From Paludibacter sp. (GTDB lineage Bacteria > Bacteroidota > Bacteroidia > Bacteroidales > Paludibacteraceae), in contig JAFLKK010000019.1 in the NCBI GenBank assembly GCA_019163375.1, positions 308,730 through 372,729 of the forward strand: a DNA stretch of 64,000 bases, read 5' to 3'. This document shows positions 1 to 64,000 of the stretch, piece by piece (position 1 is the stretch's first letter; each line of letters opens with the position of its first letter). The position numbers and the translations under genes were made by a program. The notes under the pieces are model-generated. The model was not told the origin of the DNA, searched no databases, and worked only from the letters and a program-made list of their open reading frames with translations.

Positions 1-1319
1 GCGTGTGTTATAATCAGCCAACCGTCTTTTGTTTCAATTGGAGAGCCAGCATTGCCAATTTGCACCAATTCCCATGGGTATTTGGGCTGCTGAATGATTT
101 TTGCGCTACTCCAGATATTAATATTGTCGGAGTAAGCAATGTAATTATTTACGCCGTCAATCCTGCACAACATGGCATATTTCCCGTTTATTTTTCTTGG
201 GAAGAGTGCCATTCCTTTGTTTTGAGCAATTTCGCCGTTAATTGGTAAGATTCTAAAATCATAGAAATCTTTTGTGCTGATTAATTTAGGTAAAATGGCT
301 ATTCCGTCGTAAGCTGTGTAGGTGGCATAATAGGTGATTTCACCATTGTCATCCGTGAATTTGACGAAACGTGCATCTTCAATTCCTTTTTGTTCGGTTG
401 CTGAAATTGGGAAAATGACCCTTTCGGAAATGGCCGAATCAATTGAAAAATGAATTTCGTAATGTGACGAAGCCAGCCACGTCATGTCATTGATGATTTT
501 TATCTGCTCCTCTGTAACATTCTCATCTTTCCGTGCAATAGCAAGGTTTCTCATCAACTCGCCATAGGTAAAGTTATTTCCAAGCTTGTCTAAAATAAAT
601 GCCGGTGAAACTACATTCACCTCTGCTTTCACTTCCTTGTCTTGATTGTCAACAATTACAGGTGCTAGTGAATTTTCGACTTCTTGTATTCCTTCAATTT
701 TCTCAATGATAACCGGCGAAATAGAGTTCCCTTGTTCTTGCATTTCCATCAATTTTTTCTGGAAAATCTCTTTTTCGTAGATGTTTCGTTTAATTACATC
801 TGCTTCGGCCAACATTTTTCCAACTGGTTCAAGACTCAGATTATTGTTTTTATCAAGAGTTCCGGACCGGAAAACAATAGAGGAGATATGTCCCTCACCT
901 GTGGCACGAAAACTAAAAATGACTCTTTTCTCATTCGTACCTATCTCCGACTGATCGGGGTGTTCAATGATAGATGGATTAAAGAATGCTGCAGATTCAA
1001 TGGAGTATTCCATTGTGAAATAGGATCCTATCAAAGCCTTTTGTGCCGAACTAAGATCTTCTTTATTTACTTCTATGTTGTCAAATATTGGAGTAAGTTT
1101 ATCAAAATGTTTTTCGAATATTCGAGATATATTTCTGTGACGCCGGGAGAAACCTCTCAACAATTGGCTCATGGCAATATTCACTTCTTTTTCCGGCATT
1201 GCCAGTACTTTTCGGATTATATCTGCTGATCTATCATCATTTACGTATAAAAAACGTGGGATAATTCTTGAAGGATCAGGCGAGAAAATAAACTTTTTTC
1301 TGTTTACGGCTACTTGCAT
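1..1319 (-). CDS. Glycoside hydrolase family 130 protein (mannoside phosphorylase/hydrolase), 3' end outside window
   Basis: This frame is absent from the ORF track because it has no stop inside the window. I translated it from the ATG complementary to 1317-1319; it stays open to base 1 (about 439 codons). It begins MQVAVNRKKFIFSPDPSRII and later has the GH130 signature region GIEDARFVKF followed by YYATYTAYDG and GKYAMLCRIDG. GH130 enzymes are five-bladed beta-propellers that phosphorolyse or hydrolyse beta-mannosides, usually in mannan or N-glycan use. The long N-terminal helical part before the propeller suits the roughly 490-residue Bacteroidetes members. No signal peptide is visible, so it is probably cytoplasmic. 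Phosphorylase versus hydrolase cannot be decided here, because the C-terminal part that helps define the subfamily is missing. The family call is firm. Confidence 0.85.
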   Translation of the reverse strand, partial: MQVAVNRKKFIFSPDPSRIIPRFLYVNDDRSADIIRKVLAMPEKEVNIAMSQLLRGFSRRHRNISRIFEKHFDKLTPIFDNIEVNKEDLSSAQKALIGSYFTMEYSIESAAFFNPSIIEHPDQSEIGTNEKRVIFSFRATGEGHISSIVFRSGTLDKNNNLSLEPVGKMLAEADVIKRNIYEKEIFQKKLMEMQEQGNSISPVIIEKIEGIQEVENSLAPVIVDNQDKEVKAEVNVVSPAFILDKLGNNFTYGELMRNLAIARKDENVTEEQIKIINDMTWLASSHYEIHFSIDSAISERVIFPISATEQKGIEDARFVKFTDDNGEITYYATYTAYDGIAILPKLISTKDFYDFRILPINGEIAQNKGMALFPRKINGKYAMLCRIDGVNNYIAYSDNINIWSSAKIIQQPKYPWELVQIGNAGSPIETKDGWLIITH

Positions 1320-1517
1320 TTTTTTTGTTTTTAAAACGATTTAATCTTTAAATTCAATATTCTAAATTTAAAATTATACCTCAGGGCATTTAGAACTCTA
1401 TTTAACACCTGAGTCTTTTTTTTGCAAGAAATATTTTTTTATCTGTTTTTTTAGTTTCTTGTTTAAGTTTGGTGTTTATATACTGTTTTTTAGAACAATA
1501 AATAAATTGGTTTAATT

Positions 1518-2141
1518 TTATGGTTTTATATAGTTTAAAATTACTTGTACATTCTCATTACGTCTGTGTGCTAATAGTTCCTTGGTGTGTTCTTCATCAA
1601 GTTGTAAAATGCCATTGGCTATGGGTAACAACATAAAAAGTCCTGCATTGAGGGTAACCATTGTAATGATTATATCTATAAGCTCAATTTTGCGGGCACG
1701 TCCTTCGTCTATTTCTTGCTGAAGTTCATTGTTTAGTCTTGTAAACAGCTCAAAAGGAACCGCCTGTAGTTTATTGCGTAAATTTTTAAGATTTTCTGGC
1801 AGTCGGGATAGTTCAGTGGCTACTAATAGTGGCAATTTTGGATTGTTTGTCAGTAAGTCGAAGTGCGACTCTACTGCATGTCTTACTTTTTCTGAGAAAG
1901 AGATATTCCCAAAATTCTGTGATGCATATAGATGTTCGAAAAGCATTCTGAATTTTTTCTCAAAAATAGTGTTGAACAAGTTATCTTTTGTCCGGAAATA
2001 GTAATGGACTAAGGCTTGATTACAGCCGGCCACTCTAGCTATCTCAGTAGTGGAAGTCGACGTAAATCCTTTTTCGAGAAATAGTTTCTCGGCAACTTCC
2101 AAAATCGTCTGTTCCATTGACAGGTCATTCTTAATGTCCAT
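1518..2141 (-). CDS. TetR/AcrR family transcriptional regulator
   Basis: The 207-residue protein has an N-terminal TetR helix-turn-helix (about residues 10-57: AEKLFLEKGFTSTSTTEIAR, then CNQALVHYYFRTKDNLF) and an all-helical C-terminal ligand domain. Members are dimeric repressors, often of efflux or lipid genes, that are released by a small ligand. The gene stands alone, with nnr downstream in the same orientation on the other side (1.5 kb away in coordinates) and no efflux gene directly beside it, so its target is unclear. A good inverted repeat (TTATTGAA-N6-TTCAATAA) lies just upstream and could be its own operator. The ligand is unknown; the family call is safe. Confidence 0.9.
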   Translation of the reverse strand: MDIKNDLSMEQTILEVAEKLFLEKGFTSTSTTEIARVAGCNQALVHYYFRTKDNLFNTIFEKKFRMLFEHLYASQNFGNISFSEKVRHAVESHFDLLTNNPKLPLLVATELSRLPENLKNLRNKLQAVPFELFTRLNNELQQEIDEGRARKIELIDIIITMVTLNAGLFMLLPIANGILQLDEEHTKELLAHRRNENVQVILNYIKP

Positions 2142-2194
2142 ATTTAATTGTTATATTTAATAGCTCTATTAATTGGCTACAAAGGAATACTTTT

Positions 2195-2216
2195 TTATTG
2201 AATAATGGTTCAATAA
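2195..2216. promoter_or_regulatory. Inverted repeat, candidate TetR operator
   Basis: TTATTGAA-N6-TTCAATAA is a perfect 8-bp inverted repeat located 54-75 bases upstream of the TetR start codon and downstream of the nnr stop. A TTCCTTTG element (complement of 2180-2187) that fits the Bacteroides -7 box lies between it and the gene. Autoregulation by the TetR protein is inferred from position and symmetry only. Confidence 0.45.
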
Positions 2217-2253
2217 ATCAATATAAATTTCAATAATTTGCAATAATTAACGG

Positions 2254-3765
2254 TCAGTGGATTGATGTCGAATTGTACGCTTTTCCGATATTTTCTATAA
2301 TGTCACCGGCAATAAGCGACTCAGTTGATTGGTTTTTTAATGCCAGGTCACCAGCAAGTCCGTGAAGGTAAACGCCAACTTTAGCAGCATCTACAGGAGC
2401 ATAAGCTTGTGCCATTAATCCTGCTAGCATTCCTGTGAGTACATCGCCCGATCCTGCTGTTGCCATGCCCGAGTTGCCGGTACTGTTGAAATACAGCTTC
2501 CCATTCGGAGTTGCGATAAGCGTATTTGCACCCTTCAAAATAATGATTATTTGAAGTTCTCGGGCATATTCCGAGGCTTTTATCATTCGGTCGTAGCCTG
2601 AGTTGCACTTTCCGAAAAGTCGTTCAAATTCTTTTGGGTGAGGAGTTATGATGCTGTTTTTGGGTATAAGTGGAAGTAATTCTTTATTTTGAGAAATAAT
2701 GTTTAGAGCATCTGCATCTAAAATACACGGTTTGTTATAATTTTTCAGAAAATGGTGTAACATTTCCACCGTTTCTGCATTTTTGCCAATTCCGGGTCCT
2801 ATAGCAACAGCATTGTAAGTTTCCAATGTTTCTATTTCTGTTATGAAATTGTCGACCTTGTCCGACTGAAAAATAGCTTCTGGAACAACCGATTGGACGA
2901 TAATTCTATTTGCGGCTGCACTATGAACAGTAACCAATCCTGCTCCACTACGCAAGGCAGCTCTTGCCGATAAAACAGCAGCCCCAGCCATGTCTAAGCT
3001 TCCGGCTGCAATAAAGGCGTGACCAAATGTGCCTTTGTGCGAAAATTTATTCCGTTCTTTTAAGAGCGAAAGAATATCGTTTTGCTCCAGATAAAACAAA
3101 TTACTTTCGGTCATTTCAATTGCTTTCGGATGTAATTCAATGGCAACCGTCCTCCAGTTTCCAACATACTTTGCATTTTCGGGAAGAAGAAATGATAATT
3201 TTGGAAATTGGATGCTGAGTGTATAATCAGCCCTGACAATTATTGAAGAATCCTCAATTGTATTTTCTTCGCCATGAAGTCCCGACGGAATATCAATTGC
3301 CACTACTTTACAACCACTGCTGTTCATCCATTCAACTGCCTGAGCGTAACTGCCGGTTAGTGGTCGGCTCAATCCGGAACCAAAGAGGCCATCAATCAGA
3401 ATGGAGTCTTCGTTAATAGAAGGAGCAATGAATTCATTTCCTAATTCGGTCAAAGCTGTAGGGTATCTTTCCAGTAGCCGTTTCCTATTTGTCTCACAGT
3501 CAACAGAAAGAGCGCCTGTGTGCAATAAATAGGAAGAAACGGGATAACCCAACTGCAGTAACATTCTAGCCATTGCCAGCGCATCTCCACCATTATTTCC
3601 CGGGCCAGCAAGAACGCAAATAGTTTGTAAATATGGGAATTGTCCAACAAACTCCCAATAAAGAGCATCGGCAGCCCGCTCCATTAAATCGATAGATGCA
3701 ATGGGTTCGTGCTCAATAGTGTACTGATCAAGCTGTTTGATTTGAGTAGTGCTGAAGAATTTCAT
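2254..3765 (-). CDS. nnr: Bifunctional NAD(P)H-hydrate epimerase / ADP-dependent NAD(P)H-hydrate dehydratase
   Basis: The 503-residue fusion repairs hydrated NAD(P)H (NADHX). Residues 1-215 form the YjeF_N epimerase domain, with CVLAGPGNNGGDALAMARML and the DGLFGSGLSRPL loop. Residues 220-500 form the ribokinase-like YjeF_C dehydratase, with KGTFGHAFIAAGSLDMAGAA, ILDADALN, TPHPKEFERLFG and the phosphate-binding loop TAGSGDVLTGMLAGLMAQ. Both halves look intact and the length matches the usual fused bacterial form (about 500). It is cytoplasmic and appears monocistronic; a TATATTTG box (complement of 3797-3804) lies upstream. Confidence 0.95.
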   Translation of the reverse strand: MKFFSTTQIKQLDQYTIEHEPIASIDLMERAADALYWEFVGQFPYLQTICVLAGPGNNGGDALAMARMLLQLGYPVSSYLLHTGALSVDCETNRKRLLERYPTALTELGNEFIAPSINEDSILIDGLFGSGLSRPLTGSYAQAVEWMNSSGCKVVAIDIPSGLHGEENTIEDSSIIVRADYTLSIQFPKLSFLLPENAKYVGNWRTVAIELHPKAIEMTESNLFYLEQNDILSLLKERNKFSHKGTFGHAFIAAGSLDMAGAAVLSARAALRSGAGLVTVHSAAANRIIVQSVVPEAIFQSDKVDNFITEIETLETYNAVAIGPGIGKNAETVEMLHHFLKNYNKPCILDADALNIISQNKELLPLIPKNSIITPHPKEFERLFGKCNSGYDRMIKASEYARELQIIIILKGANTLIATPNGKLYFNSTGNSGMATAGSGDVLTGMLAGLMAQAYAPVDAAKVGVYLHGLAGDLALKNQSTESLIAGDIIENIGKAYNSTSIH

Positions 3766-3796
3766 TGTCAGAGGTGTTGGTAGTTATATGTGCTGA

Positions 3797-3804
3797 CAAA
3801 TATA
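3797..3804 (-). promoter_or_regulatory. -7 box (TATATTTG) for nnr
   Basis: The minus-strand octamer TATATTTG matches the Bacteroidetes primary sigma -7 consensus TAnnTTTG and lies about 30 bases upstream of the nnr ATG. No -33 TTTG was found at the usual 19-21 base spacing, so the call rests on the -7 box alone. Confidence 0.5.
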
Positions 3805-3899
3805 TGCAAAATAGGACAAATACTATTTGTTTCTAAAATTTTTGCTGTCTCTTTTTCTTTTGTAGGTAGAAAAAAGTGTTCGAATTATTAATTTATGCA

Positions 3900-3907
3900 T
3901 ATCTTTG
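3900..3907 (+). promoter_or_regulatory. -7 box (TATCTTTG) for the NagB/PIG-L gene
   Basis: TATCTTTG matches TAnnTTTG exactly and would start transcription about 30 bases before the first ATG of the downstream gene. Confidence 0.6.
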
Positions 3908-3941
3908 AACTAGCTTTTTGATCCCAACTTCAATTTGAAAG

Positions 3942-6341
3942 ATGTTTACAATGGAAACTAAAAAATATATCACCGAAAGCAAAGTAGAAGACTATTTCGA
4001 AAAGCAATTCAAGAATCCGGACATCAAAAAATCGGATGAAAAAATCAAGGTTGTTGTGGTTGATAATTATATCAATCTGGGTCAAATCACAGCTCTGCGT
4101 TTTTTGGAATGGGTAGCACTCAACCCGGGTGGAGTAGTAGCACTTCCAACTGGAAAAACGCCGGAATTTTTCATTAAATGGATGAAATATTACCTCGAGA
4201 ACTGGGATGCGGAGATGAAGACAGGATTACTGCATAAAATAGGATTGGATGTAACATTAAGGCCTGATTTCAAGTCGCTTTATTTTGTAATGATTGACGA
4301 GTTTTTCCCGCTCGATCCATTGCACGAACGCTCGTTCAATTACTTTGTGAAGCGTTTTTATATTGAAGGATTTGGATTTGATGAAAAAAAGGCACTTTTC
4401 ATTGATACTTTCAATATACCTGAAGCCGATCAGGCTTATCTGGATGGCTGTAAGAATATTGCTGAAATTTTCCCCGAAGGAATTATTGACCTGAGTCTGC
4501 GCATCAATCATCCCGACAACGAAAGAGCGGCATTGCAAAAGAAAACCATTAAATACTTCGACCAATTCTGCGAAAATTATGAAGAAAAGATACGAGAAAT
4601 GGGTGGGATTGGATTCTTTCTTGGTGGCATTGGTCCAGATGGTCATATAGCGTTCGATGTAAAAGGGTCGAGTCATCATTCACATACCCGACTAACTAAT
4701 ATCAACTACGAAACACAGGCCGCTGCGGCTGTCGATCTTGGCGGTATTGAATCGGTGCGTAAAAAAGCAGTTATCACCATTGGGTTGAATACCATCACGC
4801 ATAATCCGGACGTAGTGGCCATTATTATTGCCGCCGGCGAATCGAAATCTCAGTTGATTGCCTCGGCTATCGAGTCGCAACCTTCGTTGGAATACCCCGG
4901 CAGTGCGCTTCAGAAGCTGGAAAACTCACGGTTTTATCTGACGAAAGGAGCCGCTATAAAACTCCATGAACGCAAAAGAATTGCGATCCTTGAGCAACCC
5001 AATCCGGATACGAAAACCCTTGATAAATTGATTGTTGACGGGGCTTTGGAAGAAAATGTTACGTTGCAGGAAATGACTTCCGAAAATTTTAAAACCACCA
5101 ATCAGTATTTGCTTTTAGCTCAACAAGTGAGTGGCGAATCGTTGGCTTCATTGGCACAAGCCACTCATAAACGCATTGTAGAAAAGCTCAAAAAAGGTCT
5201 TAATCCGCCTATTCAAAGTAAGATATTACACACAGCTCCTCATCACGATGATATTGAGTTGGCTTATTTCCCTTTATTGCACCATTTGGTACGGTCGGAA
5301 CACAACGACAATCATTTTGTGTATTGCACAAGTGGTTTTACATCGGTTACTAACGAGTATATCAATAGTAATCTGATAGCACTGAGGAATTTGATTGCCA
5401 GCGGGAAAATTGAGAAATACCTTGATAACAAACGCCTTTTTGAACAAGATGGCTTCTGGGACGATATCACCGGAACATTGAACGCCATTGCCAATAAAAA
5501 TAGCGAAGAACAAAGCGTTTACATTGCTTGCCGGTTGGCTCGCCATTTGGTTCGTTGGTTGAAGGTAAAGACTTTGAAAGAGCTTTTGCCTACGCTAAAT
5601 GAAACCATTCAACATCTTTCAACCATTGATCCGGGAACGAAGGAAACGGAAATAGCGCAGGTCATTAAAGGCTGGACGCGTGAGTTTGAAGCAGAACTGG
5701 TTTGGGAACATTTTGGTATCGGACTGGATCATGTTTCGCACCTTGGATTGCAATTTTATACCAGCGATATTTTTGTGGAATATCCTGATCCCGACCGCGA
5801 TGTAAAACCGATTTTAGATTTGCTCGAAAAGGTTCGTCCTAACATTGTATCCTTGGCGTTGGATCCCGAAGGTAGTGGTCCCGACACGCATTTTAAAACG
5901 CTGATAGCCATTTCTAATGCTTTGGAAAAATATGTAGAGAAATATCACGTCACCGATTTAAAAATCTGGGGATATCGGAATATCTGGTCGAAATTCCATA
6001 TCAGCGATGTGAGCATGATTGTTCCTGTTTCGCTGAATTCGTTTGCAGTGCTCAGCAGTATGTTCAACAATTGTTTTGTAAGTCAGAAATCGGCCTCTTT
6101 CCCGAGTTATGAATACGAAGGTCCATTCAGCGATCTTGCACAGCGCATTTGGGTGGAGCAACATCACCAATTGACGACACTCTTTGGACGCGATTTCTTT
6201 TATGATAGCAAATTGCCATTACTAAAGCGTTCGTACGGAGCTATTTATCTTAAGGAAATGACTTATAAAGAGTTTTGCAGCGAAATAGAATTTATAAAAG
6301 GTATGATTGATACCAAAAAAGGATTAAAAGAGTTGAAATAA
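3942..6341 (+). CDS. Glucosamine-6-phosphate deaminase-like (NagB) domain fused to a PIG-L/LmbE deacetylase-like domain
   Basis: The 799-residue cytoplasmic protein has a NagB/RpiA isomerase fold in residues 1-370 (GGVVALPTGKTPEFFIKWM, DEFFPL, then the catalytic-region motif FFLGGIGPDGHIAFD). A second part, from about residue 425, starts with HTAPHHDDIELAY, the PIG-L/LmbE zinc-binding signature. NagB turns glucosamine-6-P into fructose-6-P and ammonia; LmbE-type enzymes remove N-acetyl groups, so one chain could carry out two steps of amino-sugar use. Bacteroides encode a related NagB-like protein of about 660 residues; this one is longer. ATG codons at 3942 and 3951 are both possible starts. 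The substrate is an inference, and Bacteroidetes usually also carry a separate short nagB. Confidence 0.8.
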   Translation: MFTMETKKYITESKVEDYFEKQFKNPDIKKSDEKIKVVVVDNYINLGQITALRFLEWVALNPGGVVALPTGKTPEFFIKWMKYYLENWDAEMKTGLLHKIGLDVTLRPDFKSLYFVMIDEFFPLDPLHERSFNYFVKRFYIEGFGFDEKKALFIDTFNIPEADQAYLDGCKNIAEIFPEGIIDLSLRINHPDNERAALQKKTIKYFDQFCENYEEKIREMGGIGFFLGGIGPDGHIAFDVKGSSHHSHTRLTNINYETQAAAAVDLGGIESVRKKAVITIGLNTITHNPDVVAIIIAAGESKSQLIASAIESQPSLEYPGSALQKLENSRFYLTKGAAIKLHERKRIAILEQPNPDTKTLDKLIVDGALEENVTLQEMTSENFKTTNQYLLLAQQVSGESLASLAQATHKRIVEKLKKGLNPPIQSKILHTAPHHDDIELAYFPLLHHLVRSEHNDNHFVYCTSGFTSVTNEYINSNLIALRNLIASGKIEKYLDNKRLFEQDGFWDDITGTLNAIANKNSEEQSVYIACRLARHLVRWLKVKTLKELLPTLNETIQHLSTIDPGTKETEIAQVIKGWTREFEAELVWEHFGIGLDHVSHLGLQFYTSDIFVEYPDPDRDVKPILDLLEKVRPNIVSLALDPEGSGPDTHFKTLIAISNALEKYVEKYHVTDLKIWGYRNIWSKFHISDVSMIVPVSLNSFAVLSSMFNNCFVSQKSASFPSYEYEGPFSDLAQRIWVEQHHQLTTLFGRDFFYDSKLPLLKRSYGAIYLKEMTYKEFCSEIEFIKGMIDTKKGLKELK

Positions 6342-6363
6342 GTTTTTTTGTGGGGACAAACAA

Positions 6364-6398
6364 AACGAGCTAAGGAGTTTCTTATTCCTTAGCTCGTT
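6364..6398. terminator. Bidirectional terminator between NagB/PIG-L gene and rlmF
   Basis: AACGAGCTAAGGAG and CTCCTTAGCTCGTT-type arms form a 14-bp stem (aacgagctaaggag / ttccttagctcgtt) with a short loop between two convergent genes. Confidence 0.75.
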
Positions 6399-6413
6399 AT
6401 AATGTGTTCTAAA

Positions 6414-7385
6414 TCAAAATGCATTCCACCTTGTGCTTCTCCAACCATTTTGTTGGTCTTCTTTTAAAAATGTCCACGCCACAATGCGGCTGGATTTTGT
6501 TCCCTGGCTCATTTCGATTGTTTTTACTTCAACGGCACTTACATTTTGGAGTGCTTCATAGACACTCTTCAGTAATGATTTTCTCGATATTTGTGTTGTA
6601 AACCAAAAACAGTTGGACCCAAACTGCTTGCTTTGGCGTATCATGGTGCGCACAAAACGCTCCTCACCACCTTCGCACCAAAGTTCGTTGCTCTGACCGC
6701 CAAAATTCATTACCGGCGTGGTTATCTTTTTGTGGTTCAAGCTACTCATTTTGCTTAATGTTGCCTTCTGGGCTTCTTCCATCGAAGTATGAAACGGAGG
6801 ATTACAGATGGTAATATCTATCGGTTCGTTTCGGAGCATGATGCCGTGGAAAATATCATTTGGATTTTCTTGCAATGAAAGAGTAATCTGATTGGCCAGT
6901 TTCGGATTGTTATTGCAAATTTTTCGAGCCGATTCGAGGGCTGTCGCATCAATGTCAGATCCTACAAATGTCCAACCGTATTCTTTGTTGCCAATAATTG
7001 GGAAAACACAACTGGCACCAACACCAATATCCATGCATTTTACTTTGCCTCCAACAGGAATTTTACCTCCATTGGAACTGCCTAGCAAATCGGCAATGTG
7101 ATGAATGTAATCCGCACGTCCCGGTATGGGCGGGCATAAATAGCCACTGGGGATATCCCAATAGCCGACAGAATAATACTGTTTCAACAAGGCTTTGTTC
7201 AGCCATTTTACCGCTTTTGGATTTGCAAAATCAATCGATTCATCACCGTATTCATTCAACTTTACATATTTGGCCAGTTCAGGGCAAGTGATTATCAATT
7301 GCTTAAAATCATAACGTTCCCGATGTTTATTGCGAGGATGTAAGACGGTTTTTTCAGCGGGGTGTACTTTTTTAATATCGGCCAT
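6414..7385 (-). CDS. rlmF: 23S rRNA (adenine(1618)-N6)-methyltransferase RlmF
   Basis: This enzyme methylates N6 of A1618 in 23S rRNA using SAM. The start is moved from the track's 7421 to the ATG at 7385, because a TACCTTTG promoter box (complement of 7419-7426) overlaps the longer start; the resulting protein begins MADIKKVHPAEKTVLHPRNK (323 residues). Diagnostic segments are LHPRNKHRERYDF near the N-terminus, the SAM-site region MDIGVGASCVFPIIG, and the N6-adenine methylase motif CNPPFHTSMEEA. It is a single gene, convergent with the preceding gene. Confidence 0.93.
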   Translation of the reverse strand: MADIKKVHPAEKTVLHPRNKHRERYDFKQLIITCPELAKYVKLNEYGDESIDFANPKAVKWLNKALLKQYYSVGYWDIPSGYLCPPIPGRADYIHHIADLLGSSNGGKIPVGGKVKCMDIGVGASCVFPIIGNKEYGWTFVGSDIDATALESARKICNNNPKLANQITLSLQENPNDIFHGIMLRNEPIDITICNPPFHTSMEEAQKATLSKMSSLNHKKITTPVMNFGGQSNELWCEGGEERFVRTMIRQSKQFGSNCFWFTTQISRKSLLKSVYEALQNVSAVEVKTIEMSQGTKSSRIVAWTFLKEDQQNGWRSTRWNAF

Positions 7386-7418
7386 TTCAATTGTATTTGA
7401 GAAGTTTGTATTTGCTTG

Positions 7419-7426
7419 CAAAGGTA
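7419..7426 (-). promoter_or_regulatory. -7 box (TACCTTTG) for rlmF
   Basis: The minus-strand TACCTTTG matches TAnnTTTG. It overlaps the upstream ATG of the ORF track and so supports the downstream start at 7385. Confidence 0.6.
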
Positions 7427-7590
7427 CGGATTATTGAGTGTAATGGTGCAGAAATAAGAAAATGATTATTTGACAGAGCCAGCAAATCGAGAACCGGTTT
7501 TAGGAACAATGGAAATGTGTCTGTTTTGAATGTAAAATAAGCTTTTTTCTACTTTGTTTAGATTTTGTATTGAAAATGTAATTTTATTAG

Positions 7591-7621
7591 TTGCATATGT
7601 CAATCATTATTCGTTCCTTTG
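7591..7621 (+). promoter_or_regulatory. MarR promoter with candidate operator
   Basis: TTGCATATGTCAA (7591-7603) precedes a TTCCTTTG -7-like box (7614-7621). It resembles TTGACATAGTCAA found right after the marR stop; both are followed by TCAT (shared GTCAATCAT). The placement just upstream of the -7 box suits autorepression by the MarR protein. This is an inference from sequence similarity of the two sites. Confidence 0.5.
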
Positions 7622-7642
7622 CATAAAATTTAATATCTGAAA

Positions 7643-8101
7643 ATGGAAATAGTAAAAATGCCTTTAGGAATGGTCGTTATTAAAATGTTGAAACCAATGT
7701 TTTGTGTATTGGAAATGCGTGCCGCTAAGCAGACAGATCTAAAGCTTACGATGCCTCAGTTTGTTTTACTTTTTACAATAAATGAGGAAAAGGAAGAGGT
7801 AATTTTGAAAGATATGGCCGAGAAATTGGGCAAAGATAAGTCAGCAATATTGAGAATGATTGACTTATTAGAAAAGAAAGAACTTGTACGTAGGGTAGTT
7901 GATCAAAATGACAGACGGAAAAACCAACTAATGGTTACCAAAAAGGGTGAACGTCTTATTGCTGAATTTCGCAAAATAGAATCGGAATTGAATAGTGAGC
8001 TTTTGGAAGGACTTTCGGAAGCCGATATGGAGACTTTTTATAAAGTTGCGAATCACATACAAATCAAATCAGAACAATTAAAAATCGCCTCGACAATATG
8101 A
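7643..8101 (+). CDS. MarR family transcriptional regulator
   Basis: The 152-residue winged-helix protein has LGKDKSAILRMIDLLEKKEL as recognition helix and RRVVDQNDRRKNQLMVTKKG as the wing, the classic MarR pattern. MarR dimers usually repress efflux genes and let go when they bind phenolic or other small molecules. It lies 179 bases upstream of, and co-directional with, a complete RND efflux operon, which is its most likely target. TTGAC-ATA-GTCAA sites lie on both sides of the gene. Confidence 0.92.
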   Translation: MEIVKMPLGMVVIKMLKPMFCVLEMRAAKQTDLKLTMPQFVLLFTINEEKEEVILKDMAEKLGKDKSAILRMIDLLEKKELVRRVVDQNDRRKNQLMVTKKGERLIAEFRKIESELNSELLEGLSEADMETFYKVANHIQIKSEQLKIASTI

Positions 8102-8114
8102 TTGACATAGTCAA
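8102..8114. promoter_or_regulatory. Candidate MarR operator (TTGAC-ATA-GTCAA)
   Basis: A perfect 5-bp inverted repeat starts immediately after the marR stop codon in the gap before the efflux operon. It closely resembles the site in the marR promoter (13 of 17 bases including the shared GTCAATCAT tail). It is inferred to be the repressor site controlling the pump. Confidence 0.5.
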
Positions 8115-8280
8115 TCATATTCAATATAGGTAAAGAAATACAAAGGAACTCCATTCTTTCTGACGAAAACAAACTCGGTTAAACCAACCAAGTGGACGTG
8201 GGTGGAGTTATCAATTCTTTGTTTTAAAAGTAATCATATCTATTATAATTAATTATTATCAAAGTTGTAAAGTTAAGTGT

Positions 8281-9351
8281 ATGAAATCAAGAAAAATTTT
8301 AGTTGGAAGTATAGCACTGCTATTGTGCATCACTTCGTGTAAGAACAAGAAAGCCGAAGCAAATCCTGCAGATCAGGTGAAAGCTTTTCCTGTTGCCACC
8401 ATGGCTATTCAGGATGTGGAATTGCAGGCAAGCTATCCTGCCGTGCTCAAAGGTCAGCAAGATATCGACATCAAGGCTCGCGTTGAGGGATATATTGATG
8501 CTATTTATGTTGACGAAGGTGCAACCGTACGAAAAGGGCAGCCATTGTTTAAAATTAATTCTCCTTCGTCGGTTCAATTAATTGAAAATGCGAAGGCCAA
8601 TTATAATACTGCTAAACTGGATGTGGAACGCATTCGTCCACTGGCCGAAAAAGGAATTCTTAGTCAGGTTAAGCTTTCGGCATACGAAAATGTGCTTGCT
8701 TCGGCAAAAGCTACACTTGATCAGGCAAGGGCAGCGTTAGGCTGGACAACCGTTACAAGCCCGGTAAATGGGGTGGTTGGTGCAATTGCTTTCCGTCAGG
8801 GGAGTTTAGCTACTAATACTACAGTATTAACAACGGTATCGAATATATCCAATGTTGTTGCCTATTTTTCGGTTAACGAAAAGGAATTGTTGTTATTATT
8901 GAAGGAATTTAAAGGTACTACTCAGGCCGAAAAGATTAAAAATATGCCGGCAGTAAAGTTGTTGCTTTCTGATGGTACCGAATATGAAGAGACCGGACGT
9001 ATCGAAACGATTTCGGGTGTGGTTGATGCAACATCGGGTTCAGTAAGCTTTCGCGCTTTGTTCCCAAACAAGCATGGTTTGTTGCGCAGTGGTTCCAGTG
9101 CTAAGGTTATAATTCCAAGTGAACACAAAGGAGCGATTGTTATTCCTCAAAAAGCCACATTTGCTCAACAAGATAAGATACTTGTATATAAATTCCAGGG
9201 CGATTCGGTGATTCAAAAAGTAGTTCGCGTGAAAACAACTCCTGATGGTCAGGGTTATGTAGTTACCGAAGGTTTGACAGTTGGCGACAAAATAGTTACC
9301 GATGGTATTGCCACTTTGACGAACGGTCAGAAGATCAAAGAACAAAAGTAA
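8281..9351 (+). CDS. RND efflux periplasmic adaptor (membrane fusion protein), lipoprotein
   Basis: The 356-residue HlyD/AcrA-type adaptor links the inner-membrane pump to the outer-membrane channel. A lipoprotein signal is clear (LLLCITSC, Cys at about residue 20). The biotinyl-lipoyl half motif DIKARVEGYIDAIYVDEGATVRKGQPLFKI and the second half VTSPVNGVVGAIAFRQGSLA flank a coiled-coil hairpin (residues about 95-150). The beta-barrel and membrane-proximal domains follow, ending in VTEGLTVGDKIVTDGI. It is the first gene of the pump operon, 132 bases before the permease start used here. Confidence 0.94.
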   Translation: MKSRKILVGSIALLLCITSCKNKKAEANPADQVKAFPVATMAIQDVELQASYPAVLKGQQDIDIKARVEGYIDAIYVDEGATVRKGQPLFKINSPSSVQLIENAKANYNTAKLDVERIRPLAEKGILSQVKLSAYENVLASAKATLDQARAALGWTTVTSPVNGVVGAIAFRQGSLATNTTVLTTVSNISNVVAYFSVNEKELLLLLKEFKGTTQAEKIKNMPAVKLLLSDGTEYEETGRIETISGVVDATSGSVSFRALFPNKHGLLRSGSSAKVIIPSEHKGAIVIPQKATFAQQDKILVYKFQGDSVIQKVVRVKTTPDGQGYVVTEGLTVGDKIVTDGIATLTNGQKIKEQK

Positions 9352-9483
9352 ATTAAGTCGTTACAAGTATTTAGTTACGAGCCTGCCTGTGATAGGAAGG
9401 TTACAAGACTTATTCTCTGAATGTTATTTCAGAATAACATATCAGTAATTATTTTTTATTACTTACTCAAATCAAATAGAAAA

Positions 9484-12400
9484 ATGCTAAAAACTTTTAT
9501 AGAAAGACCCGTTTTATCCACGGTTATTTCCATTCTTTTTGTGGTGTTGGGGATCATCGGAATTTTCACATTGCCGATTGAACAATACCCAAACATTGCT
9601 CCCCCTACTGTGAGGGTCTCGACCAATTACAGTGGTGCGAGTGCCGATGCCGTATTAAAAAGTGTAATCGTACCTCTCGAAGAGCAAATCAATGGTGTGG
9701 AAGGGATGACCTACATAACATCGTCTGCTGCAAATGGTGGGTCAGCTTCCATTAATGTTTATTTTAAACAAGGTATAAATCCCGATATGGCTGCTGTAAA
9801 CGTGCAAAACCGGGTTTCACAAGCATCTGCTTTGCTTCCATCGGAAGTAACCCGAAATGGTGTGACGGTTCAAAAACAACAAAGCAGCACGGTGTTGATG
9901 ATTATGCTAAAATCAACAAATTCGAATTATGATGATAAATTTCTTCAGAACTATACGAACATCAACATCCTGCCACAAGTAAAACGTGTGATGGGTGTGG
10001 GTGATGCTACTGTGTATGGTGCTAAGGATTATACCATGCGTGTGTGGTTGAAACCCGACGTAATGAAATCCTATAATATCACTCCGAGCGAAGTAACTGC
10101 CGCATTACAGGATCAGAATATTGAAGCCGCTCCGGGTGAGTTGGGGGCTAACAGCAATCAGTCTTTTCAGTATGCTTTAAAATATTCCGGTCGACTAAAA
10201 AATGCAGAAGAGTTTGAGAATATTATCATTCGTTCAAAAAATGCACAGGTGCTACGCCTAAAGGATGTGGCAACAGTAGAGCTTGGTGCTGCGAGTTATT
10301 CTATTTCTACCACTAATAATAATGCCGAAGCGGTAATTATGGCCATCAATCAAACTGCTGGTTCAAACGCTCAGGATATTATCAAGGAAGTAAAAAGTGT
10401 AATGGAGAAAGAGTCCAGGAAATTTCCTAAAGGAATCAGTTACGAATATCAAATGGATGCAAGTGAGTTCCTCAATGCCTCCATCGAGAAGGTTCTTCAT
10501 ACTTTGTTGGAAGCATTTATCCTGGTATTTATAGTCGTATTCTTGTTTTTACAAAATTTCCGTTCTACTCTAATCCCGGCCATTGCCGTGCCGGTGGCTA
10601 TTGTCGGAACGTTCTTTTTCTTACTCTTGTTTGGCTTTTCTATCAATCTGCTTACGCTCTTTGCATTGGTGTTGGCTATTGGTATTGTAGTGGATGATGC
10701 CATTGTGGTAGTAGAAGCCGTGCATGCCAAGATGGATGCAGGTATGACGGATGCCAAAGAGGCTTCGATAGCTGCGATGACTGAAATAGCTCCGGCTATT
10801 ATTTCTATTACGCTGGTTATGGCTGCTGTATTCGTACCGGTAAGTTTTATTGGTGGAACTAGTGGGGTATTCTTTAAGCAATTTGGACTCACATTGGCAA
10901 TAGCCATTCTTATTTCGGCTGTAAATGCGCTTACACTTAGTCCGGCCTTGTGTGCTCTTTTCTTAAAAACTGAGCATAATCCGGATGTTCATGACAAGAG
11001 TTTTATTCGTCGATTTTATTATTATTTCAATGTAGGATTCCTTGCAGTAACAGCCAAATACAAAAAAACACTTGAATTTTTGGGGAAAAAGACGCATCGC
11101 TGGATTACCGTGAGCATTATTGTAGCGTTTACTGCTATTTTGGTTGTGCTAATGGGAATGGTACCCTCAGGATTCGTACCAAATGAAGATAGTGGAAATG
11201 TGATGGGTATGATTAGTCTTGCACCCGGTTCTTCGCTTGAACGTACCGCTCAAGTTAGCCGTGAAGTGACTGAGATAGCCCAATCCATCCCGCATGCGCA
11301 CAATACCATTAACCTTACAGGACTCAGCTTCCTAGCAGGTTCCGGTAGTTCGTACGCTTCTATGATTATGAAAATGGATCCATGGGATGAACGTGATATT
11401 CTGACATCCGATGTCGCTGCCATGTTGAAACAGCGAACGGATACGATCAAAGATGCTACCTTCATGTTCTTCGGAACGCCTACTCTTCAGGGGTTTGGTA
11501 TGAGTAGTGGTGTGGAATTGAAGATGCAGGATAAAACAGGTGGCGATATAAATAAATTCTATGGTGTAACCACCGATTTTCTGGATAAACTGCGTAAGCG
11601 TCCTGAAGTGATGATGGTTATGAATTCATTTGACCCGCGTTTTCCACAAAAACAAATTCAAGCCAATATAGCGAAGATTAAAGATGCCGGACTGACCCTG
11701 AATGAAGTAATGGGTACCTTGCAGACCTTTGTAGGAAGTATGTATGTGTCTAATTTCAATTCGTATGGTAAACAATACCGTGTGGTGGTACAAGCTGCAC
11801 CTCAATACAGAGCTAAGCTGGATGATTTGAGCGGATTGATGGTGAAAACTTCGAATGGAGTAATGGCACCTATTAGCGAGTTTATTACTGTTACGGATGT
11901 AACCGGTCCTCAGGCCTTAACGCGTTTCAATTTGTTCTCGTCTATGGATGTTACCGTTATCCCTAACTATATGAAAGGATATACATCGGGTGATGTATTG
12001 AAAGCTTTGAAGGAAATTAAACTCCCTGAAGGATATGGTTATGATTTTGGAGGAATGACTCGTGAAGAAGCAAACAGCAGCAATCAAACTATTTTGATTT
12101 TTGGTTTGTGTATCATCTTTGTCTATCTGTTGTTGGCGGCTTTGTACGAAAGTTACATTCTTCCGTTTGCCGTTTTGCTTTCGTTGCCTATTGGTTTGGC
12201 AGGTGTGTTTGTATTCGTCTTCGTGTCGTTGATGAGTGGTAGTGGTATTGTAAATAATATCTATGTACAAATCTCACTCATCATGCTTATTGGTCTGTTG
12301 GCAAAAAATGCCATTCTGATCGTGGAATATGCATTGCAACGTCGTCATCAGGGAATGAGCATTGTAAAATCAGCGGTTGAAGGTGCTACGGCTCGTTTAC

Positions 12401-12636
12401 GTCCGATCTTAATGACTTCATTGGCCTTTATTTTTGGATTACTTCCGTTGGCACTTGCTACAGGTGCCGGTGCGGTGGGTAACAAATCAATTGGTATCAG
12501 TGCTATTGGAGGTATGTTATTCGGTACTGTATTCGGAATATTAGTTATTCCGTCGCTCTTTATCATTTTCCAGAATTTGCACGAGCATTTCAGTAAAACG
12601 AAAATTGTAACCATAGACGAACATCACGAGAAATAA
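9484..12636 (+). CDS. RND efflux permease, HAE1 (AcrB/MexB) family
   Basis: A proton-driven drug exporter in the inner membrane, working with the adaptor before it and the TolC-type gene after it. I start at 9484 (MLKTFIERPVLSTVISI), which gives the canonical HAE1 N-terminus and 1050 residues; the track's 21 extra residues are unlike the family. It has TM1, two periplasmic loops and 12 TM helices. The proton-relay region LALVLAIGIVVDDAIVVVEA (TM4, two Asp) and the typical GxxGKNAIL-like stretch LLAKNAILIVEYALQRR are present. Substrates cannot be told from the sequence. Confidence 0.95.
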   Translation: MLKTFIERPVLSTVISILFVVLGIIGIFTLPIEQYPNIAPPTVRVSTNYSGASADAVLKSVIVPLEEQINGVEGMTYITSSAANGGSASINVYFKQGINPDMAAVNVQNRVSQASALLPSEVTRNGVTVQKQQSSTVLMIMLKSTNSNYDDKFLQNYTNINILPQVKRVMGVGDATVYGAKDYTMRVWLKPDVMKSYNITPSEVTAALQDQNIEAAPGELGANSNQSFQYALKYSGRLKNAEEFENIIIRSKNAQVLRLKDVATVELGAASYSISTTNNNAEAVIMAINQTAGSNAQDIIKEVKSVMEKESRKFPKGISYEYQMDASEFLNASIEKVLHTLLEAFILVFIVVFLFLQNFRSTLIPAIAVPVAIVGTFFFLLLFGFSINLLTLFALVLAIGIVVDDAIVVVEAVHAKMDAGMTDAKEASIAAMTEIAPAIISITLVMAAVFVPVSFIGGTSGVFFKQFGLTLAIAILISAVNALTLSPALCALFLKTEHNPDVHDKSFIRRFYYYFNVGFLAVTAKYKKTLEFLGKKTHRWITVSIIVAFTAILVVLMGMVPSGFVPNEDSGNVMGMISLAPGSSLERTAQVSREVTEIAQSIPHAHNTINLTGLSFLAGSGSSYASMIMKMDPWDERDILTSDVAAMLKQRTDTIKDATFMFFGTPTLQGFGMSSGVELKMQDKTGGDINKFYGVTTDFLDKLRKRPEVMMVMNSFDPRFPQKQIQANIAKIKDAGLTLNEVMGTLQTFVGSMYVSNFNSYGKQYRVVVQAAPQYRAKLDDLSGLMVKTSNGVMAPISEFITVTDVTGPQALTRFNLFSSMDVTVIPNYMKGYTSGDVLKALKEIKLPEGYGYDFGGMTREEANSSNQTILIFGLCIIFVYLLLAALYESYILPFAVLLSLPIGLAGVFVFVFVSLMSGSGIVNNIYVQISLIMLIGLLAKNAILIVEYALQRRHQGMSIVKSAVEGATARLRPILMTSLAFIFGLLPLALATGAGAVGNKSIGISAIGGMLFGTVFGILVIPSLFIIFQNLHEHFSKTKIVTIDEHHEK

Positions 12637-12658
12637 AGATAATCACAAAAATATTGAT

Positions 12659-14077
12659 ATGTATATACAACATAAAAAAATAAGCATACGAGTTTTGATG
12701 GTGATGATAATTGCCGTTGGGTTCGTGTCGTGTCGGAACTATAAGGAACTTACCAAAGTACCTCAACCCGATACAAAAAATCTGGTGCGTGATGCTGTTG
12801 AGAATAGCACCGACACCACTTCTCTGGCCAATATTCCTTGGAAGACATATTTCCCTGACGCAAAGCTTCAGACACTCATTGCCGAAGGACTTGAGCGTGG
12901 CTACAACATGCAGGTGGCCATGACCCGTATTCAGCAAGCCGAAGCAGGCTTGTATATGTCTAAATCGGCTCTTTTGCCCTCGGTAGCTGCTGCGGCCAGA
13001 GTTGATTATACACGCATGAGTTCGGGTAACAGGGGCACAGATGTATTCGGATATACTTCTAACATAAATACCTTGGGAGTTACTGCCAGTTGGGAAGCCG
13101 ATTTATGGGGAAAGCTAAATAGCCAAACCAAGTCGAAATATGCTGCTTACCTGAATACGCTTGAATACAGAAAGCTGATTCAAACAACGCTCATTTCATC
13201 TATTGCCAAGAGTTATTATAGCTTAATGGCTCTGGACGAACAGTTGCGTACTACCAAAGAAACCATAGTTTTGTTGCAAAAAAGTACTGAAACATTACAG
13301 GCTTTGAAAGATGCAGGTCAGATTACTGCTGCTGGTGTTGAACAAAGCAAAGCGTTACTTTACAGCACTCAACTCTCGGTTTTTGATTTGGAAAGCAGAA
13401 TGCGTCAACAGGAGAATGCCATTTGTGTACTTATCGGTCGTACACCCGGTGCTATTGATCGTGCTTCTATCAACGATCAGATCATACCGTCCACAATGAA
13501 TGGTAATGTGTCGATACGCACGCTGGCCAATCGTCCGGATGTGAAACAGGCCGAACTTTCGTTGCAATCGGCCTACGCACTTACCGATGCTGCGAAAGCG
13601 GCTTTTTATCCGTCGTTTAGCATCAACACGCTTTCGCTGGGATTTGCTGCCGGTGGAGTTTCCAATTTCTTTTCGCCGTCTAATTTAGCTGCTGAAATAA
13701 TTGCCGGAATTACTCAACCGATCTTTTCGAGAGGACAGCTGAAAGGGAATCTGAAAATAACCAAAGCTCAACAAGATGAAGCATTGCTAACATTTTCAAA
13801 TACCCTATTGGTAGCAGGACAAGAAGTGTCGGATATTTTGTATAGTTACAAATCCTTGGTCAATAAAAACGAGTGGAGAGATAAACAAGTGGAGTCGTTA
13901 ATGAAATCGGTGGACTACACGCAGGAATTACTCAAAGCCGGCGAAGCCAACTATACCGAAGTACTCTCAGCACAACAAAACCTGCTTTCGGCTCAGCTTA
14001 GCAAGGTAAATGACAAGCTCGATCAGCTAACTCAGAGTGTGAGTCTTTACAAAGCACTTGGAGGCGGCGTTCAATAA
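12659..14077 (+). CDS. Outer-membrane efflux factor, NodT/TolC family lipoprotein
   Basis: The 472-residue protein forms the trimeric outer-membrane channel of the pump. The N-terminus has a lipoprotein signal (VGFVSCRNYKEL). The body shows the two pseudo-repeated OEP domains with long helices: MQVAMTRIQQAEAGLYMSKS, SWEADLWGKLNSQTKSKYAA, then RPDVKQAELSLQSAYALTDA and the closing SKVNDKLDQLTQSVSLYKAL-GGG. It starts 22 bases after the permease stop, so it is clearly co-transcribed. Length and ending are normal for the NodT family. Confidence 0.94.
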   Translation: MYIQHKKISIRVLMVMIIAVGFVSCRNYKELTKVPQPDTKNLVRDAVENSTDTTSLANIPWKTYFPDAKLQTLIAEGLERGYNMQVAMTRIQQAEAGLYMSKSALLPSVAAAARVDYTRMSSGNRGTDVFGYTSNINTLGVTASWEADLWGKLNSQTKSKYAAYLNTLEYRKLIQTTLISSIAKSYYSLMALDEQLRTTKETIVLLQKSTETLQALKDAGQITAAGVEQSKALLYSTQLSVFDLESRMRQQENAICVLIGRTPGAIDRASINDQIIPSTMNGNVSIRTLANRPDVKQAELSLQSAYALTDAAKAAFYPSFSINTLSLGFAAGGVSNFFSPSNLAAEIIAGITQPIFSRGQLKGNLKITKAQQDEALLTFSNTLLVAGQEVSDILYSYKSLVNKNEWRDKQVESLMKSVDYTQELLKAGEANYTEVLSAQQNLLSAQLSKVNDKLDQLTQSVSLYKALGGGVQ

Positions 14078-14106
14078 GAAATTATCCTTTTATTAGTTTA
14101 TATGTG

Positions 14107-14152
14107 AATCAGCCCAACTTAATGTTGAATTAAGTTGGGCTGATTTTATTTT
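14107..14152 (+). terminator. Rho-independent terminator of the efflux operon
   Basis: The hairpin AATCAGCCCAACTTAA / TTAAGTTGGGCTGATT is followed by a T-rich run (TTTTATTTT). Its core stem CCCAACTT...AAGTTGGG recurs in the terminator near 16.5 kb. Confidence 0.8.
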
Positions 14153-14165
14153 ACCTTACCAGGAT

Positions 14166-15731
14166 TTATTCCGTTGCGTCGGAAGAGGGTAGGGGTTTGT
14201 TTAGTAATTTACGTCTTTTTATGTCGTACAAATCCAGTCTTCTATCCTTGAGATTTTTTACCGTCCCAAAATTATGCAGTTCCCGTATTAAATCTAAATC
14301 CACATCTGCTATTAAAATCATTTCGGTGTTTGGCGTTGCTTCCGATTTGACACCGGTGGTAGGAAATGCAAAATCGCTCGGCGTAAATACCATCGATTGC
14401 GCATACTGAATATCCATATTATGAACCTTGGGTAGATTACCCACACTTCCGGCAATGGCCACGTAACACTCATTTTCGATAGCTCTGGCTTGCGCGCAAT
14501 ATCGAACGCGCGAATAACCGTTTTGGGTATCGGTGAGAAATGGTACGAATAAAATATCCATCCCCTCGTCGGCCAACAGGCGGCTTAGTTCCGGAAATTC
14601 TACATCATAACAAATTAAAATACCTATTTTCCCGCAGTCGGTATCGAAAGTTTGTAAGGTGTTTCCACCCTTCATCCCCCAACTTTTTAGCTCATCGGGT
14701 GTAATATGGAGTTTTTCATAGCGCTCCACTGTACCATTGCGTTTGCATAAATACCCCACATTATAAAGCGTATCGCCCACAATTTCAGGCATGCTTCCGG
14801 TAATGATATTGATGTTGTAGGAAATGGATAGCTTCGAAAATTCCTCCACAATAAGTTTGGTATAGTCTGCCAGTTTACGGATGGCTTCCGCCTCACCAAG
14901 TTTGTTGAACTCAGCCATCAAAGGAGCATTAAAGAATTCGGGAAATAAGGCAAAGTCGCTGTGATATGCGCTCAGCGTATCCACAAAATATTCTGCTTGT
15001 TGCATCAACTCGGTGATGTCTTTGTACGGGCGCATCTGCCATTGAACCAACCCCAAACGAACAATTTTCTTTATCTCGAGAGCCCTTTTCGATGGTTTTT
15101 CGTAATAGATATTATCCCATTTCAGTAAAACGGCATAGTCGCTCGACGCTTTATCGCCTTCCAGGTATCCTTTCAGCACCCTCACCGGATAAAAATCGTT
15201 CGATAACTGAAAGTTCAGCACCGGGTCAGATATCTCTCTCGATTTTACTTTTTCGATATATTGTTTGGCGCTCAATTCCGATTCGTATTTGTGATAATTC
15301 GGAATGCGTCCGCCAAATTCAATTCCTTTTAAATTTAGCTTTTCGCAAAGCTCTTTCCGGTAATCGTACAATCGGCGCCCCAGCCGGAGGCCTCTGAATT
15401 CAGGTTTTATAAACACATCGATGCCGTACAAAGTATCACCAATTTTACTGTGCGTGTTGAACGTGTAGTTACCGGTTATTCTTTTATAGGTGTGTAGTTC
15501 TTCAAACTGCTCATGGTCAATAATAATCGATAGCGCACATCCGGCAATATGACCATCCGCTTTAATGGCTATTTGACCCTCGGGAAATTTGGTAAGTAAG
15601 GTTTTTATCTGGTGCTCTTCCCAATATGGGTTGGGGATGGCGTGATAAGCTATAATCATAGCTTGCTTTAGCTCCTGATAATCATCAATAGTCAAGAAGT
15701 CAAGCTCTATTTTTTCAATTTTATGTGCCAT
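14166..15731 (-). CDS. GNAT acetyltransferase-like / carbon-nitrogen hydrolase (nitrilase) fusion
   Basis: The 521-residue cytoplasmic fusion has a GNAT fold in residues 1-215 (YGIDVFIKPEFRGLRLGRRL is the acetyl-CoA loop). A nitrilase-superfamily domain follows from about residue 220, with the Glu-Lys-Cys triad visible in FALFPEFFNAP, YEKLHITPDE and IGILICYDVEFPELSRL. Such fusions are widespread in Bacteroidetes, but I know of no settled substrate; amide or amine metabolism is the reasonable frame. The gene stands alone and converges on the efflux operon. Confidence 0.85.
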   Translation of the reverse strand: MAHKIEKIELDFLTIDDYQELKQAMIIAYHAIPNPYWEEHQIKTLLTKFPEGQIAIKADGHIAGCALSIIIDHEQFEELHTYKRITGNYTFNTHSKIGDTLYGIDVFIKPEFRGLRLGRRLYDYRKELCEKLNLKGIEFGGRIPNYHKYESELSAKQYIEKVKSREISDPVLNFQLSNDFYPVRVLKGYLEGDKASSDYAVLLKWDNIYYEKPSKRALEIKKIVRLGLVQWQMRPYKDITELMQQAEYFVDTLSAYHSDFALFPEFFNAPLMAEFNKLGEAEAIRKLADYTKLIVEEFSKLSISYNINIITGSMPEIVGDTLYNVGYLCKRNGTVERYEKLHITPDELKSWGMKGGNTLQTFDTDCGKIGILICYDVEFPELSRLLADEGMDILFVPFLTDTQNGYSRVRYCAQARAIENECYVAIAGSVGNLPKVHNMDIQYAQSMVFTPSDFAFPTTGVKSEATPNTEMILIADVDLDLIRELHNFGTVKNLKDRRLDLYDIKRRKLLNKPLPSSDATE

Positions 15732-16050
15732 AATATCTATTTGTTGATGAGTTTTTTATGAAAATCCAGTTCGTTTTTCGTGTGATACAAAGTTACAACA
15801 TTCTCAGTGGGGAATACGTTTATTAAAGAATCAATTATTAAATTATTCTTTTAATTAAATGGCATCGCCTTTAAACGGGCGCTGCCTTTTGTTTTCGACA
15901 CGTGCATCAATCAGAGTTCTACAAGCTAATATCACCGATTATCCCAATCAACAAGGTGTATACAGGAATGTAAGTCCTTTTTATTTGTGTGTTTTTTTAT
16001 GTCAGAAATACGAATAATGAAAGAAATTGTGAAATCCAGATAAATTGCGT
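15732..16050. other. Non-coding gap between the nitrilase fusion and the RRM gene
   Basis: Both neighbours are transcribed away from this gap. It holds an imperfect GC-rich hairpin, GGCATCGCC-TTTAAAC-GGGCGCTGCC at 15861-15886, followed by TTTTGTTTT. That resembles a plus-strand terminator with no gene in front of it. A short open stretch after it (15885-15973, ending ...NKVYTGM stop) could be the tail of a lost gene, but I recognise nothing. Confidence 0.4.
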
Positions 16051-16058
16051 ATCTTTGT
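16051..16058 (+). promoter_or_regulatory. -7 box (TATCTTTG) for the RRM protein gene
   Basis: TATCTTTG fits TAnnTTTG, with ATTG 20 bases upstream in the -33 position. It implies a leader of about 110 bases, unusually long here; long leaders are typical of cold-inducible RNA-binding protein genes. Confidence 0.65.
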
Positions 16059-16174
16059 ACCCGAAAGAAAATGTATTTTTTCGTTTGTTTATTTCCGACT
16101 CCTATCTTTTGATTAGAATTTGTCATACCTTCGTTTCTCTACTTCTCTTTTATTACAATTAATTTTTTATATTT

Positions 16175-16420
16175 ATGAACATTTACGTAGGTAACTTAAG
16201 TTACAATGTTAGAGAAAACGACCTTCAAGAAGCAATTGCAGAATACGGTCAGGTAGATTCATGTAAACTTATCATCGATCGCGAGACTCGCAGATCTAAA
16301 GGGTTTGCATTTGTAGAAATGTCAGATGACGAAGCTGCTAAGAAAGTCATTTCTGAACTAAACGGAGCTGAATTTGATGGTCGCCCAATGGTTGTCAAAG
16401 AAGCACTTCCAAAAAACTAA
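16175..16420 (+). CDS. RRM-domain RNA-binding protein
   Basis: The 81-residue protein is a single RNA recognition motif: RNP2 is MNIYVGNLSYNV at the start, RNP1 is KGFAFVEMSDDEAA at residues 46-60. Small RRM proteins of this type occur in cyanobacteria and Bacteroidetes and are thought to act as RNA chaperones, often raised in the cold. It is monocistronic, with its own promoter, a long 5' leader and two terminators downstream. The glycine-rich tail seen in some relatives is missing; it ends EALPKN. Confidence 0.95.
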   Translation: MNIYVGNLSYNVRENDLQEAIAEYGQVDSCKLIIDRETRRSKGFAFVEMSDDEAAKKVISELNGAEFDGRPMVVKEALPKN

Positions 16421-16447
16421 AATCAGTTTTTCTGAAAACACAATAAG

Positions 16448-16483
16448 AACTTCTGTTATCGAAAGATAGCAGAAGTTTTTTTT
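16448..16483 (+). terminator. Terminator of the RRM gene
   Basis: The 13-bp stem AACTTCTGTTATC/GATAGCAGAAGTT has a GAAA tetraloop and is followed directly by eight T residues. Confidence 0.85.
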
Positions 16484-16507
16484 ATGTCCTAACTTGTGAT
16501 ACAAAAT

Positions 16508-16546
16508 AAAACCGCCCAACTTGAATTTTATCAAGTTGGGCGGTTT
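16508..16546. terminator. Bidirectional terminator between the RRM gene and crtI
   Basis: The hairpin AAACCGCCCAACTTGA / TCAAGTTGGGCGGTTT, a 16-bp perfect stem with a 6-base loop, lies between two convergent genes. Part of its stem (GCCCAACTT) is shared with the terminator at 14.1 kb. Confidence 0.8.
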
Positions 16547-16614
16547 CTTATTATCCGGTAGGCTTGTGTTTCAGATCTTTCGAGATAAATGAAAAATTAA
16601 AATCGAAGGATTTA

Positions 16615-18090
16615 TCACTTGAAAAATGTCTCAATTCTTTCAAATGCCAGTTTAGAACTTATAATTGCCATTGGAAGTCCGGCACCTGGTATAGTTGAAG
16701 CTCCAACATAAAATGCGTTTTTAAACTTTTCATCAAAATTTGAAGGTCTGAATGCTCCAATTTGGTTCATACTGTGCGACAAACCTAAACCACTTCCCCT
16801 GTGTAAATTGAACTGACTTTCCCATTCTTTGGGTGTGTAAATTGTTTTTGATATTATTTCGGGGGCTATGTTTTTATCTATCCTTTTCGAAAAATCGGCA
16901 ATAATACTATCCACAATTGCATCTCTATCATCCCAATTGAGTTTGTTGAGCAAGTTGGGAACCGGGCATACAAAAAACAAGCTTTCGCAACCTTCAGGTG
17001 CACACTCTAAGTTATATTTGGACAATACGTTGACATAATAATATGGCTTCTGTAGCGTATCCGGATTTTGCATTATATTGTTGGCATATTCTTCGAAATT
17101 TGCACCTAAATAATAGTTGTGATGGTTCACTTTTGGGAGTTTACATTTTAAACCAATATAAAATGTGAGGTAACCCATCGTCCAGTTCATTTTATCGAGC
17201 TTCTCTAACGAATATTTTTCACGTTTAAATACCCTGCTTCTGAATACAGCAGCATCTCCATTTATCAATACTGCGTCAGCGCTCCATTTATTTCCATTGC
17301 TATCTAATAAGTATTCCAGTTTTTTGCCTTTCCCAACATAATCAACGATTTCGGTATTGTATGTGATTTTTACATTTTCTTTTTTTAATTCCTCAACAAT
17401 TCCTTCAACAATTTTATACATTCCACCTTCCACATTGTAATAACCATCGTGCTTAAATTCGGTGTATGAAAGCAGGGTATAAATTGCCATGGTATCGAAA
17501 GGGGTTCGTCCCAAGAAAAATGCTACCAGCGATACAATTTGTTGTGCTTCTTTCGAAGTGAAATTTCGCTTCACCTCTTGCCAGAAACTACGGAACAACA
17601 CCGGTATATGCGTTGGGTTTACGCGCATTAAAGTGATGATGTACGCAAAAATAGAATCGAAATTGTTTTTGATAACTAAATCAACCGTATCGTTAAATAA
17701 AGCACCTGATTTAGCAAGATACTTCGTCATTTTTTCTTCAAAATCAGGTTCTATGTCTTTGAATTGTTCTGACAGTTTTTTTATGTCCTTATACAGATAG
17801 AAAGTTTTGGGATTGTCGCTAAAGTTTACAGTATACAAAGGGTCTAGCTCTACATATTTAAACGGAAGCTGAATGTTACAATCCTTAGCAAACTCCTTAA
17901 ATTCAAATGACATACTAAAGAAACTGGGGCCTGTGTCAAACGTAAACCCATCTTTCTTAATTTGATTTAAACGACCACCTGCTTGACTGTTTTTTTCAAT
18001 AATCTCCACTTTGAAGCCTTTTTTTGCCAATCGTAAAGCTGTTGCTAAACCACCCAGACCGGCACCCACTATCAATACATTCTTATTCAT
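16615..18090 (-). CDS. crtI: Phytoene desaturase, CrtI family
   Basis: A FAD-dependent desaturase turning phytoene into lycopene-type polyenes. I start at 18090 (MNKNVLIVGAGLGGLATALR) because this gives the family's N-terminal dinucleotide-binding motif at once and clears the upstream TPR gene by five bases; the track start adds 18 residues unlike the family. The 491-residue protein continues with EKNSQAGGRLNQIKKDGFTF and ends with the CrtI signature NAFYVGASTIPGAGLPMAII. It is the last gene of the carotenoid operon and the only desaturase present, so it must supply all desaturations unless another lies elsewhere. Confidence 0.93.
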   Translation of the reverse strand: MNKNVLIVGAGLGGLATALRLAKKGFKVEIIEKNSQAGGRLNQIKKDGFTFDTGPSFFSMSFEFKEFAKDCNIQLPFKYVELDPLYTVNFSDNPKTFYLYKDIKKLSEQFKDIEPDFEEKMTKYLAKSGALFNDTVDLVIKNNFDSIFAYIITLMRVNPTHIPVLFRSFWQEVKRNFTSKEAQQIVSLVAFFLGRTPFDTMAIYTLLSYTEFKHDGYYNVEGGMYKIVEGIVEELKKENVKITYNTEIVDYVGKGKKLEYLLDSNGNKWSADAVLINGDAAVFRSRVFKREKYSLEKLDKMNWTMGYLTFYIGLKCKLPKVNHHNYYLGANFEEYANNIMQNPDTLQKPYYYVNVLSKYNLECAPEGCESLFFVCPVPNLLNKLNWDDRDAIVDSIIADFSKRIDKNIAPEIISKTIYTPKEWESQFNLHRGSGLGLSHSMNQIGAFRPSNFDEKFKNAFYVGASTIPGAGLPMAIISSKLAFERIETFFK

Positions 18091-18095
18091 AGATT

Positions 18096-18830
18096 TTATT
18101 TTATCTTTTTTAGTAAATCGGGATATAACTCGTTTTTCACCCATAAAAAATCTGGTTCAATTTTTAGAATTTTTTCGTAGCATAATTTAGCTTGATTGAA
18201 ATTTTTCAATTCCGTATAAGTTTTTGCTATCATAGATAACAAGCTCAAATAATTCCAATCTTGAATTATCTTTTGATGATTTATTTCCATCAAATTTTTA
18301 GCTTTAGTATAATAATCTAAAGCAATTTTTTTAGAACCGCCAAAAACAGCTGGCATATAAAATTGAGAATTGGCATATTGGATATACCCGTACGGATTGT
18401 TGGCATCTTGTTTCATTGCCATTTTGGCACACTCCACGCTCTTTGGTCCGATAAATGGTGCTTTTAGTTTATTAAGTCCAATTTTATATCCATAAAAAGC
18501 TGATTTGTATGAATTAACGAACGAAGCATAACCATTCGTTTTTTCGAGCACTTGAATGTTCTTTTCGCCTAATTCAATGTAACTTTCAGCGGTTTCACTC
18601 TTTTTATTACCAATACACCAAGCTATGTAACCATATTGATAATTGAGCAATTCTAATCTAACATCATTGCTTTTCGATTTTTGTTGATCCATTTCGTCTA
18701 TTGTCTTTTTCCACAGATTCATATCATTGCTAATATAAGCCTTGTATATTTCGGTTTTATTGGAAGCATATATACTCAAAAAACCAAACAAAAGTAAAAT
18801 AGTCAATGTCAGATAGTTCTTCCTTTCCAT
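18096..18830 (-). CDS. Secreted or periplasmic tetratricopeptide-like protein of the carotenoid operon
   Basis: The 244-residue protein has a hydrophobic N-terminal segment (YLTLTILLLFGFLSIYAS) that looks like a signal peptide. Helical repeats of TPR type follow; the clearest is AKTYTELKNFNQAKLCYEKI near residue 205. It overlaps the glycosyltransferase gene by 22 bases and sits five bases before crtI, so it is inside the operon. No enzymatic motif is visible. A scaffold role for carotenoid enzymes is possible but unproven. Confidence 0.7.
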   Translation of the reverse strand: MERKNYLTLTILLLFGFLSIYASNKTEIYKAYISNDMNLWKKTIDEMDQQKSKSNDVRLELLNYQYGYIAWCIGNKKSETAESYIELGEKNIQVLEKTNGYASFVNSYKSAFYGYKIGLNKLKAPFIGPKSVECAKMAMKQDANNPYGYIQYANSQFYMPAVFGGSKKIALDYYTKAKNLMEINHQKIIQDWNYLSLLSMIAKTYTELKNFNQAKLCYEKILKIEPDFLWVKNELYPDLLKKIK

Positions 18831-19897
18831 TTCAATTGTTTGTTGAATTTGTAAATTATTGCTTTATAAATAAGAAATCCGAGGATAACTTGTTGTGGTA
18901 CGAGTAATATTAAGTTTAGAAAAATATTTTGCTTGCTGATAAATGAAACTACTACTCTGGTAGCTAAAACTATAATTAAAAATGTGTATAACAGGACTGT
19001 AGATAATTCGCTTAAAATAACTAAGAAGCCGAATGTAGTTACTACCCAAAATAAGATGGCTGTAAAAAAAGAATTACCAAAAAAGGTTACCACATTTTTC
19101 GAAAAACCATTCACCGCTTCATTAAAACCATTGTACATGCGGCACTCAATTGTATCATCGCCCAGCGTACAAACGACAGGAATATTTTTTTGTTTAAAAT
19201 AACGGGCGATTTCAATGTCTTCAACCTTATTGTTCTTGAATCTTTCATGAGGCAAAGTTTCTAAATATTTCGCACTTTCGAATAACATAAACTGCCCATT
19301 AGCAGCAGCCATTGATGCGAATTTTGATTTTAAAACCAATACCAAAGGCAATAGCGTCAACAAAATATAGTTCATAATAGGTACTGTCAGATACTCACCC
19401 AGGCTTGCCATCTTTTGTTTTGGAAATATAGAAAGCAAGCCTGTTTCATGCTTTTCGGCCAGTGAAATTGAGTTTGAAATAATCCCATTTTTAATGCGAA
19501 CATCAGCATCTAAAAACAATAGATATTCCCCCTTTGCTATGTTTGATAAACTGTGGCAGGCATAATTTTTGCCCAACCAACCTTCGGGCAAACCTTCGGA
19601 ATTTAGCAATTGAATTCTTTTATCGGTTTTGGCAATTTGAGATATTATTTCTTTTGTTCTATCAGTCGAAAGATCATTAAAAACTAATATCTCAATGTTA
19701 TAGTAATCCTGGGTTTGTAAGTCCGATAACAAATTGGCTATGTTGCTCTCTTCGTTACGAGCAGGTATTAAAACTGAAACCAGCCCATTGAAATTACAAA
19801 TGCCTGATTTTGGCAGTTGAATATACACCGAATTAATTATTGCAACTATCAGTTGAATAAGTGAGAATGTGAATATAGTATAAGCCAGATAAATCAT
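18809..19897 (-). CDS. Family 2 glycosyltransferase, likely carotenoid glycosyltransferase (CruC/CruG/CrtQ-like)
   Basis: The 362-residue membrane GT-A enzyme has an N-terminal TM helix, the nucleotide-sugar region SVLIPARNEESNIANLL, EGLPEGWLGKNYACHSLS, the metal-binding LLFLDADVRIKNG, and three or four C-terminal TM helices. The PEGWLGKNYAC block is what I associate with carotenoid glycosyltransferases such as staphylococcal CrtQ and cyanobacterial CruG. It lies next to an acyltransferase and a CruF-type hydratase, which suggests it adds a sugar to the hydroxyl made by CruF. The donor sugar cannot be read from the sequence. Confidence 0.8.
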   Translation of the reverse strand: MIYLAYTIFTFSLIQLIVAIINSVYIQLPKSGICNFNGLVSVLIPARNEESNIANLLSDLQTQDYYNIEILVFNDLSTDRTKEIISQIAKTDKRIQLLNSEGLPEGWLGKNYACHSLSNIAKGEYLLFLDADVRIKNGIISNSISLAEKHETGLLSIFPKQKMASLGEYLTVPIMNYILLTLLPLVLVLKSKFASMAAANGQFMLFESAKYLETLPHERFKNNKVEDIEIARYFKQKNIPVVCTLGDDTIECRMYNGFNEAVNGFSKNVVTFFGNSFFTAILFWVVTTFGFLVILSELSTVLLYTFLIIVLATRVVVSFISKQNIFLNLILLVPQQVILGFLIYKAIIYKFNKQLKWKGRTI

Positions 19898-19900
19898 TGA

Positions 19901-20524
19901 TTATTGATTGAAAGTCATTTGTTTACCCACCGAATCTGCGTAAAATTCAGTATAGTGTTGCTGAATAGATTTTAGGTCGAAAGCCCCTTCGGTATATTCC
20001 CTAATATGAAAATAGATACCCGGTTTTGGATTTGAGAAATAATCAATCAAATTCACTAAAAATACCACTTGTACTGCGTTTTCCTTGTTTCTCAGAATGC
20101 GTTCCAATCCTCTTTCAAACTGTATGCTCTGATTATGCAGACTTTGTATTTCCCCCTGCGGGAAAATGAGCACCATATTTTCCTTATCTGTCAGTAAGCC
20201 AGAAGTATAATTCAAAGTTTCCACAATGCTTTTTGTACTCTTATTCACCGAAAAACCACCCGTAAAGTTGAAGAACCAATACTTGCGAAGTTGTTCTTCA
20301 AGCATCATAAAATGGAACTTACGATGCAGCACATTCTGATTGATATACATTGCCCAAAAGCCATCCCACCAGCTTATGTGATTAGAAATAAGTAAAACAG
20401 GAAGGCTTCTGTCCTTAAATTCTCCTATTATTTTCACAGTGCTATTGTGCCTCCTAATTAGAAAACCGGCATACCACTTGAAAAATGGATATACGATGAA
20501 ATTATGTTTTGCTTTTAGTATCAT
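19901..20524 (-). CDS. PlsC-type acyltransferase, probable carotenoid glycoside acyltransferase (CruD-like)
   Basis: The 207-residue membrane-associated acyltransferase has the HX4D motif NHISWWDG at about residue 48 and the block III-like FPQGEIQS at about residue 123, both characteristic of the LPLAT superfamily. It is shorter than housekeeping PlsC. Its start overlaps the cruF stop (ATGA-type), and it ends three bases before the glycosyltransferase start. By analogy with Chlorobium CruD and staphyloxanthin assembly, it probably esterifies the sugar of the carotenoid glycoside; a general lipid role is the alternative. Confidence 0.78.
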   Translation of the reverse strand: MILKAKHNFIVYPFFKWYAGFLIRRHNSTVKIIGEFKDRSLPVLLISNHISWWDGFWAMYINQNVLHRKFHFMMLEEQLRKYWFFNFTGGFSVNKSTKSIVETLNYTSGLLTDKENMVLIFPQGEIQSLHNQSIQFERGLERILRNKENAVQVVFLVNLIDYFSNPKPGIYFHIREYTEGAFDLKSIQQHYTEFYADSVGKQMTFNQ

Positions 20525-21159
20525 TGTGTTAGCTTAAACAAGATATATAATGATAAGAAAAATAGGAATTGACACCCCAGTATTTGTAAGGCTAATTTAT
20601 TTTGAGTTTTGATATTTAATATTTTAAGTACGGAATGGAAAATCAGCGCCAAAGCAAACCAGGCCATGTAGTTCTGAAAAGGAATGATTTCGTTTTTCCA
20701 ATGCCACATATCTAGTTTGGGTGCTACTTGTTCCAAAACGAGGTCGTACAACAACATAATTGAAGCAGCTACTATTATTTTGAAAACGCTGTGAAGCTTC
20801 CACCTTTCAACCACTGCCGAAGTGGTATAAAGCATAAAAAGCCAGTTTACGCCAATAATGAATGGCGTTTCAAATAATTTAAGGCCTAAACCGTTCCCGT
20901 AACTGTAGTAACCAAATATTTGTCCTGTGGTTACGCCAATTGCCTCAACTGTAAAGCTTATAACGTATATTGACAAGAAAAACAATATTGTTTTCAAATC
21001 AATTTTACCTGAGTGGAAGAACATGAGTGCTACAAAACTTAAGATGAGTGCAAAGGGAATTAGTTTTATAAACAGTGGAAATGTAAACGGTAAAGCCATA
21101 CCGATAACGCCTACAGTATAAAAAATGACGAAAAATATACTTATTGCTTTATACCTCAT
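20521..21159 (-). CDS. cruF: CruF-type carotenoid 1',2'-hydratase (DUF422 family)
   Basis: An integral membrane protein of about 212 residues with six or seven hydrophobic helices. The diagnostic stretch GQIFGYYSYGNGLGLKLF followed by IIGVNWLFMLYTTSA, and the later LEQVAPKLDMWHWK, mark the family that hydrates the open psi-end of gamma-carotene or lycopene at C1'. I start at 21159 (MRYKAISIFF), giving a 19-base gap to crtYcd; the track start at 21198 would overlap that gene. Because CruF needs an uncyclised end, its presence argues that the product is monocyclic. Confidence 0.85.
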   Translation of the reverse strand: MRYKAISIFFVIFYTVGVIGMALPFTFPLFIKLIPFALILSFVALMFFHSGKIDLKTILFFLSIYVISFTVEAIGVTTGQIFGYYSYGNGLGLKLFETPFIIGVNWLFMLYTTSAVVERWKLHSVFKIIVAASIMLLYDLVLEQVAPKLDMWHWKNEIIPFQNYMAWFALALIFHSVLKILNIKTQNKLALQILGCQFLFFLSLYILFKLTQ

Positions 21160-21178
21160 GCTAATATCTTCAAAATTA

Positions 21179-21874
21179 TTATGCTCGTAAGCCAACACTA
21201 AAAATTTTCAGTTTGTCTCTTAATAATAGGCTGAATAAAATAAGACTAAATGCATAGCCAAAATCTTCAATAGGGATTGTTAGAATACGTATCCCCAGGT
21301 TTTCAGTGTTATCGTACCACACAACAGGTTCGGCTATAAAACTGCCGGTTAAAATAGCATTTACAAGTATAAATGGAATAAGTATCACCAGAAATGTGCA
21401 GTAATAATTATTCATCATGTTGCTTTTGTCGAAAAATGAGAACAAGAGGACCAGAATTACCAACGAGAAAATATATGTTGTGTAGGATTTTTCAAGATTA
21501 AATATTACTATACTGAAAGACAGCAAAATCAAACCGACAGAAAGATAGGTTGTCAATCTATTCCTAATTCGAAATTGGCTAAAATACAAAACAATAGCAT
21601 CGTGTAAAAAAATACTTGCATAAGGAATAATAATAAAAAACAACCATTCTTCTATTGGTAATTTAAAGAATACGATAGTTGAATGATAACGCGGATTAAA
21701 CCCCCATACTCCCAATTTGGTGAAATAAATATCAAATGTAATATAAAACAATGCTACGATAATCAATGACGGAAATAGATATTTCCATTGCTTGTAAAAT
21801 TGAAGTTTTTTGTCAAAACTCAAAGTCAAAGGGACTAAAATGGAGGAAAGTAATAATATTGAATATAACGGCAT
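21179..21874 (-). CDS. crtYcd: Lycopene cyclase, fused CrtYc-CrtYd type
   Basis: The 231-residue membrane protein contains two successive lycopene-cyclase domains, the fused form of the heterodimeric actinobacterial CrtYc/CrtYd. Each half carries the proline-glutamate motif: LPIEEWLFFIIIP at about residue 73 and IPIEDFGYAFSLIL at about residue 207. It makes beta-ionone rings from psi-ends. In this operon the partner CruF suggests that one end is left open. It ends 19 bases before cruF. Confidence 0.92.
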   Translation of the reverse strand: MPLYSILLLSSILVPLTLSFDKKLQFYKQWKYLFPSLIIVALFYITFDIYFTKLGVWGFNPRYHSTIVFFKLPIEEWLFFIIIPYASIFLHDAIVLYFSQFRIRNRLTTYLSVGLILLSFSIVIFNLEKSYTTYIFSLVILVLLFSFFDKSNMMNNYYCTFLVILIPFILVNAILTGSFIAEPVVWYDNTENLGIRILTIPIEDFGYAFSLILFSLLLRDKLKIFSVGLRA

Positions 21875-21877
21875 ATC

Positions 21878-22351
21878 TCAACTTTTAAAATATCTGAATG
21901 GAAAAACCAATAGGCCATAATTATGAAAATCTTTCTTGTTCTTGGGCCAATGGTGAGCGGTGTGTGCTTTGATAATTGCTCTGATATAAAAATTCGGATT
22001 CTTTCTTAAAAATGGAATCTGTAATCGATTATGAATAATTATATCGTGAATAATAAAATAGGTGAAACCATATAAAGTAATGCCAATGCTTATATAAACC
22101 AAAGGAAATAACTGAAATGAAAACCCGATAATCATTAGTAAAATGGCTGGTATGGCATATATTAAAAAGAACAAGTCGTTTTTTTCAAATCGTTTATCTT
22201 CGGTTTTTACTGGCAAAGTATGCTGGTGGTCTTTTCGGTGATGATCCTTATGCCATTTCCACAAAAAACCATGCATTATGTATTTATGGTTCGACCATGC
22301 CACAAATTCCATAAAGAAATAAGAAATGATTAGTAATAGGATGTTTATCAT
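21878..22351 (-). CDS. crtZ: Beta-carotene 3-hydroxylase CrtZ (fatty-acid hydroxylase superfamily)
   Basis: A 157-residue di-iron membrane hydroxylase. The histidine cluster is complete: NHKYIMHG, WHKDHHRKDHQH, IIHDIIIHNR and AHTAHHWPKNK, on a frame of four hydrophobic helices. It adds a 3-hydroxyl to the beta ring using O2. It is three bases from crtYcd. An oxygen-requiring step in what looks like an anaerobic-type lineage is notable and suggests microaerobic conditions or oxygen tolerance. Confidence 0.92.
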   Translation of the reverse strand: MINILLLIISYFFMEFVAWSNHKYIMHGFLWKWHKDHHRKDHQHTLPVKTEDKRFEKNDLFFLIYAIPAILLMIIGFSFQLFPLVYISIGITLYGFTYFIIHDIIIHNRLQIPFLRKNPNFYIRAIIKAHTAHHWPKNKKDFHNYGLLVFPFRYFKS

Positions 22352-22364
22352 GTGTTATTCTCTT

Positions 22365-22838
22365 TTAATTAAGTAGATAGTAGCTTAAATTGAGCATGGA
22401 GGCAAAGCTTACCCATAATAAATATGGAATATTGATATATGCTGTTATTGGTTTGATTTTGTAAAACCTAATCATCATTAGCACAATGCTCAGCCATAAT
22501 AAGACAATTTCGGCAAATGCAAAACCAATTTTATTGAAATAGAAAAAAATAAAACTCCATGCAAAGTTTAAAGCAAGCTGAATGAGAAAAGTCAGCATCG
22601 CAAAATTTCGTTCTTTGCTTTTTTCTTGTTTCCAAATTAGATAAAAGGAAATTCCCATAAGTATGTAAAGGGTTGTCCAAACAGGTCCAAATAGCCAATT
22701 GGGCGGATTGAACGATGGCCTATTAAGCGTTGCGTACCACCCCGGAATAGCTTCTGATGTGAACATTCCTGCGAAAGCTCCTATGCTCAAAGGCAATATG
22801 AGAGACAATATAAGTTTGATAATGTTAGATTTTGTCAT
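22365..22838 (-). CDS. tspO: TspO/MBR family protein (tryptophan-rich sensory protein)
   Basis: The 157-residue, five-helix membrane protein has the family core SEAIPGWYATLNRPSFNPPN and WLFGPVWTTLYILMGISFYL, then NFAWSFIFFYF. TspO binds porphyrins and, in Rhodobacter, tunes photosynthetic carotenoid genes (crtK). It is often found in carotenoid clusters, as here. A link to oxygen or porphyrin sensing is plausible. It sits 13 bases before crtZ. Confidence 0.94.
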   Translation of the reverse strand: MTKSNIIKLILSLILPLSIGAFAGMFTSEAIPGWYATLNRPSFNPPNWLFGPVWTTLYILMGISFYLIWKQEKSKERNFAMLTFLIQLALNFAWSFIFFYFNKIGFAFAEIVLLWLSIVLMMIRFYKIKPITAYINIPYLLWVSFASMLNLSYYLLN

Positions 22839-22843
22839 TAGAT

Positions 22844-23296
22844 TTATTCATTTATTTCCCACCAGTTTACATCGTCTATTCCCAATACTAATTGATATGC
22901 AGCAACTTTAATCCGAAAGATCGCACAATCTTTTGATGATAGAAAAGTGCGTTGTTCAGGATGTTTAAACACGTGCGATTCAAATGCCGGTTCAAATGCT
23001 TCATTGTTTAGCTCTTCGGCATTACCAAAAGCTGTTAATACAGTTATGTCTTGTTGTCTTATATTGTTAGCACATCTGTTTTCGAACAAAACAGCAACCT
23101 TTCCATTTTTTGTCAGGTTATTATATTTGCGGGTACTTCGGTATGTTGCAAAAATAAGCTCTTTGAAATCATCTGACGGAGTGATAGCAACCAAACTCGC
23201 GTGAGGTTGTCCTTCGCCCTCTGTGGCCAAAACTGCGAATGTACAGGATTGAAGTGCTTCTTGCACATAAGTCTCAATAGTAACCGATTTATTCAT
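22844..23296 (-). CDS. Pyridoxamine 5'-phosphate oxidase-like flavin-binding protein
   Basis: A protein of about 150 residues with the split-barrel FMN-binding fold: FAVLATEGEGQPHASLVAI, FATYRSTRKYNNLTKNGKVA and an IFRIKVAAYQLVLG strand near the end. I start at 23296 (MNKSVTIETYV); the track start adds nine residues and would overlap the small ORF before it. It lies between the small membrane ORF and tspO, within the carotenoid operon. It could be a flavin- or haem-handling enzyme; its substrate is not known. Confidence 0.8.
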   Translation of the reverse strand: MNKSVTIETYVQEALQSCTFAVLATEGEGQPHASLVAITPSDDFKELIFATYRSTRKYNNLTKNGKVAVLFENRCANNIRQQDITVLTAFGNAEELNNEAFEPAFESHVFKHPEQRTFLSSKDCAIFRIKVAAYQLVLGIDDVNWWEINE

Positions 23297-23306
23297 GTGT
23301 ACTTCT

Positions 23307-23495
23307 TTAATGTCCGCTATCACTATCGTACGAATGCATTAATTTGTCAGCATAAGCCAAAAGAACTGCCGATATATGAAAAACGATATGAATTCCAATT
23401 TGCAGCAATGCATCTTGCAGCGGAATGTTATGTATATCAACAAATGTTTTTAAAAGATGCAAGATACTTACTAACCATATTGATAAAAACACCAT
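23307..23495 (-). pseudogene. Short membrane ORF resembling the C-terminus of UPF0114 (YqhA) proteins
   Basis: The 62-residue ORF starts seven bases after the idi stop and contains two hydrophobic segments. Its tail LLQIGIHIVFHISAVLLAYADKL resembles, from memory, the C-terminal end of the YqhA/UPF0114 family, whose members are about 170-180 residues. The first two thirds would then be missing, with stop codons directly upstream. It may be a relic kept in frame in the operon, or a genuine small membrane protein. The family link needs a profile search. Confidence 0.4.
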
Positions 23496-23501
23496 TAGTT
23501 A

Positions 23502-24023
23502 TCAATTTGTTTTTGTAATTAAATCGCTTACACGTTCAATTATTTTTTTAAACCAGACAGTATAGTTGTTTGGATTCTTTTGAATGTCCCGGATTAAATC
23601 GTCGCAGCTAATATATTTATATTCTGCTACTTCATCGGAGTTGATATTGGGGATTAGATCTGTTGTTCCTATAAAAACATGATCGAGTTCATGTTCGGTA
23701 AGCTCGTTATCCAACGCCTCTTTGTATGTGAAACTAAACAACTCTTTTAATGCACAGTGCATTCCCATTTCTTCTTTCAAACGGCGGTTTGCCGCATCTA
23801 TATTGCTTTCGTTGGGGAACGGATGCGTGCAGCAAGCATTTGTCCACAACCCACCAGAGTGATACTTGTTAAATGCTCTGCGTTGCAACAGCCATTCACC
23901 AGCCGAATTAAAAATAAACACTGAAATGGCTCTATGTAATAATGCTTTTTTATGGGCTTCTGTTTTAGCCATTAATCCGATTTCATTATCCTTTTCATCA
24001 ACTAATATAACATTTTCTTCCAT
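23502..24023 (-). CDS. idi: Isopentenyl-diphosphate delta-isomerase, type 1
   Basis: A 173-residue Nudix-fold enzyme converting IPP to DMAPP, the starter for carotenoids. It has TKTEAHKKALLHRAISVFIF, the active-site cysteine in TNACCTHPFPNES, and the Nudix-like ANRRLKEEMGMHCALKEL, then the ELTEHELDHVFIG metal/Glu region. Type 1 needs only metal ions, unlike the flavoprotein type 2. It follows crtB by 12 bases. The operon carries its own supply step for C5 units. Confidence 0.95.
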   Translation of the reverse strand: MEENVILVDEKDNEIGLMAKTEAHKKALLHRAISVFIFNSAGEWLLQRRAFNKYHSGGLWTNACCTHPFPNESNIDAANRRLKEEMGMHCALKELFSFTYKEALDNELTEHELDHVFIGTTDLIPNINSDEVAEYKYISCDDLIRDIQKNPNNYTVWFKKIIERVSDLITKTN

Positions 24024-24035
24024 TTGCGTATTCTT

Positions 24036-24878
24036 TTAAATAATATTGAGTTGGAATTTTAAATATGCTTTACAGAGTAACATTAGTTTGGTTGAGTCTG
24101 AAACCCGAATCCGTTTTTCCAGTAATTCATTGGCCGGAATAATCTTCAAATTTTGCAATAATTTTGTATAATAAATAAAGGCTATATAAACGGCAAGTTT
24201 TGATTTTCCGGGTAACCTGTTGATGCCTTCTTTTGCTTCTTTAAAATCATTTTCAATATCTATAATTAAATCATTTTTTATGTCTTCATTAAAGCTATTT
24301 GTATTAAATTGAGGGAAGTACGTTCTGTCTAAATCTTCAATATCTGCTTTCAAATCGCGCAAGAAATTTACTTTCTGGAAAGCAGATCCCAATTTCATAG
24401 CCGGTTTTTCTAATTCATTGTAAAGTTGTGTATTCCCATTTACAAATACCATTAAACACATTAGACCAACAACATCTGCCGATCCATAAATGTATTCTTT
24501 TAATTCAGAATTATTCCTATAAATTTGCTTGTTCAAATCTGTTTTCATGCTTTTTAAAAAAGAGTCAATCAGATGAGTGGGTATGTTGTATTTTTTTACC
24601 GTAATAGAAAAAGAATGTAATACAGGGTTCATGCTGATTTCATTGGCCATAGCATCATAAAAATCACGCTCAAAATTAGCCAAAACCAGTTTTTGATTTA
24701 TGGAATGAAATGAATCTACAATTTCATCGGCTAACCTTACAAAACCATATATACTATAAATTGCTTGTCGCATTTCCTGAGGCAAAAAGCTTACAGCTAT
24801 AGAAAATGAAGTGCTATACCTTTGGGTAATTATCTTGCTCGTTTTAAAAGATATTTCAGTGTATAAATCCATTGTCAT
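24036..24878 (-). CDS. crtB: Phytoene synthase
   Basis: A 280-residue trans-isoprenyl diphosphate synthase (head-to-head type) that joins two GGPP to phytoene. The first Asp-rich motif is VRLADEIVDSFH at about residue 50, preceded by RYSTSFSIAVSFLP; the second is FLRDLKADIEDLDRTYFPQ at about residue 175. It is the first intact gene of the carotenoid operon. ATG codons at 24878 and 24872 are both possible starts. No clear promoter box directly precedes it, so transcription may begin ahead of the pseudogene remnant upstream. Confidence 0.94.
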   Translation of the reverse strand: MTMDLYTEISFKTSKIITQRYSTSFSIAVSFLPQEMRQAIYSIYGFVRLADEIVDSFHSINQKLVLANFERDFYDAMANEISMNPVLHSFSITVKKYNIPTHLIDSFLKSMKTDLNKQIYRNNSELKEYIYGSADVVGLMCLMVFVNGNTQLYNELEKPAMKLGSAFQKVNFLRDLKADIEDLDRTYFPQFNTNSFNEDIKNDLIIDIENDFKEAKEGINRLPGKSKLAVYIAFIYYTKLLQNLKIIPANELLEKRIRVSDSTKLMLLCKAYLKFQLNII

Positions 24879-24986
24879 TTGTTTAATTGTTCGATAATTA
24901 AAAACACGATGAAGGTTACTTATTTTACATTTCGATTCGTTTAGCTGTTTTTTCTCTTCTGATATAGGCTGTTTTTTGAGTGTTTC

Positions 24987-25532
24987 CTAATTTATTACTG
25001 CAATTTTATTTATTATTCCTTTGAATATGAATCCACGAAACAGAAGTGCCGAGTACCAATACAATCTGCCGAATAAGCTTGGTGGTCAAAAGCTTACTGT
25101 CTGTATAAGACAATTATCTTCGTCAATTTGAAATTCCAACCATGCTTCTCCGGGTAGTTACATTTCTGTATATAATCGTAATATTTTAAGTTTAAGTTTT
25201 GCCAATTACCGCAACTATGGGTTCATATTATATTTTAGCCAACGCGATGCAATCATAAAAGGTAATTTCTTGATTAAATCGCTAATGATTTCAAACGAAA
25301 CACTTCCTGAACCGACTATTATCGCAGCCTTTGTTGTAGTGAGTGCAAAATTAGAATCCGACAAAAGAGTTTCCACTTTTTTTCTCGATGCCAAATGTCT
25401 TGATAAATCATTGGCATTGCTGATCCCACTAAGGAAAATAACCTGTTTGAGACTTGTTTGTTTAATACGTTTTTTTAAATTAGAAGTCCATATTTCTTCC
25501 ATATTTTCAAAGTCGCCGTTTTGTGTTGACAT
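24987..25532 (-). pseudogene. Decayed SDR (NAD(P)-binding)-DUF2867 oxidoreductase gene
   Basis: Two relics lie in order on the minus strand. The 105-residue ORF 25215-25532 matches the middle of an SDR protein (KQVIFLSGISNANDLSRHLA, then TTTKAAIIVGSGSVSFEIIS) but lacks the N-terminal GxxGxxG. After a missing stretch, 25160-24987 encodes a DUF2867-like tail, PGEAWLEFQIDEDN...SF, an in-frame TGA, then PSLFGRLYWYSALLFRGFIF and a terminal TAG. The ancestor, usually near 480 residues, has therefore lost its start, an internal segment and its reading frame. Such genes are often found beside carotenoid genes in Bacteroidetes (recollection). It now forms the leader region of the crt operon. Confidence 0.7.
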
Positions 25533-25856
25533 AGAATGGATAAGGTAATATTTGCATTATAAACAAATATCTGTTGGATTAGATTTTTTAAAATATTTAA
25601 TTTACAAACTTACAAAATTTTGTTGATAAAATTTTAAAAATAATGTTTTGTGATAAAAAAAATAGAGAATCAATTCACGCAATCTAACCAACTTATTCTA
25701 AGACTGAAAGCATGAAGCATCTATGCATATTTAAATTGCTGCTCCTTAGTAAAGTTTTTTTGTAGGTTATTCTTCCTTTATTCTGTCAACGCGCTAGCTG
25801 TTTTTTTTTCTGATAAAAATCAAAAAAATATATTTAGGTACTGCAATATCAAAACA
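25533..25856. other. AT-rich gap upstream of the SDR pseudogene
   Basis: I find no gene in it. The minus strand carries AGATATTTG near 25570, a possible -7 box (TATTTG context) reading toward the pseudogene and crt operon. A long T tract (25801-25809) follows the sequence GCGCTAGC. The remainder is low-complexity AT-rich DNA. Confidence 0.35.
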
Positions 25857-25893
25857 AAACCGCCCCATCTGAAATCTCAGATGGGGCGGTTTC
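25857..25893. terminator. Terminator downstream of dnaK
   Basis: A near-perfect hairpin AAACCGCCCCATCTGA / TCAGATGGGGCGGTTT, followed in the minus direction by a T-rich stretch (complement of CAAAACAAAA), about 50 bases after the dnaK stop. Confidence 0.8.
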
Positions 25894-25940
25894 TATCTTA
25901 TTCCTCTCTCCTTGAGGAGAGGGGTTAGGGGTGAGGTCTA

Positions 25941-27845
25941 TTATTTCACTTCTTCGAAGTCAACATCAGTTACATCACCTTCTTTGTTGCCTTGGCTTTG
26001 TTGTCCGCCGGCGTTAGGTTGTGCCTGACCTTCTTGTGCATTTTGAGCATTGTACATCTCCTGGCTTGCAGCTTGGAACGCAGTGTTTACTTCGTTAGTT
26101 GCGGCGTCGATAGCATCAATGTCTTGTGCCTGGTGAGCAGCTTTTAATTTTGTCAAAGCATCTTCGATCGGGCCTTTTTTGTCAGCTGGGATTTTATCTC
26201 CAATTTCAGAAAGTTGTTTTTCTGTTTGGAAAATCAAGCTGTCAGCATGGTTTAATTTGTCGATTTTTTCTTTTTCTTTAGCATCGCTGTCAGCATTAGC
26301 AGCAGCTTCGTCTTTCATACGTTTGATTTCTGCATCGCTCAAACCAGATGATGCTTCGATACGAATACGTTGTTCTTTGCCGGTTGCTTTATCTTTAGCC
26401 GAAACGTGTAAGATCCCGTTAGCATCAATATCAAAAGTTACTTCAATTTGTGGTTCACCACGACGAGAAGGCATGATACCATCCAAGTGGAAACGACCGA
26501 TTGATTTATTTTGATTAGCCATTGGACGCTCACCTTGTAGGATATGAATTTCTACAGAAGGTTGATTGTCGGCAGCAGTTGTAAATGTTTCCGATTTTTT
26601 AGTTGGAATAGTTGTGTTCGACTCGATTAAACGTGTCATTACACTTCCCATAGTTTCGATACCCAACGAAAGTGGAGTAACATCAAGCAACAATACATCG
26701 GTTACTTCACCTGTCAATACACCACCTTGAATAGCAGCACCTACAGCAACAACTTCGTCAGGGTTAACACCTTTTGAAGCCGCTTTTCCGAAGAATTTCT
26801 CAACAGCTGTCTGGATAGCAGGGATACGTGTTGAACCACCTACTAAAATAATTTCGTCAATATCGCTGATGCTCAAACCTGCATTTTTCAATGCTGTTTT
26901 ACAAGGGTCGATAGTACGTTGAATCAAATCGTCAATTAATTGCTCGAATTTAGCACGGGTTAATGTACGTACCAAGTGACGTGGCACACCATCAACAGGC
27001 ATAATATATGGCAAGTTGATTTCTGAAGAAGTTGTATTCGATAATTCGATTTTTGCTTTTTCAGCAGCTTCTTTCAAACGTTGCAAAGCCATTGGGTCTT
27101 TGCTAAGGTCGATATTGCTGTTTTCGTTTTTGAATTCTTGTACCAACCAGTCGATAATACGGTGGTCAAAGTCATCACCACCAAGGTGAGTATCACCATC
27201 GGTCGATTTTACTTCAAATACACCATCGCCAAGCTCAAGTACAGAAACGTCATGAGTACCACCACCGCAGTCGAAGACCACGATTTTCATGTCTTTGTTT
27301 GTTTTGTCCAAACCATAAGCCAAAGCAGCAGCAGTTGGTTCGTTTACAATACGACGAACATTCAAACCTGCAATTTCGCCGGCCTCTTTAGTTGCCTGAC
27401 GTTGAGCATCGTTAAAGTAAGCAGGTACAGTGATAACTGCATCGGTTACTTCAGTTCCAAGATAATCTTCAGCTGTTTTTTTCATTTTTTGAAGAATGAT
27501 AGCCGAAATTTCCTGAGCAGAATACATACGTCCGTCGATGTCAACACGAGCAGTGTTGTTGTCGCCTTTTACTACTTTAAATGGCACACGTCCGATTTCT
27601 TTCGTCAAACGGTCATAGGTTTCACCCATAAAACGTTTGATAGAAAATACAGTTTTAGTTGGGTTGGTAATGGCTTGACGTTTTGCAGGATCACCCACTT
27701 TACGTTCGCCACCTTCAATAAATCCTACTACGGAAGGAGTGGTACGTTTTCCTTCGCTGTTTGAGATAACGATAGGTTCGTTACCCTCCATTACAGAAAC
27801 ACACGAGTTGGTGGTTCCTAAGTCAATTCCAATAATTTTTCCCAT
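25941..27845 (-). CDS. dnaK: Molecular chaperone DnaK (Hsp70)
   Basis: A full-length 634-residue chaperone: ATPase domain 1-380 ([60 protein letters not shown]), the linker [10 protein letters not shown], the substrate-binding beta domain and helical lid, and the acidic end [16 protein letters not shown] replaces the commoner IYDLGGGT/FDLGGGT with a cysteine at that place, a common Bacteroidetes variant. It stands alone, without grpE or dnaJ nearby. The promoter region holds a sigma54-like element and repeated GTCAG boxes (separate entry). Confidence 0.98.
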
Positions 27846-27910
27846 AATCTTTTTTATTATTTTATTTTTTCAGTTATTTCTGATATGTTTTTTAGTACGC
27901 TTCACATTTT

Positions 27911-28004
27911 ACAAAGGATGTGCCAACTACAAATTGGTGGTCAGAAATCTGAATTTGTCAGAAAAAGTCAGAATAGGGGAGATGTTTAGTCAGAAAATGC
28001 TGAC
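27911..28004 (-). promoter_or_regulatory. dnaK control region: sigma54-like promoter with GTCAG repeats
   Basis: On the minus strand, TTGGCACATCCTTTGT (27926-27911) matches the RpoN -24/-12 form TGGCAC-N5-TTG at every fixed position tested except G7 and the final C. Upstream of it lie four plus-strand GTCAGAA copies (27940, 27957, 27967, 27989) and one inverted CTGAC (28000-28004); the last two form GTCAG-N6-CTGAC. These could be enhancer sites for an NtrC-like activator. The CCTTTG part could alternatively serve as a sigma70-type -7 box. Confidence 0.5.
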
Positions 28005-28202
28005 AAAAGGGCAGGATATGGCAGGAAATGTAGGAGCAAGAGGTCAGAGGCAAGAAGTAAGTATTGGGAATAATATGATTGTAGGGTAGGGAAGGCATAA
28101 CTTTGCTTGTAGGTATAAGTTTTTAATCACTGACACATTCCTTACCTCTAACTTCTTGTCTCTTACTCCTAAAAGACTTACCTTTGCACCAAACTTCACT
28201 TT
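28005..28202. other. Rest of the dnaK-folK intergenic region
   Basis: About 200 bases between divergently transcribed dnaK and folK. It is purine-rich at its left (AGGAGCAAGAGGTCAGAGG) and AT-rich toward folK. CCTTTGCACC just before the folK ATG (28180-28189) may be a -7 box. The 116-residue plus ORF in the track here is a shadow of the regulatory region. Confidence 0.4.
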
Positions 28203-28658
28203 ATGGCATTAGTATATCTGGGTCTTGGTACAAATTTGGGCGAAAAGGAGCGTAATCTGAACGATGCAATAATTTTTTTGTCGCAGGAGGTAGGATTTGT
28301 AATTCGGTCATCAACATTTTATACGTCTAAACCCTGGGGTTTTGAGTCGGATAATGACTTCCTGAATGCGGTGGTATTAATTGATACAAATCTTACACCT
28401 TTTGATGTGCTGAGCAAAACGCAGGAGATTGAAAAAAGTCTCGGGCGTACTGCTAAGACAATAAGCGGATATTCCGATAGGTTGATTGATATTGATATTC
28501 TGTTGTACGATAATTTAATTATCGACCAGCCAACATTAAAAATCCCGCATCCACTTATCGCAGAACGGGATTTTGTAATTATTCCTTTGACCGAAATAGC
28601 ACCTGAGCTGGTACATCCTGTTTTCGGCAGAAAAATGGTAGAACTATTGAATCGGTGA
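28203..28658 (+). CDS. folK: 2-amino-4-hydroxy-6-hydroxymethyldihydropteridine pyrophosphokinase
   Basis: A 151-residue HPPK, the folate-pathway enzyme that pyrophosphorylates the pterin alcohol. It has the N-terminal YLGLGTNLGEKERNLNDAI, the substrate motif TSKPWGFESDNDFLNAVV, and the signature SDRLIDIDILLYDN followed by IPHPLIAERDFVIIPL. Length and ends are normal. A single gene, convergent with the DUF2007 gene five bases away. Confidence 0.96.
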   Translation: MALVYLGLGTNLGEKERNLNDAIIFLSQEVGFVIRSSTFYTSKPWGFESDNDFLNAVVLIDTNLTPFDVLSKTQEIEKSLGRTAKTISGYSDRLIDIDILLYDNLIIDQPTLKIPHPLIAERDFVIIPLTEIAPELVHPVFGRKMVELLNR

Positions 28659-28663
28659 AGAAC

Positions 28664-28897
28664 TCAATTGTCAATAGAATTTTTGTAGTCTTCCAGTATT
28701 TTGATGGCTTCTTCGAAATCTTTCTCAAAAACAACAATTCTCAATCCGTCGTTAATCTCACCAAACATTGGCAATAACTCCACCGAATCTTCATTGTTGA
28801 TAGAACTGTCGATGTTGTTTTCTTTCAATAATTCCTGATCGAACAAGGCTTCCACCATTGTTTCGTAATTTTTTAATGTTATAAGCTTGTCTTCCAT
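28664..28897 (-). CDS. DUF2007-type putative signal-transducing protein
   Basis: A 77-residue acidic cytoplasmic protein, MEDKLITLKNYETMVEALFD to DDFEEAIKILEDYK-type end. It fits the small DUF2007 fold (beta-alpha-beta with an IVVFEKDFEEAIKIL helix), which Bacteroidetes often carry as a free-standing gene and which resembles a PII-like domain in shape. Nothing shows its partner. Confidence 0.7.
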   Translation of the reverse strand: MEDKLITLKNYETMVEALFDQELLKENNIDSSINNEDSVELLPMFGEINDGLRIVVFEKDFEEAIKILEDYKNSIDN

Positions 28898-29124
28898 AGT
28901 GATTAAAATTGAAAATTATTAATTGAGAATTATTAATTACAAAGATAGTTGTATTGTTGAGAATGTAATGACAATTTCAATCTTTATTTAATAATAAAAC
29001 AGTTGACAATGAACTTTGTTTTTGCGTGGAAGCACATTTATTTACGGGCAATTTATTATATTTGTATGTGCATTAGCAGGATTGAAAAGCACTGAATTCG
29101 TGCCGATAAGTGGATATTTTTTGC

Positions 29125-29132
29125 TACTTTTG
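29125..29132 (+). promoter_or_regulatory. -7 box (TACTTTTG) for the DUF5063 gene
   Basis: An exact TAnnTTTG match. It would start transcription near 29139, downstream of the track's ATG at 29110, which decides the true start at 29161. Confidence 0.65.
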
Positions 29133-29160
29133 CAACTGTTTATTAATTTTTATACCGAAA

Positions 29161-29799
29161 ATGGATTTAGACCAACTCCCCGATCATATAGTTTACAGCA
29201 AAAACGTCATCGAATTTGTCACCGTAGCCGCCGAAACATGTTTGTTTCTGGAGCACGCTACCGATTTTTCGCGTGAAGATTTTGTCGTTAAATCCGTAAA
29301 ATTATTTCCGCTTCTCTATTTAAAAGCCTCGCTCATAGATATTCCCGCAAGTGTATTCGACAAAGGCGCCGAGCGTTTTGTGACCGAAGAAGATTACTTA
29401 TTTGTGCGTGAACAAGTGGAGCAATTGTTGGGAGCTGACGACTCGTACCTGGAGGTTTTTCATCCCGATATGTCCTTGAGCGATACCCCGATTGCAGCTT
29501 TTGTGTCGGAAAACATTGCTGATATTTATCAGGAATTGAAAGATTTCGCAGCCAATTTTCAGCTGGGCGAAGTAGATATAATGAACGATGCTTTGGTGGT
29601 TTGTCTCGAAGCATTCGGTCAGCATTGGGGACAAAAACTGCTGAATGCCATGAGGGCTTTACATGCTTTACGCTTCAGCGATGGATTTGGAGTCGAAGAA
29701 GCGGATGAAAAAGAGGCTTCTGCAAAAAAAATAGATAGAAACTCGTTTCTGAATTTTCTTCACGATGATGAAGAGGATGAATTTGGTAACATATTGTAA
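29161..29799 (+). CDS. DUF5063 family protein
   Basis: A 212-residue cytoplasmic, mostly helical, strongly acidic protein (MDLDQLPDHIVYSKNVIEFV to DDEEDEFGNIL). I place the start at 29161 because a TACTTTTG promoter lies at 29125-29132, inside the longer track ORF. The family is conserved in Bacteroidales, with no known function to my knowledge. It precedes an RNase D-like exonuclease by nine bases and an rRNA methyltransferase after that, hinting at an RNA-related role. Confidence 0.75.
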   Translation: MDLDQLPDHIVYSKNVIEFVTVAAETCLFLEHATDFSREDFVVKSVKLFPLLYLKASLIDIPASVFDKGAERFVTEEDYLFVREQVEQLLGADDSYLEVFHPDMSLSDTPIAAFVSENIADIYQELKDFAANFQLGEVDIMNDALVVCLEAFGQHWGQKLLNAMRALHALRFSDGFGVEEADEKEASAKKIDRNSFLNFLHDDEEDEFGNIL

Positions 29800-29808
29800 T
29801 GCAATTGT

Positions 29809-30510
29809 ATGTTTAAAACAAAAATAACAAAGGAAGAGGTAAATACCTTGCCGGTAGTGATTTTCGAAGGTAAGATAACTTTGGTTGATGATTTGTCCAA
29901 AGTAAATCCGGCCATCGAAGAGCTTCGTAAAAGCAATGTTGTGGGTCTTGATACAGAGACAAAACCGTCGTTTACCCGAGGCACACATCACAAAGTATCG
30001 TTGGTGCAAATCTCTACCCTGGATCATTGTTTTTTGTTTCGACTCAATTTAATCGACTTTCCTGCTGCTTTGGCTGAGTTTTTGGCCGATCAGAAAATTC
30101 AAAAAATTGGTCTTTCGCTACGCGATGATTTGATTGGTTTGAATAAGCGACATACTTTTAAACCGGCCGGCTTTATTGATATACAAACCATTGCCCAGCA
30201 TTATGGCATAATGGAGTTGAGCTTACAGAAAGTCTATGCCATTATTTTTGGAAAAAAAATCTCAAAATCTCAACGACTGACAAACTGGGAAAATCCAGAA
30301 CTGAGCGATCAACAACAACGATACGCTGCAACGGATGCCTGGGCCAGCTTGCAAATATACCTGCAACTAATGAATGAAAAGAAGCTGAGCAAAAAGCAAC
30401 TGGATCAAATATTATTGGAACAGGCTGAGGAACAACGTGAATTGCGTGAGCAACAGATTCAAAACCGACTCGCTGAATCGGCCATGAGTGATGCTAACCC
30501 CTCAATTTAA
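29809..30510 (+). CDS. 3'-5' exonuclease, RNase D/DEDD family
   Basis: A 233-residue single-domain DnaQ-fold exonuclease. The DEDDy motifs are seen as VVGLDTETKPSF (Exo I), IGLSLRDDLIGLNK (Exo II) and RYAATDAWASLQIYLQL (Exo III, Y-A-x-x-D). There is no HRDC domain, unlike E. coli RNase D; this short form is common in Bacteroidetes. It acts on RNA 3' ends or small nucleic acids, with the substrate unproven. It forms an operon with the DUF5063 gene and probably the following methyltransferase (48-base gap). Confidence 0.92.
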   Translation: MFKTKITKEEVNTLPVVIFEGKITLVDDLSKVNPAIEELRKSNVVGLDTETKPSFTRGTHHKVSLVQISTLDHCFLFRLNLIDFPAALAEFLADQKIQKIGLSLRDDLIGLNKRHTFKPAGFIDIQTIAQHYGIMELSLQKVYAIIFGKKISKSQRLTNWENPELSDQQQRYAATDAWASLQIYLQLMNEKKLSKKQLDQILLEQAEEQRELREQQIQNRLAESAMSDANPSI

Positions 30511-30558
30511 TTCAACTTCTCAAATTTAACTTGTTACTAAAAACTCGCCACTACAAAA

Positions 30559-31746
30559 ATGATTATCATACAACTCAAACCAAAGAAAGAAGAAAGTTTA
30601 AAACGTTTTCACCCATGGGTTTTTTCCGGTGCAATTCAGAAAATTGAAGGAAAACCTGCCGAAGGTGATTTGGTGGAAGTACTGGATAATCAGCGCAATT
30701 TTTTGGCCATCGGTCATTATCAAATTGGCAGTATAGCCGTACGTGTTGTTTCTTTCGACAAGTTGGATGTTGACGATAGTTTTTGGAGCCGCAAAATACA
30801 ATTAGCCTATGCCATGCGTGTGTCATTGGGATTGGTTGATCCGAAGAAAAACAATACATATCGCTTGGTTCATGGCGAAGGCGATTCACTGCCGGGTCTT
30901 ATTGTGGATGTGTACGATGAAACGGCTGTGATGCAGGCACACTCGGTAGGTATGCACGAAACGCGTGAAATACTGGCTAAAGCCATTGTTGAAAATGTTC
31001 CGCAAGTAAAACATGTGTATTACAAGTCGGCAACAACACTGCCATTTAATGCGCCAATTACACCCGAAGATGGCTATCTGATTGGTGAAGAGACTCCCTC
31101 ACTTTCGGCAATTGAGAATGGGCTGGAATTTCATGTTGACTGGCTACGAGGTCAGAAAACCGGATTTTTTGTCGATCAACGCGAAAATCGTTCGTTGTTG
31201 GAGCGCTATTCAAAAGGGAAATCGGTCCTAAATATGTTTTGCTATACCGGAGGTTTCTCGGTGTATGCATTACGTGGTGGAGCTGAAGTGGTTCATTCCG
31301 TGGATAGTTCCACGAAGGCCATTGCTTTGACTGACAAAAATGTGGAGCTGAACTATCCAAATGATTCACGTCATAAATCGTTTGACGAAGATGCATTTAA
31401 GTATTTGAATAATCTTCATACCTTCGAACAAAAATATGATTTGATTATTCTCGACCCGCCTGCATTTGCCAAACACCGTGAAGCATTGCGTAACGCACTC
31501 AAAGGATACAAACGGTTGAACGCAAAAGCATTTGAGCAAATTAAACCAGGTGGCATTGTTTTTACATTTTCATGTTCACAGGTTGTGTCTAAAGAGCAGT
31601 TCCGTTTGGCTGTTTTTAGTGCTGCTGCCGAGAGTAAACGCAACGTGCGCATCTTACATCAGTTAAGTCAACCTGCCGATCACCCTATCAATATTTATCA
31701 TCCCGAAGGAGAATATTTGAAAGGTTTAGTGCTTTGGGTGGAGTAA
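30559..31746 (+). CDS. Class I SAM-dependent rRNA (cytosine-C5) methyltransferase, RlmI family
   Basis: A 395-residue protein with an N-terminal PUA domain (residues 1-75, RFHPWVFSGAIQKIEGKPAE), a middle EEHEH domain and a Rossmann methyltransferase. Motifs are VLNMFCYTGGFSVYALRGGA (motif I), LIILDPPAFAKHREAL (motif IV, PPAF) and VFTFSCSQ (motif VI with the active-site Cys region). E. coli RlmI makes m5C1962 in 23S rRNA; the same target is inferred here. Confidence 0.92.
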   Translation: MIIIQLKPKKEESLKRFHPWVFSGAIQKIEGKPAEGDLVEVLDNQRNFLAIGHYQIGSIAVRVVSFDKLDVDDSFWSRKIQLAYAMRVSLGLVDPKKNNTYRLVHGEGDSLPGLIVDVYDETAVMQAHSVGMHETREILAKAIVENVPQVKHVYYKSATTLPFNAPITPEDGYLIGEETPSLSAIENGLEFHVDWLRGQKTGFFVDQRENRSLLERYSKGKSVLNMFCYTGGFSVYALRGGAEVVHSVDSSTKAIALTDKNVELNYPNDSRHKSFDEDAFKYLNNLHTFEQKYDLIILDPPAFAKHREALRNALKGYKRLNAKAFEQIKPGGIVFTFSCSQVVSKEQFRLAVFSAAAESKRNVRILHQLSQPADHPINIYHPEGEYLKGLVLWVE

Positions 31747-31835
31747 AATTCACCCAAAAATGTCATTTTGTGCAAAAAAATGGCTCTTAATTGCAAATAT
31801 TTTCTCAAAAAGTTTTTTCTTTTCAATACAATCGC

Positions 31836-31843
31836 TATATTTG
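31836..31843 (+). promoter_or_regulatory. -7 box (TATATTTG) for the ECF sigma factor gene
   Basis: An exact TAnnTTTG match about 80 bases before the start codon, giving a leader of about 75 bases. Confidence 0.65.
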
Positions 31844-31923
31844 CAGTGCAAACAACCTCAATAATCATTAAAATTTAAACGCCTATTGCCCAATATTACT
31901 TTATAATTTTAAAAATAAAAGTA

Positions 31924-32517
31924 ATGAAGACTCTAAATCAGTTAGCCGATGACAAATTGGTTAAATTGTATGAAGGTGGTAATAACAAAGCGTTTGAAAT
32001 TTTATTGTTGCGATACAAATCGAAAGCATATACCTATATATACTTGATCGTTCGCAATCGGGAACTCGCCGAAGATATTTTTCAAGACACCTTTATTAAA
32101 GCAATTGCAACCATACAACAAGGTCGCTATGTTGAATCGGGCAAATTTTTGCCCTGGGTTAACCGCATCGCGCACAATCTGATCATCGATCATTTCAGAC
32201 GCGAGAAAAATGAGAATACATTTTCCGCTGATGCCGTTGATTACGATATTGTAAACAACTCAAAACTTGCCGAAAAAAGCTTTGAAGACACAATTTCGAA
32301 TGAACAAGTGTTGAATGATGTGGTGCATTTGATTAATTTCCTGCCTCCAACTCAGCAAAAGGTAATTCGTATGCGCTATTTTGAGGATCTAAGCTTCAAG
32401 GAAATAGCAGAAAAAACCGATGTGAGCATTAATACTGCTCTCGGACGCATGCGTTATGCATTATTGAACATGCGTCGCATTGCAGCAGAAAAAGATGTTT
32501 ATTTGGAAATAAAATAA
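31924..32517 (+). CDS. RNA polymerase ECF-type sigma factor
   Basis: A 197-residue sigma-70 family protein: region 2 (ELAEDIFQDTFIKAI, then FLPWVNRIAHNLIIDHFRRE) and region 4 (LPPTQQKVIRMRYFEDLSFK, EIAEKTDVSINTALGRMRYA). No anti-sigma gene follows; a 62-residue ORF does. It resembles the widely conserved Bacteroidetes ECF factor without a dedicated FecR-type partner. The regulon is unknown. Confidence 0.94.
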   Translation: MKTLNQLADDKLVKLYEGGNNKAFEILLLRYKSKAYTYIYLIVRNRELAEDIFQDTFIKAIATIQQGRYVESGKFLPWVNRIAHNLIIDHFRREKNENTFSADAVDYDIVNNSKLAEKSFEDTISNEQVLNDVVHLINFLPPTQQKVIRMRYFEDLSFKEIAEKTDVSINTALGRMRYALLNMRRIAAEKDVYLEIK

Positions 32518-32688
32518 TTTATCGACTTGTTCGCTTAGATTTTATTGTAAACATTTATATTACAGTTATTTGTATTTGTGTATTTTGCTTTTTTATTGTT
32601 TAGATTGTTGATATTGAATTTATTTTAATGGCGTATATACTTTTTTGATTGCCCATACGTTTTAGTTGTATTATAAACAAAAACTGAA

Positions 32689-32877
32689 ATGTTGCCTATG
32701 CAAAAAATGATTACTCCATTAAACAAAACTGATTTAATCCAACAAGAGAAGAACGCTGAAAATCAACTACAAATGCAACCAAAACAAGCAACTTTAAATA
32801 AGATTCTTCAATTTGCGGCCACATACAGGGCTGAGAAAATAGCCGAAAATCAGTTCGTTGAATTGTTTTTAAACTAA
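32689..32877 (+). CDS. Small conserved-looking protein downstream of the ECF sigma gene
   Basis: A 62-residue, Gln/Asn/Lys-rich, soluble ORF (MQPKQATLNKILQFAATYRA, ending FVELFLN). It lies 171 bases after the sigma gene, has its own AT-rich upstream region and a strong terminator right after it, which supports real expression. I recognise no family. The ATG at 32701 (MQKMITPL) is an alternative start. It could be an anti-sigma or adaptor peptide, but that is speculation. Confidence 0.55.
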   Translation: MLPMQKMITPLNKTDLIQQEKNAENQLQMQPKQATLNKILQFAATYRAEKIAENQFVELFLN

Positions 32878-32883
32878 TAAAAA

Positions 32884-32916
32884 GAGACTTCCAACTACAT
32901 GGAAGTCTTTTTTTTA
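32884..32916 (+). terminator. Terminator after the 62-residue ORF
   Basis: The stem AGACTTCC/GGAAGTCT with an 8-base loop is followed by nine T residues. Confidence 0.85.
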
Positions 32917-32917
32917 T

Positions 32918-32925
32918 TACATTTG
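32918..32925 (+). promoter_or_regulatory. -7 box (TACATTTG) for rpe-comEC
   Basis: An exact TAnnTTTG match immediately after the preceding terminator; the rpe ATG follows about 60 bases on. Confidence 0.6.
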
Positions 32926-32985
32926 CATAGGAAATTACAGGAGCAACAAAGCTCGAATTTTTCCTTTCAAATTTGAATTGTAATT

Positions 32986-33636
32986 ATGACTAAAATTATA
33001 TCACCATCCTTATTATCAGCCGATTTTGGCAATTTAGAAGCAGCGTGCAAAATGATTAATGCAAGTGAAGCCGAGTGGTTGCACATCGATGTGATGGATG
33101 GTGTTTTTGTGCCGAACATATCTTTTGGCTTTCCTGTGTTGGAAGCTGTAAATAAATATTGTAATAAACCCTTGGATGTGCATTTGATGATTGTCCATCC
33201 CGAAAAATACATCACCCGATTTGCAAAAGCCGGTGCCGATATTCTGACTTTTCATTACGAAACTGTTGAAAACCCTTTGGAAATAATTGAACTGATTAAA
33301 TCAGAAGGTATAAAAGTGGGTATTACCATCAACCCGGACGTGCCGGTGAGTGTTCTTGAACCTTATGTTGATACGGTTGATCTAGTGCTACTTATGACTG
33401 TTTTTGCAGGCTATGGCGGTCAGCAGTTTATTGAAGATAGCTATGCCCGAATTGCTGAATTACGCGAAATGATTGAACGTAAAAATGCTCATTGTGTGAT
33501 TGAAGTGGATGGTGGGGTGAATGTTCAGAATGCACAACAACTTTTCGATAGTGGTGTAAATGTGTTGGTTGCAGGCAGTGCTGTTTTTAATGCCAACAAT
33601 CCAATCGAAACAATTCATAATATGCTTAAAGGTTAG
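32986..33636 (+). CDS. rpe: Ribulose-phosphate 3-epimerase
   Basis: A 216-residue TIM barrel interconverting ribulose-5-P and xylulose-5-P. Signatures: SPSLLSADFGNLEAACKMIN, HIDVMDGVFVPNISFGFPVL, DVHLMIVHPEKYI, LLMTVFAGYGGQQFIE (usually MSVNPGFGGQ; here TVFAGYGGQ) and IEVDGGVNVQNAQQLFDSG. The catalytic Asp pair and metal His/Asp are present. The N-to-F and P-to-A changes in the VNPGFGGQ loop are unusual but keep the phosphate-binding glycines. comEC starts three bases later. Confidence 0.95.
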   Translation: MTKIISPSLLSADFGNLEAACKMINASEAEWLHIDVMDGVFVPNISFGFPVLEAVNKYCNKPLDVHLMIVHPEKYITRFAKAGADILTFHYETVENPLEIIELIKSEGIKVGITINPDVPVSVLEPYVDTVDLVLLMTVFAGYGGQQFIEDSYARIAELREMIERKNAHCVIEVDGGVNVQNAQQLFDSGVNVLVAGSAVFNANNPIETIHNMLKG

Positions 33637-33639
33637 TCT

Positions 33640-35700
33640 ATGGATTTTTTGCAACGAACTCCTTTTTTTCGATTGCTGCTACCATTGATATTGGGTATAA
33701 TAGTTTATCAATATGTGGATTTTCAGCAGTGGGGTTTGTATGCAATGTTTTTCCTATCCATAATTCTTTTGGTTCTACCGTTTGTGATTCGTATTCCCAA
33801 ACGGCAATTTCAATTCCGTTGGCTTTTTGGCTTCGGAATTTTTTTGTTTCTATTTGTCCTGATCTATTTTTTGAGTGGTGAGCGTGAAAAAGAGAATGTC
33901 TTTCAACGATTAAATAGTAAGGGTATTTATCGCGTAGAACTTAGTGCTGCTCCTATCGAAAAAGCGAAATCATATCTCTGTAAAGTGGATGTTATTCAGT
34001 GTTTTGACTCAACTGGCTGGGTAACTACTCGCGGAAAAGCAATCTTGTATTTGCAAAAAGATAGTGCTGCTTCAAAGCTTTTGTTTGGCGACAGGTTGAT
34101 GCTTGAAGCTAAATTCTCACCTCCCGAAAGAGCATTAAATCCGGATGGTTTTGATTATGCGGCGTACCTTAAACGTCAGGGTGTGGGTGCAGTTTGCTAT
34201 GTTCCGTCGGGTACTTGGCGTATGACTGACAGAGATAAGGCCTTTTCGATTCAACATCAGGCCGATATTTGTCGGAATTATTTGCTGAATATTTATCGGG
34301 AGTTTCATATTGAAGGCGATGAATTTGCCGTTTTAGCCGCATTGACGCTTGGTTACACCGATGCGTTGCAGCCCGATTTGCGCGCAAGTTACAGCGCGAC
34401 GGGTGCGATGCATATTTTGTCGGTGAGTGGTATGCATGTTGGTGTGGTGTATGTGGTGATGGCATTTTTATTGTCATTTCTGAATAAAAATCAACGTCAG
34501 AAAGTTATTAAAACAATATTTATATCACTGTTTTTGTGGGGGTATGCATTTCTGAGTGGATTATCGCCGGCAGTAGTGAGAGCCACACTCATGTTTTCGT
34601 TTGTGGCTATTGCTACTTGCTTCGAACGGAAATCTCAAATTTACAACACCATTTTCATGTCGGCATTTTTCATGCTGCTGTATAATCCGAATTTTCTGTT
34701 TGATGTTGGCTTTCAACTAAGTTATTCGGCGGTATTAAGTATTATTTTCTTTCAACCCATCATCGGTAAATTATATATTGCGAATAATAAATATTCTAAA
34801 GCTGTTTGGGATTTGTTTTCAGTGTCGTTAGCTGCACAGTTGGGTACTATGCCTTTTACACTTTATTATTTTCAGCAATTTCCCAACTATTTTTTACTGA
34901 CAAATTTTGTAGCTATTCCACTCTCAACTATCGTTATTTACCTGGCAATGGCGTTGTTGATGACTTCTTTTGTGCCGTATTTGTCAGCGGGTGTGGCTTT
35001 TTTACTCAAATGGTCGCTCTGGCTGTTGAATTTTCTGATTGTGTGGGTTCAGAATTTACCTTACTCACTGTCGCATATCTCCCTGGATATACGACAGACT
35101 ATTGTTGTCTTTTTGGCTATTTTTTGTTTCTCGGCCTATTTCTTCTATAAAAAGTTCTCTGCATTGGTCGTTGGATTATCAGCTGTTTTATTGGCGTGCG
35201 TGTTTAATCTGCAAACAAATTATCAAACCATGACATCAAAAAGGATGATTGTGTTTGCCGGACAAAAAAATACGCATGTAAACTTTATTGATCGTAATCG
35301 AAATTATGTATTTACAACAGATTCAGTAGAAATGGAGCGAATTGCAAAAGCATTCTGGCAAAATCAAAAACTTGAGAAGCCGCACTATATCCATCAAAAC
35401 GAATGGTTCTCGGATGGCGTTAGTGGTTTCGCAGGTTCACGAATTCTTATTCTGAGCAACGATTTTCTGAGAAAACAGACCTTTTCTGAACCCCTAAAGT
35501 TAGATTATTTGATAATTGGAAGAGGAATGAAACCCAAAATAGAGCAAGTGTTGGAGTGTTTGCACCCACGTAAAATTATTGTAGATAAAACAATTTCCGA
35601 TTGGTACAGGCAAAGCATAAAGAGGGCTTGCCAATCAAGAAATATTGCTTTTTATTCAGTGGCAGAGGAAGGTGCTTACGTGTTGAATTTTACAGATTAA
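33640..35700 (+). CDS. comEC: ComEC/Rec2 family competence-type membrane protein
   Basis: A 686-residue inner-membrane protein. Three N-terminal TM helices precede the DUF4131/OB-like soluble part (FNPDGFDYAAYLKRQG-type RALNPDGFDYAAYLKRQGVG, residues 165-185). The Competence core then begins with ATGAMHILSVSGMHVGVVYV and a bundle of TM helices, ending in a soluble C-terminal region of about 150 residues. The C-terminal part is shorter than a full metallo-beta-lactamase domain, as is usual in Bacteroidetes. It is expected to move single-stranded DNA across the inner membrane. It is coupled to rpe. Confidence 0.92.
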   Translation: MDFLQRTPFFRLLLPLILGIIVYQYVDFQQWGLYAMFFLSIILLVLPFVIRIPKRQFQFRWLFGFGIFLFLFVLIYFLSGEREKENVFQRLNSKGIYRVELSAAPIEKAKSYLCKVDVIQCFDSTGWVTTRGKAILYLQKDSAASKLLFGDRLMLEAKFSPPERALNPDGFDYAAYLKRQGVGAVCYVPSGTWRMTDRDKAFSIQHQADICRNYLLNIYREFHIEGDEFAVLAALTLGYTDALQPDLRASYSATGAMHILSVSGMHVGVVYVVMAFLLSFLNKNQRQKVIKTIFISLFLWGYAFLSGLSPAVVRATLMFSFVAIATCFERKSQIYNTIFMSAFFMLLYNPNFLFDVGFQLSYSAVLSIIFFQPIIGKLYIANNKYSKAVWDLFSVSLAAQLGTMPFTLYYFQQFPNYFLLTNFVAIPLSTIVIYLAMALLMTSFVPYLSAGVAFLLKWSLWLLNFLIVWVQNLPYSLSHISLDIRQTIVVFLAIFCFSAYFFYKKFSALVVGLSAVLLACVFNLQTNYQTMTSKRMIVFAGQKNTHVNFIDRNRNYVFTTDSVEMERIAKAFWQNQKLEKPHYIHQNEWFSDGVSGFAGSRILILSNDFLRKQTFSEPLKLDYLIIGRGMKPKIEQVLECLHPRKIIVDKTISDWYRQSIKRACQSRNIAFYSVAEEGAYVLNFTD

Positions 35701-35743
35701 CTTTCAAGGGCGGTATATCCACTAAAAATCCTTTTTTTTTTGC

Positions 35744-35751
35744 TACTTTTG
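35744..35751 (+). promoter_or_regulatory. -7 box (TACTTTTG) for nrnA
   Basis: An exact TAnnTTTG match 22 bases before the start codon. Confidence 0.65.
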
Positions 35752-35773
35752 TATTCAAATTAAAACCTGTTGT

Positions 35774-36799
35774 ATGATTTCTAAAATTATTGCCGAGGAT
35801 CTTATCACCAAAGTAAAAAAGGCCATTGATGGCGTTGATAAGATTGTAATTGTAGCTCATGTTGGACCTGATGGCGATGCAATGGGATCGACTTTGGCTT
35901 TGTGGCATTATTTGATGACGATTGAAAAAGAACCTGTGGTGATTGTACCAACGGCTTTTCCTACTTTCTTTAATTGGATGCCGGGTGCAGAGCAAGTATT
36001 GATATATGAAGATAGTAAAGAGAAGGCAGACGAACTTTTTGGGGAAGCTGAACTCATTTTCACGCTCGATTTTAATACGCCAAGCCGTATGGCAAAAATG
36101 GCTGATGCTGTTTTGGCTTCACCTGCTGATAAAATATTGGTAGATCATCATTTACACCCTGCTGATTTTGCAAAAGTTGCTGTTTCTTATCCTCAGATAT
36201 CTTCCACCAGCGAATTGATTTTTAGATTAATTTGCCGAATGGGCGATTTCTCGAAAATAAATCTGGCTTGTGCCGAATGTATTTATACGGGTATGATGAC
36301 TGATACTGGTGGGTTTACCTACAATTCTAATAGTCAGGAAATTTATATCATTATTGCAGAGCTGATAAAATTAGGCGTTGATAAGGATGATTTATACCGC
36401 AAGGTGTTTAATACCTATTCGGCTGATAGATTGCGACTAATGGGTTTTTGCTTGTATGAGAAAATGAAAATTTATCCCGAATATCGTGCCGCATTGATAA
36501 CTGTTTCTGCTGACGAATTAAAACAATTCAACTTTGTAAATGGTGATGCTGAAGGTTTTGTAAATATTCCACTTTCCGTACATGGAGTTGATTTTTCGGT
36601 CTTTATGCGTGAGGATACTGATAAGATAAAAATATCACTTCGTTCGCAAGGAACATTCCCTGCAAACAAAGTAGCTACTGATTTGTTTAACGGCGGAGGT
36701 CACCTCAATGCTGCCGGCGGAGAGAGCTATTTATCATTAGCCGAAACGCAACAGAAATTTGAAGATGCTCTTCCCAATTACAGGGATTTTTTGGAGTAG
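35774..36799 (+). CDS. nrnA: DHH-family bifunctional oligoribonuclease / pAp phosphatase (NrnA-type)
   Basis: A 341-residue DHH-DHHA1 protein that degrades nanoRNA and 3'-phosphoadenosine 5'-phosphate. Metal motifs: VAHVGPDGDAMGSTLALWHY (motif I), LDFNTPSRM (II), ILVDHHLHP (III, DHH) and GMMTDTGGFTYNS (IV). The C-terminal DHHA1 domain ends with FNGGGHLNAAGGES. All residues needed look intact. Monocistronic, with its own promoter. Confidence 0.94.
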   Translation: MISKIIAEDLITKVKKAIDGVDKIVIVAHVGPDGDAMGSTLALWHYLMTIEKEPVVIVPTAFPTFFNWMPGAEQVLIYEDSKEKADELFGEAELIFTLDFNTPSRMAKMADAVLASPADKILVDHHLHPADFAKVAVSYPQISSTSELIFRLICRMGDFSKINLACAECIYTGMMTDTGGFTYNSNSQEIYIIIAELIKLGVDKDDLYRKVFNTYSADRLRLMGFCLYEKMKIYPEYRAALITVSADELKQFNFVNGDAEGFVNIPLSVHGVDFSVFMREDTDKIKISLRSQGTFPANKVATDLFNGGGHLNAAGGESYLSLAETQQKFEDALPNYRDFLE

Positions 36800-36856
36800 A
36801 AGTAACGTAATAATAAAAAATAAGTAACCTAATCCTCAGGGTTAGGTGTTGAGAAT

Positions 36857-38062
36857 ATGAAATACTTAATAATACTTGGCGATGGTATGGCGGATGAGCC
36901 GATGGCATCGCTTGGAAACAAAACCTGTCTGCAGGTTGCCAATATACCCAATATCGACAAAGTTGCGGCTTTGGGACGAAATGGAATGTTAGATACTATT
37001 CCTGTTGGTTTCGCTCCCGGCAGTGAAATCGCGAATCTTACTGTACTTGGGTACGATGTTAACAAAGTTTTTGAAGGACGTGGTTCGTTGGAAGCGGCGA
37101 GTATGGGTGTGGCTATCGAGCCGAACGAGATGGCCATGCGTTGCAACCTGATTTGCATAGCGGATAAAAAAATAAAGAATCACTCAGCGGGACACATCAG
37201 CAATGAAGAGGCCACAGAGTTGATTCTTTTTTTGGAAAAAGAATTGGGTACTGATCTGGTGAGTTTTTATCCGGGGGTTTCGTACCGTCACTTGTTTAAA
37301 TTGAAAGGTGGAAATAAACATCTGAAATGCACTCCTCCTCACGATGTACCCGGAACTCCGTTTGCCGATGTGATGATACAGGCTGAGAGTGCTGAAGCAC
37401 AAGCCACCGCTGATTTATTGAATGAACTGACATTGCGTTCACAAGCTTTGTTGGAAAACCATCCGGTGAATATGAAACGTGCAGCTGCAGGTAAAGATAA
37501 AGCAAATAGTATTTGGTTGTGGTCGCCGGGTTATAAGCCGGAGATGAAAACCTTATTGGAAACCTATAATTTGAAAAGCGGAGCCGTGATTTCGGCTGTC
37601 GATTTGATTAAGGGAATTGGTGTTTATGCCGGGCTGGATGTGATTGAAGTGGAAGGTGCCACCGGTCTTTACGACACGAATTACGAAGGAAAAGCTCAAG
37701 CAGCCATTGATGCGTTACGTCAAAAAGATTTTGTATATTTGCATATTGAGGCAAGTGATGAGGCTGGTCACGAGGGTGATGCAGCATTGAAAATAAAAAC
37801 AATAGAGTACCTGGATGCTCGAGTGGTGAAGCCAATTTTGGAGGAAGTCTCAACTTGGGATGAACCGGTAACTATCGCCATTTTGCCAGATCATCCAACA
37901 CCTTGTGCTATTAAAACGCACACTATTTCTCCAATTCCGTTTATTATTTATCGACCAGGCGAAAGTGCTGATGATGTGATGGTTTACGATGAATTTGCTC
38001 AACAAACAGGTAGTTACGGTTTGTTGAAAGGTGCAGAATTTATGCACGAGTTGATTAAATAA
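36857..38062 (+). CDS. apgM: ApgM-type cofactor-independent phosphoglycerate mutase family protein, probable homoserine kinase
   Basis: A 401-residue alkaline-phosphatase superfamily protein: MKYLIILGDGMADEP, the PVGFAPGSEIANLTVLGYDV block, and the metal-binding HIEASDEAGHEGDA and ILPDHPTP. By sequence it is an archaeal-type phosphoglycerate mutase. In Bacteroides, relatives lie beside threonine genes and a member from B. thetaiotaomicron has been assigned homoserine kinase activity (as I recall from genetic work on amino-acid gaps). Here thrC follows after one small gene, which favours the homoserine kinase role. Confidence 0.85.
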   Translation: MKYLIILGDGMADEPMASLGNKTCLQVANIPNIDKVAALGRNGMLDTIPVGFAPGSEIANLTVLGYDVNKVFEGRGSLEAASMGVAIEPNEMAMRCNLICIADKKIKNHSAGHISNEEATELILFLEKELGTDLVSFYPGVSYRHLFKLKGGNKHLKCTPPHDVPGTPFADVMIQAESAEAQATADLLNELTLRSQALLENHPVNMKRAAAGKDKANSIWLWSPGYKPEMKTLLETYNLKSGAVISAVDLIKGIGVYAGLDVIEVEGATGLYDTNYEGKAQAAIDALRQKDFVYLHIEASDEAGHEGDAALKIKTIEYLDARVVKPILEEVSTWDEPVTIAILPDHPTPCAIKTHTISPIPFIIYRPGESADDVMVYDEFAQQTGSYGLLKGAEFMHELIK

Positions 38063-38118
38063 TTTCCCGATCTGTTTACAATTAATTTCCTAGAATATGA
38101 ACCTTATTAAGATGTACT

Positions 38119-38379
38119 ATGAGTCACAAAAACAAATTCTGCCAAAGTTGCGGAATGCCAATGAAAAAAGATACCGAGGGAAGTGGTAGAAATGCAGATG
38201 GAACACGCAATTATTTGTATTGCAGTTATTGCTATCAATACGGAAGTTTCCTTTTTAAAGGAACTGTAGAAGAAATGCAAGAGTTTTGCCAGGTTAAAAT
38301 GATGGAACAAGGAATGCCGAAGTTTTTAGCATGGCTTTTTACACGAAATATGAAGCGCTTAGAACGCTGGAAACAATAA
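38119..38379 (+). CDS. Small zinc-ribbon protein
   Basis: An 86-residue protein with two Cys pairs, KFCQSCGMPMKKD and YLYCSYCYQYG, forming a zinc ribbon, then a helical tail (TVEEMQEFCQVKMMEQGMP). It matches the small putative zinc-ribbon family found across bacteria (as in PF12674). It lies between apgM and thrC and is probably co-transcribed, but there is no evident link to threonine synthesis. Confidence 0.8.
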   Translation: MSHKNKFCQSCGMPMKKDTEGSGRNADGTRNYLYCSYCYQYGSFLFKGTVEEMQEFCQVKMMEQGMPKFLAWLFTRNMKRLERWKQ

Positions 38380-38418
38380 ATTTGCCGTATTGGAAAAGAT
38401 AGGGCTTTAAAGAAAATC

Positions 38419-39720
38419 ATGAAATATTACAGTACCAATAAAAAAGTGGAGGGCGTTAGTTTAGAGGACGCGGTAGTAAAGGGATTGGCCGAAGATAAAG
38501 GCTTGTTTATGCCCAACAGTATCAAAGCATTACCACAGACGTTTTTCGATACAATTGAAACCTTGTCGTTTCAGGAAATTGCTTACACAGTGGGCGATGC
38601 ATTTTTTGGCGAAGATGTGGAAGCTGAAGCGTTGAAGAAGATTGTTTACGAAACGCTGAATTTTGATACGCCAATTGTACCTGTTGCGGATAATATTTAC
38701 AGCTTAGAACTGTATCATGGACCGACTTTGGCTTTCAAAGATGTTGGTGGACGCTTTATGTCTCGTTTGTTGGGTTATTTTATTCAAAAACAAGCTAAAA
38801 CAAAAGTAAATGTACTTGTTGCAACTTCCGGTGATACGGGTAGTGCAGTGGCAAATGGTTTTCTGGGCGTAGAAGGCATTCATGTATACGTGCTTTATCC
38901 AAAAGGATTGGTGAGCCCGATTCAGGAGTGTCAGTTTACTACTCTTGGTCAGAATATTACTGCTCTGGAAGTAGATGGTACCTTCGACGATTGTCAGGCT
39001 TTGGTGAAATCTGCTTTTATGGATGCAGAGTTGAATGCGCACATGAAGCTCACTTCGGCTAATTCAATTAATGTAGCACGCTTTTTACCGCAATCGTTCT
39101 ATTATTTTTATGCTTATGCTCAACTGAAAAAGTTGAATAAAAATAAGGAAGTGGTTATGTGTGTTCCAAGTGGAAATTTTGGTAATATCACTGCCGGACT
39201 TTTTGCAAAACGAATGGGCTTGCCTATTAAACGATTTATTGCTGCAAATAATCGCAACGATATTTTCCTGCAATATTTACAAACAGGCCAATACAATCCT
39301 CGTCCATCTATTTCAACAATCGCTAACGCAATGGATGTGGGTGATCCAAGTAATTTTGCACGTGTGCTCGATTTATACGAAAACTCCCACGAGGCAATTA
39401 AAGCCGAGATTAGTGGTGTAAGTTATGATGATGAGCAAATTGCAGTCGCTCTGAAGACTTGTTTTGAAGAAACTGACTATCTGCTCGATCCACATGGAGC
39501 GTGCGGTTATCAGGCTTTAAAAGATGGTTTGCGTTTGAATGAAACCGGTGTGTTCCTCGAAACAGCACATCCGGCTAAGTTCCTCGAAACGGTTGAGCGT
39601 ATCATTGGTCAAAAAGTAGATATTCCTCAGAAATTGCAAGAGTTTATGAAAGGCGAGAAGCAAAGTCTTGAATTATCGAAAGATTTTGCCGGCTTCAAAA
39701 AATACCTGTTGAGTCTTTAA
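38419..39720 (+). CDS. thrC: Threonine synthase
   Basis: A 433-residue PLP enzyme converting O-phosphohomoserine to threonine. The PLP lysine is in YHGPTLAFKDVGGRFM; the phosphate-binding loop is VATSGDTGSAVANGFLGV; the N-terminus MKYYSTNKKVEGVSLEDAV is typical of the class II (yeast/E. coli-like) form. It is the last gene of the apgM-Zn-ribbon-thrC set; thrA and hom are not in the window. A terminator follows. Confidence 0.96.
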   Translation: MKYYSTNKKVEGVSLEDAVVKGLAEDKGLFMPNSIKALPQTFFDTIETLSFQEIAYTVGDAFFGEDVEAEALKKIVYETLNFDTPIVPVADNIYSLELYHGPTLAFKDVGGRFMSRLLGYFIQKQAKTKVNVLVATSGDTGSAVANGFLGVEGIHVYVLYPKGLVSPIQECQFTTLGQNITALEVDGTFDDCQALVKSAFMDAELNAHMKLTSANSINVARFLPQSFYYFYAYAQLKKLNKNKEVVMCVPSGNFGNITAGLFAKRMGLPIKRFIAANNRNDIFLQYLQTGQYNPRPSISTIANAMDVGDPSNFARVLDLYENSHEAIKAEISGVSYDDEQIAVALKTCFEETDYLLDPHGACGYQALKDGLRLNETGVFLETAHPAKFLETVERIIGQKVDIPQKLQEFMKGEKQSLELSKDFAGFKKYLLSL

Positions 39721-39744
39721 TTATAGCTCAGATATAGAACAAAA

Positions 39745-39776
39745 AAAATACGATGTTTTCACATCGTATTTTTTTA
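39745..39776. terminator. Bidirectional terminator between thrC and rplT
   Basis: AATACGATGT-TTTC-ACATCGTATT with A/T tracts on both sides, located between two convergent genes. Confidence 0.85.
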
Positions 39777-39826
39777 TCAAATTGTTTTTGTTTCTAATAA
39801 ACAAAATCAGACGAGGGTTAAATGTC

Positions 39827-40177
39827 TTAAGCGTTTTTCGCTTTTGTTACAATAGCTTTGAAAGCTTCAGGGTGGTTCATAGCTAAATCAGCTAATACTT
39901 TGCGGTTCATTTCGATACCGGCTTTGTGTAAAGCACCCATTAATTTCGAGTACGACATACCTTCTAAACGTGCGGCAGCGTTGATACGTTGAATCCACAA
40001 GCCACGGAATGTGCGTTTTTTGTTTTTACGGTCACGGTAAGCATATTGCAAACCTTTTTCCCATGTATTTTTTGCTACGGTCCACACATTGCGGCGACCT
40101 CCAAAATAACCTCTTGTGAGGCTTAAAATTCTTTTTCTTCTTTTACGTGAAGCGACGTGGTTTACTGATCTTGGCAT
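39827..40177 (-). CDS. rplT: 50S ribosomal protein bL20
   Basis: The start is moved to the ATG at 40177, giving [20 protein letters not shown] and 116 residues, the normal length for bL20; the track start adds ten residues. It contains [20 protein letters not shown] and [20 protein letters not shown]. It binds 23S rRNA early in 50S assembly. Last gene of infC-rpmI-rplT. Confidence 0.98.
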
Positions 40178-40283
40178 AATTAAATGATTTGTGAATGTTA
40201 GCGTCACATTTTATTGTGAACTTGAGGCTAAGGCATTCGAATTTAGACTGAGAAAATGTGTTTGGAAAAGTACAAAAAGACTA

Positions 40284-40481
40284 TTATCTCAAACAAAGCA
40301 TTGCTTTAACGTTGTTCATGTCTGTCTTGTGAACAAGAGCAGTGTGAGTCAAGTTACGTTTTTGCTTTGTTGTCTTTTTAGTCAAAATGTGGCTTTTAAA
40401 AGCATGTTTTCTTTTGATCTTTCCTGTTCCGGTAAGGGCGAACCTTTTTTTAGCACCGGAGTTAGTTTTCATTTTTGGCAT
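40284..40481 (-). CDS. rpmI: 50S ribosomal protein bL35
   Basis: A 65-residue basic protein, [20 protein letters not shown] with [20 protein letters not shown], full length for bL35. It lies between infC and rplT in the standard order. Confidence 0.98.
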
Positions 40482-40520
40482 TGTTACTATATTTTAGTTG
40501 TAAAAATCCGAGTTTAATGA

Positions 40521-41081
40521 CTATTTGCTTTTTTGTTTAGGCGACATCATGATAATCATGCGCTTACCTTCTAATTTTGGCAATTGGTCTACTTTAGCAT
40601 ATTCTTCCAGTTCATTTGCAAAACGAAGGAGTAAAATTTCTCCTTGTTCTTTAAAAAGGATAGAACGTCCTTTGAAAAATACATATGCTTTCAGCTTGCA
40701 ACCTTCTTTCAAAAATCCGATTGCGTGTTTAAGTTTGAAATTGTAATCGTGTTCATCTGTTTGTGGACCGAAACGAATTTCTTTCAAGATAACTTTGGCT
40801 GTTTTAGCTTTAGCTTCTTTCTCACGTTTTTTTAGTTGGTACAAAAACTTTTGATAATCCACAATTCTACAAACCGGCGGTTCCGCATTTGGTGAAATTT
40901 CTACCAAATCCAATTCGAGTTGATCTGCAAGACGAATGGCTTCCTCGTACGAGAAAACGCCTTGTTCTACATTATCACCTACTAAACGAACTTCTTTTAG
41001 ACCCTTGATCTTTTCGTTTATCCGGTTGGGTTGTTCTTTCACCCGTCCTCGTTGAGGCCTGATGGTTAATTGCTTAGCTAT
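40521..41081 (-). CDS. infC: Translation initiation factor IF-3, apparent ATA start
   Basis: IF-3 N and C domains are intact ([60 protein letters not shown]). The track begins at GTG 41042, but the frame stays open upstream to ATA at 41081-41079. This codon sits nine bases after a strong Shine-Dalgarno (AAGGAGG, complement of 41091-41097) and gives an N-terminus [20 protein letters not shown] that resembles other Bacteroidetes IF-3. E. coli infC uses AUU and thereby autoregulates, since IF-3 rejects non-standard starts; the same logic is inferred here. A TATATTTG promoter lies at 41150-41143. Confidence 0.9.
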
Positions 41082-41090
41082 TGTTTGTTT

Positions 41091-41097
41091 CCTCCTT
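41091..41097 (-). promoter_or_regulatory. Strong Shine-Dalgarno of infC
   Basis: The minus strand reads AAGGAGG, nine bases before ATA. Most genes in this window have no such site, as is normal in Bacteroidetes, so its presence here points to special control of infC translation. Confidence 0.75.
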
Positions 41098-41142
41098 AAA
41101 TTAAAAAATGTGACTTAAATATTACTTCTCTTTTAGAGCCCG

Positions 41143-41150
41143 CAAATATA
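41143..41150 (-). promoter_or_regulatory. -7 box (TATATTTG) for infC-rpmI-rplT
   Basis: An exact TAnnTTTG match on the minus strand; it gives a leader of about 55 bases. Confidence 0.65.
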
Positions 41151-41240
41151 ATACTTTTTTTTGGATTAGAAACTGTAAAGCGGAATATATTATATGAATC
41201 AATTTACTTGCGGCTGACTAACAGCCATTAGGCTTGCAGA

Positions 41241-42383
41241 TTAGGACTGTAAGTTAAGTAAATATCGTTCCATTCGATCCATTGCCTCCCGAATATTTTC
41301 TATTGAGTTGGCATACGAAAAACGCACAAAGCCTTCGCCGCCAGTGCCAAAGTCTACGCCGGGCGTAATGCCTACATGTGCTTTCTCCAATACGTCGAAG
41401 GCAAACCGGTACGAGTCGTTGGTGAATTTTCGTGCGTCGCAAAAAATATAAAATGCTCCCTGAGGCTCAGTGTAAATGACGAATCCGATTTCTCTCAGGC
41501 GTCTAATCATGAATATTCTTCGTTCGTTGTAAATGTTACGCATCGTCTCTACGTCGGGATTAGCTTCGCGAAGAGCTGTTATGCCTGCCTTTTGAGCTGT
41601 GCTTGGTGCGCAAATAAATAGATTTTGCTGTAATATTTGCAAGGCTCTCATGTGTTTTTTTGGAGCAATTAAATAGCCGAGGCGTAATCCGGTCATGGCA
41701 AAACGTTTGGAAAAACCGTTGACAATAAATGCATTGTCGGTAAATTCCAGAATGGTTGATGGTTTACCTTCGTAGACTAATCCGTGGTAAATCTCGTCCG
41801 ATATAATCGGGATATTTAGTGTTGCCAACTCTTTGTATACTTCGTCGCTTACCAGAGTTCCCGTTGGATTCATGGGCGAATTGACGAAAATGGCTTTTGT
41901 TCGGTCGGTTATTTTGGCTTTTATATCATTTATATTGTACTGAAAGTCGCATTCGGCGTGCAATGGAACGCACACAGGCTCGGCATGACACGCTAAAGCA
42001 AAATTGCGATAGCAGGGATAGCCCGGATTTGACATGATGACCTCGTCGCCCACCTGACATAGAAGCATCAGAGCCATAAGTATGGCAGGGGAGGAGCCGG
42101 ACGTGACAACTATGCACTCAGGGTCTACAATGACATTGTATTCCTGCTTGTAAAATCCGCTAATGGCTTCACGCAGTTGAGGATCGCCCAATGAATGTGT
42201 ATAGTGTGTTGCTCCGTTTTTATGCGCTTCAATAGCGGCTTGGGCAATACATTCGGGCATATCGAAGTCGGGTTCACCCACTTCAAGATGAATAACATCA
42301 ATTCCTTCACGTTGTAATTCGTTAGCTCGTTCAAGCACATCCATTACAATGAAAGAAGTCATACGTTCTATAGTATCGTTCAT
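41241..42383 (-). CDS. Class I/II PLP-dependent aminotransferase
   Basis: The start is placed at 42383 (MNDTIERMTSFIVMDVLERA, 380 residues), because the extra 26 residues of the track are unlike the family. Fold type I features: IHLEVGEPDFDMPECIAQAA, VTSGSSPAILMALMLLCQVG, VNSPMNPTGTLVSDEVYKEL, DEIYHGLVY, and the PLP lysine in FIVNGFSKRFAMTGLRLGYL. It ends with GGEGFVRFSYANSIENIREA. It is probably an aspartate or alanine-type aminotransferase; substrate choice cannot be set from the sequence. Confidence 0.9.
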   Translation of the reverse strand: MNDTIERMTSFIVMDVLERANELQREGIDVIHLEVGEPDFDMPECIAQAAIEAHKNGATHYTHSLGDPQLREAISGFYKQEYNVIVDPECIVVTSGSSPAILMALMLLCQVGDEVIMSNPGYPCYRNFALACHAEPVCVPLHAECDFQYNINDIKAKITDRTKAIFVNSPMNPTGTLVSDEVYKELATLNIPIISDEIYHGLVYEGKPSTILEFTDNAFIVNGFSKRFAMTGLRLGYLIAPKKHMRALQILQQNLFICAPSTAQKAGITALREANPDVETMRNIYNERRIFMIRRLREIGFVIYTEPQGAFYIFCDARKFTNDSYRFAFDVLEKAHVGITPGVDFGTGGEGFVRFSYANSIENIREAMDRMERYLLNLQS

Positions 42384-42549
42384 TATGACATTTTTTAGAG
42401 CTGCAAAAGTACTTAATTTTACATATTCCAACCGCATTTTAATCTCATTATTATTGCTCAAAAGTCTTTCTCTAATAAGTATTTGTCCTAAATAAAACTA
42501 ATTAGTTGTTTTTTGTAATTCAGATATTGCGCATTTCTAAAAAAAGCAC

Positions 42550-42557
42550 TACTTTTG
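42550..42557 (+). promoter_or_regulatory. -7 box (TACTTTTG) for rplY-pth
   Basis: An exact TAnnTTTG match about 100 bases before the rplY start. Confidence 0.6.
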
Positions 42558-42654
42558 TACCACTTTTTTGAAAAAGAAAGTGTGATGGGAAATTAAGCGA
42601 CTAATCACTTAAATATAAAACGCTTAAATTTTGAGTAACACATAAATAAACAGA

Positions 42655-43230
42655 ATGAAAACATTTGAATTGAACGGTACAGCAAGAACTGGCCTTGGAA
42701 AAAAAGCAACAAAAGCTGATCGCGTATCTGAAAACGTACCTTGCGTACTTTACGGTGTAGCTGACAATGTACACTTTACAGCTACTAAAAGTGACTTGCG
42801 TAAATTAATTTATACTCCTGAAGTATTTATTGTAGATTTGACTATTGATGGCAACAAATCAAAAGCTATCATGAAAGCATTGCAATTTCACCCGGTAACT
42901 GACAATGTATTGCATATTGACTTTTATCAGGTAACAGAAACTAAACCAGTAGTGGTTGAAATTCCTGTTAAACTTGAAGGATTGGCCGAAGGTGTGAAAG
43001 CCGGGGGTAAATTGGCATTAGAAATGCGTAAATTGAAAGTTAAAGGTCTTTATACTCAACTTCCAGAAAATATTGTTATCGATGTTACTGAGCTAGGATT
43101 AGGAAAATCTATCCAGGTTGCTAAAGTATCTGTTGATAAATTAGAAATTTTAAATGCAAAAAATGCTGTTGTTTGTCAAGTTAAATTGACTAGAGCTGCA
43201 CGTGGTGCTGCTGCAGCTGCAGGAAAATAA
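42655..43230 (+). CDS. rplY: 50S ribosomal protein bL25, Ctc (two-domain) form
   Basis: A 191-residue protein with an N-terminal L25 domain binding 5S rRNA (MKTFELNGTARTGLGKKATK, VPCVLYGVADNVHF) and the C-terminal beta TL5/Ctc domain (IPVKLEGLAEGVKAGGKLAL), ending in an Ala/Gly tail. It is followed eight bases later by pth, a very common pairing. Confidence 0.97.
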   Translation: MKTFELNGTARTGLGKKATKADRVSENVPCVLYGVADNVHFTATKSDLRKLIYTPEVFIVDLTIDGNKSKAIMKALQFHPVTDNVLHIDFYQVTETKPVVVEIPVKLEGLAEGVKAGGKLALEMRKLKVKGLYTQLPENIVIDVTELGLGKSIQVAKVSVDKLEILNAKNAVVCQVKLTRAARGAAAAAGK

Positions 43231-43238
43231 ATTGAAAC

Positions 43239-43802
43239 ATGAAGTACTTAATTGTCGGACTGGGCAATATTGGTAACGAATACCAGGATACCCGCCACAA
43301 CATAGGTTTTACAATATTGGACGCTTTTGCTAAGGCGTCCAATGTTTTTTTTACTGAAAACCGTTACGGTGCAACTTGCGAAGTAAAAGTTAAGGGACGC
43401 ACTCTTATTTTACTAAAGCCGGCCACGTTTATGAATTTAAGTGGTAATGCTTTGCGTTATTGGATGCAGAAGGAGAAAATTGCCATTGAGAATGTGTTGG
43501 TAGTGGTGGATGATATTGCTTTGCCTTTTGGTACACTTCGATTGAAACCACAAGGATCGGATGCGGGTCATAATGGACTTAAAAATATACAGGAAATACT
43601 TGGTCATAATAATTATCCCCGTTTGCGATTTGGCATTGGAAGTGATTTTTCTAAAGGTCGCCAGGTGGAATATGTGCTTGGAAAATGGACTGCTGAACAA
43701 ACTGCGGCAATACCTGAACGTGCGGAGCGTTGTGCGGAAATAATTCAGAGCTTCTGCTTGGCCGGTATGCAATTGACCATGACTCAGTTTAATGGGAAGT
43801 AG
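43239..43802 (+). CDS. pth: Peptidyl-tRNA hydrolase
   Basis: A 187-residue enzyme that rescues tRNA from peptidyl-tRNA. It has [20 protein letters not shown] (catalytic His in RHN), [40 protein letters not shown] and [13 protein letters not shown]. Full length. It is in an operon with rplY. Confidence 0.97.
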
Positions 43803-43825
43803 ATAATTGGTTAATTGGTTAACTG

Positions 43826-43882
<57 letters not shown>

Positions 43883-44023
43883 CGACTGTTTTTTTATAAT
43901 TATATGATATTTAAATCAATACCCCGATGAATCTATTGGGCAGCTAACCATTCACCCAATTAACCAGTCATCCAATTAACGAATCAACGAATCAACTAAT
44001 TAACCAGTCACCCAGTCACCCAA

Positions 44024-44434
44024 ATGAAAACAGAAGTTCGTATCGATAAATGGCTTTGGGCAGTACGATTGTTCAAAACCCGTACGTTGGCTGCCGATGC
44101 TTGTAAAAAAGGCAAAGTTATTATTCAAAATGTACAGGTAAAACCATCACGGAATGTAAAAGTAGGAGATGTAGTTTCTATTAAGCGCAATCCGTTTTTG
44201 TTTTCATTTAAAGTGTTGGCACTTTCCGAAAACAGGATGAACGCTAAATTGGTTGCCGACTTTATGCTCAATGTAACTACTAAGGATCAACTGGAGCTTA
44301 TCGAATTGGCTAAATTAGCCGGAAATACAGGACGAGACAGAGGAGCGGGACGACCCACCAAAAAGGAACGACGCGATTTGGACGATTTTATAGAACCTGA
44401 TTTTGCCGACGAAGATGGCGATTGGGATTTCTAA
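44024..44434 (+). CDS. S4-domain RNA-binding protein, Hsp15 (HslR) family
   Basis: A 136-residue protein with an S4 domain at residues 3-65: RIDKWLWAVRLFKTRTLAAD, ACKKGKVIIQNVQVKPSRNV. The basic, then acidic tail (GRDRGAGRPTKKERRDLDDF) is typical. E. coli Hsp15 binds stalled 50S subunits carrying nascent chains; a similar role is inferred. It precedes the DUF4924 gene. Confidence 0.88.
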   Translation: MKTEVRIDKWLWAVRLFKTRTLAADACKKGKVIIQNVQVKPSRNVKVGDVVSIKRNPFLFSFKVLALSENRMNAKLVADFMLNVTTKDQLELIELAKLAGNTGRDRGAGRPTKKERRDLDDFIEPDFADEDGDWDF

Positions 44435-44496
44435 TCCGGTTGAATCGCAAAACTGTTGAATCGGTGAACTAATAACTTTTACTGATAACTGAAACT

Positions 44497-45045
44497 ATGT
44501 TTATAGCTCAAAAACTTAAGAAAGAAAATATCTGTGAATACTTGCTGTATATGTGGCAGGTAGAGAATTTAATTCGTGCATTCAAGCTCGATTTGGAAGC
44601 TATCAACACTAATATTATAGCTCCGTATCCGGTGGAGGATACCGAAAAAAAGACATTATACGAGTGGTACGAAAGTCTGATTGAAATGATGCGATTGGAA
44701 AATGTTCAGGAAAATGGTCATTTACAATTGAATACCAATGTTATTTTAGAACTGGATGAACTACATACTTTGTTGCTAAAATCCGGTAAAGAGGTGGGTT
44801 ATAACTCAAAGTTTTATCACGTGCTTCCATTTATTTCGCAGCTTCGATCTCAACAAACTGATCCTCAGATTACTGATGTGGAACTTTGTTTTAATTTTCA
44901 GTATGGAATAATGCTTTTGCGCATGAAAAAAGCTGAGATTTCACCCGAAACACTTCAGGCCCAAACTGAAATCAGTAAATTTATGGTGTTACTGGCCAGA
45001 AATTACCAATTATATAAATCAGGCGAGTTGGATTTAGAAAACTAA
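44497..45045 (+). CDS. DUF4924 family protein
   Basis: A 182-residue helical cytoplasmic protein, MFIAQKLKKENICEYLLYMW with NLIRAFKLDLEAI. It fits a Bacteroidetes-specific family of unknown function (recognised from the N-terminal pattern). It is co-directional with the S4 gene (62-base gap). No catalytic motif is seen. Confidence 0.8.
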   Translation: MFIAQKLKKENICEYLLYMWQVENLIRAFKLDLEAINTNIIAPYPVEDTEKKTLYEWYESLIEMMRLENVQENGHLQLNTNVILELDELHTLLLKSGKEVGYNSKFYHVLPFISQLRSQQTDPQITDVELCFNFQYGIMLLRMKKAEISPETLQAQTEISKFMVLLARNYQLYKSGELDLEN

Positions 45046-45085
45046 ACTAATACTCTGATTGTTCTTCTATTTTACATATTATTGT

Positions 45086-45093
45086 TATTTTTG
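45086..45093 (+). promoter_or_regulatory. -7 box (TATTTTTG) for rmlA-rmlC-rmlD
   Basis: A TAnnTTTG match 46 bases before the rmlA ATG. Confidence 0.55.
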
Positions 45094-45139
45094 GAGTCAA
45101 AATAAGATTTCTACTTATAAATACTAAAACTAAGCATAT

Positions 45140-46027
45140 ATGAAGGGAATTGTTCTAGCCGGTGGGTCTGGCACACGTTTATATCCGATTACAAAAAGTA
45201 TCTCGAAACAAATCATTCCGGTGTATGATAAACCAATGATATACTATCCGTTGTCGGTATTGATGCTGGCCGGAATACGCGAAATACTTATTATTTCTAC
45301 ACCTCACGATATTCATTTATATGAAAATTTGTTGGGAAATGGCGATGATTTAGGAATCAAATTAGAATATGCCATTCAACCTTCGCCCGATGGTTTGGCA
45401 CAAGCATTTATTATTGGCGAGCAATTTATTGGCAACGACAGCGTATGTATGGTGCTGGGTGATAATATCTTCTATGGTTTTGATTTTTCCCGTACGCTTC
45501 GCGAAGCAGCTACTTTGAAAGATGGAGCTACCGTTTTTGGTTACTATGTGAACGATCCTGAGCGTTACGGAGTGGCTGATTTTGATGAGAATGGAAAGGT
45601 GCTGAGCCTGGAAGAAAAACCATTGCACCCCAAATCGAACTATGCTGTAACAGGTTTGTATTTTTATAGCAATGATGTCGTAGAAAAATCGAAAAATTTA
45701 AAACCGTCGAAACGTGGAGAATTGGAGATTACCGATTTGAACCGATTGTATTTGGAGGAAGAGCGACTTAGCATGAAAATGATGGGACGTGGAATGGCGT
45801 GGCTCGATACCGGTACGCATGATAGTTTGTTGGAGGCTTCAAATTTTATTGCTACCATCGAAAATCGTCAGGGTTTGAAAGTGGCTTGTTTAGAGGAAAT
45901 TGCCTTCCGTTATGGTTATATCAATCGCGAGCAATTGCTAAAATTGGCTGAGCCTTTGAAGAAAAATCATTATGGTGAATATCTGATAAAGATAGCTAAC
46001 GAAAAGCAAGTTCATACTATTGATTAA
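45140..46027 (+). CDS. rfbA: Glucose-1-phosphate thymidylyltransferase
   Basis: A 295-residue RmlA: first step of dTDP-L-rhamnose synthesis, making dTDP-glucose. It has [50 protein letters not shown], and the C-terminal [20 protein letters not shown] and [18 protein letters not shown]. It forms an operon with rfbC (6-base gap) and rfbD. Confidence 0.97.
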
Positions 46028-46033
46028 AGGAAA

Positions 46034-46582
46034 ATGGAAATAATAAAAACACCAATTGCTGATTTACTCATTATTAAGCCCCGCGTATTTGAAGATCCTC
46101 GTGGCTATTTTTGTGAAACGTATAATGCCGGTCGATTTAAAGAATTGGGCATAGATATAAACTTTTGTCAGGATAATCAATCAAAATCATCGTATGGAGT
46201 AATACGTGGACTGCATTATCAACTCAACCCGCAAAGTCAGTCGAAGTTAGTTTCGGCAGCACAAGGTTCGGTGTGGGATGTAGCAGTTGATTTACGTGCA
46301 GGATCACCTACTTTCGGACAATGGTACGGAGTGGAACTGTCGGAAGAGAATCACTTGCAATTTCTTATTCCACAGGGTTTTGCACATGGTTTTTCGGTAC
46401 TATCCGAAACTGCATTGTTTACCTATAAATGTGATAATTTTTATAGTCCCACTCTTGAACGTGGCATTTTGTATAATGATGTGGATTTGGCTGTCGACTG
46501 GAAAATTCCTGCTGATAAGGCAGTTATCTCAGAAAAAGATACAAAACATCCATTGTTCAAAAATGCAGAATTGAATTTTTAA
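46034..46582 (+). CDS. rfbC: dTDP-4-dehydrorhamnose 3,5-epimerase
   Basis: A 182-residue cupin, RmlC. It has FEDPRGYFCETYNAGRFKEL, NQSKSSYGVIRGLHYQLNP (active-site His), SVWDVAVDLRAGSPTFGQWY and IPQGFAHGFSVLSETALFTY. Middle gene of the rhamnose operon. Confidence 0.97.
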   Translation: MEIIKTPIADLLIIKPRVFEDPRGYFCETYNAGRFKELGIDINFCQDNQSKSSYGVIRGLHYQLNPQSQSKLVSAAQGSVWDVAVDLRAGSPTFGQWYGVELSEENHLQFLIPQGFAHGFSVLSETALFTYKCDNFYSPTLERGILYNDVDLAVDWKIPADKAVISEKDTKHPLFKNAELNF

Positions 46583-46594
46583 AACAGAAACAGA

Positions 46595-47455
46595 ATGACT
46601 ACAATACTAATTACGGGATCTAACGGTCAGCTAGGCAACGAAATGCAACAAGCTGCTGTGCGTTTCCCCGATTTCAATTATATATACACTGATGTTGCCG
46701 AACTTGATATTTGCGATAAAGGTGCTTTGGATGCATTTGTAAAGGCAAACAATGTGAACGTTATAGTGAATTGTGCAGCCTATACTGCTGTGGATAAAGC
46801 TGAAGACGATGTTGAATTGTGTTACAAAATTAATCGAGATGCTGTTCGGAATATTGCCGAAGTGGCGACTGAAAACAAGGTGAAGGTAGTACATGTTTCT
46901 ACTGATTACGTTTTTGACGGAACTAACTATTTGCCATACACCGAGGATATGCCGGTTTGTCCTGCTACTGTTTATGGAAAATCGAAACTGGAAGGTGAGC
47001 AGGTACTTTTGGAGAATTGCAGGGAATCAGTGATTTTACGCACTGCCTGGTTGTATTCTTCCTTTGGCAATAACTTCGTGAAAACGATGATAAAGCTTGG
47101 TACCGAGCGCGACTCTCTGGGTGTAATTTTCGATCAGGTAGGCACACCAACTTATGCTGCTGACCTTGCAGATGCAATTTTACAATTGCTTAGCAATAAG
47201 ACTTTTGTTCCCGGAATTTACCATTTCTCAGACGAAGGTGTTTGTAGTTGGTATGATTTTACGAAGACGATTCACCGCATGGCAAATATTACCTGCGATG
47301 TAAAACCTATTGAAACGAAGGACTATCCGGCACGTACGCCGCGTCCTCATTTTAGTGTGTTGAACAAAGGCAAGATAAAATCGACCTACGGAATAAGTAT
47401 TCCTCATTGGGAGGTGAGTTTGGAAAAATGCATTGGTTTATTGCATAATTCATAA
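46595..47455 (+). CDS. rfbD: dTDP-4-dehydrorhamnose reductase
   Basis: A 286-residue extended SDR, RmlD. It has ILITGSNGQLGNEMQQAAV, NCAAYTAVDKAEDD, HVSTDYVFDGTNYLPYTEDM, the YGKSKLEGE catalytic Tyr-Lys, and the C-terminal RTPRPHFSVLNKGKIKS. Last step of dTDP-L-rhamnose synthesis. rfbB (the 4,6-dehydratase) is absent from the operon and must lie elsewhere. Confidence 0.97.
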   Translation: MTTILITGSNGQLGNEMQQAAVRFPDFNYIYTDVAELDICDKGALDAFVKANNVNVIVNCAAYTAVDKAEDDVELCYKINRDAVRNIAEVATENKVKVVHVSTDYVFDGTNYLPYTEDMPVCPATVYGKSKLEGEQVLLENCRESVILRTAWLYSSFGNNFVKTMIKLGTERDSLGVIFDQVGTPTYAADLADAILQLLSNKTFVPGIYHFSDEGVCSWYDFTKTIHRMANITCDVKPIETKDYPARTPRPHFSVLNKGKIKSTYGISIPHWEVSLEKCIGLLHNS

Positions 47456-47505
47456 GGCATAATTTTATTTAGATATTACCGGATAGAACAAGATAGCTAT
47501 AAAAT

Positions 47506-47542
47506 AAAAAACTCATCAGCATTGTAAGTTGATGAGTTTTTT
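47506..47542 (+). terminator. Terminator of the rhamnose operon
   Basis: AAAAAACTCATCA-N-TGATGAGTTTTTT hairpin followed by T residues, about 50 bases after the rfbD stop. It overlaps the upstream ATG of the next track ORF, which argues for the downstream start. Confidence 0.85.
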
Positions 47543-47602
47543 GTGAAATCAGAGTCATATTTTATTTCTTCATTATACATTTTTTATTTATACATTTTCT
47601 TC

Positions 47603-49237
47603 ATGTTATCAGTTGACGCACTTACCGTAGAGTTTGGAGGACAGCCTCTTTTTCAGGATATATCTTTTGTAATAAACGAAGGCGATCGTATTGCTCTTAT
47701 GGGCAAGAACGGTGCGGGGAAGTCTACTTTGCTCAAAATTCTATCGGGCACGCGCGAACCAACCCGAGGTTCAATTTCTTACCCAAAGGAGCTGGTGGTG
47801 GCTTATCTGCCTCAACATTTGCTAACCGAAGATACACGAACTGTATTTGAAGAAACTGCTACGGCTTTTTCGGCCATCACCGAAATGGAATCGAAGATTG
47901 CGGAGCTTAATGAGCAACTGACCATAAGAACCGATTACGAGTCGGATAGTTACATGGAGCTGATAGAACAAGTTTCGGCATTGAGCGAACAGTTTTACAG
48001 CATTGAGGAGATAAATTACGATGCAGATATTGAAAAAACCTTGTTGGGATTAGGTTTCGAACGTAAGGATTTCACACGCAAAACATCCGAACTAAGTGGT
48101 GGATGGCGAATGCGTATTGAATTGGCCAAAATTTTGCTTCGTCGCCCTGATGTAATTCTACTCGATGAGCCTACCAATCACCTGGATATTGAATCTATTC
48201 AATGGTTGGAAGAATTTTTGATTAATTCGGCTAAAGCGGTGGTGGTTATTTCGCACGACAGGGCATTTGTAGACAATATTACCACGCGAACCATAGAAGT
48301 AACTATGGGACGAATTTATGACTATAAAGCCAAGTATTCGCACTATTTGGAGTTACGCAAGGAACGTCGAGAACAACAACAAAAACAATACGACGAACAA
48401 CAAAAGTTTATTGCCGAAACGACCGATTTTATAGAACGCTTTAAAGGAACCTATTCCAAAACGAATCAGGTACAATCGCGTGTGAAAATGTTGGAGAAAC
48501 TACCACTTTTGGAAGTGGACGAAGAAGATTCGTCTGCTTTGCGTTTAAAGTTTCCACCGTCACCACGCTCGGGAAATTATCCTGTAACTGCCGAGAATGT
48601 TGGTAAAATATACGGAGAAAAGCGCATTTTTGAGAATGCCAATTTTATGATTGAGCGTGGTGAAAAGATTGCTTTTGTAGGTAAAAACGGTGAAGGTAAA
48701 TCTACCCTGGTGAAATGTATTATGCAGGAGATTGAGCACGAAGGAGTGCTGACGCTTGGTCATAATGTGAAGATTGGCTATTTTGCTCAAAATCAAGCTT
48801 CTTTGTTGGAAGAGAATCTTACCGTTTTCCAAACTATCGACGATGTGGCTGTGGGAGATATCCGCAATAATATCAAGAACCTGTTGGGTGCATTTATGTT
48901 TGGTGGAGATGCTTCTTTCAAGAAAGTGAAAGTGCTTTCGGGTGGTGAACGTACACGTTTGGCAATGATAAAACTGCTGCTTGAACCTGTCAACCTGCTT
49001 ATTCTCGATGAGCCTACCAATCACCTTGATATGAAAACAAAGGATATTCTGAAACAAGCTTTGGTTGATTTCGACGGCACCATTATCGTTGTGTCGCACG
49101 ACCGTGATTTTCTTGACGGACTGGTGACAAAGGTGTACGAATTCGGCAACCAAAAAGTAACTGAGCACTTAGAAGATATTTACGGTTTCCTTGCCAAAAA
49201 GAAAATGGAAAATCTGAGAGAAATTGAACGCAAATAA
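47603..49237 (+). CDS. ABC-F family ATP-binding protein
   Basis: A 544-residue cytoplasmic protein with two ABC domains and no membrane part. I start at 47603 (MLSVDALTVEFGGQPLFQDI), because the track's first 20 residues include terminator sequence. Walker A: ALMGKNGAGKSTLLKI and FVGKNGEGKSTLVK; signatures SELSGGWRMRIELAKILL and VLSGGERTRLAMIKLLL; Walker B VILLDEPTNHLD and LLILDEPTNHLD. The inter-domain linker (KERREQQQKQYDEQQKFIAE) and lack of a long C-terminal coil suit the Uup/YbiT/EttA group of ribosome-acting factors. Its exact subfamily, and any antibiotic-protection role, is open. Confidence 0.92.
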   Translation: MLSVDALTVEFGGQPLFQDISFVINEGDRIALMGKNGAGKSTLLKILSGTREPTRGSISYPKELVVAYLPQHLLTEDTRTVFEETATAFSAITEMESKIAELNEQLTIRTDYESDSYMELIEQVSALSEQFYSIEEINYDADIEKTLLGLGFERKDFTRKTSELSGGWRMRIELAKILLRRPDVILLDEPTNHLDIESIQWLEEFLINSAKAVVVISHDRAFVDNITTRTIEVTMGRIYDYKAKYSHYLELRKERREQQQKQYDEQQKFIAETTDFIERFKGTYSKTNQVQSRVKMLEKLPLLEVDEEDSSALRLKFPPSPRSGNYPVTAENVGKIYGEKRIFENANFMIERGEKIAFVGKNGEGKSTLVKCIMQEIEHEGVLTLGHNVKIGYFAQNQASLLEENLTVFQTIDDVAVGDIRNNIKNLLGAFMFGGDASFKKVKVLSGGERTRLAMIKLLLEPVNLLILDEPTNHLDMKTKDILKQALVDFDGTIIVVSHDRDFLDGLVTKVYEFGNQKVTEHLEDIYGFLAKKKMENLREIERK

Positions 49238-49260
49238 TGTTGATCAAATAGAGTATTGAG

Positions 49261-49296
49261 CATAGCCCCAACCGATAAGGAAGGGGCTATGTTTTT
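49261..49296 (+). terminator. Terminator of the ABC-F gene
   Basis: CATAGCCCC-N-GGGGCTATG hairpin followed by TTTTT, 23 bases after the stop. Confidence 0.85.
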
Positions 49297-49325
49297 ATAG
49301 AGTTGAAATTTGCATACTTTACAAC

Positions 49326-49363
49326 GCATTGCGCCTGAAAATCAGAAGATTTAGGCGCAATGC
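49326..49363. repeat. Inverted repeat next to the distal att-like site
   Basis: An 11-bp perfect inverted repeat, GCATTGCGCCT / AGGCGCAATGC, with a 16-base loop, followed by TCGTTTT. It lies directly beside the 16-bp direct repeat. It may be a second terminator or part of a recombination site. Confidence 0.6.
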
Positions 49364-49365
49364 TC

Positions 49366-49381
49366 GTTTTAGTGGAGCTGG
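49366..49381 (-). other. Distal att-like copy of the ssrA 3' end
   Basis: GTTTTAGTGGAGCTGG is identical to 52480-52495, which is the 3' acceptor end of ssrA plus seven flanking bases, and is in the same orientation. Integrases commonly use the 3' end of tmRNA genes as attB and leave exactly such a distal duplicate. No integrase gene remains between the copies. Confidence 0.65.
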
Positions 49382-49836
49382 CACAGTATGTCTCCGTTTG
49401 TCCTATATGCAGATCTCGTACAATTGAGAACATAAATTAATTTTGCGCTACCATTTTAAAGCTTAATTCTATAAATCTCTATGCAGTTGATATGGCTAGT
49501 TTAGCGACACAATATAATGTCTTATTTCTTATTCAAATATATTGGTGTCCTACGCAGCTTTCTTGTTCTCAAATAACAATTGAATCTACCTCTCGAGATA
49601 GTTGTAGGTAATCGCCACTTCAGAAATCGGAATGTATCATCTGTCGGTATGGCTGGTATGCAGTACCGATATTATTGGAAAATTTCAAGAATTGTGGCAA
49701 AAGCATTATGGGACATGTAAGGGGATCACTGTATCGAAATAATTGTAGAAATATTTAAAGAGACTGAGGAGATAAAAAAAAAGTAAAAAGAGATGAAAAG
49801 ATATGCTAAAGAGGTTCAGTTATCCGATTTTGTTAT
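49382..49836. other. Non-coding, apparently decayed DNA inside the att-like repeats
   Basis: About 450 bases with no ORF of note and stops in all frames. Short coding-like fragments (e.g. minus strand IPISEVAITYNYLER around 49600) suggest decayed genes but match nothing I can name. It is AT-rich near 49760-49800. Confidence 0.5.
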
Positions 49837-49844
49837 TAGTTTTG
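49837..49844 (+). promoter_or_regulatory. -7 box (TAGTTTTG) for the GH2 gene
   Basis: A TAnnTTTG match 110 bases before the start codon, implying a leader of about 100 bases. Confidence 0.55.
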
Positions 49845-49953
49845 CATATGTAACACCTTCTGATTGATATTCAGAATACAACCAATTAATTAGCAGAAAG
49901 GTGAACGTAAAAGCTAAAATAACGAATTTGTTCGCGTTAAAAAAGGAATAATA

Positions 49954-52368
49954 ATGAAAAAACTAATTTTTCTGCTGTTTGTCGTTTGTACCACAAATGT
50001 ATTTGCACAAACTACTGTAAAAGAGCTCAACTCTTGGAAATTTTCGAAAGGCGAAAATACTGCGGCTTCTGCCGTTCGTTTTAATGATACTGCTTGGGAG
50101 ACAGTTACTGTGCCGCACGACTGGGCAATCTATGGTCCATTCGACAAAGAGATAGATAAGCAAGTGGTGAAGATTGAGCAAAACAACGAGCAATCGGCTA
50201 CCGAAAAAACCGGACGAACAGGTGCACTGCCTTTTATTGGTGTGGGTTGGTACCGAACCAAAGTGACTTTGCCTGAATTCACCACCGATAAGCAGGTGAT
50301 TCTCGCGTTTGACGGTGCTATGAGCAATGCACAGGTATTTGTCAATGGCGAGAAAGTAGGCAGTCGACCTTACGGATACAGTTATTTTTATTTTGATATT
50401 AGTTCTTATCTCAATTCAGGGGCGGAAAATAGCATTGCGGTTCGTTTGGAGAATCATTCATTTTCGTCTCGTTGGTATCCGGGTGCCGGTTTGTACCGAA
50501 AGGTAAAATTAATTGTGAAAAACAATACGAGTTTTAAACAATGGGGGCAATACATTACTACTCCTTACGTGTCGGATCAACTGGCAAAAGTAAATATTCG
50601 TTCGCAGGTGCAGGGCGAAAACCTTACTATTAAAACCATTATTCGTGATGCAGAGGGCAAAGTGGTAGCAGAGAATAAGATAGTTGATCGGTTTGCCGAT
50701 GAGCTGGAACAAAACCTAGGCGTAAAAAATCCTCGTTTATGGAGTCCGGAAACACCTTACCTCTATACAGCTGAGCTGCAACTTTATCAGGGAGACATGC
50801 TGAAAGATACCGAAATAGTCCGTTTTGGAATTCGGACCATAAAATACAGCGCTGATAAAGGCTTTGAACTCAACGGTAAAACCACAAAGTTTAAGGGGGT
50901 ATGTCTACATCATGATTTAGGTCCTATCGGAACAGCGGTAAATAGAGCAGCACTTCGTCGTCAGTTAACGATTCTGAAGGATTTGGGTTGCAATGCCATC
51001 CGTTCTTCGCATAATATGCCATCGTTCGAGCAATTAGAGCTTTGCGACGAAATGGGATTTCTTTTTCTTGCCGAAAGTTTTGATGAATGGAAGAAACCAA
51101 AGGTAAAAAACGGTTACAATCTGTATTTTGATGAATGGGCTGAAAAGGATATGGTTAATCTTGTGCATGCTACCCGCAATCACCCCTGTATTGTGATGTG
51201 GAGTTCGGGGAATGAAGTTCCCGATCAGTGGGGCGAGGCAGGTGTAAAACGTGCCAAATGGCTGCAGGATATTTTTCATCGCGAAGACCCTACACGACCC
51301 GTCACCGTGGGAATGGATCAGGTAAAAGCAACAATGGCTTCAGGTTTCGGAGCCTTACTGGATGTTCCCGGATTGAATTATCGTGTTCATTTGTACGAAG
51401 AAGCCTATAAATCGTTTCCTCAGGGATTTATTTTGGGCTCTGAAACGGCATCTACTGTCAGTTCACGCGGTGTGTATAAGTTTCCGGTTGTGAAACAGGC
51501 CGAGAAAACCTACAATGATTTGCAATGTTCTTCGTATGATATGGAGTGCTGTAATTGGTCAAACCTTCCCGATGATGATTTTGTGATGCAGGATGATAAG
51601 CCCTGGGTGATTGGCGAATTTGTGTGGACCGGATTTGATTACCTGGGCGAACCAACGCCTTATGATAATTTCTGGCCTTCACGCAGCTCCTATTTTGGGA
51701 TGTGCGATTTGGGCGGCCTTCCTAAAGACAGGTATTATCTTTATCGCAGTCGTTGGAACACGAAAGACGAGACACTACACATTTTGCCACACTGGACATG
51801 GCCGGGTCGCGAAGGTGAAGTAACACCGGTTTTTGTTTATACCAATTACAACAGTGCTGAACTCTTTGTAAATGGAAAAAGTCAGGGTATTCAGAAAAAA
51901 AACAATGATACCAAACAGAATCGTTACCGATTGATGTGGATGAACGTGAAGTATGAACCGGGGGTGGTAAAAGTTGTGGCTTATGACGATGCAGGAAAAG
52001 CAGTAGCCGAAAAATCGGTCACTACTGCCGGCAAACCTTACGGAATCCGGCTGGAGTCCGACCAAAAAACAATTAATGCAAATGGTGCAGACCTGTGTTA
52101 CGTTACTGCCACCATCGTAGATAAAAATGGAATCCCTTGTCCAACAGCTTCTAATCAGTTACAGTTTAGAACGAATGGCGCAGGCACATTTAGAGCTGCC
52201 TGTAATGGTGATGCCACCTCATTAGAACAGTTTCATTTACCGACCATGAAAGCTTTCAGTGGTAAAGTAGTCGTATTGGTTCAGTCAACAACTATTGCCG
52301 GCAATATAGAACTTACGGTCTCGGGTACAGGATTAAAAACAGAAAAGATAGCGTTATATTCCAGATAA
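49954..52368 (+). CDS. Secreted glycoside hydrolase family 2 (beta-galactosidase-like)
   Basis: An 804-residue exported enzyme with signal peptide MKKLIFLLFVVCTTNVFAQ. Order: sugar-binding jelly roll (HDWAIYGPFDKE, GVGWYRTKVTLPEF, FVNGEKVGSRPYGY), Ig-like domain, TIM barrel (NAIRSSHNMPSFEQLELCDE), a C-terminal DUF4982-like domain and an invasin/Ig-like end. The acid/base Glu is in MWSSGNEVPDQWG (about residue 420), the nucleophile in IGEFVWTGFDYLGEP (about residue 555). Likely exo-beta-galactosidase or beta-glucuronidase on plant or host glycans. It lies alone between the att-like repeats, so it may be cargo of an old island. Confidence 0.93.
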   Translation: MKKLIFLLFVVCTTNVFAQTTVKELNSWKFSKGENTAASAVRFNDTAWETVTVPHDWAIYGPFDKEIDKQVVKIEQNNEQSATEKTGRTGALPFIGVGWYRTKVTLPEFTTDKQVILAFDGAMSNAQVFVNGEKVGSRPYGYSYFYFDISSYLNSGAENSIAVRLENHSFSSRWYPGAGLYRKVKLIVKNNTSFKQWGQYITTPYVSDQLAKVNIRSQVQGENLTIKTIIRDAEGKVVAENKIVDRFADELEQNLGVKNPRLWSPETPYLYTAELQLYQGDMLKDTEIVRFGIRTIKYSADKGFELNGKTTKFKGVCLHHDLGPIGTAVNRAALRRQLTILKDLGCNAIRSSHNMPSFEQLELCDEMGFLFLAESFDEWKKPKVKNGYNLYFDEWAEKDMVNLVHATRNHPCIVMWSSGNEVPDQWGEAGVKRAKWLQDIFHREDPTRPVTVGMDQVKATMASGFGALLDVPGLNYRVHLYEEAYKSFPQGFILGSETASTVSSRGVYKFPVVKQAEKTYNDLQCSSYDMECCNWSNLPDDDFVMQDDKPWVIGEFVWTGFDYLGEPTPYDNFWPSRSSYFGMCDLGGLPKDRYYLYRSRWNTKDETLHILPHWTWPGREGEVTPVFVYTNYNSAELFVNGKSQGIQKKNNDTKQNRYRLMWMNVKYEPGVVKVVAYDDAGKAVAEKSVTTAGKPYGIRLESDQKTINANGADLCYVTATIVDKNGIPCPTASNQLQFRTNGAGTFRAACNGDATSLEQFHLPTMKAFSGKVVVLVQSTTIAGNIELTVSGTGLKTEKIALYSR

Positions 52369-52430
52369 TAAGCTCTGCTTCTATTTTTTGAAAGAAAGGA
52401 TATTTTATAATCCGAGGAACAGAAAAACAT

Positions 52431-52464
52431 AAAAGCCCGCGAATCAATGATTTTGCGGGCTTTT
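52431..52464. terminator. Bidirectional terminator between GH2 gene and ssrA
   Basis: AAAAGCCCGC / GCGGGCTTTT stem with a 14-base loop, serving the convergent GH2 and ssrA transcripts. Confidence 0.85.
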
Positions 52465-52479
52465 ATTTTAATTGAAATG

Positions 52480-52495
52480 GTTTTAGTGGAGCTGG
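52480..52495 (-). other. att-like repeat at the ssrA 3' end
   Basis: The 16-bp GTTTTAGTGGAGCTGG overlaps the last nine bases of tmRNA and seven bases beyond. It is identical to 49366-49381. Confidence 0.65.
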
Positions 52496-52880
52496 AGGGA
52501 GTCGAACCCTCGTCCAAACAAGGAAATAATAAGCTTTCTACATGTTTATCTTCGCTTAAGTTTTCGAGTGTAGGCAAGACCGAAGCCACCAACCTGCACC
52601 TTATCCTTTTTATTTCATCGCGCCTCCAAGGCTAAGCGCAACTATCCCCGATTTAGCTGCATCTCCATATCAAATTGCCTCGAGGCGAGGGCATTTGGGA
52701 AATGTCTCGTTCTAGTACCTAGTACCAGAATTAAGCTTATCTACTGTGATTCGATTAAGCAGCAAGAGCGTAGTTATTTTCGCCAGTTATAAGTTTGTGT
52801 TCCGAGATTTACGAGCCAGCTTCACAACGCTCGACATGCTTACATATCAGTTCTACCTGCTGTCAAAACCAAACAGCCCC
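52487..52880 (-). ncRNA. ssrA: Transfer-messenger RNA (tmRNA)
   Basis: A 394-base one-piece tmRNA that rescues stalled ribosomes. The 5' end GGGGCTGTTTGGTTTTGACA pairs its GGGGCTG with CAGCTCC at the 3' end (one G-U), followed by discriminator A; CCA is not encoded. The T-arm GAGGGTTCGACTCCCTC is perfect. The tag frame reads GGC GAA AAT AAC TAC GCT CTT GCT GCT TAA, i.e. GENNYALAA, as in Porphyromonas-type Bacteroidetes. Boundaries come from the acceptor stem. The 62-residue plus ORF over it is a shadow. Confidence 0.97.
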
Positions 52881-52988
52881 TAGACTTATCTATCTAATTG
52901 ATTATCAATTGAACTTGATTTTAAATTAGTTCTTGGGTAGTCAAACTAGTAGTCAAAGACATTTTGTTGTCTTTATTTATTTCTTCCG

Positions 52989-52996
52989 CAAAGGTA
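52989..52996 (-). promoter_or_regulatory. -7 box (TACCTTTG) for ssrA
   Basis: An exact TAnnTTTG match on the minus strand, about 110 bases before the mature 5' end. This would leave a precursor leader to be trimmed. Confidence 0.55.
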
Positions 52997-53070
52997 ATGC
53001 TATTTTTTCAAAATTGTACCTTTTGCAATTTTAAAACAAGAGAAATGCTTAAATAACTTGATAATTCAAC

Positions 53071-53349
53071 TTAGTGACAAATTAATCTATTATGTTTTGC
53101 AAACAAAATGTTACCATCATCTGCTAATACCAATAAACGTCCAGCATCCTGTTGATTTGTTTTCATACCTTGCTCCATTTGAGCAAGGTTAGTTTCAACA
53201 TACGATGAAAGAGAATTATCGCCAGCCATGTAAACCAAGACTGTTTTTTGCACTTGCTCATTGAGTTCATCTTCCCTGCAACTATTAAAACAAAAGCTTA
53301 ATATGAATATAAAAAGATAGATAAAATAAGACTTTGATATCTTCATCAA
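53071..53349 (-). pseudogene. Truncated clostripain-family (C11-like) lipoprotein, N-terminal part only
   Basis: A 92-residue ORF with a lipoprotein signal (FILSFCFNSCREDE) followed by KTVLVYMAGDNSLSSYVETN and LAQMEQGMKTNQQDAGRLLV, the typical start of Bacteroidetes clostripain-related peptidase lipoproteins (usually 350-400 residues). After LLVLADDGN it stops early, before the catalytic His-Cys region. No continuation was seen in the 190 bases before ssrA. Probably a deletion remnant at the ssrA-proximal edge. Confidence 0.65.
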
Positions 53350-53386
53350 TGTTTATTTTAAATCATTTCAATGTGATAAAAAAAAC

Positions 53387-53965
53387 TTAAAACATCACCC
53401 CAACACCTAAAGACAACGAATGACGTACACTTGTGACAGATATTAAATTCCATGATTGACTATCCGATATGGATACATAAAGAGGAGTTTCATTAATTTG
53501 CTTAAGATTATATCCCAGTTGAAAGTTTAATCCAAAACGGCGACCAAACATTTTTTTATACCCTACTCCTGCATCAAACATTAATCCTGAATTTGCATAA
53601 GAATTTTTTATTCCAAACCCTAAATTTGTAAATAAATATGTTCTTGGATGAGTTATCACAAAAGGAGTATAATGCAACGATGCAAAAACGGGCAGGGTAT
53701 TAAATCCCGGATTTTCGTATCTGTCGGCACCTATACCGACACCTGCCGAGATGGATTTACTAAAATCATACAAACTCGTAAGGTGGAGCGATTTTCCGTA
53801 TAGGTTTACATCCTTACGTTTAAGAGTCAGGTAACTAGTCGTTGATGACAAACCGTAGAGATAATGAATATCTGTTACGAAGTGGATTTTTGACTGAGCA
53901 CTGACTTGATAACTACCAATAAAACATTGTGCAATTACCGCTAAAATAATAATTCTTTTTTTCAT
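53387..53965 (-). CDS. Outer-membrane beta-barrel-like protein (unrecognised)
   Basis: A 192-residue protein with a signal peptide (IILAVIAQCFIGSYQVSAQ) and alternating strands ending in an aromatic/hydrophobic terminus (SLSLGVGVMF). Segments such as SAGVGIGADRYENPGFNT and YLFTNLGFGIKNSYANSG look like porin-type strands. No family recognised beyond small OMP. It is last in a row of such genes, 19 bases after the next one. Confidence 0.7.
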   Translation of the reverse strand: MKKRIIILAVIAQCFIGSYQVSAQSKIHFVTDIHYLYGLSSTTSYLTLKRKDVNLYGKSLHLTSLYDFSKSISAGVGIGADRYENPGFNTLPVFASLHYTPFVITHPRTYLFTNLGFGIKNSYANSGLMFDAGVGYKKMFGRRFGLNFQLGYNLKQINETPLYVSISDSQSWNLISVTSVRHSLSLGVGVMF

Positions 53966-53984
53966 ATTCTTTTTTTTTGTAAAT

Positions 53985-54641
53985 TTAGAGATAGCCTCTT
54001 AAGCCTATAAATATTGAGTTATATAGTTTTGTTTTTGAAGGTAAATGTTCATCTAATGAAACTCCATCTACTATCACCGAACGACGTTTTGAATAAACAT
54101 CCTGATTGGAAAGTTCAAAGCCTACAAAGATGCCACCAGCACCAGCTCTCGACCCGCACTGAATAGCAAACTTATTTTGCCAGTAAAATCTAGCAAGTTT
54201 GAAGTCACCTTTGGCTCTGTCCGTCCAAACGGTTTGCCCTTTGTATGGCTTCTGTGTGGCCTGATAAACAACATCAAACACCTCATAAGTTAATGGTTGA
54301 ATCATTATTCCGGGTTCAATATATAAACTCCAAAATCTATTATTCTCTTTTAGAATAGGAAGTGAAAAACGCACCGATGGGGTAAGCAAAAAGTTTAATA
54401 AATCAATATCATCAATCCACCATTTGTAGTCTTTATTGGAGTCACCATAGTATCCTCCGGTTCTAATTGTTTGAAATCGATAGTTTAATGATATAGTCAA
54501 ATGACGATTTAATTTGTACCCTGTTTCAACATCAATCTGGTCGCCTTTACTGTTTATACCACCGCTAAAGCCATAAACTTTTTTTTGAGAAAATGCACTC
54601 GTGCTTAAAAACAGGAATAAAACAATAATCTTTGTTTTCAT
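53985..54641 (-). CDS. Outer-membrane beta-barrel-like protein, paralogue A1
   Basis: A 218-residue exported protein (signal VLFLFLSTSAFSQ). It is a clear paralogue of the gene at 56460-57116: the last two thirds are nearly the same (IEPGIMIQPLTYE, KPYKGQTVWTDRAKGDFKLA, NQDVYSKRRSVIVDGVSL, IFIGLRGYL), while the first 60 residues differ strongly. The pattern of amphipathic strands and a terminal aromatic suits an 8-10-stranded barrel. Function unknown. It is six bases downstream of the next gene. Confidence 0.72.
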   Translation of the reverse strand: MKTKIIVLFLFLSTSAFSQKKVYGFSGGINSKGDQIDVETGYKLNRHLTISLNYRFQTIRTGGYYGDSNKDYKWWIDDIDLLNFLLTPSVRFSLPILKENNRFWSLYIEPGIMIQPLTYEVFDVVYQATQKPYKGQTVWTDRAKGDFKLARFYWQNKFAIQCGSRAGAGGIFVGFELSNQDVYSKRRSVIVDGVSLDEHLPSKTKLYNSIFIGLRGYL

Positions 54642-54647
54642 AAAGGT

Positions 54648-55223
54648 TTATGCGTTCTTATTTAAAAAGGTATAACCAAATCTTAAATGCAGATTTAACG
54701 CTACTTCGCTCTTGTTATCAACATATCCGGCACGTTTCGCAAACAGATATCTATATCCCAGGCCGATTCCCGTTTCAAAATTAATGTGTTCTCCAATATG
54801 TCTTCTAATTCCCCAGGTAGGAATTATTGAAATATCACTAACTATTGATACATTATCGAAATTTGAAATGGTAAACCAATCGGGGTGAAAACTGGTTTTG
54901 AGAGATAGGAAGTTACCTGTGTTATTCTCAGTTTTCCGTTTCTTTGAATTTCTTTTTTCCAGATTGTAGTAAAGTCGGGGCTCCAGTGTCAAAACAGGAG
55001 CCATTACGAATCCTGTTGTATTGTTATATGAACTACCCCATATTCCACTATCAAATCCAATCTCACTTCTGAGTGCGATAGTGTTTGTAAGTTTTGTTTC
55101 ATTGTTAGCCCAAATGCCAAATAATCCGACCTGAACTCCATACACGGATTTCTCAACACTTGCGTTCTGGGCTTTACCCAAAAATGATACGCAAATAAAT
55201 ACGACTGCTAAATAATATTTCAT
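54648..55223 (-). CDS. Outer-membrane beta-barrel-like protein, paralogue B1
   Basis: A 191-residue exported protein (signal LAVVFICVSFLGKAQ). About 95% identical to 57138-57698: only about nine substitutions by eye, and a five-residue longer C-terminus (LNKNA) because the copy has TTT TAA where this has TTT TTA. Strands such as GIRRHIGEHINFETGIGLGY and LHLRFGYTF suit a barrel. It is the middle gene of the duplicated block. Confidence 0.72.
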   Translation of the reverse strand: MKYYLAVVFICVSFLGKAQNASVEKSVYGVQVGLFGIWANNETKLTNTIALRSEIGFDSGIWGSSYNNTTGFVMAPVLTLEPRLYYNLEKRNSKKRKTENNTGNFLSLKTSFHPDWFTISNFDNVSIVSDISIIPTWGIRRHIGEHINFETGIGLGYRYLFAKRAGYVDNKSEVALNLHLRFGYTFLNKNA

Positions 55224-55245
55224 AAAAATTGTGTTTGTTTATATT

Positions 55246-55848
55246 TTAAAGAATTATGTGTAGAGTAATGGACGTATCAATATCAAGTACTTGATCTTTG
55301 AAACGATAATTTATTGTTGAGAGTTTACTGTTCATTAAATTGGTAATGTCTAAGGATGAGTATCCAAGTGCAGCAGATAGTTTCAACTTATCGGTAATTG
55401 GAACAGCCGCTCCAACTCTAATCGAATAGTAGTTGTTATCAAGCGTTTTGGTTGGATTCCATGTTTTTTGCTCAGCAAAATATGTTTCGCCAGACATACG
55501 TGCAATTCCCATTTCTGTATCTAAAAATAGATCTAAATCGTTTGGTAAACGATAGTAGAAACGTGGGCAAATTCCAAGCATACAATAATTCCCTGTATAG
55601 TTCCACTCTTTATTTGGCGATCTTTGGTATAATCCATTTCCTGCTATTTTACCTAACCCCAAACGAGCTTCTATAGCAAGAAAATGAATTTTTGGAATAG
55701 CTAACTCATAACCCAAATGAATATCTCCAGCCAAAGGACTTGAATCTGTAACCCCTAAGACTGTAATACCTACATTTAAACTACTCTTTTGTGAAAAAGC
55801 TGAACTAGTAATTAGAACTACACAGCTCAACAATAAATATCGTTTCAT
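55246..55848 (-). CDS. Outer-membrane beta-barrel-like protein, paralogue C1
   Basis: A 200-residue exported protein; I start at 55848 (MKRYLLLSCVVLITSSAFSQ), which exposes the signal peptide at once. It contains NVGITVLGVTDSSPLAGDIH, GICPRFYYRLPNDLDLFLDT and a C-terminal QVLDIDTSITLHIIL. The same tail recurs as a relic at 57730-57775. Function unknown. Confidence 0.68.
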   Translation of the reverse strand: MKRYLLLSCVVLITSSAFSQKSSLNVGITVLGVTDSSPLAGDIHLGYELAIPKIHFLAIEARLGLGKIAGNGLYQRSPNKEWNYTGNYCMLGICPRFYYRLPNDLDLFLDTEMGIARMSGETYFAEQKTWNPTKTLDNNYYSIRVGAAVPITDKLKLSAALGYSSLDITNLMNSKLSTINYRFKDQVLDIDTSITLHIIL

Positions 55849-55913
55849 TAATTTTGTAAAAATTATCTTTTTGATCTTTAACACGTGCGGCAGCTATTAT
55901 TTACAATTGAATA

Positions 55914-56333
55914 TTAAAATTTATACCTTAGTCCCCAAGAGCTTTGCATAATTGTGGAATGCTCTGTATCAAATGTTGGTTGCAATTCAATATGTAACGA
56001 AAAATTATTGAACTTTTCGAAGGGAGTAAATTGAATACCAATCGGGACAATAAGTCCATTGTAATAATTAGCAACCACACCTACTCCTGCATAGATATTA
56101 TATTTGTCTTTATTTACGAAGTTGTAACACAAGACTAATTCCGGTGTCAAATCATCAGCTACAGTATTACTATACAATCTCAATTCGCTCCACACCTTTC
56201 CCGAGAAATTGTAACTTAATCCAATTTTAGAAAGACTCGAAGAATAATACGAAACGCTAATTTGTGAAGATACTTTGCTACTCATAAAGGTGATTACACC
56301 TAATAGAAATAAAATTTTAATAGATCGTGTCAT
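55914..56333 (-). CDS. Small outer-membrane beta-barrel-like protein
   Basis: A 139-residue protein with a signal peptide (FLLGVITFMSSKVSSQ) and repeating beta strands ending SSWGLRYKF, the usual aromatic C-terminus for BamA recognition. Not a paralogue of A or B as far as I can see. It lies between the two duplicated blocks, separated from A2 by 126 bases of AT-rich DNA. Confidence 0.65.
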   Translation of the reverse strand: MTRSIKILFLLGVITFMSSKVSSQISVSYYSSSLSKIGLSYNFSGKVWSELRLYSNTVADDLTPELVLCYNFVNKDKYNIYAGVGVVANYYNGLIVPIGIQFTPFEKFNNFSLHIELQPTFDTEHSTIMQSSWGLRYKF

Positions 56334-56459
56334 AAAAGTTTTTTTATAAATTATTTGTATTTGTCGTAAAAATGCGATTCATTGAACCGTGTAAGCATTG
56401 TCTAATCACCTGCGCTAGCCTGAAGACAATCACAGCTAAAATAATCATCATCTTTTTAT

Positions 56460-57116
56460 TTAGAAATAGCCTCTTAAGCCTATAAATATTGAGTTGCATA
56501 ATTTTGTTCTCGTGGGCAAATAATTGTTTAACGAAACTCCATCTACTATCACCGAACGACGTTTTGAATACACATCCTGATTGGAAAGTTCATAACCTCC
56601 AAAGAGCGCAACATCTTTCGACCGGAACTGAATCGCAAATTTATTTTGCCAGTAAAAGCGAGCAAGTTTAAAGTCACCTTTGGCTCTATCTGTCCAAACA
56701 GTTTGCCCTTTGTATGGCTTCTGTATGGCCTGATAAGTAACATCAAATGCCTCATATGTAAAGGGCTGAATCATTATTCCGGGTTCAATATATAAACTCC
56801 AGACTGTATTATTCTTTTTTAGAATAGGAAGTGAAAAACGCACTGAAGGAATAAGTAAAATATTGTTTACATCAATATCATCAATCCTCCATTCATAGTT
56901 TTTATTGGAATCTCCATAGTGTCCTCCATCAGTCACAATTGTTTGAAACCGGCAAGCTAGAGAAGCCGTAAAAAAACAATTTATTTTACACCCCATCTCA
57001 ACTCCCATCTGATAGCCAAGTTTGTTTACACACCCGCCAAAGCCAAAAACGGTTTCTTGAGAAGATGCAATCGCACTAAAAAAGAATAGCGATAAAACAA
57101 TGATCTTTGTTTTCAT
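56460..57116 (-). CDS. Outer-membrane beta-barrel-like protein, paralogue A2
   Basis: A 218-residue paralogue of 53985-54641, with signal VLSLFFFSAIASSQ. The C-terminal two thirds match closely (WSLYIEPGIMIQPFTYEAFD, KGQTVWTDRAKGDFKLA, VDGVSL). The N-terminal region is rich in extra cysteines (FGGCVNKLG, GCKINCFFTASLACRF) absent from A1. Function unknown. Confidence 0.72.
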   Translation of the reverse strand: MKTKIIVLSLFFFSAIASSQETVFGFGGCVNKLGYQMGVEMGCKINCFFTASLACRFQTIVTDGGHYGDSNKNYEWRIDDIDVNNILLIPSVRFSLPILKKNNTVWSLYIEPGIMIQPFTYEAFDVTYQAIQKPYKGQTVWTDRAKGDFKLARFYWQNKFAIQFRSKDVALFGGYELSNQDVYSKRRSVIVDGVSLNNYLPTRTKLCNSIFIGLRGYF

Positions 57117-57137
57117 AAAGGTTTATGCGTTCTTATT

Positions 57138-57698
57138 TTAAAAGGTATAACCAAATCTTAAATGCAGATTTAATGCTACTTCGCTCTTGTTATCAACATA
57201 TCCGGCACGTTTTGCAAAGAGGTATCTATATCCTAGCCCGATTCCCGTTTCAAAATTAATATGCTCTCCTATATGTCTTCTAATTCCCCAAGTAGGAATT
57301 ATTGAAATATCGCTAATTATTGATACATTATCGTAATTTGAAATGGTAAACCAATCGGGGTGAAAACTAGTTTGAAGAGACAGGAAGTTACCTGTATTAT
57401 TTTCAGTTTTCCGCTTCTTTGAATTTCTTTTTTCCAGATTGTAGTAAAGTCGGGGCTCCAGCGTCAAAACAGGAGCCATTACGAATCCTGTTGTATTGTT
57501 ATATGAACTACCCCATATTCCACTATCAAATCCAATCTCGCTTCTAAGTGCTATGGTGTTTGTAAGTTTTGTCTCATTGTTAGCCCAAATGCCTAATAAT
57601 CCCGCTTGAACTCCATACACGGATTTCTCAACACTTGTGTTCTGGGCTTTACCCAAAAATGATACGCAAATAAATGCGATTGCCAAATAATGTTTCAT
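57138..57698 (-). CDS. Outer-membrane beta-barrel-like protein, paralogue B2
   Basis: A 186-residue near-copy of 54648-55223 (signal LAIAFICVSFLGKAQ), ending in RFGYTF with a terminal Phe. Identity is far higher than for the neighbouring A1/A2 pair, which hints at recent gene conversion in this part. Confidence 0.72.
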   Translation of the reverse strand: MKHYLAIAFICVSFLGKAQNTSVEKSVYGVQAGLLGIWANNETKLTNTIALRSEIGFDSGIWGSSYNNTTGFVMAPVLTLEPRLYYNLEKRNSKKRKTENNTGNFLSLQTSFHPDWFTISNYDNVSIISDISIIPTWGIRRHIGEHINFETGIGLGYRYLFAKRAGYVDNKSEVALNLHLRFGYTF

Positions 57699-57729
57699 AA
57701 AAATTAAGTTTGTGTTTGTTTATATTTTA

Positions 57730-57775
57730 AAGAATTATACGTAGTGTGATAGACGTGTCAATATCACGTAATTTA
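57730..57775 (-). pseudogene. C-terminal relic of a third duplicated barrel gene (C2)
   Basis: The minus-strand frame CGT GAT ATT GAC ACG TCT ATC ACA CTA CGT ATA ATT CTT TAA reads RDIDTSITLRIIL and a stop. It matches the end of the protein at 55246-55848 (LDIDTSITLHIIL). It sits in the same place relative to B2 as C1 does to B1, showing that the duplicated block once reached into a third gene. Confidence 0.75.
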
Positions 57776-57840
57776 TTTTATATAAATTCTCTTATTATTT
57801 TTTCACAATTTTCATACCTTTCCATTCTGTACTGTATTAA

Positions 57841-58797
57841 TCACTCTTTCACGAATACTTTTCTTTCACTAACAGCAGACGTTCTAAAAAAACCTAAAGC
57901 ATTACCCGATAGGTTAGATGGAGGACTTGTTGGACTGGGCGTGTAGGCACCTCCATCATTTTCGAACTGCGAGATGACTGATTTGTAAAAATTATATGCG
58001 CCGGGCGAGAGCGAAAGTAGCCTTATGGTAGCCATAGATCCTGCTGAAGGATAATAGAAGTCTTCGTCGCTCACAGGACTAATTCCATCATCAATGTTTA
58101 ATCCGTTTACATAAGCGGGTAAATATTCATCGTCAAGAATAGAAAAACTCCAGACTCTGCTTGCATCTGATATAAGACCATTAATGTCATCATCCCCAAA
58201 ATCCATCATATAGTAATTCTTTTCATTACGTGGTTCTTTAAAATAAATATAGGGTGCTAAAAAATGATCTCCATCTTTGGATAGTGTCCTTGTTAGAAAC
58301 TTAACAGAGTCAATGATTGCTACATTTGGCATACTATCGGTTGCCATCACTATTTTATCCTTATACTTAACGTGTAATGTATACTTATTACCCGGAGTTC
58401 CTTTGATTTTGGTTGTATAATAAACTCCCCGAAAATCACTCGAATATGAACTAGAACTATTAATTGTATCTACAACTCCTGAGTATTTCTTTATCGTAAA
58501 GTATTCAAAAAACCATTTTGGATGAACCTCTATAGTCGGACTAAAAGCTTTTAGTGTATCGACACACCCTTTGTTATCTGAAATTATAACCAAAGCATCT
58601 GCAATACCAGTATTAGCAGAAACTTTATTACCACTAGGAGTACTTAAACTTACCCTGACAAAATAGGGTCCCTCCTCATTGGTTATTGCTCCCGCAAAAA
58701 CGATACGGGCATCGCTATCCTCTGTTTTAATTGTAAAATTATCGGTACATGAAAAAAGTAGTAGTGCGCTGATGAATATAAAAAACAATTTGTTCAT
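57841..58797 (-). CDS. DUF4249 family lipoprotein
   Basis: A 318-residue lipoprotein (signal FIFISALLLFSCTDN) with the DUF4249 pattern: IVFAGAITNEEGPYFVRVSL near residue 33, GTPGNKYTLHVKYKDKIVMA near 135, and NYYMMDFGDDD. The family is found in Bacteroidetes as the partner of TonB-dependent receptors, probably on the cell surface or periplasmic face. It follows the TonB gene by 12 bases. The substrate is unknown. Confidence 0.88.
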   Translation of the reverse strand: MNKLFFIFISALLLFSCTDNFTIKTEDSDARIVFAGAITNEEGPYFVRVSLSTPSGNKVSANTGIADALVIISDNKGCVDTLKAFSPTIEVHPKWFFEYFTIKKYSGVVDTINSSSSYSSDFRGVYYTTKIKGTPGNKYTLHVKYKDKIVMATDSMPNVAIIDSVKFLTRTLSKDGDHFLAPYIYFKEPRNEKNYYMMDFGDDDINGLISDASRVWSFSILDDEYLPAYVNGLNIDDGISPVSDEDFYYPSAGSMATIRLLSLSPGAYNFYKSVISQFENDGGAYTPSPTSPPSNLSGNALGFFRTSAVSERKVFVKE

Positions 58798-58809
58798 ACT
58801 TATTTGTTA

Positions 58810-61206
58810 TTAAAATGAGAAATTATAGGTTACAGAGGGTAAAACACCATATAGATATAGCATTGAGGTTTTTGCTTTGGTGAGGTCATACTTATCCGCA
58901 CGAGTATAAATAGAGAATACATTATGTCTGCTATAAACATTGTTTATTGAGAATATCCATTCCGATTTCCATTTATGTTTATTAGATGAATGGCGTGTAA
59001 GTGAAAGATTTAATTCATGAAAAGGTGGTGTCTTATATCCGTTTCGTTCGGTATAATAATTGAAAGATGCACCGTAATACTGAAAAGATCCTAAAGGAAC
59101 TGTCAGATTACTACCTGAAATATAGGCGAATGAGCTAGACAGTGTATATCTCGAATTTAAATCGGTGTACATCATAAGTTTCAGATTATGGCGTTTATCA
59201 TAGGCTGCAGGGTATGATTGATTATTATTTATACCTTCAATTTTGTTCCATGTTTTTGAAAGCGTATAACTTAACCACCCCTTCACCTTACCAGTCTTCT
59301 TTTTGATAAATAATTCCATTCCGTACGACTTTGCCACTCCTGATTTTATTTGTGACGAAATTGCATCATTCATAAAAACATTGGCATTGTCGATAAAATC
59401 AATTACCCCATCCATTTTCTTGTAATAAACCTCAGCAAAGGTTTCAAACATATTATCTGTACTGTTATGATAATAACCGGCACTAAACTGATCTGAGGAT
59501 TCAGGAGTTATATTCCTGTCGACAGATGCCCAAATATCCGTAGGCATACCTATATTGGAATTCGACAACAAATGGATATTCTGGTGCATTTTGCTATAGG
59601 ACAGTTTGACTGCAGAAATATCTGATAATTTAAAGTTTAGCAACAAGCGCGGTTCCGGCTGTAAATATGTTTTTGTAACTTGTCTCGCTGAATATACTGT
59701 AGAATCGACCGGCTGCTTGTTGCCTTGGTTATAGGTATAGGTAGTCAATGGTCCCAATGAACTAAAAGCCACCAGCCTGCAACCTCCTTTTATATTAAGT
59801 ATCGGACTAATGTTAAGCTCTGTCTCCCAATAAACTGCCGATTCAATGGAATTTCGGTTTTGCATAGAGGCAGCAGTAATAACAGACTGCTCATTAATAG
59901 GTGTGATGGTTCCAGGCGAATTGTGTAAATATCCAAATGATAGACCATACTTCATTGCCACATTGTCCGACAATGTATGTTCGATATCATTTTTAAATTG
60001 TAAGTTACTCATGTTTGCTTTCCAAAGAAAATTGCGCACATCCGATTTAAGGTAGTAACTATACGAATAGTGGCTATACGCCAATGTGGTATTGGAAAAA
60101 ATCGTTGGAGACAGAATATTGTTTAAGCGTATCGTAGCAGCATTATTTCCCCAGTCCAGACTATAATTATCGCTGAAGTTTTTTAAATAAAAATGATCTT
60201 TCCCTGAGTAAGCAGAAACGTACAACCTGCTGTAATTACTCAGTCTGAAATTAGTTTTTGCATTCAAATCATAAAAACTAACTTCATTCCCTTTTTTAAA
60301 ATCATTTAGTGCCGGAATTATCGAATTAAGGTTTGCTGCCATATTTGCAATGCTTCCTGCATTACTATACCGACCTGATACTATAAATGATGATTCTCCT
60401 TTTTTCAACGGACCTTCTACCGATAAGCGTGAAGATATAAGCCCAACGCCACCGTTAACTTTATATTCCTGATTATTGCCTTCGCGCATTCGAATGTCAA
60501 CTATGGATGACAATCTACCGCCATATTGAGCAGGAAAAGCACTTTTGATTATTTCGGCACTTTGCACAGCATCAGGGTTAAACGTAGACACAAACGAAAG
60601 AGCATGGTTAGGGTTATAGAGCACTGCTTCATCGAGTATAATCAGGTTTTGATCATACGACCCACCTCTTACCGAAAAACTATTGGTACCTTCGTTGGCC
60701 ACAGCAATTCCGGGAAGCGACTGTAAGGAGCGTAATACATCCACCTCGCCTGCTAATGCGGGTAGCCTTTTGATTTCAGCTATAGAGATTCTCTGAGTTC
60801 CCATAACGTTTGCCGATATATTTTTATTCATATCACCTGTTACAATTACCTCCTTTAAACTGATGTTTAAGGGTGACAACATAACATTAATAACCGTATC
60901 GGCATGTAAATCAACATCAATCACCTTCATTTCAAACCCCACACATGAATAATTGAGTGTTGCTTTACGTTCTTTTATGGTGGCGGTATAAAACCCATAG
61001 GAGTTCGATACCACACCACTACTCCCCCCCAATACCCCTACACCGGGTAGCTTTTCCCCGGTTTTGGAATCACAAATAATACCCGACACGGTATATCCGC
61101 TAGCTGATAACGAGCTAGACAACAACAATATGAATACTGTTGATTTAATTATGCTTTGATATTTCAATTTCAATAGCTTTTTCGATTTGATTTTGAGAAA
61201 ATACAT
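58810..61206 (-). CDS. TonB-dependent receptor with carboxypeptidase-like N-domain
   Basis: A 798-residue outer-membrane receptor: signal (TVFILLLSSSLSASG), a CarboxypepD_reg-like domain (SGIICDSKTGEKLPGVGVLG), the plug (PALAGEVDVLRSLQSLPGIA, NSFSVRGGSYDQNLIILDEA, AQYGGRLSSIVDIRM) and a 22-strand barrel ending SVTYNFSF. The ATG at 61206 overlaps the previous gene by 62 bases; a TTG nearer the signal (about 61173) is an alternative start. Paired with DUF4249, as in many Bacteroidetes nutrient or signalling loci. It is smaller than SusC-type receptors and has no SusD partner. Confidence 0.92.
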   Translation of the reverse strand: MYFLKIKSKKLLKLKYQSIIKSTVFILLLSSSLSASGYTVSGIICDSKTGEKLPGVGVLGGSSGVVSNSYGFYTATIKERKATLNYSCVGFEMKVIDVDLHADTVINVMLSPLNISLKEVIVTGDMNKNISANVMGTQRISIAEIKRLPALAGEVDVLRSLQSLPGIAVANEGTNSFSVRGGSYDQNLIILDEAVLYNPNHALSFVSTFNPDAVQSAEIIKSAFPAQYGGRLSSIVDIRMREGNNQEYKVNGGVGLISSRLSVEGPLKKGESSFIVSGRYSNAGSIANMAANLNSIIPALNDFKKGNEVSFYDLNAKTNFRLSNYSRLYVSAYSGKDHFYLKNFSDNYSLDWGNNAATIRLNNILSPTIFSNTTLAYSHYSYSYYLKSDVRNFLWKANMSNLQFKNDIEHTLSDNVAMKYGLSFGYLHNSPGTITPINEQSVITAASMQNRNSIESAVYWETELNISPILNIKGGCRLVAFSSLGPLTTYTYNQGNKQPVDSTVYSARQVTKTYLQPEPRLLLNFKLSDISAVKLSYSKMHQNIHLLSNSNIGMPTDIWASVDRNITPESSDQFSAGYYHNSTDNMFETFAEVYYKKMDGVIDFIDNANVFMNDAISSQIKSGVAKSYGMELFIKKKTGKVKGWLSYTLSKTWNKIEGINNNQSYPAAYDKRHNLKLMMYTDLNSRYTLSSSFAYISGSNLTVPLGSFQYYGASFNYYTERNGYKTPPFHELNLSLTRHSSNKHKWKSEWIFSINNVYSRHNVFSIYTRADKYDLTKAKTSMLYLYGVLPSVTYNFSF

Positions 61207-62182
61207 CTAAAATAATGTGTTTATTGACAACAATTGAAGGAACACCCCAAAACCCTTTGTCATGTAGTTGATTAATATTGTTGATAATTGAATGACATGT
61301 AGTTGAATCCTTATAGTCATTCACGAATTTTTCTTTGTTTAGCCCTATTTTAGTAGCAATAGTGAGAATATCATTACCCGATGGTTTACCGTTAATCATT
61401 GAAAGTTGATTATACATTTCCCAAAATCGATTTTGTTTTTTTGCACATTCCAAAGCAGTTGCAGAATGTGTTATATCTCCCGAAAAGTTGATATATGCAA
61501 ACCGAATTTCTTTGTTGTATTTCTTATATAAGTTTTCAAATACAGAATTGGTTGCTTTACAGTTATTGTTTTCCAAATCAGTCAGAATCCATACTGTAAT
61601 TTTTGATTTGTTATTACCCTTAAATGCTGCTTTTACATCAGATAGATCTACTAAAGGAGGATCAGGAGGTGTTAGATTTGATTTTATCTGATATTTTTTC
61701 TTGTTCTTCTCAATATAGTTTTCCAGTAAAAACTGCTTATACTTATCTTTTAATAGCATTTGTCCTCTGGCAGAATTCACGTCAAAATATTCAAATGTAT
61801 TATTTATAACCGGTATCCCTGTTTTATCGTATTTACACTTTTGAGCAAACTTTTGCAAATTTTTAGCATTTACATCTTTATACACAACTGTATTCAAAAA
61901 AACATCCGGAGTCAATTGCTCCTTAGCTGCTTCGTTTTCAATGATTTTCTGATTTATCTTTTCCTCAATTGCATTTTTCCTCATCAAATACACTTGAAAA
62001 AGAATATCATACAATTTTTTATTTATCCCTTTATCAATTTCCGACATGTATATTTTGTCATCGTTAACAACGGCAATTGGTTCATCTAATGAATTTGCGT
62101 ACGAATTCTTTTCTTTTTTACATGAGAGAAATGATATTACAATGATAAGAGTAACGAGGGTTGTCCAATATTTACATTTCAT
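61145..62182 (-). CDS. Lipoprotein with SurA-like N-region and DsbA-like thioredoxin fold
   Basis: A 345-residue lipoprotein (signal LIIVISFLSCKKE). The N-terminal part (EPIAVVNDDKIYMSEIDKGI, then KNAIEEKINQKIIENEAAKE) looks like the SurA/PrsA chaperone N-domain. From about residue 185 a DsbA/Thioredoxin_4-like domain follows (ITVWILTDLENNNCKATNSV, ECAKKQNRFWEMYNQLS, GFWGVPSIVVNKHII with the cis-Pro). The usual CxxC is reduced to one cysteine (NNNCKAT). So it probably binds or delivers a substrate rather than oxidising it. Order in the operon: it precedes the TonB gene. Confidence 0.72.
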   Translation of the reverse strand: MKCKYWTTLVTLIIVISFLSCKKEKNSYANSLDEPIAVVNDDKIYMSEIDKGINKKLYDILFQVYLMRKNAIEEKINQKIIENEAAKEQLTPDVFLNTVVYKDVNAKNLQKFAQKCKYDKTGIPVINNTFEYFDVNSARGQMLLKDKYKQFLLENYIEKNKKKYQIKSNLTPPDPPLVDLSDVKAAFKGNNKSKITVWILTDLENNNCKATNSVFENLYKKYNKEIRFAYINFSGDITHSATALECAKKQNRFWEMYNQLSMINGKPSGNDILTIATKIGLNKEKFVNDYKDSTTCHSIINNINQLHDKGFWGVPSIVVNKHIILDVFSQNQIEKAIEIEISKHN

Positions 62183-62241
62183 ATTTTTATTGTTTAAAAA
62201 GTAGACGAGAAATAAAACTTTTTTCTCGTCTACTTACTTAT

Positions 62242-63165
62242 TTATCTTGCTCTAAACATATGTATTTTAGTGTTTTGACCGGGCTCAATTATACTTTTAG
62301 CATCTTCTAGCCAACCAGAAGCATCTGCTCTTGCAAGATTATTCCAATTATACCAGCATTGATTGGCATTCTTACTGTCCTCATCATCTATAGAAATCCA
62401 CCCTTTCCCTCTACTATTTTCAGCTGTACTCCCAAAAACACCGTATTGTATCCCTAAATCCGGAAAGGATTCCATCCCATTTTTGATGTCTTGATCATAA
62501 ACATAAAAACATAATGTCGTGTTTTTATTTTGAGTAATTCCACCACCTAGTTTCGTCCTTATTTTATCTTGGTTTATTACTTCTCCCTTTAATATAATCT
62601 TATTTTGATTGTTACTGTCTTCATTATCAAAGAATCTCTCTATCATATTATCCCAACCATAATCGAGTGATAATACAGCATATCTTGTATACTTATAGCT
62701 GCTGAACAATGATTTAGGGACTAGACATAGTTTTAATGTTACATTTCTATCTACTGTATTGCCTCCAGTCCATCCTTCTGTACCATTTGCATTTCTAGTA
62801 TCTTCACAATCCATAAATATTTCTAAAACATCGTAAGATGCAGTAGGTGCATAAGTACCTGCAATAACACCAACTTGCTTTCCTACTAAACTGCTAACAG
62901 CCGAGACGTTCTTCCTCAATCCATTAGGAGTGTCACCTATTTTTTTGATTGTTGCCAGATATTCATCCGAAGCCCGGAACTCTATTTTTGGAGCAGAATC
63001 GGTTGAATCGGTTTCTATCTTTAGATTTCCATCTACATAAGCATACTCCAACTTATTAATTGATGTGGTAGCATCTTTTTGACTACTTTCTATCAATTCA
63101 TTGTTTTTTTCGGTACAACCTATCATTACAATGATAGACATTATTGCAATTGTAATTTTTTTCAT
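62242..63165 (-). CDS. Secreted lipoprotein with repeated acidic-Asn motifs, unknown family
   Basis: I start at 63165 (MKKITIAIMSIIVMIGCTEK, 307 residues), because this puts the lipobox IGC at once; the track's 48 extra residues are untranslated leader. The body has three similar segments, CEDTRNANG, NEDSNNQNK and DEDSKNANQ, at about residues 121, 182 and 262, and a related DQDIKNG near 224. They could be metal or glycan-binding loops of a repeated beta fold. I recognise no family. First gene of the accessory operon, 59 bases before the SurA/DsbA-like gene. Confidence 0.65.
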   Translation of the reverse strand: MKKITIAIMSIIVMIGCTEKNNELIESSQKDATTSINKLEYAYVDGNLKIETDSTDSAPKIEFRASDEYLATIKKIGDTPNGLRKNVSAVSSLVGKQVGVIAGTYAPTASYDVLEIFMDCEDTRNANGTEGWTGGNTVDRNVTLKLCLVPKSLFSSYKYTRYAVLSLDYGWDNMIERFFDNEDSNNQNKIILKGEVINQDKIRTKLGGGITQNKNTTLCFYVYDQDIKNGMESFPDLGIQYGVFGSTAENSRGKGWISIDDEDSKNANQCWYNWNNLARADASGWLEDAKSIIEPGQNTKIHMFRAR

Positions 63166-64000
63166 TTTTTTATCATGAATTAAAATATTCCCTACTCTCT
63201 CAAAGCTTTTCAGGGTTGTCGCTCTTTTTTTCACGAAACCTGCCTGCAATATGCAAGACAAGATTCGCCAATCATGTCTGTAAACCATGTCAGACTTATT
63301 GGAGTTCAAATTAATTTATACCTTTACGGCGCCTTCTTGTAGTGTTAGTGAGTAATCAAGTTAATTGGTTTTAAAAGCTGCGAACTTTTCATTAGCCTTG
63401 CAAGAAGGCTCTTTCGTATTTATATAGGTGGCGAGCCTCGTATAAATACTGTATTATTTTACTCAGCTAATAACCTCGGGTCATTAAATAAGTATGTTTC
63501 TTTATTTTACGTACAACTTTAAATAGCATAAGTCCAGAGACTTGTACTAGCGTGAAAGCAATTCAATAACCGGCTCCGCCTTTTGTTATGCTCTATTGTA
63601 GAATCAACTACTATGCAATAAGGTAGCAAAAAATTGACTAGCTAAAGCCAGACTAGCTACAAAGCGTATTCAAAGATTATAAAATAGCACTAATCAATTT
63701 GATTTGATTGGTGTATTTTATAATTGAATGCATCTCTATACTCCTCCTGTTTCCATTCCTGTGCACACAGGAATTTGAAATTACGATGCGGATTCTACTC
63801 AGGGTACTTATCCGCACAATCATGAAAAGATGCACCGATTGTTGTTGCTAAGTGATAAAAATAGTTAGTGCATTTTACCTTTTATTATTAGCTATTTATC
63901 CTATTTTTAATCCACTAATTTTCAAATATACTAATATGCAACGATATAGGCAAACTCATTAAGTGAATTATTGATGCAAAAAAGCAATTTTTGTATTATT
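63166..64000. other. Non-coding region with several inverted repeats at the right edge
   Basis: No ORF of note. Structures: GCCTTCTTG (63331-63339) and CAAGAAGGC (about 63400) as a separated inverted repeat; GTATTTATA...TATAAATAC (about 63416-63450); ATTATAAAATA-N-ACTAATCAA/TTGATTGGT-N-TATTTTATAAT (about 63677-63725); ATTCCTGTG-CA-CACAGGAAT (about 63756-63775). A TTAATTTG -7-like box (complement of 63307-63314) could serve the lipoprotein operon, giving a leader of about 130 bases that can fold (GTCTG...CAGAC). Confidence 0.5.

Follow-up and report, generated by a model that had tools for sequence, protein, structure and literature searches.

Results

Gene content of the exported block

Do the genes for exported proteins that lie in a row in this Paludibacter genome form one envelope system, and if so, for what? 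The window analysed here was a stretch of 64,000 nucleotides of Paludibacter sp., whose last base (64000) is also the contig end. A sequence-only reading had proposed a single envelope system of a lipoprotein, a SurA/DsbA-like chaperone, a TonB receptor, a DUF4249 protein and seven small barrels. The one-strand layout was confirmed, as eleven minus-strand genes (ORFs) were present and all products were apparently exported. The order was lipoprotein (62242..63165, 307 aa), SurA_N and DsbA-like lipoprotein (61145..62182, 345 aa), TonB-dependent transporter (TBDT; 58810..61206, 798 aa counted from the first ATG), DUF4249 lipoprotein (57841..58797, 318 aa) and seven small predicted outer-membrane barrels (53387..57698), followed on the minus strand by the 5' remnant of a C11 (clostripain-type) peptidase lipoprotein gene (53071..53349) and, just downstream of the block, by a tmRNA gene with the tag GENNYALAA (52486-52880). 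The block sits 5' of the tmRNA gene, which ruled out an island at that gene's 3' end. A promoter scan returned matches no more numerous than in shuffles. Elsewhere in the window, genes at 16615-24878 resembled by eye those of carotenoid synthesis (desaturase, IPP isomerase, phytoene synthase and hydroxylase).

The lipoprotein encoded first, termed c3, matched nothing in Pfam or NCBIfam and is a new family. It contains three repeats, each with one DxEDxxN motif (residues 119, 180 and 260), and the similarity between repeats was supported by hhalign (P 4e-7 to 6e-5). The predicted structure was composed mostly of strands, with a mean pLDDT of 72 and most core blocks above 80, and this fold had no match in the PDB (best E 0.17) or among viral models (best E 0.054). 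No toxin domain was found in c3 by Pfam, NCBIfam or fold, relatives of the window copy had no MACPF match, and c3 carried no type IX C-terminal sorting domain.

The second protein was matched by Thioredoxin_4 (1e-9), DSBA (1.6e-8) and, below the cut-off, SurA_N_3 (1.1e-4). Its description in the earlier reading as a thioredoxin fold without CxxC was correct for the window copy, in which the active site is NxxC; since 17 of 18 aligned sequences hold CxxC, the DsbA nucleophilic cysteine has been lost here. The TBDT contained CarbopepD_reg_2 (PF13715, 4e-11) and Plug (PF07715, 2.9e-9) domains, with an EVIVTG stretch read by eye ahead of the plug, and its longest reading overlaps the preceding gene by 62 nt. 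DUF4249 (PF14054) was assigned firmly (1.4e-26, 94.2 bits against a curated cut-off of 28.5), and no SusD was detected in Pfam scans of the block proteins. Sequence searches of the PDB with the DUF4249 protein and the TBDT gave nothing useful. The DUF4249 protein was predicted to be mostly all-beta; an Ig/fibronectin-like fold was considered and set aside, the matches being weak (TM 0.2-0.3).

Conservation of the first four genes

The proposal of an eleven-gene system held for the first four genes, which co-occur elsewhere, and failed for the seven barrels, which do not. All four genes, in varying order, were found at 12 loci in 10 Bacteroidales genomes of four families. The SurA/DsbA protein as query matched in 13 of 393 Bacteroidales genomes, some of the matches being DsbA-only or fragments, and in the neighbourhoods of the matches the same c3 family, a TBDT and DUF4249 lay alongside, so that the co-occurrence suspected from the sequence was borne out as a set. 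A c3 profile found nine copies in 7 of the 393 genomes, all nine adjoining a SurA/DsbA gene, a test with some circularity, those same loci having supplied the profile. Profile searches among relatives of the carriers added nine further copies, two of them interrupted by a contig end; each of the seven others, on intact contigs, had SurA/DsbA, TBDT and DUF4249 genes within a few genes, in differing orders. These complete loci are not fully independent, because six of the seven come from one genus, although their c3 proteins, where measured in pairs, were only about 39-54% identical. It is highly probable that the first four genes (57841-63165) are a conserved module. The module is undescribed: no named system or library model among those searched covered the set, in agreement with the earlier remark that no named system with this set is known, and the literature search found no paper that combines its parts, DUF4249 being named in one paper, incidentally. 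The defence library gave nothing convincing, and plasmid records held no c3 and one DsbA-only match.

A second lipoprotein family, c6, can stand in for c3, with which it has only the signal peptide region in common. At c6 loci in other genomes, SurA/DsbA and c6 genes were accompanied by a small LytTR gene, DUF4249 and a TBDT. TBDTs of c3 loci and of c6 loci were separated by a 100/100 branch, and three TBDTs belonging to no group fell on the c3 side. At two loci viewed in full (L045 and L046), a c3 without lipobox and a SurA/DsbA gene were found with small secreted proteins, one of them a Pfam-supported barrel, and with neither TBDT nor DUF4249; two more loci of this kind were truncated. One gene neighbouring c3 at L046 encodes a PKD protein that bears a type IX sorting domain. 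Two or three DUF4249 genes per module were counted at L108, L113 and L051. Matches to the C-terminal region of c6 were also seen inside larger open frames of 628 and 574 aa (L134, G116:C160; L135, G147:C287). A decaying copy was present in a congener (L016, G007:C39, 9314-12026), with a frameshifted SurA/DsbA gene, no c3 found, and a TBDT that is 79% identical and open to the contig end.

Barrel genes and mobile context

The seven small barrel ORFs were present as described, some of them duplicated (pairs 53985/54648 and 56460/57138), with the word barrel backed by Pfam matches below the cut-off (best OMP_b-brl, 4.1e-5). Their inclusion in the system was not upheld, as they were not found in other c3-TBDT loci. 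Moreover, a relative of one barrel occurs in genomes with no SurA/DsbA match (for example G086, 59% identity), and the last two barrels and the peptidase remnant (53108-54641) were 92% identical to the cargo of a module-free mobile element on contig C8 of the same genome, which includes barrels and a full-length C11 peptidase (383 aa). The seven barrels are a separate add-on, a partly shuffled cluster outside the conserved module.

The non-coding spacer at 63559..64000, in which the window contig ends, matched the spacer that lies between MobV relaxase and cargo in two more MobV-type elements of this genome, and two further contigs end inside MobV genes. Given this shared spacer, the 92% cargo match and the contigs ending in MobV, the block is very probably the cargo of a MobV-type mobilisable element whose join to the relaxase was not assembled. 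One MobV-type element of the genome (L120 on C5, 1473-11354) carries a bacteriocin export ABC transporter of the C39-peptidase type, a ResA-like thioredoxin, a second ABC ATPase and a LytTR gene. The C8 element (L121, 345-14655) has an integrase and MobV, with cargo of a DUF6973 lipoprotein, two unnamed lipoproteins, two barrels and the C11 peptidase.

Pairing of the lipoprotein with the SurA/DsbA protein

The SurA/DsbA protein pairs with c6 as well as with c3, and with c3 where the TBDT is missing (L045 and L046), which argues that its partner is the lipoprotein; the two stay paired where the remaining genes change. A link of this putative foldase to the lipoprotein is probable. C147 was invariant in 18 aligned c3 sequences, including the window copy. 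C108 was present in 17 of the 18 and lost in the window copy, which is therefore the sole exception both for this residue and for the CxxC of the 18 aligned foldases. This paired loss fits a disulphide in the client that would be formed by the foldase, although it represents a single lineage. The decayed SurA/DsbA of the congener (G007) also lacks the first DsbA cysteine. An idea that SurA/DsbA absence goes with cysteine-free lipoproteins was dropped, as those of G112 and G185 have five cysteines each. A phylum-wide SurA/DsbA profile search tells little about the fusion, because almost all matches listed were to the DsbA part, often in small proteins.

Between the lipoprotein and chaperone genes, a hairpin with a 14-bp core stem and a 3' T run was observed on the minus strand (62199..62235; z -6.2). 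Stable hairpins were likewise present in most c3 and c6 loci that have a gap after the lipoprotein gene, where the median z was -5.2, against -0.9 in 33 control gaps (Mann-Whitney P 0.0007). L111 had no hairpin there. By eye the hairpin sequences seemed unrelated apart from those of close relatives, and two of the stronger control hairpins (L038 and L054) sit between a lipoprotein gene or its neighbour and the next module gene. The hairpin is probably an attenuator or terminator. Attenuation would be the simplest reading, in which case the lipoprotein would be overproduced relative to the rest, and the lipoprotein looks like the main product of the module.

Acidic tails mark surface lipoproteins in Bacteroidota, where they serve as the lipoprotein export signal (PMC5080379). 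The mean net charge after the lipidated cysteine was -2.5 for c3, -2.0 for c6, -1.8 for DUF4249 and +0.9 for SurA/DsbA, with the lipobox chosen by script and a few calls doubtful. In most close locus pairs, the foldase and TBDT had diverged less than c3 and DUF4249, with a strong contrast in L048/L107 and in L051/L099 (identity 50% for c3, 48-53% for DUF4249, 94% for SurA/DsbA and 90% for the TBDT). The foldase departed from this pattern in the distant pair L112/L113.

Discussion

From the observed gene set, sequence features, hairpin, rate difference and mobile context, we infer a topology, a chaperone-client relation, possible metal binding and a transport direction that together would make the module a TonB-coupled surface receptor, in which an abundant capture lipoprotein has a private foldase. 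We give this reading, the likeliest of those considered, a probability of about 0.4. The SurA_N/DsbA lipoprotein would face the periplasm, hold the chain of the other lipoprotein and, in most relatives, form its putative conserved disulphide. DUF4249 and c3, replaced by c6 at other loci, would face outwards and work with the TBDT. The three acidic DxED sites of c3 may bind metal, a guess from the motifs, and the protein would capture a ligand and hand it to DUF4249 and the TBDT for TonB-driven uptake. Import is preferred over export here, as a TBDT with a surface lipoprotein is normally an importer (PMC10404256). Several observations fit this receptor less well: c3 and foldase occur without TBDT and DUF4249 at the two fully viewed loci; stand-alone LytTR genes beside c6 modules would be unusual in a nutrient importer, as would carriage on a kind of element that bears a bacteriocin-type exporter elsewhere in the genome; the joint cysteine loss comes from a single lineage; and no PDB entry matches the predicted structure of c3.

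Transport in the opposite direction, with the TBDT and DUF4249 as a TonB-using outlet that surfaces or releases the lipoprotein and SurA/DsbA as its periplasmic pilot, is a genuine rival, although we rate it as unlikely. The foldase is tied to the lipoprotein and not to TBDTs, as four further DUF4249 genes of the window genome have TBDT neighbours and no SurA/DsbA. The apparent excess of lipoprotein over machinery and the cargo-like swap of c3 for c6 would also suit an outlet. A precedent is the PopC protease of Myxococcus xanthus, whose secretion depends on the TBDT Oar and on the Ton system (PMC6434023), and how surface lipoproteins of Bacteroidota cross the outer membrane has yet to be settled (PMC12611786). 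However, the ordinary acidic export signal of c3 may suffice alone, the TBDT is almost unchanged between loci whose c3 proteins differ by half, DUF4249 is commonly paired with a TBDT in the absence of this foldase, and the module is too rare for a general exporter. Less probable still is the more specific form of this idea, a dedicated mobile-element-borne outlet or display platform for the module's own lipoprotein, piloted by SurA-DsbA and taking c3 or c6 as exchangeable cargo.

The fast joint divergence of c3 and DUF4249 could instead reflect antagonism, a second genuine rival that we also rate as unlikely. Here c3 or c6 would act against other bacteria, at the surface or after secretion, with the TBDT and DUF4249 as an insensitive target replacement, or DUF4249 as an immunity protein. 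BSAP genes adjoin a resistant target replacement (PMC4999547), and the antibacterial protein BcpT, encoded on a mobile plasmid, becomes active on proteolytic cleavage (PMC9308784); the repeated DUF4249 copies at several loci, the LytTR gene adjoining c6 modules, and the sister elements with a C39-type bacteriocin exporter and LytTR, or with the C11 peptidase, would be in keeping with such a role. On the other hand, c3 has no recognised toxin domain, its conserved acidic motifs resemble a binding site more than a variable warhead, and the TBDTs of c3 modules group together across families and not with other TBDTs of the window genome. That envelope genes simply gathered on a mobile element without working together is very improbable and already disfavoured: the barrels and the peptidase remnant nearby have plainly been exchanged between elements, but the same four genes recur in permuted orders at the 12 loci of four families, and at all seven unbroken loci found through c3 alone.

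As a surface receptor, the module would be closest to SusCD/SusCDE and BtuB-BtuG, in which a TBDT with plug is likewise encoded alongside outward lipoprotein partners. It differs from them by DUF4249 in place of SusD, by a new lipoprotein family as first gene, by the private SurA/DsbA foldase, by the hairpin after the lipoprotein gene and by the very probable mobile-element location in the window. The resemblance to Oar-PopC, by analogy a TBDT possibly serving a secreted or surface protein, is modified by a lipidated partner and the additional DUF4249 and foldase. With BSAP and BcpT the module has in common an envelope protein gene adjoining a possible outer-membrane target replacement, very probable mobile carriage, and a protease gene in a sister element, whereas it has no MACPF domain and has a dedicated foldase. 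Compared with periplasmic SurA and DsbA, a SurA N-terminal region and a DsbA-like thioredoxin domain are fused in one lipoprotein, which is locus-specific rather than general and has lost the nucleophilic cysteine in the window copy.

Bacteroidota are coated with surface lipoproteins, and a compact module of four genes, in which a single lipoprotein goes with one foldase and one transporter, makes their export approachable. It also supplies two unnamed lipoprotein families (c3 and c6) and a functional context for DUF4249. Nature has, moreover, set up an experiment in the window, where the cysteines of foldase and client seem to have disappeared jointly.
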